From NCBI GenBank assembly GCA_024998685.1, contig JACOEH010000001.1, positions 1 through 64,000 of the forward strand: a stretch of DNA of 64,000 nt, given 5' to 3'. This document shows positions 1 through 64,000 of the stretch, piece after piece; position 1 is the first letter of the stretch, and each line of letters starts with the position of its first letter. This DNA is from Nitrospira sp. (GTDB lineage Bacteria > Nitrospirota > Nitrospiria > Nitrospirales > Nitrospiraceae). Made by a program: the position numbers and the translations under genes. The notes below the pieces were generated by a model. The model was not told where the DNA came from and did not search any database. It worked only from the letters and a program-made list of their open reading frames with translations.

Positions 1-69
1 TTTCACGCGCTGGCGAAGCGGCGCTGAGGCTATGCACTGGAAAGTTGAATCTGCGATAGCGAGAACGTA

Positions 70-309
70 TTGAGCAATGCGGCGCACGGAACGCTTAAGA
101 TCGATATGGATGAATTGAGAAACGTGCAAGTCCCGGTTCCTTCTCCCGAAGAGCAGCAACGAATTGCCTTGAAGATTGATACTCTTTACGCCGAAACCCA
201 ACGCCTCCAATCAATCTACCAGCAAAAGCTCGCTGCGCTGGGTGAGTTGAAAAAGTCGCTGCTGCACCGTGCTTTCAATGGAGAATTGACAAAGGACAAT
301 GGACAGTGA
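70..309 (+). CDS. hsdS: Type I restriction enzyme specificity subunit HsdS, C-terminal fragment (5' part outside window or in another frame)
   Basis: GTLKIDMDELRNVQVPVPSPEEQQRIALKIDTL resembles the conserved end of an HsdS target-recognition domain plus the start of the central helix; located upstream of hsdR. The same frame contains stops at 25-27 and 46-48. Confidence 0.7.
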   Translation: MSNAAHGTLKIDMDELRNVQVPVPSPEEQQRIALKIDTLYAETQRLQSIYQQKLAALGELKKSLLHRAFNGELTKDNGQ

Positions 310-665
310 AGAACGGCGCGCTGCAGACTAAGTCGTTTGCGTTTGCGGTAGTGATCGTAGAGCTGTATAAGCGGTTGCGAACTGAGAAGAAAGAAAGTGT
401 TCTGTCCAAACAATTGCTACGGTCGGGGACGGCCATAGGCGCACTGGTTCGAGAGGCTGAGCAGGCAGAGAGCAAAGCCGACTTTGTCCATAAGCTGGCC
501 ATCGCCCTGAAAGAAGCCAATGAGACCGAGTATTGGCTGGAGTTATTGCATGAGACGCACTATCTGGACCCCGATGCGTTTTCATCCATTCATCGTGATG
601 TGGTGGAGCTTCTGAAGTTGCTGACCAGCATTATCAATTCCAGCAAGCGCAGGATATCCCAATGA
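306..665 (+). CDS. Four-helix-bundle (S23 / TIGR02436-type) protein
   Basis: SKQLLRSGTAIGALVREAEQAESKADFVHKLAIALKEANETEYWLELL matches the family pattern (SxQLxRSxxSIxAxxxEA...K...A.KExxEtxYWL). Confidence 0.85.
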   Translation: MKNGALQTKSFAFAVVIVELYKRLRTEKKESVLSKQLLRSGTAIGALVREAEQAESKADFVHKLAIALKEANETEYWLELLHETHYLDPDAFSSIHRDVVELLKLLTSIINSSKRRISQ

Positions 666-704
666 CCGTTGTCTGCTATCCATTGTCCATTTTCCATTAT
701 TCCC

Positions 705-1787
705 ATGTCTGACGACGCATTGCCGCAATCCAGCATCATCCTCTACCAAACGGAAGATGGCCGCACGCGCATTCAATGCCGTTTTGAGGATGACACGATC
801 TGGCTGACGCAAGCCCTAATTGCCGAACTGTTTCAAGTCACTGTGCCGACTGTTAACGAGCACCTTAAAGGCATTTATACCGAGGGCGAATTGGCTGCCG
901 GGGCAACTATTCGGAAATTCCGAATAGTTCGATCCGAGGGAACGCGGCAGGTGACCCGCGAAATTGAGCACTACAGTTTACCCGCCATTCTCGCTGTGGG
1001 CTATCGAGTCCGCAGTCATCGAGGCACGCAGTTCCGCCAGTGGGCGACGGCGCGGTTGAACGAGTATCTCGTCAAGGGCTTCACGATGGACGACGAGCGG
1101 CTGAAGAATCCGCCGGGTTCTGGCCAGCGAGATTATTTCGATGAGCTGCTGGAACGCATTCGGGACATCCGTTCGTCGGAACGGCGGTTCTATCAGAAGG
1201 TTCTCGATATTTATGCGACGAGTGTGGATTACCAACCCGATGTGGAGCTGTCTCAGCAGTTTTTTGCGACGGTGCAGAACAAAATGCACTGGGCCACGCA
1301 TGGGCAGACCGCGGCGGAAGTGATCCACCGGCGGGCTGACGCGACTAAGCCGTTCATGGGGCTGACAACCACGCGTCCCGGTGGGATTGTCCGGAGGGAC
1401 GACGTCTCTATTGCAAAGAATTACCTTACCGAGGACGAGCTGCACGCGCTGAATCGTATTGTGACTGCCTACCTGGAATTCGCCGAACTCCAGGCGCTCA
1501 ACCGCAGGCCGATGACGATGCGCGACTGGGTTACGAAGCTGGATGAGTTTCTGACATTGTCCGGGCGCGAGTTGCTGAACCATGCGGGGAAGATTTCCGC
1601 CGAATCCGCCAAGGCGAAGGCCGAGCAGGAATATGACCGCTATCGAGCACTCATGGATAGGCAACCTCGCCCGGTGGATGCGGACTTTGAAGAAGCCGCG
1701 AAGCAGATACAAAAGATGCCGAGGCTCAGAGTTCGTGTCGAGCGGCAACAAAAGAAGCCGAAGACATCGAAGAAGAAGTTGCGATGA
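705..1787 (+). CDS. RhuM-family (virulence RhuM-like) protein
   Basis: IWLTQALIAELFQVTVPTVNEHLKGIYTEGEL...YSLPAILAVGYRVRSHRGTQFRQWATARLNEYLVKGFTMDDERLKNP is the RhuM signature; ATG at 705 is in frame with the longer track ORF. Confidence 0.9.
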   Translation: MSDDALPQSSIILYQTEDGRTRIQCRFEDDTIWLTQALIAELFQVTVPTVNEHLKGIYTEGELAAGATIRKFRIVRSEGTRQVTREIEHYSLPAILAVGYRVRSHRGTQFRQWATARLNEYLVKGFTMDDERLKNPPGSGQRDYFDELLERIRDIRSSERRFYQKVLDIYATSVDYQPDVELSQQFFATVQNKMHWATHGQTAAEVIHRRADATKPFMGLTTTRPGGIVRRDDVSIAKNYLTEDELHALNRIVTAYLEFAELQALNRRPMTMRDWVTKLDEFLTLSGRELLNHAGKISAESAKAKAEQEYDRYRALMDRQPRPVDADFEEAAKQIQKMPRLRVRVERQQKKPKTSKKKLR

Positions 1788-4180
1788 ACGAAGCCGAAAC
1801 CAGAGCGGAGCACATCGATCCCACCCTTAAGGCTGCAGGCTGGGGTGTGGTGGAGGGGAGCCGTGTGTTGCGCGAGTATCCCATTACACTTGGCCGGATC
1901 GAAGGTTTGGGGCGGCGTGCGAAACCGCTGGTTGCCGATTATGTGCTTGTCTACCGCAATACCAAACTTGCTGTCATTGAAGCCAAAGCCTTGGGTGAAA
2001 CCCTCACCGAGGGTGCGGCGCAGGCGAAGCACTATGCGGGCAGGCTGGCCGTGCGGTTCGCCTATACCACGAACGGCAAAGGGCTCTATGGCATCGACAT
2101 GGAGACGGGTAAGGAAGGCGAGTGGCCGACCTATCCCACGCCGGAAGAGCTCTGGAAGCTAACGTTTGCTAAGCAGGACGCCTGGCGGGACCGCTTCGCT
2201 ACAGTTCCATTCGAAGACAAGGGTGGGTCGCACCCGAGCCGCTACTATCAGGACATTGCTGTGGAGCGAGTGCTGGAGGCTATCGCCGCCGGTAAGCCGC
2301 GCATACTGCTCACCCTCGCGACCGGCACGGGCAAGACCTTCATTGCCTTTCAGATTGTCTGGAAGCTCTTTCACAGCCGTTGGAACTTGGGCAGTGCACA
2401 ATTGACAATGGACAATGAATCCGCTTCGGAAGGGAAGGCCCGTTCTCAATTGTCCACTGTCCATTCTCCATTGCATCTCCGTCGGCCACGCATTTTGTTT
2501 CTGGCCGATCGGAACATACTGGCTAATCAGGCCTATAACGCCTTCTCTGCTTTTCCAGAAGACGCGTTGGTGCGGATTGAGTCGGAGGATATTCGGAAGA
2601 AGGGCAAGGTGCCGAAGAACGGTAGCTTGTTCTTCACCATTTTTCAAACCTTCATGAGTGGACCAGGCGACACACCCTCTTTCGGTGAGTATCCAGCGGA
2701 CTTCTTTGACTTCATCGTCATCGATGAGTGCCATCGCGGGGGCGCGAACGATGAAAGTAACTGGCGTGGTATCCTTGAATACTTTGCACCAGCCGTGCAG
2801 CTAGGCCTGACTGCCACGCCAAAGCGCAGAGATAACATTGATACCTACGCCTATTTCGGCGACCCAGTCTATATCTACTCGCTGAGGGACGGCATCAACG
2901 ACGGTTTTCTCACGCCGTTCAAGGTGAAGCAGATTTCCACGACGCTCGATGAGTATGTCTATACGCCGGACGATACGCTCGTGGAGGGTGAGATTGAAGC
3001 GAAGAAGCGCTACACGGAGAGCGACTTTAATAAAATCATTGAGATTAAAGAGCGAGAAAAGAAGCGCGTCGACATCTTCATGAGCCAGATCAACCAGCAG
3101 GAGAAGACGCTGGTGTTTTGTGCCACGCAGGACCATGCGCTAGCCGTGCGTGACCTCATCAACCAGATGAAAACGAGCGCGGACCCCAACTATTGCCAGC
3201 GCGTGACGGCAAATGATGGTGAACTCGGTGATCAGCATCTCCGTGATTTCCAAGACAACGAAAAGACGATTCCGACGATTCTGACGACTTCTCAGAAGCT
3301 TTCGACCGGCGTGGACGCCCGTAATATTCGTAACATCGTCCTCATGCGTCCGATCAATTCGATGATCGAGTTCAAGCAGATCATTGGGCGTGGGACGCGG
3401 CTGTACGATGGAAAGGACTACTTTACGATTTACGACTTCGTGAAGGCACATCACCACTTCAGCGATCCCGAGTGGGATGGCGAGCCGATCGAACCAGAGC
3501 CTAATCCAAAGCCGTTTCCACCTCCTGTGGATCCTTTGCCGGATGGAGTGCGTGAAAGGCCACGCGAATGCGTCAGGCGGCAGAAGATTAAAGTGAAACT
3601 GGCTGACGGTAAGGCTCGGACCATCCAGCACATGATGGTGACGACTTTTTGGCATCCGGACGGCACGCCTATGTCAGCACAGCAATTCTTGGAAATACTG
3701 TTTGGCAAACTTCCGGAGTTCTTCAAGAACGAAGCTGAACTTCGGGCCATCTGGAGTCTGCCCGATACGCGAACCAAACTGTTACAAGGTTTGACTGAGA
3801 AAGGCTTTGGACATGAACAGCTGGCAGAAATACAACGGATTATCGATGCTGAGAACAGCGATCTTTTCGACGTACTGGCCCATGTAGCCTATGCTCTTTC
3901 CCCACTCACGCGGGAAGAGCGGGCAGCTAGAGCCAAATTGGAGATCAGTGCCCACTTCAACCGCAAGCAGCAAGCCTTCCTGGACTTTGTTCTCGCTCAA
4001 TACGTGAAGATCGGGGTGGACGAACTCGCGCAAGAGAAGCTCTCGCCGTTGCTCAAGCTCAAGTACCATAATGCTATCGCGGACGCCGTAGCCGATCTTG
4101 GCCAGCCCGAGGAGATCAGCAACGTTTTCGTGGGATTTCAGAAGTATCTGTATCAGCCATCGATTCAAAGAGGCTTGTAA
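1784..4180 (+). CDS. hsdR: Type I restriction endonuclease subunit R (HsdR)
   Basis: LTLATGTGKTFIAFQIVWKLF Walker A, VIDECHRGG DEAD-box variant, GLTATPKRRDN, IIGRGTRLYDGKDYFTIYDF; N-terminal nuclease-like region IEAKALGETL. Confidence 0.95.
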   Translation: MNEAETRAEHIDPTLKAAGWGVVEGSRVLREYPITLGRIEGLGRRAKPLVADYVLVYRNTKLAVIEAKALGETLTEGAAQAKHYAGRLAVRFAYTTNGKGLYGIDMETGKEGEWPTYPTPEELWKLTFAKQDAWRDRFATVPFEDKGGSHPSRYYQDIAVERVLEAIAAGKPRILLTLATGTGKTFIAFQIVWKLFHSRWNLGSAQLTMDNESASEGKARSQLSTVHSPLHLRRPRILFLADRNILANQAYNAFSAFPEDALVRIESEDIRKKGKVPKNGSLFFTIFQTFMSGPGDTPSFGEYPADFFDFIVIDECHRGGANDESNWRGILEYFAPAVQLGLTATPKRRDNIDTYAYFGDPVYIYSLRDGINDGFLTPFKVKQISTTLDEYVYTPDDTLVEGEIEAKKRYTESDFNKIIEIKEREKKRVDIFMSQINQQEKTLVFCATQDHALAVRDLINQMKTSADPNYCQRVTANDGELGDQHLRDFQDNEKTIPTILTTSQKLSTGVDARNIRNIVLMRPINSMIEFKQIIGRGTRLYDGKDYFTIYDFVKAHHHFSDPEWDGEPIEPEPNPKPFPPPVDPLPDGVRERPRECVRRQKIKVKLADGKARTIQHMMVTTFWHPDGTPMSAQQFLEILFGKLPEFFKNEAELRAIWSLPDTRTKLLQGLTEKGFGHEQLAEIQRIIDAENSDLFDVLAHVAYALSPLTREERAARAKLEISAHFNRKQQAFLDFVLAQYVKIGVDELAQEKLSPLLKLKYHNAIADAVADLGQPEEISNVFVGFQKYLYQPSIQRGL

Positions 4181-4182
4181 GC

Positions 4183-4197
4183 ACGCTTATAGCGTGA
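4183..4197 (+). terminator. Possible weak hairpin terminator after hsdR
   Basis: cacgct-tat-agcgtg hairpin just after the hsdR stop, followed by an AT-rich stretch rather than a clean T-run. Confidence 0.3.
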
Positions 4198-4349
4198 TTT
4201 AGGCATTATTCTACGGCGACGAAATGCTGAAGGTATCCGAAGCGTGGGTAGAATGAGATTCCTGGAGTTTCCCAACGGTCATGAAGAGAACGATCGCTTG
4301 ATGCTATGCTTTGGACGCTGAAATAGCATTCTGAAAGGAGAGTGTCACG

Positions 4350-4598
4350 ATGAGCGAACAACAGCTTCTTCAGCGCATCACCGCCAGACCTGAAATTTTC
4401 AGCGGAAAGCCGATTATCCGTGACATGCGGATCTCGGTCGAACTTATTCTGAGCCTGCTTGCCCAAGGAGAAACCGTCGAAGCGATCCTAGGCGACTATC
4501 CGGATCTGGAGCGAGAGGATATCCGCGCCTGCTTGGCATATGCCCACGCCGTGATCGCTCATGATTCGCTCGATGCCATTCAAGTCGGTGGAAAGTGA
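4350..4598 (+). CDS. DUF433 domain protein (antitoxin-like)
   Basis: ITARPEIFSGKPIIRDMRISVELILSLLAQGETVEAILGDYPDLEREDIRACLAYA is the DUF433 pattern. Confidence 0.9.
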   Translation: MSEQQLLQRITARPEIFSGKPIIRDMRISVELILSLLAQGETVEAILGDYPDLEREDIRACLAYAHAVIAHDSLDAIQVGGK

Positions 4599-4948
4599 AG
4601 TTTCTTATTGATCGCTGCGCCGGGCATCGTCTGGCGGAATGGTTACGGCAGCAAGGGCACGACGTTGTTGAGTCGCGGGAACGTGGACCTGATCCTGGAG
4701 ACCGCACGTTGTTGACATGGGCTGCTTCTGAACAACGCATCCTCGTCACGATGGATAAAGACTTTGGAGAATTCATCTTTGGGGACAATGCTCCTCATCG
4801 CGGGTTGGTGCGGTTACCGGACGTATCAACGACGGCCCGTATTGAGCTGATGGAAAAAATCCTCGATCGGCACAGTCGGGATCTTTCGGAATCCTCGATC
4901 GTTACGATCAGAGGTGGACGGATTCGAGTCTCACGATCGCCATCGTGA
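4595..4948 (+). CDS. DUF5615 PIN-like protein (toxin partner)
   Basis: MKFLIDRCAGHRLAEWLRQQGHDVVESRERGPDPGDRTLLTWAASEQRILVTMDKDFGE; overlaps the DUF433 gene by 4 nt. Confidence 0.85.
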   Translation: MKFLIDRCAGHRLAEWLRQQGHDVVESRERGPDPGDRTLLTWAASEQRILVTMDKDFGEFIFGDNAPHRGLVRLPDVSTTARIELMEKILDRHSRDLSESSIVTIRGGRIRVSRSPS

Positions 4949-4996
4949 TATGAGAAAAGGAACAGGAACCATGTGCTAGGGACCTTAGCCTAAACC

Positions 4997-5626
4997 TTAA
5001 TTTCTCCCTTTCGGCACGATCGGGCTCACGGCATTCTGATCTCTTCCCGCCTCATAGGATTTCAGCATCCGTGTAATCGTCGGCATCAGGGTGGTTGTCT
5101 GATCGGCCGGCAACTTGATTCGCACACCGCGCCCTTCGTTGCGCCCCAAGGACAAAATGTGCACTTCTAGTATCACGTTGCGCCGGTCGTCTTGATAGGT
5201 GAAGGCAAGGCGCTTCGCGGGGAATCCCGCCAGGGTCGCCTCCTGATCCTTCTGCCAGGTGAGCTGAACCTGCTTCTTGTCGTACAGGTCCGTGATGATG
5301 CGTCGATGGGCATCGGCGAATTCCTTGAGTGTCTGCCGTCCATCCTGGCTGCGGCCGCTGACCACATTCATGTGGCCGGATAAAGCGACCAGGCTGTGCT
5401 CGATCGGAGGGTACAGTGTCACCCCGATCCCGTCCGGCAGAGGGTTGCCAAGGCGCCAGTCGTCCGGATAGCGCACGGAAAATCCGAAGCGGGCATTCGT
5501 ATAGAGCGTCCAACCGGTCCCCTCGTTCGTGTCGGTCGCTGCGCCCAGAGAAGGCGAGGCCTGTGGAGCGAGACTCATCGCCGCTAGGGTAAACACAAGA
5601 TATCCCCGAATCATCAGCATTCTCAT
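4997..5626 (-). CDS. Secreted hypothetical protein with PsbP-like region
   Basis: N-terminal signal-like segment then WTLYTNARFGFSVRYPDDWRLG. Confidence 0.6.
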   Translation of the reverse strand: MRMLMIRGYLVFTLAAMSLAPQASPSLGAATDTNEGTGWTLYTNARFGFSVRYPDDWRLGNPLPDGIGVTLYPPIEHSLVALSGHMNVVSGRSQDGRQTLKEFADAHRRIITDLYDKKQVQLTWQKDQEATLAGFPAKRLAFTYQDDRRNVILEVHILSLGRNEGRGVRIKLPADQTTTLMPTITRMLKSYEAGRDQNAVSPIVPKGRN

Positions 5627-5645
5627 AAGGCAACTCTATCCTCCG

Positions 5646-6542
5646 CTACCGAATCGACTTGGCACAGCGAAACCCCGTAGTCGCCGCTCGCTGCGCCGGT
5701 GCCGCGCCGCTTCGCGTGGCCGTTCGCAACAGCGGCGGAGCGCTTTTCCATGATCCACCCCGCACCACCTTATAGCGGCTTTGCCCTGCTCCGCTCGGGT
5801 TACGGTCAGGCATGGTCGCATAGTAATCGATTCCAAACCAGTCTGCGACCCATTCGGCGGCATTTCCCGCCATGTGATGCAGGCCGTAGGGACTTCGACC
5901 TTCTTCGCCGCGTTCAACAGAAGCCACGATGGGTATTTCGTGGACATGGTACTGTCCGAACATCGCTAACCCCGCTGCCGGAGGTTGGTGACCCCAGGGG
6001 AAAAGATTGCCCTTCTCTCCCCGGGCCGCCTTCTCCCACTCGGCTTCGGTCGGGAGCCGTTTGCCCTGTGCGCGGCAAAAGTCCGAGGCCTCGGACCAGG
6101 TGACATAGAGGGCCGGCCAGCGGGCGAGGGTGTCCGGCGGCACGGCATGGACGGTCATCATGTGGTCGATCAGTTTGCGTATCTCTGCCGGAATGGACCG
6201 TTGTTGCCGGTTGAGCCACAGTAAAAATTCCCCAAGGCCGACCTCGTCTCGATCGATCTCAAACCGATCCAGCCACACGCGACGCTGTGGTTGTTCGGTG
6301 TCATCGTAAGGAAGATCAAGGCTGTAGAGGTCGTGGCCCGCTCTGGCAGTCCCCATGAAAAAAAAGCCTTCACCCACGGTTACCATGGGGGAACCGTGAG
6401 CGAACGCGGCGATGCGATCGTAGGGTGATTCCTCCTGCGCTCTTCCTGTCATCGGGTTCAACAGGAATGCCGTGAGTGCCACGAGAACGAGAAGTCTGAA
6501 AGCAATCGGATCAGGCCTCATGGCTTCCTGTACCGAGAACAC
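5646..6542 (-). CDS. SUMF1/formylglycine-generating-enzyme-family protein
   Basis: FFMGTARAG..., FEIDRDEVG, RLPTEAEWEKAARG, FPWG, GNAAEWVADWFGIDYY, RVVRGGSW, GFRCAKS motifs. Confidence 0.85.
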   Translation of the reverse strand: MFSVQEAMRPDPIAFRLLVLVALTAFLLNPMTGRAQEESPYDRIAAFAHGSPMVTVGEGFFFMGTARAGHDLYSLDLPYDDTEQPQRRVWLDRFEIDRDEVGLGEFLLWLNRQQRSIPAEIRKLIDHMMTVHAVPPDTLARWPALYVTWSEASDFCRAQGKRLPTEAEWEKAARGEKGNLFPWGHQPPAAGLAMFGQYHVHEIPIVASVERGEEGRSPYGLHHMAGNAAEWVADWFGIDYYATMPDRNPSGAGQSRYKVVRGGSWKSAPPLLRTATRSGAAPAQRAATTGFRCAKSIR

Positions 6543-6745
6543 CTCCAGGAGTCAATGATCAGTGGAGGACAGCGGCATCGCAATCAGCACCTATACATAT
6601 CCGAGGACGATCGAATACAGGATAGTTGAGGAAGCAGGAAGCGGTTCAGTATGATGACGCGCGCCATTTCCAGCAGGATGCGCTTCATGATGGGTGAGTC
6701 TCCCAACATCGTGGTGTACTGTACGGAGTCAGGCAGAGAGTTGCA

Positions 6746-7480
6746 ATGTCATCCGAGCAACAGATCCTTACATCCGATGTGCGGACCCCGGCCTTGATCA
6801 AAGGAACGACCATTGTCGCAGTCCTCTTTTTGGTCGGGATGGGCGTCTTGTATTTTCTCAACCTCATGACCGATGTCTCGCTCGACGTGCTCAAAGCCAA
6901 CCGGGACAAGCTCCTCGCGTTTACCGAAGAACATTACATATCGGCCGTGGCATTGTTCATCCTGGCCTATGTCGCCCACACAGCCTTCTCATTGCCGGGA
7001 GCGACCCTGATGACGCTTACCGGAGGGTTCCTCTTCGGGAGTATGTGGGCCGCGCTCTATGTGAATATCGGAGCCACGACCGGAGCCACACTGGCGTTTC
7101 TGGCCGCTCGGTATCTATTTCGCGGGTGGGTGGAACGACGGTTCGGCGACCGGCTCTCGTCTTTTCAGGAGGGTTTTACCCAAAACGCCTTTACGTATCT
7201 TCTTACGTTGCGGCTCACTCCGATGTTCCCGTTTTTCCTCATGAACCTCCTTTCCGGGTTGACGCGAGTGCGTGTCGGAACATACGTCGCCGCGACAGCG
7301 CTCGGCATCATTCCCGACAGTCTCGTCTACACCTTTGCCGGCTGTCAATTGGGTACGATCAATTCGCTCGCCGAACTGACTTCTCCTCGACTCCTCCTCG
7401 CGTTCATGTTGCTTGGTCTGCTCCTTCTCATGCACGTGGCGTATCGTAAGTTGGTTCGCCCATCACAATCCGAGCGATAG
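6746..7480 (+). CDS. TVP38/TMEM64 (VTT/DedA-like) membrane protein
   Basis: AYVAHTAFSLPGATLMTLTGGFLFGSMWAALYVNIGATTGATLAFLAARYLFRG ... LRLTPMFPFFLMNLLSGLTRV is the VTT-domain pattern. Confidence 0.85.
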   Translation: MSSEQQILTSDVRTPALIKGTTIVAVLFLVGMGVLYFLNLMTDVSLDVLKANRDKLLAFTEEHYISAVALFILAYVAHTAFSLPGATLMTLTGGFLFGSMWAALYVNIGATTGATLAFLAARYLFRGWVERRFGDRLSSFQEGFTQNAFTYLLTLRLTPMFPFFLMNLLSGLTRVRVGTYVAATALGIIPDSLVYTFAGCQLGTINSLAELTSPRLLLAFMLLGLLLLMHVAYRKLVRPSQSER

Positions 7481-7636
7481 AGTCCCGTATCCGGGTGTCA
7501 GGCCACCCTTCACCACAGGCCTCCACCGCTCCTTCCTTTCAGGCCTATTGGATGAAAGATCCGTCTTCCCTGCGACAGTATCAAACGCGAACCACGCATG
7601 GCGATTTCCGCCGCTGATCGATTATGATGAGACCGC

Positions 7637-8113
7637 ATGTACTCCACCCTGGTCGTTCTCCACATCCTTGCCGCCGTGACCTGGATCGGCGGAATGATTT
7701 TCCTGTCTTTGGTCTTGGCGCCGTTAGTGAGAGGCCGGAAGGCGGCGCCGGAATTCATGGCGCTGTTTCTGTCCGCGGCGTTACGATTTCGCCCTATTGT
7801 GTGGGTTGCCATTGCGGTATTGCTCGCCACCGGCCCGATGCTGTTGTCCATGCGAGGTATCGAGGTGAGCAGCCCGACCTCGTGGACAGGGATTGTGACC
7901 GTCAAGTTGATGTTAGTCGCCTTGTTGTTGCTCCTGACTCTCCTCCATGATCTTGTCTTCGGTCCCCAGGTCAGTCGAGTCAGTGCCATACCGAATTCCC
8001 AGCGAACGGCGGGAGAGCAGGTGGTCTTCAAAACGGCGCGCTGGCTGCCTCGTCTTTCGCTGCTCATCGGACTGGCTGTCGTGATCGCGGCGGCGATGCT
8101 GGCCCGGTCATAG
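7637..8113 (+). CDS. CopD-like / multi-pass membrane protein
   Basis: LHILAAVTWIGGMIFLSLVLAPLVRG and several hydrophobic helices. Confidence 0.6.
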   Translation: MYSTLVVLHILAAVTWIGGMIFLSLVLAPLVRGRKAAPEFMALFLSAALRFRPIVWVAIAVLLATGPMLLSMRGIEVSSPTSWTGIVTVKLMLVALLLLLTLLHDLVFGPQVSRVSAIPNSQRTAGEQVVFKTARWLPRLSLLIGLAVVIAAAMLARS

Positions 8114-8140
8114 CTCACGGGCGGTGAGTGCGTTCGACTT

Positions 8141-8178
8141 TCAGCACAGCACTCAGCACTGGGATCTCAGCACTCACT
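8141..8178. repeat. Interspersed CAGCACTCAGCACT repeat, intergenic copy
   Basis: cagcacagcactcagcactgggatctcagcactcacta; same word set as in kinase linkers at 11311-11385 and 27664-27742. Confidence 0.7.
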
Positions 8179-8180
8179 AC

Positions 8181-8483
8181 TTAGGGAAGGCTTCTCGGTG
8201 GCTGCGGCTTCACCGGAGGGATGGGCTCCGGTTGGGGCGGCGGAACCGGTGAAGGGGGCAACGGAGTCGGCTTCGGCGGTGGAACCGGCGAAGGTGGTAA
8301 GGGTTCCGGAGGTGGGTTCGGAACAGGCGGTGGGGGAATGGGTTGCGGAGGCAAGGGATCAACGTCTGAGACCATGACGGTGTCATGAGGACTAGGCAGA
8401 GGAGGATTCCAAGGAATGATCCCAGAACTCCCCACCATGACAGTGAATGCCAAGGACATCATGTGTTTGGACAATACACTCAT
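8181..8483 (-). CDS. Small exported proline-rich protein
   Basis: Hydrophobic N-terminus (MSVLSKHMMSLAFTVMVGSSG) then PPPPVPNPPPEPLPPSPVPPPKPTPLPPSPVPPPQPEPIPPVKPQPP. Confidence 0.5.
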   Translation of the reverse strand: MSVLSKHMMSLAFTVMVGSSGIIPWNPPLPSPHDTVMVSDVDPLPPQPIPPPPVPNPPPEPLPPSPVPPPKPTPLPPSPVPPPQPEPIPPVKPQPPRSLP

Positions 8484-9104
8484 CGTGACCTGCTTGTACG
8501 GCGGCATCTCAGGTTGCCCGACCAACATGCGACACTTCCTATGTACAGGTTGAGCCGTTCCGTCATTCTTGTTCATGCATTCCTTATTCCTGCCCCACCG
8601 ATTGGATTCCGTCGAACATCAGCAGGGGCGTCACATTCGCTTCCGGGACGACGAGTCAGTGAGAGGAAACTTTGTCCGAACAGATAGGCCCGCACAACGT
8701 AACAGAGCCGGGGATACCTAGGTGTGCCCCTAGTTTTCATATTGCGGCCTTTCCCTATACTGCGGCTCCGCAATAAGCTGCGACTCTTCTTTCTATATCC
8801 GAAGGCATGCCGAGATAGTCTCGTTTCACTTAAGAACCAGATTTGTTCGACGCTTTTTTATTCGTCAAGGATAGAGCGCGACGTTACTGATCAGAAGGGG
8901 AATTCATGAGCCACGGTTCGACAGCATCGACCAGCCTCACCCTGAACCACAATCCCGCTGCCCGGTTCATGAAACGCCGCCTGTTCAGCCGACAAACCGA
9001 GTTTAGTCCGCCGGTCCTGCGGGATCACGTTGGCGGCCGGTTTGAAATGGCTGGGGCGAGGTACACGTTTCACGGCTTGCCGCCACGGGAAGGAGATGAT
9101 TCCC

Positions 9105-11776
9105 ATGTCTGACCCTGTCCGGCCGTCGACACAACATTCAGACGATTTCCTCATCGGCGGCGGCGAGATGGGCAAGGCCGTGCGCGCCAAGGATTGGTCC
9201 AGGACGCCGCTGGGACCGATTGAATCGTGGCCGCAAAGTCTGCGCACGGCTGTCAGCCTCGCCTTGGCGTCGAACTTTCCGATCAACATCATCTGGGGAC
9301 CGCAACGCAACCAGATCTACAACGACGGCTACCGGCCGCTCTGTGGGGCGAAGCATCCACACTCGATGGGCCAGGACTACAAGGAATGCTGGTTGTCGGC
9401 GTGGCCGGTGATCGGCGGTGCGTTTGAGCGTGCCAGCGGCGGTGAGGCCGCGTTCCTGGTCAACCAACGCATGTTCCTCGATCGCAACGGCTATCTGGAA
9501 GAGACGTTTTTTACCTTCTCGCATAGCCCCATCCGCGATGAGTCCGGCGCGGTCGCCGGCTTGTTTCACCCTGTCACGGAACTCACTCAGCAATCGCTGA
9601 CAGAGCGACGTTTGACGATTCTGCGCGACCTGGCGGACAACACGACGCAAGCCAAAAGCGTCGAGGATGCCGCACGTCTGATCGCGGAAACACTGAAGCG
9701 GAGCGAACTCGATGTGCCGTTTGCCCTCCTCTATTTACTGGAGTCCGACGGAAAGCGCGCGCGCTTGGCGCAGCATGTGGGGTTGGCGCCCGGCGCCGGT
9801 CCGCAGCTGGTCGATTTGGAAATGTCGCCGCCGCTCTGGCCGCTGTCCGAGGCGGCGCGATCACGACAAATTATACAAGTCGATAACCTTGAGCAGCGCT
9901 TCGGTGTGCCGGCTTGCGGGCCGTATCCGGAAACGCCGCGGTCGGCGCTCGTGATGCCGATCTGCCTGCCGGCGCTGGAACATCCGCTGGCGGTGCTCAT
10001 CGCCGGGGTCAGTCCGCGGCGGGAGTTGGATGGGCCATACCGTCGGTTCTACAGCATGCTGGCTGAGGCGGTCACAAGTGCCTTGTCGAAAGCGCGTGCC
10101 TACGAAGAAGAGAGCAGGCAGGCTGAGGCCCTGGCTGAGATCGATCGCGCGAAGGCCGCCTTTTTCTCCAACGTCAGCCATGAGAGCGAGCGGCGCTTGC
10201 GGAACTTTGCCGATACTGCGCCGGCTATGCTGTGGGTTACCGAGGCAGACGGGTCCTGCTCATTCCTTTCGCGAGGCTGGTACGAATACACCGGGCAGAC
10301 CGAAGAAGAGGGACTCGGCTTTGGGTGGCTCAAGGCAGTGCATGCGGACGATCGTGAAGAATCCAGCCGCATCTTCCTGGAGGCGAATCGTAGACATGAG
10401 CCGTTCATCCTGGATTATCGGCTGCGCCGTGCTGATGGCGAATACCGCTGGTGCATGGATGCCGGTCGACCGCGTTTCGAGGAGAGGGTACCTTTCAAGG
10501 GTACGTCGGTTCGGTCATCGACATCACCGAGCGAAAGCAGGCGGAAGAGGCCTTGCGCGCGAGCGAGGAGCGGCTGCGGACGTTCGCGGGACAATTGGAA
10601 ATTGTCGTCGAAGAACGCACTCAAGAGCTTGTGCAGTCCCACGATCGCTTGCGCGCGCTGGCGACTGAACTGAACCTTGCCGAGCAGCGGGAGCGGAAAC
10701 GGATCGCCACGGAGCTGCACGACCATTTGCAGCAAATATTGGTGCTTGGAAAGATCAAGCTCGGCCAAGGTAAACGACTGGCGGAAGCGGCACCCGTGGC
10801 GGCCAAGCTGATGAAGGAGACGGATGACGTGTTGTCCGATGCCTTGACCTATACCCGTACCCTCGTGGCCGAATTGAGTCCGCCCGTGCTGCGCGACCAT
10901 GGGTTGACGGTGGGGCTCAAGTGGCTCGGCGAGTACATGCAAAAACATCAGATCGCTGTCACGGTGACCGTTCCTGAAGAGGATGAACTTATTCTGCCGG
11001 AAGACCAGACGATCCTTCTGTTTCAATCGGTGCGGGAATTGCTGATCAATTCCTCCAAGCATGCAGGGACCGGGCAGGCGACTGTGGTGCTGGAACATCG
11101 TGACGGCCTCCTGAGAATCGAAGTGTGCGATGAAGGCACGGGTTTCGATCTTGCTGCTGCGGACACTCCTCATGGAGGGATCTCTTCAAAATTCGGACTC
11201 TTCAGCATCCGGGAGCGGATGCGGGCGCTGGGCGGGGCGTTCAACCTCCACTCCGCTTCGGGGCAGGGGACGACGGCAACGTTGACGCTGCCGCTACGAA
11301 GTAGTGCAAGTGCTCAGTGCCGAGTGCTGAGTCGTCCGGAACAGCGGCACATGTTCGGGCCGAACACTCAGCACTCAGGACTCCAGCAGAACGCGAAGAT
11401 TCGCGTTCTGCTGGTCGACGACCATGCCATGGTCCGACAAGGGCTTCGCTCCGTGTTGGATGGGTATGAGGATATCCGGGTGATCGGCGAAGCCGAGAAC
11501 GGAGAGGAGGCGGTACAACTGGTGAACCAACTGCGACCGACGGCGGTGGTGATGGATATCAACATGCCGAAGATGGACGGCATTGAGGCGACGGGACGGA
11601 TCAAGTCACGCTATCCGGAGACGATCGTGATTGGGATCTCAGTGAACGCCGCCAAGGAGAAAGAAGAGGCGATGAAGCAGGCCGGGGCCGTCCGGCTGAT
11701 GACAAAAGAAGCGGCGGTGGAACAGCTTTACGACGTCATTGTTGAGGCGGCGAAGCAGAAGGGGACGGCGGCATGA
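9105..11776 (+). pseudogene. Hybrid sensor histidine kinase (PAS-GAF-PAS-HisKA_3/HATPase-REC) broken by an apparent -1 frameshift near 10480
   Basis: ORF 9030..10673 ends its homology at YRWCMDAGRPRFE and ORF 10451..11776 continues with GEGTFQGYVGSVIDITERKQAEEALRASEE; later LHDHLQQILVLGKIKL, HATPase and RVLLVDDHAMVRQGL. Confidence 0.8.
11311..11385. repeat. Palindromic interspersed repeat inside kinase-receiver linker (copy A)
   Basis: tgctcagtgccgagtgctgagtcgtccggaaca / tgttcgggccgaacactcagcactcaggactccagca form inverted arms. Confidence 0.8.
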
Positions 11777-11934
11777 CCGGCGAAGACTCCGTCCTCTCTG
11801 TAGCACAGAGCCACCCCCTGAGTCCGAGACTGCGCGAAACGCCTGAATATTTCCGGTAAAACCTTACAGCATTCTCCGGTTATTCGGCTCTCTCCTTGCA
11901 ATGATTCAGCAGATTGACTCTTGAAAGGAATGAA

Positions 11935-12399
11935 ATGAAGCCAAATTTTTGCCGAGCCGCCGTCATTTTATGGGTCGCCACGCTGGGCGTGGGAGGATGG
12001 TTTTTTGTCAAGGGAGTGACGAAAACGGGAAGTGATGGCCGGGTGGAAATAATCCTGGCAGCAGCGGAGCGCGATCAAATCCTCGCTGAAATGCGCTCGC
12101 TCTTGAAAGCGGTGGATGGGCTTATCAGGGGACTGGGAGAGCCGAATCCTGATCCGAGACAGATGGAAGCAACGGCGAGGGCGGTCGGGATGAACATGGC
12201 CGCGGACACGGAGCCGACGATCATGGCCAAGTTGCCGCTGCCGTTCAAACAGATGGGCATGTCCATCCACAAAGACATGGATGCACTGGCGGATGCGATC
12301 GTGCGGCACGAGACATCGCAACAGATCCTGCAACGGTTGTCGAGCATGACGGCTCGCTGCACGGCATGTCACGACATGTATCGATTCAAAGCGAGCTGA
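11935..12399 (+). CDS. Cytochrome c-like protein with C-terminal CxxCH
   Basis: Signal-like N-terminus, and LSSMTARCTACHDMYRFKAS at the C-terminus, as in class II c-type cytochromes. Confidence 0.75.
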   Translation: MKPNFCRAAVILWVATLGVGGWFFVKGVTKTGSDGRVEIILAAAERDQILAEMRSLLKAVDGLIRGLGEPNPDPRQMEATARAVGMNMAADTEPTIMAKLPLPFKQMGMSIHKDMDALADAIVRHETSQQILQRLSSMTARCTACHDMYRFKAS

Positions 12400-12539
12400 T
12401 AGCTGTCAGCAGTGGGCGACCAGCGGCAGAGGAGAAGTGAAGAAATCAAACTGCACGTGCAAGACGCCTACGACAAGATCAAAGATCTGATCACCGTAGA
12501 GTAGCTGGAGTCATGGGTGTGGCATCTCTGTTGCTTTCT

Positions 12540-12567
12540 GCGACAGAGAAGATTTCCCATCTGTTGC
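12540..12567. promoter_or_regulatory. Candidate EBP operator GCGACAG-N14-CTGTTGC upstream of the SQR-like gene
   Basis: gcgacag agaagatttcccat ctgttgc; same architecture at 28916-28943 and 20976-21003. Confidence 0.55.
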
Positions 12568-12653
12568 AAGACTCCCCTCAAGCCGTTCACAGTGTAAGGC
12601 CGCAGCGTTCAAACTCCTGCATTATCCATAGGGAAGAATCTGATTCTGTCAGG

Positions 12654-12669
12654 CGGCTTCTCCTTTGCA
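12654..12669 (+). promoter_or_regulatory. Candidate sigma54 promoter (cggcttctcctttgca)
   Basis: GG-N10-GC spacing with TTTGCA -12 box; 86 nt after the operator. Another match, tggcatctctgttgct, lies at 12520-12535. Confidence 0.45.
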
Positions 12670-12786
12670 ATTCTTGAGGGAGGGGAGCTTATCGGGTCCA
12701 ATTCATTCTATCGGCAGCAGGCTTTCCGGTCGTACCAATGGCAAGGATTTTCTGGAAGCTGAGCAGCTGAAAGAAAAGGAGGCGGC

Positions 12787-14034
12787 ATGGCACGTGTGGC
12801 GATCATCGGCGCATCAATCGGCGGTCTGCCTGCCGCCTATGAGGCCAGGGCGCTGTTGGGTAAGAAACATCAGGTCACCGTCATTTCAAATGTGAGCTCG
12901 TTCCACTTCGTGCCGTCGAATCCCTGGGTCGCGGTCGGCTGGCGCACCAGGAAAGACATCAGCTTTGAGTTGGGACCTGTGTTAGCAAAGAAGGGGATCG
13001 AATTCATTCAGGCTACAGCTGATCGAATTGAACCAGAACAGAACCGAGTCATTACGGCGAAAGGGGAGGTGCCGTACGACTATCTCATCATCGCCACAGG
13101 TCCAAAGCTGAACTTTCCTGCTGTACCGGGCCTCGGTCCGAGCGGCTATACACAGTCAGTCTGTAATGTGGACCATGCAGAACAGGCCTGGGGCGCCTAT
13201 CAGAGCTTCCTGAAAGATCCAGGTCCAATAGTCATCGGCGCCGCGCCAGGGGCCTCATGCTTCGGTCCGGCTTACGAGATGGCGTTTATTCTCGATGCAG
13301 ATTTGCGGAAGAAAAAACTCCGCAAAAAGGTACCGATTTATTTCGTCACGCCGGAGCCCTATATCGGTCACATGGGGCTCGCCGGTGTGGGAAAATCGAG
13401 GCGGTTGATGGAGGATGAGTTTGCCGAGCATTCGATCAAGCCGATCCACAACACGGCGATCAAGGAAGTCCAGCCGGGGAAGATGATCTTGGAGGACGGT
13501 CAGGAGGTGCCCTTCCGTTACTCGATGATGATTCCGCCGTTTGCCGGAGTCGATGCGGTGGCGGGGACAACGGGCCTGTGCAATCCCAAAGGATTCGTCA
13601 ATATCGATGCCTACCAGGCGAATCCGAAGTACAAGAATATTTTCGCGGTAGGAGTCTGCGTCGCCATCCCGCCTGTCGAGCAGACGCCGGTCCCGACCGG
13701 TGCCCCGAAGACCGGATACATGATCGAATCGATGGTGTCGGCGGCCGTTCACAATATCAAGGCTGATATCGACAATAATACGAAGAAGGAAACTGCGACG
13801 TGGAACGCGATCTGTCTGGCCGACATGGGAGATACGGGAATGGCGTTCGTGGCCCTGCCGCAGAGGGCCCCGCGGAATGTCACCTGGGCGAAGAAAGGCA
13901 AATGGGTCCACTTGGCCAAGATCGCGCTGGAAAAGTACTTCCTGATGAAAATGAAACGGGGTATCAGCGAACCCTTCTTTGAGAAGGCGATTCTCGATGC
14001 GATGGGGATCGGCAAGCGCGAAGTCGGCGGATAA
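12787..14034 (+). CDS. NAD(P)/FAD-dependent oxidoreductase, sulfide:quinone reductase-like
   Basis: VAIIGASIGGLPAAYEAR Rossmann motif, PYDYLIIATGPK, Cys residues in SVCNVDHAEQAW and GASCFGPAYEMAF, VPTGAPKTGYMIESMV. Confidence 0.8.
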   Translation: MARVAIIGASIGGLPAAYEARALLGKKHQVTVISNVSSFHFVPSNPWVAVGWRTRKDISFELGPVLAKKGIEFIQATADRIEPEQNRVITAKGEVPYDYLIIATGPKLNFPAVPGLGPSGYTQSVCNVDHAEQAWGAYQSFLKDPGPIVIGAAPGASCFGPAYEMAFILDADLRKKKLRKKVPIYFVTPEPYIGHMGLAGVGKSRRLMEDEFAEHSIKPIHNTAIKEVQPGKMILEDGQEVPFRYSMMIPPFAGVDAVAGTTGLCNPKGFVNIDAYQANPKYKNIFAVGVCVAIPPVEQTPVPTGAPKTGYMIESMVSAAVHNIKADIDNNTKKETATWNAICLADMGDTGMAFVALPQRAPRNVTWAKKGKWVHLAKIALEKYFLMKMKRGISEPFFEKAILDAMGIGKREVGG

Positions 14035-14102
14035 TGGCGCTCTCTAGCCTGAATCTTTTGCATGGCATGTGCCTCACACCAGCAAGAGAAAGGGAGGGTG
14101 AT

Positions 14103-14291
14103 ATGAAACTCAACGAACGTTTGCGATTGATTGCCGGTATCTTCGTGCTCGCCGCGGTGATCCTCGGGGCAACGGTGCACCCCTATTGGAACTATTTCGC
14201 CGCCTTTGTGGCGGTGAACCTTATCCAATCCGCCTTTACCGGTTGGTGTCCGATGATGGCGCTGCTCCGGAAGTTCGGTGTGCAGGAATAG
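14103..14291 (+). CDS. DUF2892 (YgaP-TM-like) small membrane protein
   Basis: ERLRLIAGIFVLAAVILGATVHPYWNYFAAFVAVNLIQSAFTGWCPMMALLRKFGV. Confidence 0.85.
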   Translation: MKLNERLRLIAGIFVLAAVILGATVHPYWNYFAAFVAVNLIQSAFTGWCPMMALLRKFGVQE

Positions 14292-14400
14292 CCAGGATGT
14301 TGGAAGAAGGTCGAGGCTTAGGTCAAGGTTGAGAGTCGGAAACGTGAACCCTCAGTCTGAACCTCGGGCGTAGCCTTGGTGAACGGTCGGAAGAGTCGAC

Positions 14401-15459
14401 ATGATGGGTACACGGTGGTTGATCGCACTGGTGCTGATCTTGGCCGGCTGCGGGTCCAAAGAAGAGCCGGCCGCAGTGGTTTCAACCGCTTCACAGAGAA
14501 CTATCCAAACTGCGGTTGTCGAGGCTAAGCATACGTCGGTACCGATCCGTGTTGAGGTGACCGGTCAGGTTGCTCCTCTCTTCCAAGCTACGCTCTCCAG
14601 TCGCATTCAAGGAACGATAGACAAGTTGCTGGTTCGAGAAGGCGTGAAAGTCTCCAAGGGGCAGCTTCTCATCCAGTTGGACAGTCGCGATCTTGAGGCG
14701 GATTTGGCGCGCGCGGACGCCGAGGTCGAGAATACGAAAGTGCAACTCGACCGTATGAACCAGCTATACGCTCAAGATGCGGTGTCGAAACAGGAGATGG
14801 AGAACGCGATCAGGAGTTACAAAGTTGCTGAAGCGAATCGTAAGGCGGTGGAGGCTCAGCTCAGCTACACGGCGGTGAGAGCACCCTTTGACGGCATCAT
14901 CACCGAGAAAAAAGTGGAAGCAGGGGAATTAGCCTCGCCCGGCCAGCCGCTGCTCAAAATGGAAGACCCTCAGCGTCTTCGGCTGGAAGCCACGGTGGCT
15001 GAGGGAGATCTCAAATCCCTGTCTCGCGGCGACAAGATCCCCGTAACCATTGATGCCTTAGGAAGGCCGGCATTCATCGGTACGGTCAGCCAGATTCTTC
15101 CTGCCGGTGACCCGCAAACTCACACGTTCATGGTCAAGGTGGACTTGCCGAAGACAGCCGGGCTGAAGACCGGCATGTTCGGTCGCTTTCCGCTTGAGAA
15201 GGGTACCACGCACGCCATTCTCGTCCCCTCGACAGCCGTGGTGGAACGCGGCGAGCTCAACAGCGTCTTCGTGGTCGGAGAGGATCGGATCGCGCGGCTC
15301 CGGTGGATCAAACTCGGGCGGCGCTACGAGAAGCAGGTTGAGATTCTTTCAGGGATCAATGAAGGCGAGCGAATCGTAATGGACGGCAGCCGGGGAGTTG
15401 ATGGAGCCGCAGTTCAGGTCGTCGAGACCGTGGCGTCGCCGGCGGTGCCGACACAGTGA
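14401..15459 (+). CDS. RND efflux periplasmic adaptor (MFP/HlyD-type lipoprotein)
   Basis: Lipobox-like LILAGCGS; ATLSSRIQGTIDKLLVREGVKVSKGQLLIQLDSRDLEADLARADAEV; AVRAPFDGIITEKKVEAGEL. Confidence 0.9.
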   Translation: MMGTRWLIALVLILAGCGSKEEPAAVVSTASQRTIQTAVVEAKHTSVPIRVEVTGQVAPLFQATLSSRIQGTIDKLLVREGVKVSKGQLLIQLDSRDLEADLARADAEVENTKVQLDRMNQLYAQDAVSKQEMENAIRSYKVAEANRKAVEAQLSYTAVRAPFDGIITEKKVEAGELASPGQPLLKMEDPQRLRLEATVAEGDLKSLSRGDKIPVTIDALGRPAFIGTVSQILPAGDPQTHTFMVKVDLPKTAGLKTGMFGRFPLEKGTTHAILVPSTAVVERGELNSVFVVGEDRIARLRWIKLGRRYEKQVEILSGINEGERIVMDGSRGVDGAAVQVVETVASPAVPTQ

Positions 15460-15583
15460 AGCGTATCTCGCGAGACTGGCGGGAGTCGCGAGAAAAGCGC
15501 GACGGGTCGAGGAGGTGGTTGAGACGAGTCCCGCCTTTCGCGCATGTCTCGACTTTCTCGCAAGCACGAGATACGAGCGACGA
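15458..15583. repeat. Inverted-repeat element between adaptor and RND pump genes
   Basis: gtatctcgcgagac...ctttcgcgcatgtctcgactttctcgcaagcacgagatac; related sequence at 30490-30585. Confidence 0.6.
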
Positions 15584-18500
15584 ATGACAACCTACCGACC
15601 AGGATTGAGCGGCCGCATCGCGGCTCTCTTCATCGACAGCAAGCTCACGCCGCTCATCATGCTGGGTGTGCTGCTGCTGGGTCTGTTTGCGGTGGTCGTC
15701 ACTCCCCGCGAGGAAGAGCCGCAGATCGTCGTGCCGATGGCCGACGTCTGGCTGCCTTTTCCCGGCGCGTCCGCCAAGGTGGTCGAGGAACAACTCACCA
15801 AGCCGTTCGAGCGCAAGCTCTCCGAGATCACAGGTGTCGAGTATGTCTACTCAATCTCGCGTCCTGGCGGTGCGCTGATCATCGTGCGGTTCTACGTCGG
15901 CCGGCCGATGGAACAGAGTCTGGTCGATCTTTACGATAAGTTGATGTCGAACCAAGACTTGTTGCCGCCCGGCGCCGAGCCTTTTCTTGTCAAACCGAAG
16001 GACGTCAATGACGTCCCGATCGTCACGATGACGCTCTCCAGCGAGCGCTATGGGGAATTCGAGCTCCATCGTCTCGCTGAACAGGTATTAGAGGATGTCA
16101 AGAAGGTGTCCGGCACGTCGGCTGGTTTCATCGTCGGCGGACGGCCGCGGGAGCTGCGTATCCAGATCGACCCGACGAGGTTGAAGGCCTACGGACTGAC
16201 GCCGCTGCAGGTCGCGAACGTGGTACGTGGCGAGAATCGAGCCTTGTCGACCGGCCGCTTCGACAGCCGTAATCAAAGTTTTCTGGTGGAGACCGGCCGG
16301 TTCATAGGGTCAAGAGAAGATCTCGAAACCTTAGTGATCGGTGTCAGTGAGCAACGGCCCGTGTACTTGCGTCAAGTCGCGGAAGTGACGGATGGGCCGG
16401 CGGAAGCGACGAGCTATGTCTGGTTCGGCGAAGGAACCGGTAAGGAGTCAGGGGTGAGCGGTGAGGTTCCGGCTGTGACGGTGGCCATCGCCAAGCAGGT
16501 CGGCACGAACGCCGTGACCATCGCCGCCGACGTGATCCGTAAAGTCGAAGAAATGAAGGGCGTGACCATTCCATCGGACGTGCGCGTGACGATCACCCGG
16601 GATTACGGGGAGACGGCCCAAGAGAAGGCCAACGAACTGTTGTGGCATCTGCTGATCGCTGTTGCGGCTGTGGTGGTCTTTCTCGGCGTGGCGTTGGGGC
16701 CGAGGCCGGCTCTCGTCGTGTCCCTTGCGATCCCTCTGACTCTTGCGTTGACGCTGTTCACTTCGATGATGATCGGCTATACGATCAATCGCGTCACGCT
16801 GTTTGCCCTCATCTTTTCGATCGGCATTCTCGTAGACGATGCGATCGTGGTCGTCGAGAATACCTACCGGCATCTGAAGCTGCGACTCAGGCCTCATCAT
16901 GAAGCCACCATTCAAGCCGTCGATGAAGTCGGGAATCCGACGATCTTGGCGACGTTCACCGTGATCGCCGCCCTCCTCCCGATGGCCTTCGTTTCCGGGT
17001 TGATGGGTCCCTATATGAGACCGATTCCCGTCAATGCCTCCATCGCGATGTTTTTTTCGTTGCTCGTCGCCTTCGTCGTAATCCCCTGGTTTTGCCGAAC
17101 CTGTTATCGGCCGGGAGTCGCCGTTACGGGCGTCGATCATGAAGGCGACGAACGAGGGCTCACAGCGCGCCTCTATCGAAAGGTCCTCTCCCCGCTGTTG
17201 ACCCATCCGCTGCTGGCCTATGCCTTCTTAGGTGTGGTCGGCCTGTTGCTGGTGGGATCGACCTTGTTGTTCTACACCCGTCATGTCGTGGTGAAAATGC
17301 TGCCGTTCGACAACAAGAGTGAAATTCAGCTGGTCATCGATATGCCTGAAGGCACGACTCTCGAAGAGACGGCGCGGGTTGCGCAGGCGTTGGGGCGGTA
17401 TGTGAAGACTGTGCCGGAGGTACGGGATCATCAGGCTTACGTCGGCACCGCCTCGCCCTTTAATTTCAGCGGACTGGTCCGCCACTACTACCTGCGGGAA
17501 CAACCTCATGAGGCCGATATCCAGATCAATCTTGTCGCGAAGCACGAGCGAACCGCCCAGAGTCATGAAATCGCCCAGCGGATTCGCCCTCCGGTCCAAG
17601 AGATCGCTCGTGAATACGGAGCCAATGTAAAGATCGTCGAAGTACCGCCCGGGCCGCCTGTGCAATCGGTTCTGGTGGCGGAGGTCTACGGTCCCGATTA
17701 CGGCAGACAACTCGCCATGGCTCGTCAGATTCGGAAACTGTTCGAATCCACATCCGGAGTGGTCGATGTCGATGATTATATCGAGGCCGACCACGTGAAA
17801 TATGTCTTCACGGTCGATCGCGCAAAAGCCGCCCTCGCCGGTATTCCTTCAGAAGAAATTGTAAACACGTTGCGCATGGCGCTCCAGGGGGCGAAGGTCG
17901 GGCTGGTCCATATTCCGCAGGAGAAGAGCCCGGTTCAAATCGTACTTCGTTTGCCGCTTGCCGAGCGGACGGGGCTGGAACATCTCGGCGAGATCGGGTT
18001 GCGCACGAGTACCGGCGGCATCGTGCAATTGTCCGAACTGCTCAAAATAGAACAAACAGTCCAAGACAAAGCGATCTATCACAAGAATCAAAAGCCGGTG
18101 GTCTATGTGGTCGCCGATGTCGGCGGCCCCGGAGCCGAGAAAGCCGAAAGTCCGGTCTATGGCGTGTTAGGGGTCGGGAAAAAGCTGGAGAACTTTCGCC
18201 CGGCTGAGGGATACCGGATCGAGCAATACTACGCGTCGCAACCTTGGTCCGAAGAGAAGATCGCCATGAAGTGGGATGGGGAATGGCACATCACCTATGA
18301 AACATTCCGCGACATGGGGATCGCGTTTGGCGTGGCGATGTTACTGATCTACTTGCTGATCGTCGGGCAGTTCCAATCGTTCATCACGCCGCTGATCATC
18401 ATGGCTCCCATACCGCTCACGCTGATCGGCATTCTGCCCGGACATTGGCTGACCGGATCGTACTTCACGGCGACATCAATGATCGGCTTCATCGCGCTCG

Positions 18501-18889
18501 CCGGCATCATCGTGAGGAACTCTATTCTTCTGGTCGATTTCATTCAGCTCCAAGAACGAGCGGGTGTTTCCCTATCAGAAGCCGTGATCAAGGCTGGTGC
18601 GATTCGGACCCGTCCCATCTTACTGACGGCCGCGGCACTGATGGTGGGCGCCTTCGTCATCATTCTCGATCCGATCTTCCAAGGGTTGGCCGTCTCGTTG
18701 CTCTTCGGCGTCGGCGCATCGACGCTGCTGACCCTCGTCGTGATTCCGGTGTTGTACTACCACGTGATGGGAAACCCTTTAGAGCCGAAAGAGGCTGAAA
18801 CGATACCAAACCGAGATGACATTCCTCACCGTGAACATTCAGGCGAGGAAGTGTTAGCGGCCATCGGCGCAAGTGATCCGAAGCTGTAA
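15584..18889 (+). CDS. Efflux RND transporter permease (AcrB/MdtB-like)
   Basis: Long AcrB-like protein: FPGASAKVVEEQLTKPFERKLSEITGVEYVYS, GILVDDAIVVVENTYRHL, GFIALAGIIVRNSILLVDFI. Confidence 0.95.
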   Translation: MTTYRPGLSGRIAALFIDSKLTPLIMLGVLLLGLFAVVVTPREEEPQIVVPMADVWLPFPGASAKVVEEQLTKPFERKLSEITGVEYVYSISRPGGALIIVRFYVGRPMEQSLVDLYDKLMSNQDLLPPGAEPFLVKPKDVNDVPIVTMTLSSERYGEFELHRLAEQVLEDVKKVSGTSAGFIVGGRPRELRIQIDPTRLKAYGLTPLQVANVVRGENRALSTGRFDSRNQSFLVETGRFIGSREDLETLVIGVSEQRPVYLRQVAEVTDGPAEATSYVWFGEGTGKESGVSGEVPAVTVAIAKQVGTNAVTIAADVIRKVEEMKGVTIPSDVRVTITRDYGETAQEKANELLWHLLIAVAAVVVFLGVALGPRPALVVSLAIPLTLALTLFTSMMIGYTINRVTLFALIFSIGILVDDAIVVVENTYRHLKLRLRPHHEATIQAVDEVGNPTILATFTVIAALLPMAFVSGLMGPYMRPIPVNASIAMFFSLLVAFVVIPWFCRTCYRPGVAVTGVDHEGDERGLTARLYRKVLSPLLTHPLLAYAFLGVVGLLLVGSTLLFYTRHVVVKMLPFDNKSEIQLVIDMPEGTTLEETARVAQALGRYVKTVPEVRDHQAYVGTASPFNFSGLVRHYYLREQPHEADIQINLVAKHERTAQSHEIAQRIRPPVQEIAREYGANVKIVEVPPGPPVQSVLVAEVYGPDYGRQLAMARQIRKLFESTSGVVDVDDYIEADHVKYVFTVDRAKAALAGIPSEEIVNTLRMALQGAKVGLVHIPQEKSPVQIVLRLPLAERTGLEHLGEIGLRTSTGGIVQLSELLKIEQTVQDKAIYHKNQKPVVYVVADVGGPGAEKAESPVYGVLGVGKKLENFRPAEGYRIEQYYASQPWSEEKIAMKWDGEWHITYETFRDMGIAFGVAMLLIYLLIVGQFQSFITPLIIMAPIPLTLIGILPGHWLTGSYFTATSMIGFIALAGIIVRNSILLVDFIQLQERAGVSLSEAVIKAGAIRTRPILLTAAALMVGAFVIILDPIFQGLAVSLLFGVGASTLLTLVVIPVLYYHVMGNPLEPKEAETIPNRDDIPHREHSGEEVLAAIGASDPKL

Positions 18890-18927
18890 GAGCGGCGCAG
18901 TATTCGTCGACGGTGACCAATCAACAG

Positions 18928-20220
18928 CTATGAGTTCTTCGCGCAACGAAACCCGTAGCCGAACTGTCGACCGGACGGTTCGGCATTGAAACGAAACGAA
19001 GAACGCAGAAATTCCTGAATATAAAGCCAGTTCCCGCCCCGCACGACTTTGGACTTACCCGTCTTCGGTCCTTGAGGATTCTTCGTCGGACTCTTCTTGT
19101 AATAGTCATGATCATACCAGTCGTTGACCCATTCCCACGCATTGCCGGCCATGTCGTAGATGCCGTAGGGGCTCTTGCCCAGTTCGAACATCCCCACCGG
19201 AACCAACGCCATATGATTCGCCCATTTCTTTTTGCCGAAATTTGCGTGGAGCCTCGTGGGGGCTTCGTTGCCCCAAGGATAAAGGCGGCCATCCGTTCCC
19301 CGCGCCGCCTTTTCCCACTCCGCCTCGGTGGGCAGGCGCTTGCCGGCCCATTTGCAGTATGTGGCGGCATCAAACCAACTGACATTGACAACGGGGCGTT
19401 TCTGATGTCGAGGCTGGTTCATAATATCCCACTCCGGCGGCGCCTCCTTGTCCGTCGCTTCCAGATACTTGGCATACTGCCCCACCGTCACGTGGTACTT
19501 ATCCATGTAGAAGGCGTCGAGGTCGACGCGATGCACCGGCTTTTCGTCGTCTGCCATGGTGCTCCCCATGGTGAACTCCCCCGCCGGCACCAGCACCATC
19601 GGCGTCTCAGCCGGTTTCAGACTATCCAACACGGTGGTCGGATGTCGGTTCGGGAGTTGTGCGTCCAGCTGTTGATAGACGATTTGCTGCTCATTGTTGA
19701 GCCCTAGCTCATTGGCGCCGTCCAGGGCCTCCTCCGCCTTCTTGATCCGGTCGGGGTCAGTCTGCCCGACCGCTATCAGACTCTTCGCTTCCTCCAGCAA
19801 CCGCCATGCCGTCACTTCCTCCAGCGATCGCCACACTTCCATTTTATGCAATCGTAGTTCCTTGGTCCCTGCCGTCCTGGATTTCGCGTCCAGATGCAAC
19901 GCGGCCTCGTAATGTTCTTCCGCGCAGGTCCAGGCTGCCAACCCTCGACAGGCCTCGGCGAGGTTAAAATGAGCCCGCACATTCGAAGAGTTCTTCATGA
20001 TGCCTGCTTCCAGCGCTGCGCGCGCCTCCGCATACTGTTTCTTCTTCAGGAACGCCTCCCCTTTGGCAAAGTCTTGCTCGCCGGTCTCGGCTGCCGACAC
20101 CGCCATGGAAACAGCGGTCAGCTTCAAACAGATGACAAAACTCAGCATCCCAAGGGATTGCCTCATAAACATGTTCCTCCCAATTGTGACTGCCTCCGGC
20201 AGTCCCCGTACAGAAAGCAT
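18928..20220 (-). CDS. SUMF1-family protein with N-terminal TPR-like region
   Basis: AEARAALEAGIMKNSSNVRAHFNLAEACRG TPR-like; FTMGSTMADDEKPVHRVDLDAFYMDKYHVTVGQYAKYL...RLPTEAEWEKAARG...GNAWEWVNDWYD...VVRGGNW. Confidence 0.9.
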   Translation of the reverse strand: MLSVRGLPEAVTIGRNMFMRQSLGMLSFVICLKLTAVSMAVSAAETGEQDFAKGEAFLKKKQYAEARAALEAGIMKNSSNVRAHFNLAEACRGLAAWTCAEEHYEAALHLDAKSRTAGTKELRLHKMEVWRSLEEVTAWRLLEEAKSLIAVGQTDPDRIKKAEEALDGANELGLNNEQQIVYQQLDAQLPNRHPTTVLDSLKPAETPMVLVPAGEFTMGSTMADDEKPVHRVDLDAFYMDKYHVTVGQYAKYLEATDKEAPPEWDIMNQPRHQKRPVVNVSWFDAATYCKWAGKRLPTEAEWEKAARGTDGRLYPWGNEAPTRLHANFGKKKWANHMALVPVGMFELGKSPYGIYDMAGNAWEWVNDWYDHDYYKKSPTKNPQGPKTGKSKVVRGGNWLYIQEFLRSSFRFNAEPSGRQFGYGFRCAKNS

Positions 20221-20438
20221 CGGCCGTCGTCGAAAGCGCGGCCTTCATGGCGGAGAACATAGCATAACGTCGCCTAAGCATAAAGAACCCTAAGCGAGCG
20301 GCGAAGCTTTTCGCAGTGTGTGGCGGGCCGAAACTGCGCGATTGAGACGCGACACGTTTGTGAAGGCCGCGAATCGGTAATCGCCCGGAGTCTTCGGACG
20401 ACGTGAGAAACGAAGCCTGCGGACTCGTGTGCAGCCTG

Positions 20439-20924
20439 CTAAGGCTTCGGCTTATCCTTGGGCTTATCCTTGTAGGTGCCGTGCTCTATCGGCTTCCTTG
20501 CCAAATTGTCACCGGAAACCCGTGTGACGGAAATTTCCCGAGAACTTTCTTCACCCTCGCGCTTAATCTGTAACTTCACCGTGCTCCCGGCTTCTCCGCG
20601 AATCATCTTCACCACTTGCTCATAACTCTTTCCCGAGACCGCCGTGCCATCGACATTGATCAACTCATCTCCGTGCCGAAGCCCGGCCTTATGAGCCGGC
20701 CCTTCACGATGGACTCTTCCGATGTACAGAGATGCCGGATCTCCCACGCGCTCTGCTCCGATATGAATCGAAATCCCGATCACTCCATCCGGGCCCTTCG
20801 CTCCATCTACGCCTGCAGGGGCCTGATCCGGTCGATCGTCGGCATACAACGGGACGCTCAACAAAAGACTGAAGATCATGGTGACGACAACCGCCGTTCT
20901 GTTCCGCATAGACATGCCTCCCAT
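20439..20924 (-). CDS. Exported PDZ-domain protein
   Basis: Signal peptide then SLYIGRVHREGPAHKAGLRHGDELINVDGTAVSGKSYEQVVKMIRGEAGSTVKLQIKREG. Confidence 0.9.
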   Translation of the reverse strand: MGGMSMRNRTAVVVTMIFSLLLSVPLYADDRPDQAPAGVDGAKGPDGVIGISIHIGAERVGDPASLYIGRVHREGPAHKAGLRHGDELINVDGTAVSGKSYEQVVKMIRGEAGSTVKLQIKREGEESSREISVTRVSGDNLARKPIEHGTYKDKPKDKPKP

Positions 20925-20975
20925 TGCAATAGAGTGTAAGAGAAATCATCCGCCAGGTTTGACGACGCGCCTATC

Positions 20976-21003
20976 GCGACAGAGACACGACGCACGCTGT
21001 TGC
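20976..21003. promoter_or_regulatory. Candidate EBP operator GCGACAG-N14-CTGTTGC (third copy)
   Basis: gcgacag agacacgacgcacg ctgttgc; weak sigma54-like tggatacctaggtgcg at 21074-21089. Confidence 0.45.
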
Positions 21004-21443
21004 GAACCGCAACTCTCTCGCATCATCATCGTTCATCTATCTGTAGTTTTAGACGTCTGCCGGTTCTACTAGCTGGATACCTAGGTGCGCTATGCGTGCC
21101 GGTCGCCAAGTCGATGCGCAAGTTATGGAGCTGGACACCGGCGATCAAAGATTCCGCAGGGGAATTCTTCTTGCGGCAGCTGTATCGATTCAGGTCAAAC
21201 TGTATCTTCACCGATACATTGTCCTTATCAAAAAATCAGTACAGGAGCTTGGACAAAGATAGAAAACCACAATAAAACAGTGTTTATGGGTTGATGACCC
21301 ACCGAGGCGCATCTGTTGCATGGTGCCAACCTTCCATGGATTAGGGTGCTTCCTAGTCATTCGAAAAAAGACGCCATGCTATGTTGTCAAGACATAGAAT
21401 TTTTTAATCGGCAAACGAGCTGATGACCGAATAGGAGAACCGT

Positions 21444-21890
21444 ATGTCGACATGTACCGTCCAATCTGAGAGTTCTCCAGCCGATCGGCCGAAGATGAAA
21501 TGTATTCGCGTGTTGCTGGCGGACGATCACTTCCTCGTCAGGCAAGGGTTGCGTAAGTATCTGAGCCATCATCTCGACATAGAACTGGTCGGTGAGGCGG
21601 CGGATGGGGAAGAAGCGGTGAAACTGACGGACAGGCTGAAGCCCGATGTCGTCGTGATGGACATCAACATGCCGAGAATGAACGGTATCGAGGCGACAGG
21701 CTCCATCATACGAAAGCATCCGCACCTGCCGGTCATCGGCCTCTCATTTTACGTCGACAATGGCAATCGAGAAGCATTATTGGATGCCGGTGCCTGCCTC
21801 TTGCTCGAAAAGGGGACGGCGTATCGACATCTGCCTCATGCGATTTATCAGGCTGTCGGCAAAAGCCTTGATGCCCCCATCGGCCGTTGA
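21444..21890 (+). CDS. Single-domain NarL-type response regulator receiver (no HTH)
   Basis: IRVLLADDHFLVRQGLRKYL...DVVVMDINMPRMNGIEATGSI; ends without a LuxR HTH. Confidence 0.9.
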   Translation: MSTCTVQSESSPADRPKMKCIRVLLADDHFLVRQGLRKYLSHHLDIELVGEAADGEEAVKLTDRLKPDVVVMDINMPRMNGIEATGSIIRKHPHLPVIGLSFYVDNGNREALLDAGACLLLEKGTAYRHLPHAIYQAVGKSLDAPIGR

Positions 21891-22274
21891 CCGTCTCGTC
21901 GCATAGTGGAAGGAGACCAACCGTCCCCGAGTCGACTTCTTCTCGCACTCTCAACCACACAAACCCAGTTCCACTGACTCGGTGCCTTCTGTAGAGGCGG
22001 GATCAGGCGAGGCTGTCGGGCGAGTCGGCAAATGCCGACCGGTGCTCGTGCGCCGCGGCGTGATGGGTCGTACGAAAAACTTACGTGAACGAGCTTCTTG
22101 CTGAGCGCGATATGCCGGCTGGTGTGAGGGCTGGGGCATCAACCAGCGGTTGGACTCGGGCTTTCCCCAGGACCTGAAGACATGGATGCGTAGTATATTC
22201 TCCCGCCCCGCGTCGTCGTTCGGCACAAGAGAGCGAGAGGCCGGTCTTTTCCCCTTCGATCATGCGAAGCCCGA

Positions 22275-25200
22275 ATGAATCGTTTTGAACGTACCTCCAC
22301 GCCGTTGGTCTATGGCGCGATCGTATTGTCGATCGGCGCCATATTCATCAGCGATCTCTTGAGCAAGCTCGGCATTACCGTCTGGGTCTTTTATCTCCTG
22401 CCGCTGGTCTTCTCATACTTGGCGTGGCGACCTCTGGTCCCGGCCTACACAGCCACGGCGACCACGCTGCTGATACTCGTCGGTTTTTTCCTGAGTACTC
22501 CCGGCAGCGACCCGTTCATTGCGGTACAGAACCGCGCGTTCGAGATAGCGACCAGTTGGGCCTTGGCGGCGCTGGGCTACCAGTTCATCCGGAACAAACT
22601 CGCCGTCCGAAAACAAGAATGGTTGCAATCAGGCCAGACCCTCTTGAGCGAGCGGATGGCCGGAGACCCATCCACCGACCAGCTCGGGACGCGGGTGCTC
22701 GGCACGATCGCCGAATATCTCGACGCTCCGGCCGGCGCCTTATTCGTCGAGAACGGCCCGTCGTTTCGGCGGACGGCCACGCACGGTGTCCCGGCCGATG
22801 CCCGCATTTCGATGGAAGTCCAAGCCGGCGACGGCTTGCTCGGCCGGGCGCTCGTCGAGCAAAAAATGTTCATCGTATCCGATGTGCCGGAAGGGTATGT
22901 GACCGTCGGAAGTTCGCTGGGCCGCAGCGCTCCGCGCCATCTGCTCATCGCCCCGCTGGCCGTGGAGCGCTCCATCAAAGCGGTGCTGGAAATGGGATTT
23001 TTTCATTCGGTGGACGAGGCGGACAAGGAATTCGTGACCCGGGTGTCCGAGTCGATCGCGGTCGCGATTCGCTCCGCCCAAGCCCGCGCCCACATCCAAG
23101 AATTGTTGGAAGAAACCCGGCGCCAGGCGGAAGAACTTCAGGCGCAGAGCGAAGAACTGCGCGCGGCGAACGAGGAACTGACGGAGCAAAGCGCCAGGCT
23201 CCAGGATGCCCACACCAGGTTGGAAGAACAACAGGCTGAGCTGGAACAGAGTAATGCGCAGTTGGAAGAGCAGACGCAAATGTTGGAAACGCAGAAGGAC
23301 GAGTTGACCCGCGCCAAGAGCAGCCTGGAGACCCATGCCTCCGAGTTGGAGGAGGCCGGCCGGTACAAATCCGAATTCCTGGCCAACATGTCTCACGAGC
23401 TGCGCACGCCGCTGAACGCGTCGATGATTCTGGCTCGGCAGCTCGGCGACAATGCGGACGGCAATCTGACCTCCGAACAGGTGAAATATGCCAAAAGTAT
23501 CGAATCCGCCGGGCGGGATCTGTTGGCGCTGATCAATGAAGTGCTGGATCTGGCGAAAATCGAGGCCGGTCGCATGGAGGTGCAGCTGCAGCCGGTGCGC
23601 CTGGCCGCCTTGGCCCTGCATGTGGAAACCATGTTTCAAGCGCTGGCCGACGAGAAGGGTTTGAGCTTGTGCGTCCGCCTCGCGGAGGAAACGCCGGAGA
23701 CGATCGAAACCGATCAGCAGCGACTGGAACAGGTGCTCAATAATTTGCTTTCGAACGCAATCAAGTTCACGGAACGAGGCGAAGTCCGGGTGGAAATCGG
23801 CGGCGCCTCCGATGGTCTGATTTTCTTCGCGGTCCGCGACACAGGGATCGGCATTGCAGAAGACCGTCAGCAGGTCATTTTCGAGCCGTTCTGCCAGGCC
23901 GATGGGACGACGAACCGGCAGTACGGCGGCACCGGCCTCGGGCTGTCCATCGTCCGCGAATTCACGCGTTTACTGGGCGGCGATCTCCGATTGACCAGTG
24001 CGTTGGGGCGGGGCAGCACGTTCACCGTCCTCTTGCCGGAACGGTATGATGCGGCCGCGGTAACGGACAAGGGGTCTTCCTTATCGGGGGTAAGAAAGGT
24101 TCCCGACCTTCACGCGCGAATGGTTCCCGATCCCCCGTTCGTCCGCATGCGACCGGATCAAGCACCGCGTCCGGCGGACGAGATAAAGACGCCTGACTCT
24201 TTCTCAGCTCGGATTCCCGACGACCGCGAACGGCTGTCGGGCGACCGACGCGTCGTGTTGATCATCGAAGACGACGAGCCCTTTGCCAGAATTCTCTCGG
24301 ATCTCGCGCACGAGCAAGGCTTTCAAGCGCTGATCGCGGCCACGGCCGGCGAGGCGTTGGTCTTGGCGCCGCAGTTTGTGCCGAATGCGATCCTGCTCGA
24401 TATCGGTCTCCCCGACATCTCGGGGCTGTCCGTACTCGACCGATTGAAGATCGATTCGCGCACCAGACATATCCCGGTCCATATTATGTCGGTCCACGAT
24501 TACACGCAGACGGCCCTCTCGCTCGGCGCCGTAGGGTACATCCTCAAGCCGGTGAAACGCGAACAACTGATCGATGCCTTTCAGCGGATGGAGCAGCGCC
24601 TCACGCAACGGTTGCGGCGCGTGCTGATCGTGGAGGACGATCCGGCTCAGCAGGAAGCCGTCACGGCACTGTTGGCCTCACGCGACGTGGAAACGATCGC
24701 CGTCGGCACTGCCGCGGACTGCCTCGACCGACTCCGCGCCACGACTTTCGACTGCATGGTGCTGGACTTGAGCCTGCCGGATGAGAACGGCTACGCCCTG
24801 TTGGAAACGCTGAGCCGGGAAGATCGGTATTCCTTTCCGCCGGTCATCGTCTATACGGGGCGCGACCTTTCGGCCGACGAAGAACAACGTCTCAGGCGCT
24901 ATGCCAAGTCCATCATCATTAAGGGCGCCAAATCACCGGAACGGCTATTGGACGAGGTGACGCTCTTTCTGCATCAAGTGGTCGCCGATCTGCCGCCCGC
25001 GCAGCAAGCCATGCTCAATCGCTCGCGCCGCGGAGATGCGGCCCTGGATGGTTCCAGGTTGTTGGTGGTGGAAGACGACGTACGCAACGTGTTCGCGCTC
25101 ATGAGTCTGTTGGAGCCGCGCGGCGCCAAAGTGCAGGTGGCACGTAACGGTCTTGAGGCCCTGGCGGCGCTGGAAGGGTCTCTTCAGCCGGACGGCGCCC

Positions 25201-25436
25201 CGATCGACCTTGTGCTGATGGACATCATGATGCCGGAAATGGACGGCTTGACCGCCATGCGCGAAATCCGCAAGCGTCCCGAATGGCGGAACTTGCCCAT
25301 CATCGCGCTGACCGCCAAGGCGATGAAGGCCGATCATCTGCAGGCGTTGACTGCCGGTGCCAATGACTACATGGCCAAGCCGTTGGATGTGGATAGACTG
25401 TTGTCGCTCGTGCGCATTTGGATGCCGAAGTCATGA
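22275..25436 (+). CDS. Hybrid sensor histidine kinase (TM-GAF-coiled coil-HisKA-HATPase-REC-REC-REC)
   Basis: KSEFLANMSHELRTPLNASM, TGIGIAEDRQQVIFEPFCQADGTTNRQYGGTGLGLSIVREF, and three receivers (VVLIIEDDEP, RVLIVEDDPA, RLLVVEDDVR). Confidence 0.95.
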   Translation: MNRFERTSTPLVYGAIVLSIGAIFISDLLSKLGITVWVFYLLPLVFSYLAWRPLVPAYTATATTLLILVGFFLSTPGSDPFIAVQNRAFEIATSWALAALGYQFIRNKLAVRKQEWLQSGQTLLSERMAGDPSTDQLGTRVLGTIAEYLDAPAGALFVENGPSFRRTATHGVPADARISMEVQAGDGLLGRALVEQKMFIVSDVPEGYVTVGSSLGRSAPRHLLIAPLAVERSIKAVLEMGFFHSVDEADKEFVTRVSESIAVAIRSAQARAHIQELLEETRRQAEELQAQSEELRAANEELTEQSARLQDAHTRLEEQQAELEQSNAQLEEQTQMLETQKDELTRAKSSLETHASELEEAGRYKSEFLANMSHELRTPLNASMILARQLGDNADGNLTSEQVKYAKSIESAGRDLLALINEVLDLAKIEAGRMEVQLQPVRLAALALHVETMFQALADEKGLSLCVRLAEETPETIETDQQRLEQVLNNLLSNAIKFTERGEVRVEIGGASDGLIFFAVRDTGIGIAEDRQQVIFEPFCQADGTTNRQYGGTGLGLSIVREFTRLLGGDLRLTSALGRGSTFTVLLPERYDAAAVTDKGSSLSGVRKVPDLHARMVPDPPFVRMRPDQAPRPADEIKTPDSFSARIPDDRERLSGDRRVVLIIEDDEPFARILSDLAHEQGFQALIAATAGEALVLAPQFVPNAILLDIGLPDISGLSVLDRLKIDSRTRHIPVHIMSVHDYTQTALSLGAVGYILKPVKREQLIDAFQRMEQRLTQRLRRVLIVEDDPAQQEAVTALLASRDVETIAVGTAADCLDRLRATTFDCMVLDLSLPDENGYALLETLSREDRYSFPPVIVYTGRDLSADEEQRLRRYAKSIIIKGAKSPERLLDEVTLFLHQVVADLPPAQQAMLNRSRRGDAALDGSRLLVVEDDVRNVFALMSLLEPRGAKVQVARNGLEALAALEGSLQPDGAPIDLVLMDIMMPEMDGLTAMREIRKRPEWRNLPIIALTAKAMKADHLQALTAGANDYMAKPLDVDRLLSLVRIWMPKS

Positions 25437-25556
25437 ACCATGACGGAGTAGGTTGAAGCCAAAAGCTCGGGTGAGGCAGAGAGGTTGAAGTCAAGGTTGA
25501 GGTGACGGGAAGCAGCGGGAAGGAGGAGAGGCCAAGAACGGGTTCAGCAACAAGTC

Positions 25557-26431
25557 ATGGAACCGTTGAAACTGCTTAAACCTACTGCACCCTCCTCAGC
25601 CTCAACCTGTACTCAAAGCACCGAGGCGCTCGAAATCGAACTACTGCTCGATGCGCTCTACCGTGCCCATGAGTACGACTTCCGCGGCTATGCCCGACCG
25701 TCGCTCACGCGTCGTCTGGCGCAGGCGCGCGAGCATTTCGGCTGCCGGAGCTATTCGCAACTCCAAGATCTGCTGTTGCACGAGCCGACGGCGCTGCCGA
25801 CGCTGCTCGGCTATCTGACCGTGCAGGTGAGCGAAATGTTCCGTGATCCGGGATATTTTCGCGCGCTGCGCCAGGAGGTGGTGCCGCATCTGAAGACATA
25901 TCCGTCGCTCAAAGTGTGGGTGGCCGGTTGCGGCGCGGGCGAAGAGTTGTATTCACTCGCCATTCTGTTCCGCGAGGAAGGATTGGAGGACCGCACGGTA
26001 TTCTATGCGACGGACATCGATCGCGACGCGCTCAAGCAAGCGGAAGCCGGCATCTATGAGTCGGACCGTCTGGCGTTGTTCACGACGAATCATCGGCGGT
26101 CGGGCGCGAAGGGATCGCTATCAGAGTATTACCATGCCGGGTCGCGGGCTGTGGTGTTCGACAGGACGCTGCGCAAACGGACGGTGTTCGCCGAGCACAA
26201 TCTGGCTTCCGACGCCGTGTTCGCCGAGGCGCATTTGATTTCCTGCCGCAACGTGTTGATCTATTTCGACCGGCCGCTCCAGAACCGGGCCATCGGGTTG
26301 TTCACGGAGGCGCTCGCGCGAAAAGGATTTTTGGGCTTGGGAGACAAAGAGACCTTGCGCTTCACCGGCCATGACGAGACCTTTGAGCCGTTCGTGTCGA
26401 AAGAACGTATCTATCGCAAGCGAGGGAAGCT

Positions 26432-26435
<4 letters not shown>
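25557..26435 (+). CDS. cheR: CheR-type chemotaxis methyltransferase
   Basis: VSEMFRDPGYFRALRQEVVPHL, VWVAGCGAGEELYSLAILF, HLISCRNVLIYFDRPLQ. Confidence 0.95.
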
Positions 26436-28189
<1,754 letters not shown>

Positions 28190-28337
28190 TGCGTCTCCAT
28201 CCGGCGTGACTCGCCGGCCCGGCTTTCCGAACCGATACCGGGAAATTTTAGGTGAACTAGGGATGACCCGAGGTTCCTGCGGAATCCTATCTGTATAGAG
28301 TGCAACCTCGGAACCATCGAGAAGAGGAGGAAGAGCT

Positions 28338-28568
28338 ATGACGGCGACCCACATTGATCAAGTCAGAGAGAGGCTGGAGCAACGTGGTACGGCTTGTCCG
28401 TTGGAAGAGGTCATGGAACTTTGTCCGGAGTTGACCTGGAATCAGGTCTTTCTCGCCATCGATTATTTGAGCAGAACGGGCCAAGTCCGGGTGACGATGG
28501 ATGTGGGCAAGACCTATACGGTACAGGCCTATCGTCCGGTTGCGGCAGTCGCCACGACTGCCGCATAA
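28338..28568 (+). CDS. Small wHTH-like conserved hypothetical protein
   Basis: MTATHIDQVRERLEQRGTACPLEEVMELCPELTWNQVFLAIDYLSRTGQVRVTMDVGKTYTV looks like a small winged-helix; Shine-Dalgarno-like gaggagg upstream. Confidence 0.6.
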   Translation: MTATHIDQVRERLEQRGTACPLEEVMELCPELTWNQVFLAIDYLSRTGQVRVTMDVGKTYTVQAYRPVAAVATTAA

Positions 28569-28685
28569 CGACGGAGCCGGACGGAGTCAACTGAGTCCGT
28601 TCGACGCGGACAAACGGATAACCGGCCGAAGATCTCGATAGAGGGCCGGAACGTCACCTTTCATCAAGTCATCAAGACATGTGAA

Positions 28686-28865
28686 ATGCCCATAAAAACT
28701 CGGGCCGTCCAGAACACAGAAGCAGAAACCCGCATCGAAGAAGCGACGTGCGCTCATCGGCGCCTCCTTGATGATATTTTGACCAAGAGCGGGAAACGAA
28801 CCGGTAAGGTTCGCTGCCTTGAATGTCGGACGATCTTTGACGATCCCTACAAGGGCTTCAAGTAG
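28686..28865 (+). CDS. Candidate 59-aa zinc-ribbon-like small protein
   Basis: Manual translation MPIKTRAVQNTEAETRIEEATCAHRRLLDDILTKSGKRTGKVRCLECRTIFDDPYKGFK*; CxH and CxxC. Below the ORF-track length cutoff. Confidence 0.5.
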   Translation: MPIKTRAVQNTEAETRIEEATCAHRRLLDDILTKSGKRTGKVRCLECRTIFDDPYKGFK

Positions 28866-28915
28866 CGAACCGGTTATCGGCAATAAACGATCTCCCGAAC
28901 TCCTTGTCGCCTTCT

Positions 28916-28943
28916 GCGACAGCAGAGTCTTTCCCCCTGTCGC
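28916..28943. promoter_or_regulatory. Candidate EBP operator GCGACAG-N14-CTGTCGC upstream of tolC-like gene
   Basis: gcgacag cagagtctttcccc ctgtcgc (perfect 7-bp arms). Confidence 0.6.
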
Positions 28944-29034
28944 ACGTCTCCCCTACGGCGCAGCATTCCTCCCCGGTGTCGTTATTTAACTCCTCAATTT
29001 TTCAGAAGATCACAATGGTGGGCGTTCATTTCAG

Positions 29035-29050
29035 TGGCTCCCTCTTTGCA
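29035..29050 (+). promoter_or_regulatory. Candidate sigma54 promoter (tggctccctctttgca)
   Basis: TGGC-N7-TTGCA with correct spacing, 91 nt after the operator and 34 nt before ATG 29085. Confidence 0.6.
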
Positions 29051-29084
29051 CTCTGTTGAGTCGCGGAAACCCGGAATTCGTTTC

Positions 29085-30467
29085 ATGGGGGTCTCCTACA
29101 CTATACGACGGCATCGCCAGGTCGGGCTCCTCGCTTGCCTCGTGCTCATCACACTCCTCTGCGGGATGGGTGCAGAAAATGTCCCGGCGGAAGGGCAGGA
29201 GACCAGCAGTCCTGAACTTAAGCTGAGTCTGCGCGAGGCCATTCAGGCCGCCGTCGACAACAACGTCAATGTGCGGCTGCTGAAAGAACGCATTGCGTCT
29301 GCGCAGGCTCAGGCCAATACGAGTTTGGGCGCCCTACTTCCTAACGTCGGCGGATACCTCAACGGCAGAAACCAAACGGTAAATCTTGCCGCCTTCGGTC
29401 TTCCCGCCGACCGGCTTTCCGCTCTTGGCCTCACCCGGAGTGTGACGGATCCGTTCGAGGTCTACGACGCACGCGCGACCCTCGTGCAAAACATCTTCAG
29501 CCTCAGTTTGATCCAACGATGGCGTGCGGCGAGATCCGGCGTCGATGTCGCCGGCCTCGAAGCGGAAGTGACGAAGAGAGACGTGATGGCGACCGCCGGA
29601 TTGTTGTACATCGAGGCGTTACGGGCCGACGAAGCCGTGAAGGCACGTCAGGCGGATATCGAACTCAGCCAGCAACTGCTGAAATTGGCGAGAGATCGCA
29701 AAGCGGCGGGCGTAGCGACGGGTTTGGATATCACTCGCCAGGAAGTTGAATTGGAGAACAACAAGCAACGGTTGCTGGTCTCGCAGAATGAGCAAGAGAG
29801 CGCGCGCCTCAACCTGATCCGCTCGTTGGGGATCGCCTTCGATGTCCGGTTGGTTCTCACTGATGAACTCAAGTTCGTGCCGGTCGAGCCTCAAGTTCGC
29901 GAGCAAGCCCTCCTGACCGCGCACGAACAACGGTTGGAGTTGAGGGTTCAAGAGAATCGTCGGCGACTCGCCGCGCTCACCCTCAGTTCCGTCACCAGCG
30001 AGCGAATCCCATCCCTTTCTTTGAATGGGGATTACGGCTGGATCGGCTTAAAGCCGGAGGAGGCGTTGGCCACGCGTTCGATCGGACTGACATTTTCGAT
30101 CCCCATTTTCGACGGAGGCCAGCGGGAAAGCCGCATTTCCGAGTCCCGCAGCAGGGTCCGGCAGGAGTCCATTCGTATGAAGGACGTGTCGGATCAAGTC
30201 ACACTGGAAGTCCGGAACGCTCTGCTGACCCTGGAGTCATCCGTGCAACAGGTTGCAGTCGCAGGGAAGGGATTGGAATTGGCGCTCAAAGAATTAACCT
30301 TTGCGAAGGATCGGTTTGCCGCCGGCCTCACAACCAATATCGAAGTGACGAATGCCCAGACATCGGTTGCACGGGCACGTGACAACCAGATCGAAGCGTT
30401 GTTCCGGTTCAATGCCTCGCGCATCAATCTGGCGCGGGCCAAGGGAGAAATCGAAAAGCTGTTCTGA
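29085..30467 (+). CDS. TolC-family outer membrane efflux protein
   Basis: LKLSLREAIQAAVDNNVNVRLLKERI...; GLTFSIPIFDGGQRESRISESRSRVRQ; ATG 29085 chosen because the longer ORF start overlaps the promoter. Confidence 0.85.
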   Translation: MGVSYTIRRHRQVGLLACLVLITLLCGMGAENVPAEGQETSSPELKLSLREAIQAAVDNNVNVRLLKERIASAQAQANTSLGALLPNVGGYLNGRNQTVNLAAFGLPADRLSALGLTRSVTDPFEVYDARATLVQNIFSLSLIQRWRAARSGVDVAGLEAEVTKRDVMATAGLLYIEALRADEAVKARQADIELSQQLLKLARDRKAAGVATGLDITRQEVELENNKQRLLVSQNEQESARLNLIRSLGIAFDVRLVLTDELKFVPVEPQVREQALLTAHEQRLELRVQENRRRLAALTLSSVTSERIPSLSLNGDYGWIGLKPEEALATRSIGLTFSIPIFDGGQRESRISESRSRVRQESIRMKDVSDQVTLEVRNALLTLESSVQQVAVAGKGLELALKELTFAKDRFAAGLTTNIEVTNAQTSVARARDNQIEALFRFNASRINLARAKGEIEKLF

Positions 30468-30489
30468 GCCTGATGATGCGGCGCGACAG

Positions 30490-30585
30490 GCAAGAGGAGA
30501 GGACTCGCGCGATTGGGGCCCTGGCGGCGTTTCGCGCTGGTCTCGCCCGTCCCGCAAGAGGAGATACTCGACGACTGACGATTGA
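30490..30585. repeat. Second copy-like of the intergenic element seen at 15458-15583
   Basis: tttcgcgctggtctcgcccgtcccgcaagaggagatactcgacgactgacg aligns with tttcgcgcatgtctcgactttctcgcaagcacgagatacgagcgacgaatgac. Confidence 0.45.
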
Positions 30586-30591
30586 TGAAGG

Positions 30592-31743
30592 GTGATTCTG
30601 CCGGCGGACGACGAGAAGAATCGCATGAGCATAGAGACGACGACTGCACCACAGAGACCGATGATCCCAGGGCAGAGCGGTCACGACGTAGGGAAGCCGG
30701 CTGCGGTAGCACCCGGCCGCGGGAACCTTCGAGCGCGAGTCCGGGTCATTCTCGTCCTCGGTGCCGTGATCCTGGCCGCCGTCGGTTTCTATGTGCGATC
30801 GCAGCCGGCACCGGAGTCAGGAGTCCTCCGCGTCTCGGGCAATGTCGAAATGACCGACGCCGAAGTGAGCTTCAAGATAGCCGGGCGGGTCGCCGAGCGC
30901 TTGCTGTCCGAAGGAGAAACGGTCAAAACGGGACAGGTCGTCGCTCGCCTGGATACCAGTGAGCTGGCACAAGAGGTCGCCCTGCGCAAGGCGGAGGTCC
31001 AAGCCGCCGAGGCGGCACTGGCCGAATTGGAAACCGGCTCCCGCCCGGAAGAGATCGCGCAGGCGGAAGCCGTGGTTCGGCGTTCGCAGGCGGATGTGAT
31101 ACGGGCGCGGGCGGATCTCAACCGGCTCGAACGGCTGTATGAACAAGACAATGTTTCGGTGCAGGACTACGATGCGGCGAAAACCGTCGTCGCCGTCGCG
31201 GAGGCGAAACTGCGTGAGGCGCAGGAGCAGTTGCGTCTGGTCCGGAAGGGGCCACGCGTGGAAAAAATCGAGCGATCGCGGGCACAGCTGCAGCAGGCCA
31301 AAGCAGCACTGGCCCTGGCCGAGACCCGGCTGAGCTATGCCATGCTGACCTCCCCACTGACCGGCCTCGTGCTGTCCCATAACATCGAGCCGGGTGAGTT
31401 CGTTGCAGCGGGGACGCCTATCGTAACGGTCGGCGATCTTGAACATGTTTGGTTGAGGGCCTACGTCAATGAAACGGACCTCGGCCGAGTGAAGGTGGGC
31501 CAAACGGCCACCGTGACGACTGATACGTTTCCGGACAAGGCCTACGAAGGCCGCGTGTCCTTCATCGCCTCCCAGGCTGAGTTCACGCCGAAGAGCGTCC
31601 AGACCGAGAAGGAGCGGGTCAAGCTCGTCTATCGCCTCAAGATCACCATCGACAATCCTCACATGGAGCTCAAAGCCGGGATGCCGGCCGATGCCAAGAT
31701 TGTTCTCGTGAATGGAACGGAGCCACCACGTGGAAGCCATTAA
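30592..31743 (+). CDS. HlyD-family membrane fusion/adaptor protein
   Basis: VSFKIAGRVAERLLSEGETVKTGQVVARLDTSELAQEVALRKAEV...LTSPLTGLVLSHNIEPGEFVAAGTPIVTVGDL; start may be ATG 30625. Confidence 0.9.
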   Translation: MILPADDEKNRMSIETTTAPQRPMIPGQSGHDVGKPAAVAPGRGNLRARVRVILVLGAVILAAVGFYVRSQPAPESGVLRVSGNVEMTDAEVSFKIAGRVAERLLSEGETVKTGQVVARLDTSELAQEVALRKAEVQAAEAALAELETGSRPEEIAQAEAVVRRSQADVIRARADLNRLERLYEQDNVSVQDYDAAKTVVAVAEAKLREAQEQLRLVRKGPRVEKIERSRAQLQQAKAALALAETRLSYAMLTSPLTGLVLSHNIEPGEFVAAGTPIVTVGDLEHVWLRAYVNETDLGRVKVGQTATVTTDTFPDKAYEGRVSFIASQAEFTPKSVQTEKERVKLVYRLKITIDNPHMELKAGMPADAKIVLVNGTEPPRGSH

Positions 31744-32683
31744 GCTCGTCCATCTCACACGATCGTTCGGCGTGGTTCGTGCGGTCGAGAATTTAAACTT
31801 CACCGTGGCAGTCGGAGAAATCTTCGGCCTCGTCGGTCCGGACGGTGCCGGCAAAACCACCACGATGCGGCTCTTGACCGGCGTGATGGAGCCGACGGGC
31901 GGCGATGCCTGGGTCATGGGCAAGCACGTGGTCCGGAAGGCCGAGGCGGTGAAAGACGATATCGGGTACATGAGCCAGCGGTTCGGGCTCTACCCGGATC
32001 TGACGGTGGACGAGAACATCCATTTCTACGCGGATCTCTACGGGGTTCCCACGCAAGGGCGCGAGCAGAAGGTCCACGAGCTGCTCTCGTTCAGCAATCT
32101 CACTCCCTTCAAGAAGCGGCAGGCCGGGCGGTTGTCCGGGGGCATGAAGCAGAAGCTGGGGCTGGCCTGTGCGTTGATCCATACGCCGAAAGTCTTGTTC
32201 CTGGACGAGCCGACGAACGGCGTCGATCCGGTCTCGCGGCGCGACTTCTGGCGGATTCTCTATTCCCTTCTCAAGGAAGGCGTCACGATCTTCGTCTCCA
32301 CCGCCTATCTGGACGAGGCGGAACGGTGCCATCGGGTGGCGCTGTTGCACCAGGGCCGTCTCCTGGCTTGCGACACGCCGGACCGAGTCAAAAGCCTCAT
32401 GCGGGGCACGATCCTCGAAGTCCGCGTCAGCCGTGCGCGCGAGGCGGCGGCATTGCTCAAGCGGCGCATGAAGGCCGAATCGATCGGCCTCTTCGGCGAT
32501 CGCATCCATGTGGTGACGATGAACAGGGCGCAGACGGCGCACCAGGTGCCGGGCATCCTACAAAGTGAAGGCTTTACGCTGCATGGAGTGCGACAGATCG
32601 AGCCCTCCCTGGAGGATGTCTTTATCTCAGTGCTGACGAGCGAGCAGGTTGCCGTTCAGCAGGAACCGACCCATGTCCTCTGA
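31712..32683 (+). CDS. ABC transporter ATP-binding protein
   Basis: GLVGPDGAGKTTTMRLLTGV, RLSGGMKQKLGLACALIHTPKVLFLDEPTNGVDPVSRR. Confidence 0.95.
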   Translation: MERSHHVEAIKLVHLTRSFGVVRAVENLNFTVAVGEIFGLVGPDGAGKTTTMRLLTGVMEPTGGDAWVMGKHVVRKAEAVKDDIGYMSQRFGLYPDLTVDENIHFYADLYGVPTQGREQKVHELLSFSNLTPFKKRQAGRLSGGMKQKLGLACALIHTPKVLFLDEPTNGVDPVSRRDFWRILYSLLKEGVTIFVSTAYLDEAERCHRVALLHQGRLLACDTPDRVKSLMRGTILEVRVSRAREAAALLKRRMKAESIGLFGDRIHVVTMNRAQTAHQVPGILQSEGFTLHGVRQIEPSLEDVFISVLTSEQVAVQQEPTHVL

Positions 32684-33650
32684 TCGTGAGCCCTATGCGG
32701 TCGTGGTCCGCGATTTGGAAAAGCGGTTCGGCTCATTCGTCGCGGTCAACCGGATCAGTCTGGAAGTCAAAGCCGGCGAGATCTTCGGCTTTCTCGGACC
32801 GAACGGAGCCGGCAAGTCCACGACCATCCGGATGCTGTGCGGACTGCTGACGCCGACGGCGGGCACCGGCACCGTCGCCGGCTTCGACATCATGCGGGAA
32901 GCTGAGCGGATCAAAGCCCACATCGGCTACATGAGCCAGAAGTTCTCACTCTACGAGGATCTGACGGTCGAGGAGAACATCGATTTTTACAGCGGCATCT
33001 ACCGAATTCCAAAAGAGAAGAAGGCGGAGCGGAAAGAGTGGGTCATCGATATGGCGGGTCTCTCGGAGCATCGACACTCGCGGACCGTCGTCCTCTCCGG
33101 AGGCTGGAAGCAACGGCTCGCGTTGGGCTGTGCCATCCTGCACGAACCGCCGGTCATCTTCCTCGATGAGCCGACGTCCGGCGTGGATCCGATCAGCCGC
33201 CGGAGCTTCTGGGATCTCATTTACGAGCTGGCCGGACGAGGCGTGACGGTCTTCGTGACGACCCACTATATGGAAGAGGCCGAATACTGTGACCGGCTGG
33301 GATTGATCTATCGGGGCGAGTTGATCGCGGCCGGGACGCCGGAGGAGCTCAAGACGCATTTCATGCAGGACGACATCATCGAAGTGCTGTGCGAACAGCC
33401 CCAGGAGGCGATGTTTGCGCTCGGGGATGTGGAAGGAGTCAAGGAAGCGGCCTTGTTCGGCAAGGGTCTGCATGTCGTCGTCGAGCGTCGGGCGGGGGAT
33501 GTCGTCCCGGCGATCACGAACCGGCTGGCGGAGTGGAACTTTGCAGTATCGCGGGCGGAGCGGATCGTGCCGTCGCTGGAGGACGTGTTCGTCTCGTTGA
33601 TCGAGGCGCGGGATCGGCAGGAGCGGCCTCAGGCCGAGGTGGAGGGATGA
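32673..33650 (+). CDS. ABC transporter ATP-binding protein
   Basis: GFLGPNGAGKSTTIRMLCGLL, VLSGGWKQRLALGCAILHEPPVIFLDEPTSGVDPISRR. Confidence 0.95.
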   Translation: MSSDREPYAVVVRDLEKRFGSFVAVNRISLEVKAGEIFGFLGPNGAGKSTTIRMLCGLLTPTAGTGTVAGFDIMREAERIKAHIGYMSQKFSLYEDLTVEENIDFYSGIYRIPKEKKAERKEWVIDMAGLSEHRHSRTVVLSGGWKQRLALGCAILHEPPVIFLDEPTSGVDPISRRSFWDLIYELAGRGVTVFVTTHYMEEAEYCDRLGLIYRGELIAAGTPEELKTHFMQDDIIEVLCEQPQEAMFALGDVEGVKEAALFGKGLHVVVERRAGDVVPAITNRLAEWNFAVSRAERIVPSLEDVFVSLIEARDRQERPQAEVEG

Positions 33651-34780
33651 ACGGGCGGCGCATCTGGGCGGTGACCCGCAAAGAGGGAATTCACATCATC
33701 CGCGACTGGCGCAGCCTGGTCATGGGGATCGCCATTCCCATCCTCTTGCTGATCCTGTTCGGCTATGCGTTGACGCTGGACGTGGATGAGGTGCCGCTCG
33801 TGGTATGGGATCAGAACGGTACGGAAACGAGCCGACGCTTCATCAGTCATTTTGACGGCTCGCCCTATTTCAGTCTGCGCCGTTATGTGCAGACCTATGC
33901 CGACGTCGAGCGGGCGATCGATGAGGGGAGTGCGTTGGTGGCGCTGATCATTCCGACCGATTTCGGCCCGGATCTCGCTGCGGGACGGGTGACACGGGTA
34001 CAGGCCATCATGGATGGCAGCGACTCGAACACGGCGACGATCGTGCTCGGCTATGTGGAGACCGTGGCGCGGACCTACAACCAGGAGTTGGCGATCGAAC
34101 AGACGGCGCGCACGACCGGCCGGACCGTGACCGTTCCGCTCGACCTGCGCCCGCGCGTCTGGTTCAATGCCGATATGGAATCCAAGAACTACATCATTCC
34201 GGGATTGATCGCGGTGATCATGATGGTCATCGCCGCAATGCTGACCTCGCTCACGGTGGCGAGGGAGTGGGAAACCGGCACGATGGAGCAGGTGATCGCC
34301 ACGCCGCTGAAAGGGCCGGAACTGATTCTCGGCAAGCTCCTGCCGTATTTCGGCATCGGCCTGCTCGATGTCCTCGTGGCCGTGCTGATGGGCGAGTTCC
34401 TCTTCAAGGTGCCGTTGCGGGGCAGCGTTGCGCTCCTGTTCGGCATGGCGGCCGTCTTTTTGGCCGGGGCACTCTCCCTCGGTATGTTGATCAGCATCGT
34501 AACCAAAGCGCAATTGTTGGCCAGCCAACTGGCCATGGTGGTCACGTTCCTGCCGGCCTTCCTGCTCTCCGGGTTCATGTACGACATCGGCAATATGCCG
34601 AACGTGATTCAAGCCATCACCCATGTGGTGCCGGCCCGGTATTTCGTCTCGCTGTTGAAGGGTATTTATCTGAAAGGGATCGGACTGGAACTCCTCGTCT
34701 TGGAAGCGGTACTGCTGGCCGGCTTCGGCCTGCTCGTGCTCTTGGCCGCCAATCTGGTCTTCAAGAAAAAGATGGCGTGA
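33647..34780 (+). CDS. ABC-2 type transporter permease
   Basis: ATGA overlap with upstream ATPase; AMLTSLTVAREWETGTMEQVIATPLKGPELILGKLLPYFGIGLLDV. Confidence 0.9.
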   Translation: MNGRRIWAVTRKEGIHIIRDWRSLVMGIAIPILLLILFGYALTLDVDEVPLVVWDQNGTETSRRFISHFDGSPYFSLRRYVQTYADVERAIDEGSALVALIIPTDFGPDLAAGRVTRVQAIMDGSDSNTATIVLGYVETVARTYNQELAIEQTARTTGRTVTVPLDLRPRVWFNADMESKNYIIPGLIAVIMMVIAAMLTSLTVAREWETGTMEQVIATPLKGPELILGKLLPYFGIGLLDVLVAVLMGEFLFKVPLRGSVALLFGMAAVFLAGALSLGMLISIVTKAQLLASQLAMVVTFLPAFLLSGFMYDIGNMPNVIQAITHVVPARYFVSLLKGIYLKGIGLELLVLEAVLLAGFGLLVLLAANLVFKKKMA

Positions 34781-34787
34781 GCAGACG

Positions 34788-35918
34788 ATGTTCGAACGGA
34801 TCACGCAGATGCTGATGAAGGAATTCATCCAGATCCTTCGCGATCCACGGATGAGGACCGTCATTTTCGTGATGCCCCTCGTGCAGACGCTCGTGTTCGG
34901 CTATGCCGTCACCACGGACGTCACCCGCATCCCGACCGCGATCTTCGATCTGGACAACAGCCGGGCCAGCCGTGAGTTGACCGCCCGGTTCACCGGGTCC
35001 GGCTATTTCGACGTGGCGGCGTACGTCGATCGCGAAGACCAGGTTCGGGACCTGGTGGATCACGGCACGGTCAAAGCGGTGTTGCAGATGAACAAGGGGT
35101 TTGGAGACGATCTCCGGGCCGGCCGAACGGCGGCGGTACAGGTCATCGTGGACGGGACGGACTCCAACACGGCGGGGATCGTGCTGAATTACGCCGGGCA
35201 AATCGCCGGCCGATTCAGTGAGACGGTGCTGCAGACACGCATCATCCGGGCCACCGGTGAGCCGGCTACCCCCGCTCGCGTGGCGGTGGAGACACGCGCG
35301 TGGTTCAACGAGAACCTCGAAAGTCGTAACTTCTACGTTCCCGGGGTGATCGTGCTGATCGTCACGCTGGTCACGTTGATGTTGTCGAGCATGGCGGTGG
35401 TCCGCGAAAAGGAAATCGGGACGATCGAGCAGATCATGGTGACGCCGATCAAGCAAGCCGAGTTCATTCTGGGCAAGACCTTGCCGTTCGCGCTGATCGG
35501 CTTCGTCGACGTAGCGCTGGTGACCGTGATGGCAGCCTATTGGTTCGACGTGCCCTTCAGAGGCAGCCTGTGGCTCCTCGTCGGGGCGACAAGTCTGTAC
35601 CTGATGAGCACGCTGGGCATCGGTCTGCTGATCTCGACCGTCAGCCGGACGCAACAGCAGGCGATGATGAGCGCCTTTTTCTATTACTTCCCCGCTATGC
35701 TCTTGTCCGGCTTCGTGTTCCCGATCGCCAACATGCCGGAGGCCGTGCAATGGCTGACCTATCTCAACCCGCTGCGCTACTTTCTGGTCATCATCAGAGG
35801 GATCTTCTTGAAGGGAGTGGGGCCTGAGATTCTTTGGCCGCACATGGCGGCGCTCTTCATCCTGGGGACGGCTACGCTATGGGTGGCGACCAGACGGTTC
35901 CGGAAGACGGCGATATGA
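34788..35918 (+). CDS. ABC-2 type transporter permease
   Basis: MLSSMAVVREKEIGTIEQIMVTPIKQAEFILGKTLPFALIGFVDV; FYYFPAMLLSGFVFPIANMPEAVQWLTYLNPLRYFLVIIRGIFLKG. Confidence 0.95.
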   Translation: MFERITQMLMKEFIQILRDPRMRTVIFVMPLVQTLVFGYAVTTDVTRIPTAIFDLDNSRASRELTARFTGSGYFDVAAYVDREDQVRDLVDHGTVKAVLQMNKGFGDDLRAGRTAAVQVIVDGTDSNTAGIVLNYAGQIAGRFSETVLQTRIIRATGEPATPARVAVETRAWFNENLESRNFYVPGVIVLIVTLVTLMLSSMAVVREKEIGTIEQIMVTPIKQAEFILGKTLPFALIGFVDVALVTVMAAYWFDVPFRGSLWLLVGATSLYLMSTLGIGLLISTVSRTQQQAMMSAFFYYFPAMLLSGFVFPIANMPEAVQWLTYLNPLRYFLVIIRGIFLKGVGPEILWPHMAALFILGTATLWVATRRFRKTAI

Positions 35919-36111
35919 CCCAATGTGTCATGTTGAAGGTTCAATGTTGAATAGTTGGATCATCGACTATGTCGCGTAGCACGATCGTCGTCTTCGTCGC
36001 AATCGGCGTCGGCATGTGGCGGTTCCGGCGGCAGTTCGGCTGACGGACACGTTGCGTCAATGAGACTGATAGGAAGAAAGGCAAGGCGACGATCGTGAGA
36101 CAGAAAGCGTC

Positions 36112-37122
36112 GTGAAATACCTTGGAAAGACACCACCCTTTCGTGGTCCTGATGGCGAGATCCTTGCGAACGGTGTCGCAGAAATCAGCTATCTTCGCCT
36201 CGGTGGGTTCGATCAGTGGGTGATGATTCGAGGGGAAAACATCGCCAATCCGATCTTGATCCTGTTGCATGGGGGGCCGGGCTTTCCGGAGATGCGTCTG
36301 TTCCGTACGTTCAATGCCGCACTCGAACAATACTACACCGTTGTGTATTGGATGCAGCGCGGCACGAGCAAGTCATTCGACCGGCGCATGCCCGCCTCCT
36401 CCCTGACGATCGAACAATTCATCGCCGATCTCGACGAACTCGTGGACATGATGCGCAAGCGCTTCGGAAAGGACAAAGTTGCGCTGTACGGCCACTCCTG
36501 GGGCTCGGTGTTGGGCGTACTCTATGCTTCACGATATCCGGAGAAGGTGGCCGCCTATGTCGGCACCGGGCAGATCGGCGAGTGGGCCGCATTCGAAACA
36601 GCCTCGTATACGTTCGTTCTTGCCGAAGCGGAGCGTCGCCGGCACCGCAAGGCCATTCGTGAATTGCGTGCCATCGGTCCACCGCTACATGCCTTTTGGG
36701 ACATGGTGGTGGAACGCAAATGGCTCACGCGCTTCTTCGGCATCATACGCGGCATGTCTTTGTGGAGATTCAGCCGCGTCACGCTGGGCGGACCGGAAGC
36801 GTCGATTGTCGACTTGCCCGACATTCTGCGAAGCCAATTCGTCACGCCGAAGGTCATGTGGCAGGAGCTCAGTGGGGTGAATCTCATCAAAACCGCACCC
36901 GCATTGCAGATGTCGATCTTCTTCTTTCTTGGGCGCCACGATCGTGTGGTGGTTCCGGAAACCAGCGTGGCGTATTTCGATGTCTTGCAGGCCCCGTCAA
37001 AAACACTCATGTGGTTCGAAGAATCCGGCCACGAACCACCGACCGAAGAGCCGGAGAAGTTCAACAGTCTGATGGTTGAAATGGTCCTGCCGGTCGCGCT
37101 GGCCTCGTTGTCACGATCATAA
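36112..37122 (+). CDS. Alpha/beta hydrolase (proline iminopeptidase-like)
   Basis: ILLHGGPGFPEMRLF oxyanion region, VALYGHSWGSVLGVLYASRYPEKV nucleophile elbow GHSWG, C-terminal ESGHEPPTEEPEKF His. Confidence 0.85.
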   Translation: MKYLGKTPPFRGPDGEILANGVAEISYLRLGGFDQWVMIRGENIANPILILLHGGPGFPEMRLFRTFNAALEQYYTVVYWMQRGTSKSFDRRMPASSLTIEQFIADLDELVDMMRKRFGKDKVALYGHSWGSVLGVLYASRYPEKVAAYVGTGQIGEWAAFETASYTFVLAEAERRRHRKAIRELRAIGPPLHAFWDMVVERKWLTRFFGIIRGMSLWRFSRVTLGGPEASIVDLPDILRSQFVTPKVMWQELSGVNLIKTAPALQMSIFFFLGRHDRVVVPETSVAYFDVLQAPSKTLMWFEESGHEPPTEEPEKFNSLMVEMVLPVALASLSRS

Positions 37123-37618
37123 CCGACTTTGTGAGATGCCTCGGAAGCGCCGCAATTCCTCTCGCGACCGCCATGATCAGGATCATCGACATATCGTCAC
37201 ACGATCGACAACAACTCCTGGTTCCGAAAAAGAAACAGTCTTCTTGACATCGGCTGCGTTCGGCAGTGCGCACCTGGGACCGTTGTTCATCGGAGGGGAA
37301 GGCAGTGGGCCGTTTTACCTTTTGCAAAGCATGTATATGGTGTGGGTCGATCTGCTGTTTGGGACGGTCAAGGCAAGACCGTCGTCCGTGTGGCCTTCCG
37401 CCACAGTCCTGGTACCTGCGCTGTAGCAAGACTCCCAGATGGCCCTTGGATTGACTTGCTTTTCCGGGATTTGCCGTTGGAAATAATGCTCGTAATGATT
37501 CTTGCATGGCTTTAGCAAAGCGAAAAGTTTTGGGTTTGCAGAGAAAGAGACAGTCTCGAAGAACCGCATCGGTGGCAGCCATGCCGTCTCAGGAATGTTG
37601 AGTGTGGGGGGAGAAACC

Positions 37619-38185
37619 GTGAGCCCTCAGGGTACACCTCACGATGATCGAGGACCGGTCGGAGTCGTCGTCGCCGTGCACGGACCGGTCGTCGATATCG
37701 CCTGCGACTACTTACCACCGCTCCACCAAGCCCTTTCTTCCTCGCTCGACCGCGAACGCTATATCTTTGAGGTATACCAGCACCTCAATGAACGTCACGT
37801 CCGAGCGATTACGCTTCACAGCACCGGTGGATTACAGCGAGGGATGCGGGTGTTCGATACAGGCGCACCATTGCAGGTGCCGGTGTCACCGGACTGTCTC
37901 GGTCGCTTATTAAACGTCTTCGGCGAACCGCTGGACGGCGGCCCGGCGCTCAACACGCGGCAGTTTCGAAATATTCTCGGTCAACCGATACCGCTCCACC
38001 AAACGATCGGCGCGAGCGGGATCTTGGAGACGGGCATCAAGGTGATCGATTTGCTGTGCCCGTTTATTCGAGGAGGAAAGACCGGCTTATTCGGCGGCGC
38101 CGGAATCGGCAACACGCAAAGGATGATGGCGCAGGATCTGCACAATGCTTACCGGCTGGTCGGGCTGTATCTTCGCGAGGGATGA
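37619..38185 (+). pseudogene. Truncated F1-type ATPase beta-subunit paralog (N-ATPase-like), non-functional P-loop
   Basis: GVVVAVHGPVVDIACDYLPPLHQAL...LGRLLNVFGEPLDGGPAL...TGIKVIDLLCPFIRGGKTGLFGGAGIGNT then stop; catalytic domain missing. Confidence 0.8.
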
Positions 38186-38231
38186 TGAAGCGATCTTATC
38201 ATCGACGAAGTTCGTGCAGGCCTGGCCGGGT

Positions 38232-39266
38232 TTACATAAACAGATAGAGCGCCGCCACAACGCCGAAGAATTCGGACGTGTTCCTGCCTCTGAGGCTGAA
38301 CCATGGACCGGCAATAAGGCCGACATGCTGATTGAAGTTGTATTCCACGGCCGGGGCAATCGTGAGCAAATTGCCGTACCCCCTTCCGACCATCGCTGAG
38401 TCGCCGTTCACACCGACCCCGGTCGTGCCGGAAAAACGCGTCGCATTGATCGTCTGAAACCCGATATCGAGCGCGAGGACCAAATGTCGCGTGAGGCTAT
38501 ATTCTCCCGCGACGGTCAAGGTAGTCACCGATCCAGGATCAACGCGTCCCTCCGTGCCGAATCCTCCTCCGTAGGTATTGAACCCGCTCACAGTCACGGG
38601 CGAAAAGATGCTGTACGTTGCATTCACACGGTACCTGAATACCTGATGGTGTCCCAACCGTATGGCTTTCTGCACTCCGATGCCCAGCGTTGTCGCAAAA
38701 GAGCCGCCCCCGGTTCCCCCCAGACCTCTTATGGACGGACGAAGATTGTTGTACTGTCCGCTCGGAAATATTTCCTGGACCCAGATCCGGACATCGGGAA
38801 GCCATGAATCGGCGCGGCTTCTCAGTACTTGAAATCCGAGCTGAAGCGGAAAGTCACCGAACCCGGAGATGGACTCGCCTTCGGCGGAGTTCCGGAGCCA
38901 CTGCGGCGCGATCTCGACATCGATCCGGTTCGTGACGCCATAGATGAAGTAGGTTTGTTGGATGATGCTGTGGGAGACGGGTGCTGATTGGAGACGCCAA
39001 TTGTCGTTATACAATCCGCCATATCGCGTAAAGAAGAAGTATGGTTCAACAACGACGCGCCCCTGATCAAGCGTCAGGCCTCGTGTCGAGAGCAGCGTCC
39101 CGGTGAACCAGGGACCGGCAGGTTGAGGCTGACGGCTGTCGGAATCTCCACCCCACACGGCTTCCGAAGAGCAGACACATGCAATGAGCAAGCTGAGAGC
39201 GATCTTGAATAGGCATTGAGGCATATCGCCCCAGGGCGGAAATCTGTATGCTGCGAATGGCGACAA
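38232..39266 (-). CDS. Outer-membrane beta-barrel protein (phenol-degradation MetA-like/transporter-type)
   Basis: Signal peptide, alternating beta-strand pattern, AVEYNFNQHVGLIAGPWFSLRGRNTSEFFGVVAALYLFM. Confidence 0.6.
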   Translation of the reverse strand: MSPFAAYRFPPWGDMPQCLFKIALSLLIACVCSSEAVWGGDSDSRQPQPAGPWFTGTLLSTRGLTLDQGRVVVEPYFFFTRYGGLYNDNWRLQSAPVSHSIIQQTYFIYGVTNRIDVEIAPQWLRNSAEGESISGFGDFPLQLGFQVLRSRADSWLPDVRIWVQEIFPSGQYNNLRPSIRGLGGTGGGSFATTLGIGVQKAIRLGHHQVFRYRVNATYSIFSPVTVSGFNTYGGGFGTEGRVDPGSVTTLTVAGEYSLTRHLVLALDIGFQTINATRFSGTTGVGVNGDSAMVGRGYGNLLTIAPAVEYNFNQHVGLIAGPWFSLRGRNTSEFFGVVAALYLFM

Positions 39267-39556
39267 TCGACGATTTATTTTTTATAGAGCCGCTCTGTCC
39301 AGTCGGGTGCGGTGAAGGTGTACGATTGAGTGTTCAGGCAGGCGACTCATGTCCCGGCATTTGTCTTGTTGTTCGAAGATGGTGTATGTCCTTATAGGCG
39401 ATGTATGCTCGTGGAAAAATATCGAATCAACTATGACATAGTTTTTGTCACCACGGTGGAGAATGTTCTGCGGACCACCGGGTGCTCGGTACGGAACATT
39501 CCGCTGGTTCCCGGACGCCGAAGAGCGGCGGATGGTATGCACACAAAGGAGCCTGC

Positions 39557-40510
39557 ATGAACGATCTGTTGATTAATCGGATTCTCGTCGCCACGGACTT
39601 TTCCGCGTGCGCGAGGCGCGCCGTCGACTACGGGCTGTGCGTGGCCCATGCGTGGTCCGCTCACGTGGATTTGCTCTACGTGGCCGAAGTGTTGCGGGGG
39701 TTGGATCTCGACGAGCCGCTTGCCGATCCAATGCTGGAGATGAGGCGGAAGGAGGCGGCGCAATTCTTGGGCGACCTGGCGACTCGCGTGAGACAGGAAG
39801 GCCTGGATGCGGATTGGCATTTGCGCGAAGGCATTCCCAGCGAGCAGATCGGTCAGACAGCGCTCGAACTGCGAGCCGACCTTGTCGTCGTCGGCACGCA
39901 TGGGAGAACCGGGCTGGACCACATCATGTTGGGCAGCACGGCGGAGCGCGTCATCAAACACGCGCCTTGTCCGGTGCTGACGGTCCGTGTCGCCCCCATC
40001 CACGGCGAAAAGGATGTGGACATACCGCCATGCATCCGGCACTTGCTGGTGCCGGTTGATTTCTCGAGTCCCTCTCTCGATGCGCTGGAGTATGCCATCC
40101 AGGTGGTCGATCGCTTCGGAGCGAGACTCACGATCCTCCATGTGCTGGAACCGATCTATTACGATCTGGAATTGGGATTGGGCCGGATCGAGCAGGAGGC
40201 CCAGAAGCGGACGCACTGGGAAGCGCAATTGGATGGTCTTGCACAAGTGGTGAAGGAGCGTGGTTTGGCGGCAGGGTCGGTCGTGCTCGGGGGAATTCCA
40301 TCGGAGTCGATCGTGACCTATGCTCGTGCGCAAGGCTGCGATGTGATCGTCATGGGCACCCACGGACGGCGTGGGCTGTCGCGTCTGCGGTACGGCAGCG
40401 TGGCTGAGTCCGTGCTTCGGCAGGCTCCTTGTCCCGTGCTCACGGTCCGAAGCCCGAAGTTCAGCTCTCAACACAGCCGCATGATGCCGCTGTCGGTGGC
40501 GGAGCCATAA
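39557..40510 (+). CDS. Tandem universal stress protein (two UspA domains)
   Basis: ILVATDFSACARRAVDYGL...VVVGTHGRTGLDHIMLGSTAERVIKHAPCPVLTVR and a second copy ...VIVMGTHGRRGLSRLRYGSVAESVLRQAPCPVLTVR. Confidence 0.95.
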   Translation: MNDLLINRILVATDFSACARRAVDYGLCVAHAWSAHVDLLYVAEVLRGLDLDEPLADPMLEMRRKEAAQFLGDLATRVRQEGLDADWHLREGIPSEQIGQTALELRADLVVVGTHGRTGLDHIMLGSTAERVIKHAPCPVLTVRVAPIHGEKDVDIPPCIRHLLVPVDFSSPSLDALEYAIQVVDRFGARLTILHVLEPIYYDLELGLGRIEQEAQKRTHWEAQLDGLAQVVKERGLAAGSVVLGGIPSESIVTYARAQGCDVIVMGTHGRRGLSRLRYGSVAESVLRQAPCPVLTVRSPKFSSQHSRMMPLSVAEP

Positions 40511-40651
40511 CAATGGCATGCAGCAAAGAGGCTTCCGCTCGATGACGGAACAGCTGCCGCAATCGACGTCGGTCCATGATCACGCCGGATCTTTCGAGAA
40601 AGCGTCGAGGTTTGCGCCGGGCTCCGCCGTGTGGTCCGGCGGACCGGACGC

Positions 40652-41089
40652 ATGAACATAAGGAGCATAGACATGGAATCTCGGGACATTTACATCACCA
40701 AATTCGACCTCGTTCGCCTCAAGGAACTGCTGGAGGTAGGGATTAGTTTCAAAGAGCGGGACCGCGAATATCTGGAGAGTTTACAGAATGAGTTGGACCG
40801 AGCCCATATCGTGGAGCCCACCGCAATTCCCGATAACGTGGTCACGATGAATTCTCACGTTCGCCTCAAGGATATGGAGACGGGCGAGGAGAAACGTTAT
40901 ACCCTCGTATTCCCGTCCGATGCCGATATTGAGAAGAATCAGATCTCGATTCTTGCTCCCATCGGCACCGCCATCCTCGGTTACCGGACGGGTGACACGG
41001 TGGATTGGCTCGTGCCGGCCGGGAAACGCAAGGTACGGATCGAAGAAATTCTCTATCAACCCGAAGCAGCCGGGCGCTATGATTTGTAA
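40652..41089 (+). CDS. GreA/GreB-family elongation factor / Rnk-like regulator
   Basis: VVTMNSHVRLKDMETGEEKRYTLVFPSDADIEKNQISILAPIGTAILGYRTGDTVDWLVPAGKRKVRIEEI. Confidence 0.9.
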   Translation: MNIRSIDMESRDIYITKFDLVRLKELLEVGISFKERDREYLESLQNELDRAHIVEPTAIPDNVVTMNSHVRLKDMETGEEKRYTLVFPSDADIEKNQISILAPIGTAILGYRTGDTVDWLVPAGKRKVRIEEILYQPEAAGRYDL

Positions 41090-41163
41090 CGGCCGTACCT
41101 GAGTCGTGCCGATCATGGCTCGGAAGAACTGCAGACGCTCGTTCGAAAGATCGATCGAACGGA

Positions 41164-41805
41164 TTATTTCCGGTTCACCAGGCCCGGAAGCAGCTGGCTC
41201 AAGCCATCGGTGAGAAATTCTATTCCCACGGCTGCCAGTATCAATCCAAGCAAGCGGGTGACGATGTTGATGCCTGTCGCGCCCAACATGGCTCTTATTC
41301 GACCCGAAAGGCGCAGGGCGATCCATACTGAGCCGGCGACGCAAAGGACCGTGAGAAAAAGCATGGCCATATCAAACCAGGTGGTAGCCTGGTCGGCATA
41401 GATGATCACGGTGCTGATCGCGCCGGGTCCCGCTACAAGCGGAATGCCCAAAGGAACGACGGCCACCTCGTCGCGCACTGCGGCCTCCTTCGATTCTTCC
41501 ATCGTGTGATGGGTCGGATTCGGTCGAGCTTGCAGCATGGCGATGGCCATCAAGAGGATCAGGATTCCCCCGCCGGCGCGGAATGAGGCCATGCGAATTC
41601 CGAATAAATGGAGGATGGCCTCTCCCAGGAACATGGCTGATAGAAGGACGATCACCACTGTTGTGGCGGTGAGACGCGCCGTGTGTCGCCGCTGTTCCTC
41701 GGTTTGCCGGTTGGTCAGGCTTATAAAAAGCGGCGTGACCCCGATCGGATTGGCGATGACGAACAATGCCGTGGCATTGTGCGCATAGGTACCCCAGTCA
41801 TGCAT
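41164..41805 (-). CDS. MarC-family (UPF0056) membrane protein
   Basis: ALFVIANPIGVTPLFISLTNRQTEEQRRHTARLTA...VPLGIPLVAGPGAISTVIIYADQ. Confidence 0.9.
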   Translation of the reverse strand: MHDWGTYAHNATALFVIANPIGVTPLFISLTNRQTEEQRRHTARLTATTVVIVLLSAMFLGEAILHLFGIRMASFRAGGGILILLMAIAMLQARPNPTHHTMEESKEAAVRDEVAVVPLGIPLVAGPGAISTVIIYADQATTWFDMAMLFLTVLCVAGSVWIALRLSGRIRAMLGATGINIVTRLLGLILAAVGIEFLTDGLSQLLPGLVNRK

Positions 41806-41872
41806 CGATAACTCCCTCGTCCGTGAGTGATGAATGGCGGCGGGTGCATCCGGACTTTAGCCTTCTGTCGAG

Positions 41873-43087
41873 ATGGCTGACAACATGAATCGACAGGAAT
41901 CGAGCCCGTTCATTCTCACGATCAACGGAGGATCGTCCAGCATCAAGTTTGCTCTGTTTCGGGCTGTGGATTCCTCCGCGCCGGTGACACGCGGCATGGT
42001 CGATCGGATCGGCCTGCCGAACAGCGAAATGCGCATCACAGATGTTGCCACGCAGCAACTGAGCCGTAGGACCGTTCTCGCACCGGATCATCGGACCTGC
42101 GTCGGGTTTATAACCGAATGGTTGGAGGAGCAGGTCGGTATGGGGCGACTCTGTGCCGTCGGGCATCGTGTCGTCCATGGCGGGAAGACCTATAGCGGCC
42201 CCGAACGAGTGACGCCCGAGTTGTTGGCGGAGCTTCGTCGGCTATGCCCCTACAGCCCTGAGCATCTACCGGCGGAAATTACTTTGATCGAATCGTTTCG
42301 TCAGTATGATTCGACTCTTGCTCAAGTCGCCTGTTTCGATACGGCATTTCACCGGGACATGCCGCTGGTCGCGCGACTGCTGCCGATTCCGAGGCGGTAT
42401 GAGAAGCTGGGTATTCAACGCTATGGGTTTCACGGGTTGTCGTATGCGTTTCTTATGCGAGAGTTGGCGAGATTGGGTGCGCCTGATGAGGCCGAGGGCC
42501 GCGTCATTCTAGCCCATCTGGGAAACGGCGCGAGCATGGCGGCGGTCAAGAATGGACAGGCGTTGGATACGACGATGGGTTTCACTCCCGCGTCCGGCTT
42601 TCCCATGAGCCGTCGATCAGGCGACCTCGATCCAGGGTTGGTCTCATACTTCGCGAGAACGGAAGGCATGACCGCGGACCGGTTTCACAAGATGGTGAAC
42701 ACGGAATCGGGCTTGCTCGGCATCTCGGAGATCAGTTCCGACATGCGGGACTTACTCAAGCAAGAGCAAAATGATTCACGAGCGGCCGAGGCGATAGAGT
42801 TGTTTTGTTATCAGGCCAGAAAATGGATCGGTGCGTTGGCTGCGGCGTTGGGTGGGTTGGACACCTTGGTCTTCAGTGCCGGGATCGGGGAACATTCTCC
42901 GGCGATTCGAGCGCGTATCTGCGCGGGATTGGAATTCCTGGGCATCGACATCAATGAACCGGCCAATGAAACCGATCAACCGGTTATTTCATCCGAAGAA
43001 AGCCGAGTGAAGGTGCGCGTGATCCCCACTGATGAAGAACGGGAGATTGCGGAGGCTGTTGCTCGATTACTCGGCAAGGGAACGTGA
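41873..43087 (+). CDS. ackA: Acetate kinase
   Basis: [87 protein letters not shown]. Confidence 0.95.
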
Positions 43088-43104
43088 ATCACCGAGAGGA
43101 GACG

Positions 43105-45540
43105 ATGATGAAGAAAGAACATACACCGCCGTTGAATGCCGCCTTACTGAAGCAGATGGATGCCTATTGGCGGGCCGCCAATTATCTTTCGGTAGGACAG
43201 ATCTATCTGCTCGACAATCCGTTGCTGCGAAAACCCTTGACGCTCGAGCACATCAAACCGCGCCTATTGGGCCATTGGGGAACGACGCCGGGACTGAATT
43301 TCATCTATGTCCATCTGAATCGGATCATCAAACGGGACGACCTGGATATGATCTTTATCTGCGGGCCGGGCCATGGCGGTCCCGCGGTCGTGGCGAACGT
43401 CTATCTCGAGGGCACCTACAGCGAGGTGTATCCGGACGTGAGTCAGGACGAAGAAGGCATGAAGCGCCTGTTTCGGCAGTTTTCCTTCCCCGGCGGAATC
43501 CCGAGTCATGTCGCGCCCGAGACGCCGGGCTCGATCCATGAGGGCGGAGAATTGGGGTATGCGCTGTCCCATGCCTTTGGGGCCGCCTTCGACAATCCCG
43601 ACCTGATCGTGGCCTGTGTCATCGGCGACGGAGAGGCGGAGACAGGTCCGTTGGCCGCCTCATGGCATTCGAATAAGTTCCTCAATCCCGTCACCGATGG
43701 AGCCGTGCTGCCGATCCTGCACTTGAACGGCTACAAGATTGCGAATCCGACCATCCTGGCACGGATCGGTCATGACGAGCTGCACAGCCTGCTCATCGGA
43801 TACGGCTATGAACCGTACTATGTCGAAGGCTCAGAGCCGGAACCGATGCATCAAGCGATGGCGGGCACATTGGATGCGGTGTTGGCGCATATCAAGTCGA
43901 TCCAACGAGAGGCTCGGCAAAAAACGACTGAAGGCAAGGAACTTCCCGCTCGGCCACGGTGTCCCATGATCGTCTTGCGCAGTCCCAAAGGATGGACCGG
44001 GCCCAAGGAGGTCGACGGCAAGAAAACAGAAGGCTCTTGGCGATCGCATCAAGTGCCGATGGCGGAGATGGTGTCCCAACCGGCCCATATCGGGCTCTTG
44101 GAATCCTGGATGAAAAGCTATCGACCGGATGAGTTGTTCGATGTGAACGGCACCTTGATGCCCGAACTGACCGCGCTCGCACCGCCGGGACAGCGTCGGA
44201 TGGGGGCCAACCCGCATGCCAACGGCGGATTGCTGCTGCGGAACCTTCGTCTCCCCGATTTCCGCGACTATGCCGTGGACGTGTCGATGCCGGGCGCCGT
44301 CGTCGGCGAGGCGACCAAGGTACTGGGCGCGTTTTTACGCGACACGATTACCAAGAACATGCGCAATCGGAATTTCCGTATCATGGCTCCCGACGAGCTC
44401 ACCTCGAACCGGCTCGGCGCCGTGCTGGAGGTCTCGGATCGGGTCTGGCTGGCGGAACGGGAGCCGGACGACGATCATCTCGGTCCGGACGGCCGCTCGA
44501 TGGAAATCCTGAGCGAACATACGTGCCAAGGCTGGCTCGAAGGTTATCTGCTCACGGGTCGGCACGGATTGTTTACGACCTACGAAGCCTTCGTCCATAT
44601 CGTCGATTCAATGTTCAACCAGCATGCCAAGTGGCTCAAGACCGCTCATGAGATTTCTTGGCGGCGGCCCATCGCCTCGCTGAATTACTTGCTGACGTCC
44701 CACGTCTGGCGGCAGGACCACAACGGGTTCTCCCATCAAGATCCGGGTTTCATCGACCATGTCGTGAACAAGAAGGCCGATGTGATCCGGGTCTATCTGC
44801 CGCCGGATGCCAATTGTCTGCTGTCGGTCATGGACCACTGCCTGCGCAGCCGCGATTACGTCAACGTGATCGTCGCCGGCAAGCAGCCGGCCCTGCAGTA
44901 TCTCGACATGGATACGGCGGTGAAACATTGCACGGCCGGCATCGGGATTTGGGAATGGGCGAGCAACGACAAGGGCGGGGAGCCGGACGTGGTGATGGGC
45001 TGCGCCGGAGACGTGCCCACGCTGGAAACGCTCGCGGCCGTGCAGCTCCTGCGCGAATATGTGCCGTCGCTCAAGATCCGGGTCGTCAACGTGGTCGATC
45101 TGATGAAGTTGCAGGACAAAAACGAGCATCCGCACGGGTTGCCGGATAAGCATTTCGATACATTCTTCACCACCGACAAGCCGATCATCTTCGCCTATCA
45201 CGGCTATCCATGGTTGATTCATCGGCTCACCTATCGACGGACCAATCACAAGAATCTGCACGTGCGCGGTTACAAGGAAGAGGGCACGACCACCACGCCG
45301 TTCGACATGGTCTTCCTGAACGACATGGACCGGTATCACCTGGCTTCCGACGTGATCGAACGCGTCGGCTTGGGATCGGCGGCGGCCTATGCGAAACAGG
45401 CCATCCGCGACAAGCGGATCGAACACACGGAATACATCAGGAAGCACGGAGAAGACAGGCCGGAGATCCGTGAATGGAAATGGGATGTGAGTAAAAGCTT
45501 CATGGGAAGGGCGCGGCCGCCGACGAATGCGACCGACTGA
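43105..45540 (+). CDS. xfp: Phosphoketolase
   Basis: [95 protein letters not shown]-like [19 protein letters not shown]. Confidence 0.97.
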
Positions 45541-45676
45541 TCATCCCTTCGCCGCATGCCCATCGCGTCTTTCGTTATGCCGACATGATTGAAGACGCCT
45601 CCACCGATCGGCTGTGATGCGCGAGAAAACCATGTGAATTTCCCACCGGAAATATGCTATTGGAAACGCGCTGGGC

Positions 45677-46690
45677 TTGCATCACACGAGAACTTCGGAT
45701 TGGAGGAACGGCATGGGTCGGCGAGTTCTGTATGATCGGTGTATCGTCGGGATAGTGGCCAGTCTTTGTCTGCTGGGAGGAAATGTCTACGCAGGCGATT
45801 CAAACGATAAGAAGACGGATGATCCGACGATAAAAGAGGTGCTGGATTGTCGGTATCGGCAAGCGTCCGAGCTTTCCGAAGGAAAATCGACGAGTGAGGT
45901 ATTTCCATCGGACGATCTCTTTCGTCCTCTCTTGGCCGATCCGAAACAGCCGCAATTCTTTGCCCTCTGGCAGTCCCAGCAATCGCTCAATGAGCGGACC
46001 TCTACGAGCATCGGGTCGGTCGGCTTTGGGGAGAATTTCGGGTTTTACACCAGGCGCCAAGGATGTAATGGATGGCAGGTCAGCCTCCTCACTGGGATAT
46101 TCGCGCAGTTTGACTTGGATACGTCGAATACCGCGTTCATCAATGTCGATTTCAATGTCGGCGTCCCACTGACCTGGCGCCATGGAAACTGGTCTGGGCG
46201 CCTGCGCTTTTATCACCAGAGCAGTCATATTGGGAGTGAGTTCCTGGGAGCCCACCCCGGTTTTCAGTCCATCGGCCTCAAGTTCGAGGAAGTCGATATG
46301 ATTGTGTCTTATGACTTCCGGAAATGGATGCGTCTGTATGGGGGAGGAGCCGTGAAGATCAAGGTCGAACCGTCCACGATCGACCGCGGCACAATGCACT
46401 GGGGATTCGAAGCGCGGACACCGACACCATGGGGCCGATTCGATGGTTTTGGTCTGCTCACGAATCCGATTCTCTTCACGCCTGTCGCGACGGCGGACTT
46501 TAAGTCCGTCGAGGCGCAGGATTGGTATATCAACACCAATCTGTTGATGGGTTTCGATATGTTCCGGGCCGGATCGTTCAAACGCTTTCGAATTCTCTTC
46601 AACTACTATCGCGGATACAATCCCTATGGGCAATTCTTCTATTCGCAGAAGACGGAATCGTTCGGACTCGGCGCTTATTTTGCGTTTTAG
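45677..46690 (+). CDS. DUF1207-like outer-membrane protein
   Basis: EVFPSDDLFRPLLADPKQPQFFALWQS...GFGENFGFYTRRQG...VDFNVGVPLTWRHGNWSGRLRFYHQSSHIGSEFL. Confidence 0.8.
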   Translation: MHHTRTSDWRNGMGRRVLYDRCIVGIVASLCLLGGNVYAGDSNDKKTDDPTIKEVLDCRYRQASELSEGKSTSEVFPSDDLFRPLLADPKQPQFFALWQSQQSLNERTSTSIGSVGFGENFGFYTRRQGCNGWQVSLLTGIFAQFDLDTSNTAFINVDFNVGVPLTWRHGNWSGRLRFYHQSSHIGSEFLGAHPGFQSIGLKFEEVDMIVSYDFRKWMRLYGGGAVKIKVEPSTIDRGTMHWGFEARTPTPWGRFDGFGLLTNPILFTPVATADFKSVEAQDWYINTNLLMGFDMFRAGSFKRFRILFNYYRGYNPYGQFFYSQKTESFGLGAYFAF

Positions 46691-46738
46691 CAGCTCTCCG
46701 GTCGCGATCCGGATCGGTCTACGGAAGGAGCGAGGGCG

Positions 46739-48541
46739 ATGAACAAAAAAGTCTCTTTCTCTATTTGGTACATCCTTCTCGCCGTCATGGCGGTGGTGTT
46801 CGTGCATGACTTCATTCTTGCCCTCAACAAAGTCGAAGAACTCCCCTACAGTGAATTCAAGAGGCTGGTGACCGACGGCAAGGTGGCGGAAGTCTCGGTG
46901 ACCAACCAAGTGCTGACCGGAAAATTGAAGCCTGAGGGTGAATCCAAAGAACAAAAAGCCTTTGCGACCGTGCGGGTCGAGGATCCGGATCTCGTCCGTG
47001 AGCTCAACCGACATGGAGTGACTTTTACCGGCGTCATCGAATCCACCTTTTGGCGGGATCTCCTGTCGTGGGTGATTCCAGTCGCCCTCTTTGCAGGCAT
47101 CTGGTTTTTCATCTTTCGCCGGTTTGGGCAAGCCCAAGGCGGCTTCATGCAGGTCGGGCAATCCAAAGCGAAGATCTATGTGGAGAAGGACATCAAGGTG
47201 ACGTTCGCGGATGTCGCCGGGGTCGATGAGGCCAAGGAGGAACTGCAGGAAGTCATTGAGTTCCTGAAGACACCGGAAAAATTCACCAAACTAGGCGGCA
47301 AAATTCCTAAGGGCATTTTACTCGTCGGACCACCCGGGACCGGCAAAACGCTGCTGGCCCGTGCCGTGGCCGGTGAAGCCGGCGTGACGTTCTTCAGCAT
47401 CAGCGGCTCGGAGTTCGTCGAAATGTTCGTCGGGGTCGGCGCGGCGCGAGTTCGTGATCTGTTCGAACAAGCCAAGGGCAAAGCTCCCTGCATTATTTTC
47501 ATCGATGAACTGGATGCGCTCGGAAAAGCGCGTGGCGCGGGGCCCATGGGGCATGAGGAGCGGGAGCAAACGCTCAATCAGTTGCTGGTCGAGATGGATG
47601 GCTTCGATCCTCGCATCGGGGTCATTCTCATGGCGGCGACCAATCGACCCGAGATTCTTGACCCTGCGTTGCTTCGGGCCGGCCGGTTCGATCGTCATGT
47701 GGTGGTTGACCGCCCGGACAAGATCGGTCGCCTCGCCATTCTTCGTGTGCATGCCAAACAAGTGGCGCTTGGTCCCGACGCCGATCTGGAAAACATCGCA
47801 GCGATGACCCCCGGGTTTTCCGGAGCCGATTTGGCCAACATCATCAATGAGGCGGCATTGCTGGCGGTGCGCCGTGGCAAGGATCAGGTCGGTATTTCTG
47901 AATTACAGGAGGCGGTCGAGCGAGTCATCGCCGGCTTGGAAAAGAAAAATCGTGTCCTGAATAAGATGGAAAAGGAGCGGGTGGCCTACCATGAGACGGG
48001 CCATGCACTCATTGCCATGTCTTTGCCGGGGATGGATCAGGTGCAGAAAATATCCATCATTCCTCGAGGCGTGGCGGCGCTCGGCTATACGTTGCAACTT
48101 CCGACGGAAGACCGGTTTCTGATGACGAAATCGGAATTGGAGAATAAGGTCGCTGTGTTACTCGGTGGGCGGATTGCCGAAGAAACGATCTTCGGCGAGG
48201 CCTCTACGGGAGCGCAGAACGATCTTGTGAAGGCTACGGACATTGCGAAAAGCATGGTGAAGGCCTACGGGATGAGCGAGAAACTGGGCACTATCACGTT
48301 AGAGCGGGAGCGACAGCCTCAATTCCTTCAGCTTCCGATCGCTTCCGAAAAGGGCGATTATTCCGAAGAGACCGCCCGGGAAATAGACTGCGAGGTACGG
48401 CGGATCGTTGATGAGCAGTACGGACGGGTGAGGCGATTGCTGGTAGATCGGAAAGCGGCGCTTCAACAAGGAGCACTGCTACTGTTGGAACGAGAAGTAA
48501 TAACCGGTGCAGAGCTCAAAGCCATCTTGGTGGCGACGTGA
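46739..48541 (+). CDS. ftsH: ATP-dependent zinc metalloprotease FtsH
   Basis: [65 protein letters not shown] zinc site, [21 protein letters not shown]. Confidence 0.97.
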
Positions 48542-48579
48542 ACCGAGCATCACGACTCCCGTGCGGCAGTCGGAAATGA

Positions 48580-49701
48580 TTGCGAGTGAACCCGATGGAA
48601 CAGGCAACCATCTCCGTCAAAGATAATGTGATTCACTGCCGAGGGGCTTGGACCCTTCCCAACTTGTCTCAACTGGAGCGGGGAGGTCGAGCCCTTCGAT
48701 GGCCTGATACCCCCGCCGTACTCTACGATGCCGGCGAAGTGACCGCTATGGATACGGGCGGTGCGCTCATACTGCAGCGCTGCATCGACGGCATGCGGCG
48801 CAAGGGGCAGCAGACCGCTCTCCAAGGATTGAAACCGGAATTCGCCGAATTGCTCAGGAAAGTAGAAGCTCAGTGGTCTCAGCCCGAGCGAGAGGTCTCG
48901 GCCGGTACGAGGTGGGTGGACGGTCTCGCGCGTGCCGTGCAGTCTCGGCAAGTGTCCGCGATTCGCGCGCTCGCATTCGTCGGAGAAAGCACCATCGCAT
49001 TCAGCCGAGCGCTGATACGACCACATTCCATTCGATGGCGGTCGCTCTTGCGGATCGTTGAACTGGACGGCGTGCGAGCCTTACCGATCACCGGCCTATT
49101 GACGTTTCTGGTTGGTATCGTGATCGCCTATCAGGCGGCTGAACAGCTCCGCAAGCTCGGCACGAACATTTTTATCGTGGATCTGGTCGGCATCTCGCTC
49201 TTGCGTGAAATTGCCCCGTTGATCGTGGCGATTCTCATCGCGGGCCGTTCGGGATCGGCCTATGCGGCGGAAATCGGCACGATGAAAGTCACGGAAGAAT
49301 TGGACGCCGTGCGTACGTTGGGCATCTCGCCTATGAACCTTCTCGTGCTGCCGAGAGCGTTGGCCCTGGTCATCGCGCTTCCTTTGTTGACGGCATACGC
49401 GGATGTCGTGGGCGTGTTCGGCGGCATGCTGATTGCCTTAGGGGAGCTCAATGTGAGTTTCGTAGAGTTTATCGCTCGATTCGAAGAAGCTGTTCCGGTA
49501 CGACATTTTCTCATCGGCTTGGGAAAGGCACCGTTCTTCGCGGCGCTCATCGCCTTGGTGGGCTGTTATCAAGGATTTCAGATCAGAGGCGGTGTAGACG
49601 ATGTCGGTCGACACACCACCATCAGTGTCGTGCAGGGGATTTTTTTGGTGATCGTGTTCGATGCGATCTGCAGCATTCTCCTCAATTGGTGGGATCTTTA
49701 A
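48580..49701 (+). CDS. MlaE-family ABC permease with N-terminal STAS (MlaB-like) domain
   Basis: N-terminal STAS-like segment AVLYDAGEVTAMDTGGALILQRCIDGMRRKGQ; GIVIAYQAAEQLRKLGTNIFIVDLVGISLLREIAPLIVAILIAGRSGSAYAAEIGTMKVTEELDAVRTLG. Confidence 0.95.
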   Translation: MRVNPMEQATISVKDNVIHCRGAWTLPNLSQLERGGRALRWPDTPAVLYDAGEVTAMDTGGALILQRCIDGMRRKGQQTALQGLKPEFAELLRKVEAQWSQPEREVSAGTRWVDGLARAVQSRQVSAIRALAFVGESTIAFSRALIRPHSIRWRSLLRIVELDGVRALPITGLLTFLVGIVIAYQAAEQLRKLGTNIFIVDLVGISLLREIAPLIVAILIAGRSGSAYAAEIGTMKVTEELDAVRTLGISPMNLLVLPRALALVIALPLLTAYADVVGVFGGMLIALGELNVSFVEFIARFEEAVPVRHFLIGLGKAPFFAALIALVGCYQGFQIRGGVDDVGRHTTISVVQGIFLVIVFDAICSILLNWWDL

Positions 49702-49734
49702 TGGTGGTAGACATCCGCCGAGAGGTGGCTCTAA

Positions 49735-50544
49735 ATGCCGTCGGCTACGAACATTGAGGCACCGGTGATCGAAGTGAACCATGTCGCGACGAAGTTCGGA
49801 CAGGCTGTCGTGCATGAGGATGTCAGTCTGTCTATTCGGCGGGGTGAAATCTTCGCGATTGCGGGCGGCAATGGGAGCGGCAAGACCACCTTATTGCGGG
49901 AAATTATAGGCTTGATCACGCCTTCGTCAGGCACGATACGGTTGTTCGGAATAGACAGCCGACGATTGGAAGCGGGCGACGGCCATCCGATCCATCGCCG
50001 ATTCGGTGTGATGTTCCAGCATGGCGCGCTGTTCAGCTCCTTCACGCTGGCGGAGAACGTCGCTGTGCCGTTGCGCGAGCATACGACGTTGAGCACCGGC
50101 TTAATCCGCGATATCGTCGCCGCCAAAATTGCGATGGTGGGATTACCGCTAGACAGCGCCGACAAATATCCCAACGAACTCAGCGGAGGGATGCAGAGAC
50201 GGGCCGCGCTCGCCCGAGCGATCGTCATGGATCCGGAGTTGTTGTTTCTCGACGAACCGACGGCCGGGCTCGATCCGATCATCGCTGCAGCATTTGACGA
50301 TCTCGTCCTCTCGTTGAAGAGTCTCCATGGACTGACGGTGGTAATGGTGACACACGACCTGGATTCACTGTGGCGGATCGCCGATCGTGTGGCGGTGCTC
50401 GGTGGTGGAAAGGTGTTAGGGATCGGCACGATGCAGGAGTTGTCTCAATCGGACGACCCTGTCATCCGTGAATACTTTCAAGGTCCACGCGGGAGGTCGG
50501 CAAGCGAACAGGCGATATGGAACCACAGAAGTCGTGAAGCGTGA
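49735..50544 (+). CDS. MlaF-like ABC transporter ATP-binding protein
   Basis: FAIAGGNGSGKTTLLREIIGL, GVMFQHGALFSSFTLAENVAVPL, ELSGGMQRRAALARAIVMDPELLFLDEPTAGLDPI. Confidence 0.95.
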   Translation: MPSATNIEAPVIEVNHVATKFGQAVVHEDVSLSIRRGEIFAIAGGNGSGKTTLLREIIGLITPSSGTIRLFGIDSRRLEAGDGHPIHRRFGVMFQHGALFSSFTLAENVAVPLREHTTLSTGLIRDIVAAKIAMVGLPLDSADKYPNELSGGMQRRAALARAIVMDPELLFLDEPTAGLDPIIAAAFDDLVLSLKSLHGLTVVMVTHDLDSLWRIADRVAVLGGGKVLGIGTMQELSQSDDPVIREYFQGPRGRSASEQAIWNHRSREA

Positions 50545-50560
50545 AACGATGGAAGCGGAG

Positions 50561-50668
50561 CTTATGGCGTATAGCTGATGGATAATGGCACGGACAAGAG
50601 AGGGATTTGCCTGCATTCTTGCCCGTGGCTTTTGACCATACGCCATATGCTATCAGCCATACGCTCTT
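50561..50668. repeat. Palindromic intergenic repeat between mlaF- and mlaD-like genes
   Basis: Outer arms atggcgtatagctgatggataatgg / ccatacgccatatgctatcagccatacgc; inner arms cacggacaaga / tcttgcccgtg. Confidence 0.7.
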
Positions 50669-50679
50669 AAGGGTGCACG

Positions 50680-51642
50680 ATGGAACCCAAGGTCAACTAT
50701 ATTCTGGTCGGCTCGTTCGTGGTGTTTCTTGGAGCGGCTGTCCTGGTTGGGATTTTGTGGTTGGGGAAGACCGACTATCGCGGCTCTTACGACCGGTACG
50801 AGGCCTACATGCGGGAGTCGGTTGCAGGATTGAGCGTCAATTCCACCGTCAAATATCGTGGTGTCGACGTAGGTCGGATCAAGACCATTGCCTTGAATCC
50901 CACTAACCCGGAGGAAGTCCTGCTGACCATGGACATCATGCATGGGACGCCGATCAAGACCGACACGATCGCCGTACTCGAGACGCAGGGGCTCACCGGT
51001 CTCGCCACGATCAATTTGACGGGAGGAAGCCGAGATGCTTCCTCGTTGCAGGCTCAGGAGGGACAAACATATCCGGTCATCAAGACCGGCCCCTCTCTCT
51101 TCTTCCGCTTGGATGAAGCCGTCTCCCGTTTACTTTCAGAAGAAGGCCTGGCTCAATTGTTGGTCGATCTTAATACGGCGGCCAAAGGGGCGGCGATGGT
51201 CCTGGATGAAGACAATCGGACCATGCTGAAGCGAACGATCAAGGATCTCTCGGAGGTAGCCCAGACCATCGCCGCCCACAAGACTCAGATTGAGCAAAGC
51301 TTGAACGGTGCGGCCAGGAGCGCCGACAATCTTGTCAAACTGACGGCGTCGTTGAATGCGGAGGTTCCGACCTTACTCGCCGGAATCAACAAGAGCGTTG
51401 CGGCGCTGGGCACGGCCACGGACGAACTGGCTCGCACGAGCAAGACCGTCGGCGGGGTCGTCAATGAAGCCGGGCCCGAATTGCAACAGTTCACTCGACG
51501 GACTCTTCCCGAGGCCGGCTTATTGGTGACGGAGCTTCGACAGCTCACGGGAACCTTGACTCGTGTGTCGCGCGAATTGGAGCGAGAGCCGAGCTCGCTC
51601 GTGTTTGGACGAAAGCCCCCGTCACGCGGGCCGGGAGAATAA
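50680..51642 (+). CDS. MCE/MlaD-family substrate-binding protein
   Basis: YILVGSFVVFLGAAVLVGILWLG...SVAGLSVNSTVKYRGVDVGRIKTIALNPTNPEEVLLTMDI. Confidence 0.95.
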   Translation: MEPKVNYILVGSFVVFLGAAVLVGILWLGKTDYRGSYDRYEAYMRESVAGLSVNSTVKYRGVDVGRIKTIALNPTNPEEVLLTMDIMHGTPIKTDTIAVLETQGLTGLATINLTGGSRDASSLQAQEGQTYPVIKTGPSLFFRLDEAVSRLLSEEGLAQLLVDLNTAAKGAAMVLDEDNRTMLKRTIKDLSEVAQTIAAHKTQIEQSLNGAARSADNLVKLTASLNAEVPTLLAGINKSVAALGTATDELARTSKTVGGVVNEAGPELQQFTRRTLPEAGLLVTELRQLTGTLTRVSRELEREPSSLVFGRKPPSRGPGE

Positions 51643-51726
51643 TATCCGTGAAGCGTGAAGCGCAAGATAGAAAGTGAATATCTCTTATCGTTGTTTGCGA
51701 GATACGAGTAAGGTGAGAAGCAACAG

Positions 51727-52359
51727 ATGAAATATCGAATGGTACAAGCGGTATTCGTGCTGTTGCTGATGACGGTGGCTGGTTGCTTGTCGCCCCGTAC
51801 GGACTCTTCGGAGATCCATACCTATCAATTGAGCCTTGATGGATGGCCCAGCGAGGCCCATCCCGGCAAGCCTGATGGTCCGGTGCTGCTCGTGAGTCCG
51901 CCTCAAGCCGAGCCGGGATTTGAGACGCCGCGCATGGTGTATGTCAAGCGGCCCTACGAGTTGGAGTACTATGCGGTGAATCAATGGGCCGATACGCCGG
52001 TGCGCATGTTCACTCCGTTGATGGTCCAAGCGCTCAATCGGAATGGTGCATGGCGTGCCGTGATTCCACTGCCGAGCTCGATCCGCGGAGACTATCGTCT
52101 CGATACCCACGGATTTCTGTTACAACATGAATTTCTCCAACAACCCAGTCGCGTGAGGGTGATGGTCCGGACGCAGCTGGTCGATCTGAAAGAGTCGACA
52201 ATCCTGAGCACGCGGGCTTTTGAGGTCGTGGAGAACACCGCGAGTGAGAATCCCTATGGGGGAGTACAGGCTGCCAACCGAGCGATTGCCGGCTTGCTCG
52301 ATCAAATCGGCTCATGGCTTCGGCAATGCGTCCGGCATTCGCCTGAGTGCGGTCGTTGA
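51727..52359 (+). CDS. ABC-type transport auxiliary lipoprotein (PqiC/LptE-like component)
   Basis: Lipobox VAGCLSP; LLVSPPQAEPGFETPRMVYVKRPYELEYYAVNQWADTPVRMFTPLMVQAL. Confidence 0.85.
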   Translation: MKYRMVQAVFVLLLMTVAGCLSPRTDSSEIHTYQLSLDGWPSEAHPGKPDGPVLLVSPPQAEPGFETPRMVYVKRPYELEYYAVNQWADTPVRMFTPLMVQALNRNGAWRAVIPLPSSIRGDYRLDTHGFLLQHEFLQQPSRVRVMVRTQLVDLKESTILSTRAFEVVENTASENPYGGVQAANRAIAGLLDQIGSWLRQCVRHSPECGR

Positions 52360-52788
52360 TGGGTGCCGACTGCAAGTCGTCTTGAAAGATAATCTCCTCG
52401 TCTTCCGCCAGGGACCGATCCACATAAACCTCCAGCCCATACAGACTATCGAACGACGGTATCGATCCAAGACGCAATCTTCGAACAGGTGCTAGGTGGT
52501 CCCCTAGGGCCATCATCAGTATATCGACACTCCACTTCTGGTCTTGTTCGTAGGTCTGTGCAGGCCTAGAATGAACTCCCGGCATATGCTTTGGAAAACA
52601 CCCAGAAGGAAAAGCCGGCGAAGAAAGGGAGCCTATTCATCTGGGCGACGCGCTGTCGCTGACGCGCGCAAGCCGGCGGCTCTCTCGATAATAAACAGAG
52701 CGGACGCACCTCGGAATGTTCGCTGGACCGTTACGTCCGTACATTGCTTCCAATTGCCGTTTGGCTATTGACCGTTGACCAGTGACCG

Positions 52789-55113
52789 ATGGCTAGCCAC
52801 GGTTCCATACGCATTCTGCTCATCGAAGATAACCCCGACGATGTCCGACTGCTCAGGGAATACCTGGCGGAAACGAGGACCTGCCGGGTCGAGGTGACGC
52901 ACGAGAGACGGCTGTCTGCCGGATTGAACCGCCTCACTGAACAGAACTTTGATGCCGTGTTGCTGGATCTCGCGTTGCCGGATAGCCAGGGTCTGGACAC
53001 GGTCATCCGAGTGCGCGCCGCCGCGAAGAGGGTACCGCTCGTCGTCTTGACGGAGATCGAAGATGAGGTGCTGGCAGTGCGGCTTACTCAGGCAGGAGTG
53101 CAGGACTATCTCGTCAAAGGGAGGATGAGCGGCCCTCTCCTGACCCGGTCGTTACGCTACGCCGTCGAACTCGCGCGGATGGAAGAGGCTGTAGGCGAAG
53201 TCGAGCGCCGGTTTCAACAGCTGGCTGACAATGCGCCGGTCATGGCGTGGATGACCGAGCCTGATGCATCGTGCAGCTTCTTGAGCAAGTCCTGGTACGA
53301 GTTCACCGGACAAGCACCGGAAACCGGCCTTGGTTTCGGCTGGCTGGATGCCGTGCACCCGGATGACCGAACGGCGGCGCGCGATATCCTTGTCGCAGCC
53401 GATGCCGAACGGGAACCATTTCGACTCGACTACCGGCTACGGCGCAAAGACGGAGAATATCGCTGGGCCATTGATGCCGCCGCGCCGCGTGTAGACGGCG
53501 AGGGCCGATTCCTCGGCTACATCGGCTCCGTCATGGATATCACCGACCGCAAGAAATCTGATCAACTGGAAGCGGACCAGAAGCGCGTGCTCCAACTCAT
53601 CGTCAAGGATGCTCCTCTCTCGACGGTTTTTGATGCGCTCATTCGGATGATTGAGGAACAATCGGCCGCTCGTATGGTGGCATCCATCCTTCTCATGGAT
53701 GCGGACGGAATTCATCTCCGGTCCGGTGCAGCTCCGAGTCTACCGGAGGCGTACAACCGGGCCATCGACGGTATGGCCATCGGCCCGCATGTCGGCTCGT
53801 GCGGCACGGCCGCTTACCGGCGCCGGCCGGTCTATGTGTCGGACATTGCAAACGATCCGCTGTGGGCGAACTTCGCTCCATTGGCATTGACACACAATTT
53901 GCGGGCGTGCTGGTCCACACCGATCCTCTCCAGCTCCGACCGATTGCTCGGTACGTTTGCCATGTATTATCCCGACGTGCGGGAACCGAATGGACAGGAC
54001 TTGCGACTCGTCGACGTAGCGACGCGCCTCGCCGCCATCGCGATTGAACGCAAGCGGGCGGAGGAGGTCCTGCGGCTGGCAAAATTCTCGGTCGAGCGGG
54101 CCGCCGACGCTGTGTACTGGGTCGATTCGCAGGCCAAGATTTTGGATGTGAACGAGGCGGCAAGCCGTATGCTGAGTTATTCGAAAGACGAGTTGTGCGC
54201 CATGACCATCCATGATCTGAATCCCGCCTTCCAGGCGGGCATGTGGCCGGGGTTTTGGGCGGAAACCCAGCGGCGCGGGACGATGATGTTTGAGACGGTC
54301 CATCAGGCTAAGGATGGCCGGCTGATTCCCATCGAGATGAGTGTCAATTTTTTTATTCACGAAGGCACGGAATACCACTGCGCGTTCGTGCGCGATATCA
54401 CCGAGCGCAAGCGGGCGGAGGGACAGTTCCGGGAAATGCTGGACCGCATTCGGAAGCTCTCCCAGCGCCTGGAAGCGGTACGTGAAGAGGAGCGGACCAG
54501 GATTGCACATGAGCTGCACGATGAGTTGGGTGTCCGCTTAACCTGCTTCAGACTCGATTTGGCACGGCTGAGGTCGTTCATGAGTTGGTCGCCGGTCCCC
54601 CGCGAGGAAATAGAGAAGAAGATTCATTCGATGACCGCCGAAGTGGATGCCACGATCGCCTCGGTGCAGCGCCTGGTGGCGGAATTGCGGCCGGGAATCC
54701 TGGACGACCTCGGCCTGGCCGCGGCGGTAGAATGGCAGTGCCAAGACCTGGAACGACGCAGCGGGATCCGCTGTTCCTGTGAAGGCACGGAGGAGCACAT
54801 TCCTCTCGCCAAGCCGCTGGCCACGGCTGCGTTCCGTATTTGCCAGGAAGCGCTCACGAACGTCGTGCGTCACGCCGAAGCGACCACCGTCAGAGTGCGC
54901 ATCAAACAGGTGGACGGCCTCCTTCAGCTTGAAGTGGACGACGACGGGATCGGCATTTCACCGGACAAGTTATCCGATTCCCGCTCCTTCGGCTTGCTCG
55001 GAATGCGCGAACGCGCGGCAAGTCTCGGCGGGCAGATCGAGATTGCGGGGCGGTCCGAGAAGGGCACGACAGTGACGTTGCAATTGCCGTTGAACATGGG
55101 GGGCAGGCGATAG
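52789..55113 (+). CDS. Sensor histidine kinase (REC-PAS-GAF-PAS-HisKA_3-HATPase)
   Basis: IRILLIEDNPDDVRLLREYL, NAPVMAWMTEPDASCSFLSKSWYEFTGQ, RTRIAHELHDELGVRLTCFRLDLARL, LGMRERAASLGGQIEIAGRSEKGTTVTLQLPL. Confidence 0.95.
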   Translation: MASHGSIRILLIEDNPDDVRLLREYLAETRTCRVEVTHERRLSAGLNRLTEQNFDAVLLDLALPDSQGLDTVIRVRAAAKRVPLVVLTEIEDEVLAVRLTQAGVQDYLVKGRMSGPLLTRSLRYAVELARMEEAVGEVERRFQQLADNAPVMAWMTEPDASCSFLSKSWYEFTGQAPETGLGFGWLDAVHPDDRTAARDILVAADAEREPFRLDYRLRRKDGEYRWAIDAAAPRVDGEGRFLGYIGSVMDITDRKKSDQLEADQKRVLQLIVKDAPLSTVFDALIRMIEEQSAARMVASILLMDADGIHLRSGAAPSLPEAYNRAIDGMAIGPHVGSCGTAAYRRRPVYVSDIANDPLWANFAPLALTHNLRACWSTPILSSSDRLLGTFAMYYPDVREPNGQDLRLVDVATRLAAIAIERKRAEEVLRLAKFSVERAADAVYWVDSQAKILDVNEAASRMLSYSKDELCAMTIHDLNPAFQAGMWPGFWAETQRRGTMMFETVHQAKDGRLIPIEMSVNFFIHEGTEYHCAFVRDITERKRAEGQFREMLDRIRKLSQRLEAVREEERTRIAHELHDELGVRLTCFRLDLARLRSFMSWSPVPREEIEKKIHSMTAEVDATIASVQRLVAELRPGILDDLGLAAAVEWQCQDLERRSGIRCSCEGTEEHIPLAKPLATAAFRICQEALTNVVRHAEATTVRVRIKQVDGLLQLEVDDDGIGISPDKLSDSRSFGLLGMRERAASLGGQIEIAGRSEKGTTVTLQLPLNMGGRR

Positions 55114-55186
55114 CGAAGAGAGCAGCGGGAAGCTCGAAGGCTGTTCAGCGAAGGAATTGCTTGTTGTCAGCGGTGAGGCTTCTCTT

Positions 55187-55816
55187 ATGCTGAAAGTGCT
55201 GATTGCGGACGACCATTCGCTCTTCCGGCGCGGAGTCAAGGATTTGCTTTCTCATGAGCTGGGGCCTGTCACGATCGGAGAATGCGGCGACGCCCACGAA
55301 CTACTGGAGCTGGTCCGGCACAAAATGTGGGATCTTCTCATCTTGGATATCGGAATGCCGGGTACAACCGGGAGCGAAGCCCTCAAGCGGGTAAAGTCGG
55401 AACGTCCGGAACTGCCCGTCATCATACTGAGTATGCATCCTGAGGATCAGTACGCCGTTCGCCTGTTCAAAGCCGGCGCCAATGCGTATCTCATGAAGGC
55501 CAGCACCTCTCAAGAACTGGTGAAAGCCGTTCGCAAGGTGCTTGCGGGCGGACAGTATGTGAGCGCCACGCTGGGAGAGAAACTCGTGCTTCTGCTTCAT
55601 CAGGGCACCGACCAGGCGCCGCACGCGCGGCTGTCGGATCGCGAGTACGAAGTGATGCGATTGCTTGCCTCAGGCAAGACCGTCTCGGAAATCGCCGATT
55701 GCCTGTGCCTCGGGACGACCACGGTCAGTACCTATCGCACGAGAATTCTGGACAAGCTCCATCTTAGGAACAACGCCGAGCTCATGCGCTACGCCGTCCA
55801 ACACGAGATCGTGTAG
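55187..55816 (+). CDS. NarL/FixJ-type response regulator with LuxR HTH
   Basis: LKVLIADDHSLFRRGVKDLL ... LSDREYEVMRLLASGKTVSEIADCLCLGTTTVSTYRTRILDKL. Confidence 0.95.
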   Translation: MLKVLIADDHSLFRRGVKDLLSHELGPVTIGECGDAHELLELVRHKMWDLLILDIGMPGTTGSEALKRVKSERPELPVIILSMHPEDQYAVRLFKAGANAYLMKASTSQELVKAVRKVLAGGQYVSATLGEKLVLLLHQGTDQAPHARLSDREYEVMRLLASGKTVSEIADCLCLGTTTVSTYRTRILDKLHLRNNAELMRYAVQHEIV

Positions 55817-56043
55817 TCGCTCGTCCGCTCTTCTACACTCCGCTCAACTCTCGCCTTCGGGGTCTTGTCGTTGAGACGAGGACAACGCAATCATGCTCTG
55901 CCTGATAGCGTACCGCCGGTTCTTACGCTAAACCTTCTTCCCCATATGGTGCCGTTTGCCGGTGCTCTCGATCTTCAGTCACGAACGGAGCTGAGATACC
56001 ACCGGATGCCGAAATGGAGATCTCAACCACAGAGGAAATTGCC

Positions 56044-56247
56044 ATGCACGTTCTCGTTCCCAGTTGTTGTTTCTGTGTGAAGGTCCGCGACGACAAAGAA
56101 AGCAGGGTTGGACGAGGGATATGGGTTGATGTCGAGACGTATCGCGCCAGGCATCATGTGATCCCTGATAATTTGTGGTTTTCGCCAACGTACTGCGATG
56201 ATTGCAAGGCAAAGAGATCATTCGATCGCGTTCGGAATGTTCCGTGA
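56044..56247 (+). CDS. Small Cys-rich protein resembling the CSYCKKIRDD...CPDC module
   Basis: MHVLVPSCCFCVKVRDDKESRVGRGIWVDVETYRARHHVIPDNLWFSPTYCDDCKAKRSFDRV. Confidence 0.6.
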   Translation: MHVLVPSCCFCVKVRDDKESRVGRGIWVDVETYRARHHVIPDNLWFSPTYCDDCKAKRSFDRVRNVP

Positions 56248-56326
56248 AAGCCGTCGCCTGGAAACTCGAGCGGCGAAGTCGGACCGAGCGATTGTCGAGA
56301 AAGGGAAGAAGGGAAGGAAGCAAGAG

Positions 56327-57325
56327 ATGGGCGATCACGCAAAGAACCATGATCGGGTCTGGTCGATTGTCCTGGCCAAGGGCGAGGGTGAGCGGCTCAG
56401 GCCATTCGTCCAACGGTGGTTGGGCCACCCAAGACCAAAGCAATACTGTACCTTTGTCGGGACCAGGTCATTGTTCCAGCACACGCTGGATCGGGCCGAT
56501 CGGCTGACTGCTGCGGAACGGAAGATGACCGTGATCGCACGTCCGCATGCATGGGAGGCCTGGCCGCAACTGGGGCAGCGACCTTCAGGCATGGTGCTCC
56601 TTCAGCCGGTTAACCGCGGCGCTGCAGCGGCGGTCTTTCTCGCGCTGACGTATGTGAAGGCGCGTGACGCCAAGGGTACCGTCGTCATTCATCCCTCAGA
56701 CCATTTCGTCTATCCGGAACATCGGTTTCTCGACTCAATCCGGCGTGCCGTCCGAACAACGGAATCGTTTCCTGATCGGCTCGTGCTGCTCGGCGTATCT
56801 CCGGACCGTCTCGAACTGGACTATGGCTGGGTGGAGCCCGGTGAACAGGTCTATCGTGCATCCAATTATCGGATTCAGACGGTCCAAGCATTCTTGGAGA
56901 AACCGACGGCGGCCCAGGCTGATGCGGCACTCGCGGCGGGGGCGTTGTGGAATACATCAGTGGTGGCGGCCAAGGTGGAGACGCTGTGGGAATCGGGGTG
57001 GCAATGTTTTCCCGACCTCATGCCGCGCTTCGAATGTCTTCTCGGTGCGATCGGGACCTCCACTGAAGCGAAAACCATCGAGACGATCTATGATCACATG
57101 CCGGCCCATGACTTTTCATCCGAGTTGCTCCAGCTGATCCCCGCGCAATTCGTCGTGATTGAGATGGCGGGGGTGCTCTGGAGCGACTGGGGTACACCGG
57201 AACGGATCATTCACACGCTCCGTCTAATCGGACGGCAACCGACGTTTCAATTGAACTGCCTGGACCCGCCTTTCGTGCCGTTCGCGCAAGTTCAGTCGCA
57301 AAGCAAGATTCCGGTCGGCTTCTAA
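56327..57325 (+). CDS. Mannose-1-phosphate guanylyltransferase / sugar nucleotidyltransferase-like
   Basis: VWSIVLAKGEGERLRPFVQRWLGHPRPKQYCTFVGTRSLFQHTLDRADRL; VIHPSDHFVYPEHRFLDSI; ALWNTSVVAAKVETLWE. Confidence 0.85.
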   Translation: MGDHAKNHDRVWSIVLAKGEGERLRPFVQRWLGHPRPKQYCTFVGTRSLFQHTLDRADRLTAAERKMTVIARPHAWEAWPQLGQRPSGMVLLQPVNRGAAAAVFLALTYVKARDAKGTVVIHPSDHFVYPEHRFLDSIRRAVRTTESFPDRLVLLGVSPDRLELDYGWVEPGEQVYRASNYRIQTVQAFLEKPTAAQADAALAAGALWNTSVVAAKVETLWESGWQCFPDLMPRFECLLGAIGTSTEAKTIETIYDHMPAHDFSSELLQLIPAQFVVIEMAGVLWSDWGTPERIIHTLRLIGRQPTFQLNCLDPPFVPFAQVQSQSKIPVGF

Positions 57326-57351
57326 CGCGCGATGAATAAGGAGAACAAGCG

Positions 57352-57588
57352 ATGAAACTGTTTGGTAAATCGGAGTCGCGGCGAAAATCTCGCGTCGTCT
57401 CGGCGAAACACGAACCGACGGCCGAGGAGACGGCAGTGACGGGATTATTGAATGGAGACACGGCAGAGGACATCCGCGCACGCATTGCCGTCTTGGCCTT
57501 TCAATTCTACGAGCAACGAGGCCGCCAGGACGGCTATGATGTGGAGGATTGGCTCCAGGCCGAGCGGCGTATCCTTGCCGGCTCATGA
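57352..57588 (+). CDS. DUF2934-type protein
   Basis: EDIRARIAVLAFQFYEQRGRQDGYDVEDWLQAERRI. Confidence 0.85.
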   Translation: MKLFGKSESRRKSRVVSAKHEPTAEETAVTGLLNGDTAEDIRARIAVLAFQFYEQRGRQDGYDVEDWLQAERRILAGS

Positions 57589-57651
57589 TGATGTCGGTCA
57601 AATGTTTGTCGGAAGCTCGCCGACGTAGATTCTCTTAGCAAAGGAAACACG

Positions 57652-58389
57652 ATGACCAACGGGGTGATTCCAGCGCTCACCATCACGATCATCAGCAGGC
57701 AGTGTTTCGTGTGGTTGGGCTTGCAGAAAATTCTCGAGAGCCGCGCGACCATCCCGATGGTCGTGCACCTGCACCAGGAGAGGACACCTGAGCGGCTCCT
57801 CGCCGAGAGCCGACCAGACGTGGTTATCCTGGATCTGGAGACCGTGCGCGATGCCGTCGATACCATCAAACAGATTCGTGAGGCAGCTCCGACCAGTAAG
57901 ATCGTACTGTTGTGCGGGCTTGCGGATCAGGGCTGCGCGCGCGAAGCGTTTGCCTGCGGCGTCGACGGCATCATCCTGAAGGTTCAACCGCCCGTCGTCG
58001 TGCTGGCGATGATCGAGGCGCTGTATGCCCCCGCGAAGCTTCAGGTCTCCGGAGAGCGAGATGGCGTGATCGGGACGAGCCTGAGGCCCTTCATCAAGAA
58101 GACGATCGAAGACGAGCCTCAGCCGCCGGCGTGGCCCGAAGCCTTGACTGAACGGGAATGCGAGATTATCCGATTGGTGAGCCAGGGACTATCGAACAAA
58201 GACATCGCCGACAAGTTATCGATTAGCGACCGTACGGTGCGACATCATATGACGAGCATTTTCAACAAGGTCGGCGTGCCCAATCGGCAGAAGCTCCTGA
58301 TCCACGCCTATCATATCCATTCCACCCGGACGAGTGTTGTATCCCGGAACGATGTTCGTGCCCTGGGTGAGCCTGGAAGAACCGCGTGA
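57652..58389 (+). CDS. LuxR-family response regulator
   Basis: Receiver-like N-terminus, WPEALTERECEIIRLVSQGLSNKDIADKLSISDRTVRHHMTSIFNKVGVPNRQKLLIHA. Confidence 0.9.
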   Translation: MTNGVIPALTITIISRQCFVWLGLQKILESRATIPMVVHLHQERTPERLLAESRPDVVILDLETVRDAVDTIKQIREAAPTSKIVLLCGLADQGCAREAFACGVDGIILKVQPPVVVLAMIEALYAPAKLQVSGERDGVIGTSLRPFIKKTIEDEPQPPAWPEALTERECEIIRLVSQGLSNKDIADKLSISDRTVRHHMTSIFNKVGVPNRQKLLIHAYHIHSTRTSVVSRNDVRALGEPGRTA

Positions 58390-58405
58390 ACGGAACTGCG
58401 TGAAA

Positions 58406-58430
58406 TGACATATCCTTCGACAAGCTCAGG
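58406..58430. repeat. Dispersed CCTTCGACAAGCTCAGG-type repeat
   Basis: tatccttcgacaagctcagggccgg; a word known to be dispersed intergenically in many bacterial genomes. Confidence 0.4.
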
Positions 58431-58451
58431 GCCGGCGGGATTCAGCGGATC

Positions 58452-59372
58452 CTAGCGCTCGCAGACACCCTCTGGACCGCATTGCTTCACCCGGTTTACA
58501 TGCTGAGCGGCCACCGCCGCTTCCCATCCCTTTTCACAAGGAAGAAGAAGTACGCGAAGTGGATTTGAGAACTGAGCACCCAATCGAGTCCGAACGTCAG
58601 TGTCGGCTTCGTCCGCCTCAAAGAAGATCTCGCAGTCCGGCAGTCCACCCAGACCGATACCTTGTGCCTTGAGCAGCGCCTCTTTGGCGACCCAGTAGCG
58701 AAAGAATTTCGTAGCCCGCCCCTCCTCAGCCTCCTGCATGATCGCCGTGTGTTCCGAGTGAGTGAAAAAACGCCTGGATAGATCAGAAACTTCGACATCC
58801 GAACGAACGAATTCAAGATCGACTCCGACCTCTTGCGCCTTTGAGACGGCAATGAGCGCGCGATCATGGGCATGGGACAAACTGAACGCAATCGCCGACC
58901 GACCTCGTAATGTCCTCGAGAGGAAGGGCTTGCCTGTTGCACCGCGATCCAACGCGACGACATCGGGATCGACTCCAAGATATCTGCTCAGCACGGCTCT
59001 GAGCCCTCCGTGGGCCAGCATATAGCGCTGCCGGATATCCTCCCGAACAAGACGAGCCGCTCGGTGCCGCTCGACGTCATCCAGCCATCCCGCGCACCGC
59101 TCCAGACAGCGTCGCGACCCGTCGAGCTCGATTCCCCAGAGGTGAACGACATTTTCATCAAGACGGATATGACTCTGCCGGCTTGTATCGGCGAGACGCT
59201 CAATTGATGTGAACGAAATCAGCACATTGTTACCGTGAATGCCGACATCGCCTTCGATGTTCGGCAAAAGAAAGGAATGAAAATCACGCAGCCCTATTGT
59301 TCGGCCGGAGGGGTGTCTCTTGAGAATGTTCGGCGATATAGTGTCGGATGTGGGAGGATACTTCTTCGACAT
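58452..59372 (-). CDS. Sfp-type 4'-phosphopantetheinyl transferase (start uncertain, overlaps NRPS 3' end)
   Basis: VHLWGIELDGS, REDIRQRYMLAHGGLRAVLSRYLG, GKPFL, IAFSLSHAHDRALIAVSKAQEVGVDLEFVR, FFRYWVAKEALLKAQGIGL. Confidence 0.9.
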   Translation of the reverse strand: MSKKYPPTSDTISPNILKRHPSGRTIGLRDFHSFLLPNIEGDVGIHGNNVLISFTSIERLADTSRQSHIRLDENVVHLWGIELDGSRRCLERCAGWLDDVERHRAARLVREDIRQRYMLAHGGLRAVLSRYLGVDPDVVALDRGATGKPFLSRTLRGRSAIAFSLSHAHDRALIAVSKAQEVGVDLEFVRSDVEVSDLSRRFFTHSEHTAIMQEAEEGRATKFFRYWVAKEALLKAQGIGLGGLPDCEIFFEADEADTDVRTRLGAQFSNPLRVLLLPCEKGWEAAVAAQHVNRVKQCGPEGVCER

Positions 59373-62300
59373 GCGGTGACACAACAAGTTCTGCCGTTCG
59401 GAGGGCTGCCATATCGATGGTCCGGCATCCTCCTCGTGCCAGCTCTCTCCAAATATATCTGGTATCGTCGGTGTCAATTCGTTGTGATGCCACGATGTTG
59501 AGTATATGTCCCGGATAAGGCCCCATCGTATAGCGGGCGGCTGCATGGAACATCGCCTGGCGGACACGTTTAATGTGCTGTTGTCTCAGCTCGTTTCCGG
59601 TAGGACCCTGGAGAATGGACAAGAAAGATTTACATTTACGCTGTATGATCGACAATCGCTCTTGCATCGTCATGTGCGGGAGCTCGCCGACACTGTGCAA
59701 GATCTTCAACAGAATTCCCACCGATAATGCGAATAATGCAAACCGGTTCGGGCGGGGGATATCATAGTGGCGGTGATACGAGCTCGGATGCCAGCTATTG
59801 ATGATACTTAAAATGACCCTTGTGTCCTGCATGACCAGTTGTTGCGCCATCTCATAGGCAACCAGCCCACCGGTACAAGCACCAACGAGGATGTATGGCC
59901 CTTGCGGGACGCATGCGCGGATCTCATTAACGTACTGTTGTGCCATCTCCGGCACGGAGCCGAACGGTGCCGCGTTCCCATCCAATCCTCGGGCTTGTAA
60001 GCCGTACACCGGATGGGTTTTGCCCAATAGTCTCCCCAACTGAGCGAGCCACAGTACATTGCCCATGACTCCCGGAATCAAAAAGATGGGAACGGCCGAT
60101 CCGTTCGGCTGCATGGCTACCAGTGATTGCCATGGAGGCGTCCAGTGCTCCTGCGCAAGCACCGACGTGAGGCCGGCGATCGTCGGCGCATGAAACAGTG
60201 TGGCAAGCGGTAGATGGCGGCCGTAGACCTGCTCAATGAGATAGAATAACTGAGCCGCTTTGAGCGAATGCCCGCCGAGATCGAAAAAGTTGTCATGGAT
60301 TCCGACTTTGTCGATCTCGAATACCTGTTGCCACAAGGCCGCCATTTGTATGTCCATCCGATCGCGCGGCGCAACATGGACGGCGCCGCTCGCGAGAGCG
60401 GAGTCCGGAGCCGGTAAGGCTTTCCTGTCGATCTTGTTATTCGCGGTCAACGGCATGACCTTCACAAAGACGAAGAGTGAGGGGACCATATACTCGGGAA
60501 TCTCGGACCGCAGAAACGCGCGAAGTTCCGGCTGACTTGGAGCAGGGCCATCCCGGCAAACTACATACGCCACTAACTGCTTCACCCCTTGCTGATCGTC
60601 TCTTGCGATGATGACGGCCTGACGGACGGCTTGATGGCGGCTCAGCGCCGCCTCGATTTCACCGAGTTCGATTCGGAACCCTCGGATCTTGACCTGATGA
60701 TCCAATCGACCGAGGTGCACGATGCGACCATCCGGGCGATACCGTGCCAAGTCTCCCGTTCGATACAGTCTCGCGAGAGGCTCTTGAGAAAATGGATGAG
60801 GAATAAACCGCTCCCGTGTCAAATCAGGCCGCCCGCGATAGCCTCGGGCCAGCCCATGGCCTCCGATATAGAGCTCGCCGGAAACTCCGATGGGAACCGG
60901 TTGGAGGAATTGATCCAGGATGTACACTTCCGTATTGGCAATCGGTCTCCCGATCGTGATCTCCCGATCAGTCCGTTCGACCTTCTCGATCGTGGACCAA
61001 ATTGTGGTTTCGGTCGGGCCATACATATTCCACAGGGCAAGGCTCCGATCTAATAACGACGTCGCCAGATCCGAGGGAAGGGGCTCCCCTCCGCAGAGGA
61101 TCGTCAGTGTGTTACTGCCCAGCCATCCTGCCTCAATCAGCATTCGCCATGTGGCAGGAGTCGCTTGCATGATCGTCGGCTGAACGGTTTCGCAGAGAGA
61201 CCGCAATCGTCGCCCATCCATTGCAACAGCGCGACCGGCGATTTCGATACGGGCCCCTGCCAGTAACGGCACATACAGCTCTAATCCGGCGATGTCGAAA
61301 GAGAGCGTCGTGACGGACAACATGACATCCTGAGCTGAGCAAGCCGGCTCCTGTCGGATCGACCACAAGAAGTTCACCAGCGCCCGGTGTGGAATTTCCA
61401 CCCCCTTGGGCTGTCCGGTCGACCCCGATGTGTATAGGATGTAGGCCAAGTCCTGAGGCGTGACGATCAGCGGAAGGTTATGATCGGGCTCCTGTGCGAT
61501 CGTTCCGGACTGTTGATCGAGGCACAGTGTGCGGCAGACTTGATCATCAAACCGAGCAGCCAGCGATTCGGACGTGAGTACGGTGATGAGCGAGGCGTTC
61601 TCCGACATATACCGAAGCCGATCCCGTGGATAGTCGGGATCAAGAGGCACGTAGGCGGCACCGGTTTTAAGCACGGCCATCAACGCGATGACCATTTCCA
61701 AGGATCGTTCAAGCCCGATACCCACTGTCGCACCAGGTTTAACACCCAGTGTTTGGAGATAGCGTGCCAGCTGATTAGCCCGGGCATTGAGCTCACCGTA
61801 CCGCAGTGTTTCTTGTCCCATCGACACCGCCACCGCCTCAGGAGTTCTCTCGACTTGCGCTTCAAACAGCCGGGGAAAACATTCAGACTGCGGATAGTCT
61901 CTTTGCGTGCGGTTCCAATCCTGCAACATCCGTCGGCGTTCGGGCGCCGTCACGGTCGGAAGCTCGGACAGCTTGCTGTGGGGATTGGCCAACGCGCTCT
62001 GGAGCAGGATTTTATACTGTCCCAACATCCGTTCAGCGGTCTGAGGCTCGAAAAGATCTGTATTGAACGTCAAGTATGCTCTTCGGGAGAACTCCGTCTC
62101 GATCGTCAAGCTCAAGTCGAATTGCGCGGCTTGCGTCTCCACCTCGAACGGCACCCAACTCAACCCTTGGACGTTGATTTCCCCGATGGGAGCATTGGGT
62201 ACATTGAAGAGAACCTGCACGAGCGGGGCGGAGCTATGGTCGCGAGCGGAGTGCATCGTCTCGACCAACTTATCGAACGGGAAGTCCTGATTGGCATACG

Positions 62301-64000
62301 CCTCTAATGCCGTTGTACGCACCCGTGTCATCAACTCGTTGAATGTCGGATCGCCGGAGAGATCGGTACGCAAGATGAGTGTATTGACGAACGAACCGAT
62401 GATCGATTCGACCGCGGATTGAGTTCGGTTGGCTATCGGGGAACCTACGGCCACATCGGGTTGCCCGGAATAGCGACTCAAGAGAATCTGGAAACAAGCC
62501 AATAGGGTCATGAACACCGTCGCATTGTGTTCGGCGCTGAATTCCTTCAGTCGCTCGATCAACGACGTGGGCAACTCCAGCATGCAATGTGAACCGTTGA
62601 ATGTTTGCACGACGGGCCGCGGGTAATCGGTCGGCAACGAAAGCTTGGAAAGTCCGTCCAGCTTCTTCTGCCAATAATCCGATTGTGTGCCGAGCCGGTC
62701 GTCGGTCAAGCAACGACGCTGCCACACCGCATAGTCGGCATACTGAAGAAGGATCGGCTTGGCGGTAGGAATTTCTCTTCGGCAAAACGCATTGTAGAAG
62801 AATGCAAACTCATGCCCGATGATCCCGAACGACCACTGGTCTCCGATGATATGATGCATCGTGAGCACCAGCACATGGTCCTCGGGCTCGATCTCAATCA
62901 AAAGGAATCGGGCCAGAGGACCTTTCTCGAGATCGAACGGCTGATTCGCTTCCTGCTCCACGAGCCGAGCCGCATGCTGTCGACGTTGGTCGAGGGGCAG
63001 TGCCTGAAGATCCATTTCGACCCAATGAGGAGAGCGAAAGGGATGGACCATTTGGACGGGCCCCTCACCCCTCATCATGAACGTCGTTCTAAATGCCTCA
63101 TGTCGGCTACAGATGGCATCGATCGTACTCCGGAGAGCCGCTTTGTCGAGCCGTCCCATCTGCCGCGAAGCGAACGGCATGTTATACGCCGTGCTGTGAG
63201 GAGCCAGCCGATACATCAGCCACATGCGTTGCTGAGAATAAGAAAGGGGAAGCGGCTGATCTCTGGGCACCGGAACGATCGGTGGCATTACGAAAGTGTT
63301 GTGCTCCCTCTGTCGCAACCGCGTCACTTCCTCGGCCAACGCCGCGATCGTCGGTCGCTCAAAAAGCGCCTGGAGCGAGACATCGACTTCAAACAGCTCG
63401 CGTATCCGGGAGACGAGCTGAGTCGCGACCAGGGAGTGACCGCCATGCTCGAAGAAGTGGTCGTGGATGCCTGCCTCGGGGACTTGAAGCACGGATTTCC
63501 AGAGTTCAGCCAAGGATTCTTCGACCAGATTTCTCGGAGCAATCCTGGTTGCCGCCAGACCGGCTGCTTGGTTCGGAACGGGAAGAGCGTGTCGACTCAC
63601 TTTTCCGGCGGCATTGAGCGGCATCGTTTCAAGCCACACAATGACGGAGGGCACCATGTAGTGCGGTAATCGCGCGGCAAGATGACTGCGAATCTGATCG
63701 ACCCTTTTCCTCAGCGACGACTCGCCGGCGACATAACCCACCAATCGATGCTGGTCCGGTTTATCCTGCCGAAGCAGCACCGCCGCTTGATGCACGCCCG
63801 GGAAGTTACTCAACACATACTCGATTTCTCCCAGCTCGATCCGATAACCGCGCAGCTTAACTTGTTGATCTACCCGGCCGAGAAACTCGACATTGCCGTC
63901 GGTGCGATGGCGAGCCAGGTCACCGGTCCGATAGAGCCTGGAGCCGACTACGTAGGGATTCGCAACAAATCGCTCTTGGGTCAGCTGCGGCCGGTTGACG
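59284..64000 (-). CDS. Non-ribosomal peptide synthetase, partial: (A)-T-C-A-T-TE, runs off right edge
   Basis: [11 protein letters not shown] and [11 protein letters not shown] carrier motifs, [13 protein letters not shown] condensation motif, [28 protein letters not shown] adenylation motif, terminal [15 protein letters not shown] thioesterase motif. Confidence 0.97.
   Translation of the reverse strand, partial: [1571 protein letters not shown]

What the first reader, a model, noticed from the sequence alone, without database searches (positions are those of the whole stretch)
12540..29050. Shared palindrome GCGACAG-N14-CTGTYGC plus downstream sigma54-like promoter at three sites: a candidate uncharacterised sigma54/EBP regulon
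Three intergenic sites have identical architecture: 12540-12567 (gcgacag-N14-ctgttgc), 20976-21003 (gcgacag-N14-ctgttgc) and 28916-28943 (gcgacag-N14-ctgtcgc). The 12.5 kb and 28.9 kb copies also share flanks (ttCTGCGACAG...CTGTyGCA..xCTCCCCT). Each is followed by a GG-N10-GC element: cggcttctcctttgca (12654), tggatacctaggtgcg (21074, weak), tggctccctctttgca (29035), at 86, 70 and 91 nt. Arm-centre spacing of 21 bp is about two helical turns, as for EBP dimer sites. Targets would be the SQR-like operon, an unannotated transcript before the receiver gene, and the TolC-HlyD-ABC exporter. No EBP gene is seen in the window.
Basis: partly seen in the sequence, partly recalled or inferred. Interest (0 to 1): 0.72.

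Follow-up and report, generated by a model that had tools for sequence, protein, structure and literature searches.

The report
Conserved sigma54 stress regulon in Nitrospira
Two of the three marked sites are real on/off switches of a previously undescribed gene set that nitrite-oxidising Nitrospira bacteria share across the genus, probably thrown by a redox-sensing activator that we can name as a candidate but have not tested.

Summary
The 7-N14-7 palindrome has only three exact matches in this 4.83-Mb Nitrospira genome, all in this window. Sites 1 (SQR) and 3 (TolC exporter) are genuine; the middle site (20976) is not, because its right arm and its GG/GC element both break in the closest relative. 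It recurs across the Nitrospira genomes examined, upstream of TolC-HlyD-ABC, cytochrome-SQR, trehalose synthase-glycogen phosphorylase-AckA-Xfp, FtsH and universal-stress-protein operons, and is almost absent from 24 genomes of other genera. 45 of 52 distinct operators have a strict sigma54 promoter 68-117 nt downstream, against 1.7% of control windows. rpoN is present. The best activator candidate is a Cys-rich-PAS/AAA+/Fis protein on contig C84, with orthologs in nearly all Nitrospira genomes, usually 3-30 kb from the operators where both are on one contig; its DNA-binding domain is 93% conserved. That it binds the operator is inferred, not shown. New member of a known kind (sigma54 enhancer regulon), probably serving redox, low-oxygen or maintenance functions.

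The parts
12528..12578 (+). Operator 1: 19-bp inverted repeat CTGTTGC-TTTCT-GCGACAG (12528-12546), N14, half-site CTGTTGC (12561-12567), tail AAGACTCCCCT
   Evidence: matrix score 60.8; E 1.2e-11; the site was in the model's training set
12654..12669 (+). sigma54 -24/-12 promoter CGGCTTCTCCTTTGCA, 75 nt after the operator, for the SQR gene 12787-14034
12787..14034 (+). type I sulfide:quinone oxidoreductase (SQR); first gene after promoter 1, followed by the HlyD and RND genes
   Evidence: chain 3kpk_A, E 1.1e-147
11798..11804 (+). surviving half-site CTGTAGC (continuing ACAGAGCCACC) of a degraded operator before the cytochrome-c'-like gene
   Evidence: the full operator is present at the orthologous place in G023 (L118:3609), G012, G010, G030 and G033
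11885..11900 (+). sigma54 promoter CGGCTCTCTCCTTGCA before the cytochrome-c'-like gene 11914-12399
11914..12399 (+). cytochrome-c'-like gene, regulon target
28904..28954 (+). Operator 3: TTGTCGC-CTTCT-GCGACAG (28904-28922), N14, half-site CTGTCGC (28937-28943), tail ACGTCTCCCCT
   Evidence: matrix score 64.8; E 2.8e-12; the site was in the model's training set
29035..29050 (+). sigma54 promoter TGGCTCCCTCTTTGCA, 80 nt after the operator; conserved in about 20 other Nitrospira
29034..35918 (+). TolC - HlyD - ABC - ABC - ABC-2 permease - ABC-2 permease exporter operon (the listed GTG start at 29034 overlaps the promoter; the likely start is ATG 29086)
20976..21003 (+).
37388..37438 (+). Fourth operator-like site, without a sigma54 promoter, before a 227-aa N-ATPase beta fragment; probably decayed
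   Evidence: (E 1.8e-8; the site was in the model's training set)

Best explanation
The sites at 12528-12578 and 28904-28954 are enhancers of a Nitrospira-wide sigma54 regulon. An activator dimer or oligomer binds the 19-bp inverted repeat CTGTYGC-N5-GCRACAG, and a second unit binds the half-site three helical turns (33 bp) downstream. By DNA looping it drives open-complex formation by sigma54-RNA polymerase at a TGGC-N7-TTGC promoter about 70-117 nt further on. The most likely activator (about 0.6) is the protein at G000:C84:20994-22436 (Cys-rich PAS-like region, AAA+, Fis HTH; histidine kinase and receiver genes directly upstream). The most likely signal is redox, low oxygen or energy limitation, because the targets are an SQR, a cytochrome, exporters, FtsH, universal stress proteins and a glycogen phosphorylase-phosphoketolase-acetate kinase route. 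Shown by sequence: operator, promoter, their linkage and conservation, and the targets. Inferred: activator identity, oligomeric binding, signal.
For: Three exact matches genome-wide, all here. The GCRACAG-N14-CTGTYGC form gives 12 places in the 34 same-genus relatives against 1 for the reversed control, and 0 in 24 other-genus genomes. The 51-bp model hits all 35 same-genus genomes (G000 included) at E<=0.1, mostly 1e-4 to 1e-14, and 2 of 24 others weakly; strong hits outside the training set include G014:C28:23974 (8.6e-13), G030:C104:63127 (8.7e-11) and G010:C45:32391 (1.7e-9). A strict [TCA]GG-N8-TTGC[AT] lies 68-117 nt downstream in 45 of 52 distinct operators, against 21 of 1204 control windows (the matrix was built on operators only). 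At 8 universal-stress-protein sites a second, divergent sigma54 promoter lies on the other side. rpoN. Activator: ortholog in nearly all Nitrospira genomes, only two partial matches of 49-52% in 24 others; on the operator's contig in 15 of 27 tabulated genomes, within 30 kb in 13, including the single-contig genome G023; about 25 kb upstream of tolC in N. defluvii FP929003. HTH 93% identical over 22 orthologs and PAS cysteines 87, 98, 101, 117, 126 invariant.
Against: No expression or binding data exist. Sites of one gene in related species are not independent. The activator was not found in three incomplete MAGs (G002, G007, G008). Its proximity to the sites partly reflects inherited synteny. 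A second EBP (receiver type, L035) lies next to the candidate in several genomes. Variation of the HTH with operator strength follows clades. A different short EBP sits directly beside the tolC operator in G033 and G019.
Confidence: 0.9

Rival explanations
1. The regulon is sigma54-dependent as described, but the activator is another EBP: the short receiver-less EBP beside tolC in G033 and G019, the receiver-type EBP L035 next to the candidate, or another conserved one such as L044.
For: Short EBP directly upstream of the tolC operator in G033 and G019. L035 is conserved (87-96%) in G005, G014, G034 and G028 and lies next to the candidate in G000, G005 and others.
Against: The short EBP is missing in G002, G005, G014, G020 and G034, several of which have strong operators, and its two copies in this genome have no operator nearby. 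The intact L035 ortholog of G034 is on a different contig from the operators, whereas the candidate stays with them.
Confidence: 0.3
2. The inverted repeat binds an ordinary (non-EBP) regulator, and the downstream -24/-12 elements are read by sigma54 with a separate activator or are look-alikes.
For: Operator position alone does not identify the protein class. LuxR-type and receiver proteins also lie in these clusters.
Against: The near-fixed coupling of operator and sigma54 promoter (45/52 vs 1.7%), the distances of about 70-117 nt typical of enhancers, and the bidirectional arrangement at the stress-protein sites.
Confidence: 0.07
3. The palindromes are chance matches or spread copies of a repeat element without regulatory role.
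For: Two- and three-mismatch matches occur at background frequency. The middle site looks like such a match.
Against: Genus-restricted conservation at orthologous promoters while the surrounding non-coding DNA has diverged, plus the promoter linkage.
Confidence: 0.03

Closest known systems
NtrC-type enhancers (e.g. tandem NtrC sites upstream of glnAp2)
   Same: Dimer-size inverted repeat (here 19 bp), a second site about three helical turns away, 80-120 nt upstream of a -24/-12 promoter (NtrC details from own knowledge, not looked up).
   Different: Different operator sequence; the second site is only half-conserved, with a fixed TCCCCT tail; the candidate activator has a Cys-rich PAS-like region instead of a receiver.
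QseF/GlrR operator TGTC-N10-GACA (consensus quoted in PMC8745638)
   Same: The outer bases TGTC...GACA occur here as TGTCGC-N5-GCGACA.
   Different: Spacing is N9, not N10, with extra conserved GC/GC. The candidate matches the GlrR model only through AAA+ and HTH and far below its cut-off (322 vs 763 bits).
PrsR / PEP-CTERM box (PMC1569441)
   Same: Same kind of discovery: a conserved motif about 60 nt upstream of a sigma54 promoter, with the activator found by phylogenetic profile.
   Different: That motif contains TTTACA and sits before PEP-CTERM genes; the sequence and targets differ here.
N. marina low-oxygen response (PMC8115632)
   Same: Universal stress proteins and flanking operons rise at low oxygen.
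   Different: No sigma factor, operator or EBP is proposed there (the word sigma does not occur in the text); whether those clusters carry this operator was not tested.

Membership tests
sigma54-dependent promoter | GG at -24 and GC at -12, ten bases apart, TGGC-N7-TTGC-like | tested here: met
   12654 and 29035 in the window; 45 of 52 operators across the genus
sigma54-dependent promoter | rpoN gene in the genome | tested here: met
   PF04552 at G000:C21:79232, E 1.9e-58
sigma54-dependent promoter | transcription starts about 12 nt after the -12 box and depends on rpoN | not testable with these tools
   needs 5'-end mapping or an rpoN mutant
EBP (enhancer-binding protein) regulon | upstream activating site of dyad symmetry, conserved with the promoter | tested here: met
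EBP (enhancer-binding protein) regulon | an EBP (AAA+ sigma54 domain with GAFTGA, Fis HTH) that co-occurs with the sites | tested here: met
   C84 protein: PF00158 E 6.3e-68, HTH_8 E 3.1e-11, GAFTGA in its sequence, found in nearly all Nitrospira genomes and often near the sites
EBP (enhancer-binding protein) regulon | the EBP binds the operator and activates the promoter | not testable with these tools
   needs gel shift, footprint or reporter
QseF/GlrR regulon | operator TGTC-N10-GACA and a GlrR equivalog | tested here: not met
   spacing N9; candidate 322 vs cut-off 763 bits; consensus
PrsR PEP-CTERM regulon | TTTACA-containing motif and a PrsR equivalog above cut-off | tested here: not met
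   motif differs; candidate 305.5 vs 502.6 bits, short EBP 383 vs 502.6 bits
NtrC / NR(I) | NtrC equivalog with receiver domain | tested here: not met
   candidate has no receiver; 290.6 vs 558.6 bits

The most novel reading that the evidence does not exclude
A genus-wide redox or low-oxygen survival regulon of Nitrospira, switched by a Cys-rich-PAS EBP (a possible metal or thiol redox sensor) through a composite operator (dimer site plus conserved half-site and TCCCCT tail), and driving divergent promoters from one enhancer at the stress-protein cluster.
Probability: 0.45. Interest if true: 0.68.

Novelty: new member of a known kind. Interest (0 to 1): 0.55.

Why it matters
Nitrospira are among the main nitrite oxidisers in soils, water and sewage plants, and little is known of their gene regulation; no Nitrospira sigma54 regulon was found in the papers searched. 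This gives a defined operator, promoter, target list and one testable regulator gene. It ties an SQR, exporters, stress proteins and a carbohydrate-to-acetate route into one switch, which could explain how these organisms survive low oxygen or energy shortage.

Tried and rejected
Short receiver-less EBP (327 aa, beside tolC in G033 and G019) as sole regulator: not present in several strong-site genomes. PEP-CTERM/PrsR box: different motif. Desulfovibrio sigma54 regulome: none of the searched strings (TGTCGC, GCGACA, TGTC) occurs in the paper's main text. Middle site 20976: not conserved. Helical phasing of the operator-promoter distance: weak (resultant length about 0.4 at 10.5-11 bp, non-independent data), not claimed. 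The pattern search for the stress-protein sigma54 promoter was a coarse use of a capped search but showed that promoter in many genomes, including G000:C42:40039. My first promoter count used a wrong spacing and was redone.
Full report
WHAT IS THERE. The three sequences are at the stated places. GCGACAG-N14-CTGTYGC has three exact places in the whole genome of 4,832,183 bases, all in this window. About 0.07 would be expected by chance (own calculation). With two mismatches allowed the count equals that of the reversed control (52 vs 54), so only near-exact sites matter. The organism is a Nitrospira species: nearly all relatives of the TolC protein in the genome collection are Nitrospira or Nitrospirota.

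THE OPERATOR IS LARGER THAN REPORTED. The first 19 bases are an inverted repeat of the size usual for Fis-type EBP dimers (general knowledge). The second CTGTCGC lies 33 bases from the first, about three helical turns. The 7-N14-7 palindrome is therefore the inner part of a composite site. In the window the two good sites are 12528-12578 and 28904-28954 (matrix scores 60.8 and 64.8). A weaker one is at 37388-37438 (36.9, no promoter). The middle site scores 8.4, on the other strand only.

THE MIDDLE SITE. At 20976-21003 the upstream half-site is missing. In G023, the closest relative (97% identity in the RND protein), the right arm is CTGCTGC and the GG-N10-GC spacing is lost although the region is otherwise well conserved.

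CONSERVATION ACROSS THE GENUS. GCRACAG-N14-CTGTYGC without mismatches has 12 places in the 34 same-genus relatives, against 1 for the reversed control, and none in 24 genomes of other genera. A sequence-only model of the 51-bp site hits all 35 same-genus genomes, G000 included, at E<=0.1, and two of 24 others weakly. Some hits were in the training set, the window's own sites among them; strong hits outside it include G014:C28:23974 (8.6e-13), G030:C104:63127 (8.7e-11), G010:C45:32391 (1.7e-9) and G014:C23:14071 (8e-8). A clade of five genomes (G021, G024, G025, G029, G032) has only weak hits.

LINK WITH SIGMA54. Among 52 distinct operators with matrix score >=24, 45 have a strict [TCA]GG-N8-TTGC[AT] element that begins 68-117 nt downstream; 21 of 1204 control windows of the same width in the same loci do. 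The matrix was built on operators only, so the promoter test is independent of it, although orthologous sites are not independent of each other. At eight universal-stress-protein sites a second promoter of this type (CGGCATTGGACTTGCT and the like) lies on the opposite side, facing a divergent gene. In this genome the same arrangement is on contig C42: TGGCACCACCCTTGCT at 40039-40054 minus and CGGCATTGGACTTGCT on the plus strand (sequence). rpoN is at C21:79232.

TARGETS. Across the genus: the TolC-HlyD-ABC exporter; the cytochrome-c'-like gene with SQR and HlyD-RND; trehalose synthase - alpha-glucan phosphorylase - acetate kinase - phosphoketolase; FtsH (G014); and universal stress proteins with phosphofructokinase nearby. 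In the window only three intergenic strict sigma54 elements have a half-site 87-98 nt upstream: 11885 (cytochrome), 12654 (SQR) and 29035 (TolC; it overlaps the listed but probably wrong start). The cytochrome operator is degraded here to one half-site at 11798, while relatives keep the full site. The SQR is a type I enzyme by similarity to the solved protein 3kpk (E about 1e-147). The window also holds AckA-Xfp and FtsH genes, with no clear operator of their own here.

THE ACTIVATOR. About 30 EBP genes exist in the genome, none in the window. A short EBP beside tolC in G033 and G019 was the first suspect, but it is missing from several genomes with strong operators. EBPs of G005, G014 and G034 were fetched and matched to those of this genome. 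The protein at C84:20994-22436 stood out. It has orthologs in nearly all Nitrospira genomes (mostly 68-96% identity; not found in G002, G007 and G008, partial in G014 and G019), and only two partial matches of 49-52% among the 24 other-genus genomes. In 15 of 27 tabulated genomes an operator is on the same contig, in 13 of them within 30 kb. In N. defluvii FP929003 it lies about 25 kb upstream of tolC. G023 synteny places C84 just left of the window: gene markers from the right end of C84 and from the left end of the window are about 5 kb apart there, and the window begins at base 1 of contig C94. The protein has AAA+ and Fis domains and an N-terminal PAS-like region (own reading; no Pfam hit there) with invariant cysteines 87, 98, 101, 117 and 126. 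The HTH is 93% identical over 22 orthologs. Genomes with weak operators carry changed recognition helices (SRAGLYNKLREY in place of SRASLYNKLRAY), and N. defluvii relatives with GCCACA arms have KLHE-type ends. This fits co-evolution but follows clades, so it is only suggestive.

FUNCTION. Regulation by oxygen or redox state is inferred from the targets, from the cysteines, and from a published low-oxygen proteome of N. marina in which universal stress proteins and flanking operons rise (PMC8115632). Whether those clusters carry this operator was not tested.

KNOWN OR NEW. Sigma54 enhancer regulons are a known kind. This operator, target set and candidate activator match none of the families compared (QseF/GlrR, PrsR, NtrC), and no Nitrospira sigma54 regulon turned up in the papers searched. 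Most of the confidence lies in the regulon itself (0.9); the activator's identity is about 0.6.

Noticed in passing
window 29034-29090: The listed TolC start codon (GTG 29034) overlaps the sigma54 promoter 29035-29050; the true start is probably ATG 29086.
   Followed up: partly
window 37388-38185: Operator-like site with no sigma54 promoter before a 227-aa fragment of an alternate (N-type) F1 ATPase beta subunit; the G023 counterpart is 465 aa (L119:8167-9564). Looks like a decayed operon.
   Followed up: partly
window 306-4180: 23S rRNA intervening-sequence-type protein, RhuM-family protein and a restriction-type helicase at the contig start; the genes after them are syntenic with G023, so possibly a mobile insert.
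   Followed up: no
window 59284-63816 (-): Large nonribosomal peptide synthetase (condensation, adenylation, carrier, thioesterase domains) next to a LuxR-type regulator at 57652.
   Followed up: no
L278:14997-19754 (G000:C84): 1585-aa protein with multicopper-oxidase domains just downstream of the candidate activator; found near it in several other Nitrospira.
   Followed up: no
L100:4080-5063 and L070:4784-5710: Receiver-less 327-aa EBP directly upstream of the tolC operator in two genomes, with close copies elsewhere in many Nitrospira; its own targets are unknown.
   Followed up: partly
window 21305-21320: AGGCGCATCTGTTGCA, a sigma54-like element before the receiver gene 21444, about 300 nt after the rejected middle site; similar in G010, region missing in the G023 alignment.
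   Followed up: no
L092: Contig labelled Gaiellales (SURF_19) carries a TolC 70% identical to this Nitrospira protein: possible mis-binning or transfer.
   Followed up: no
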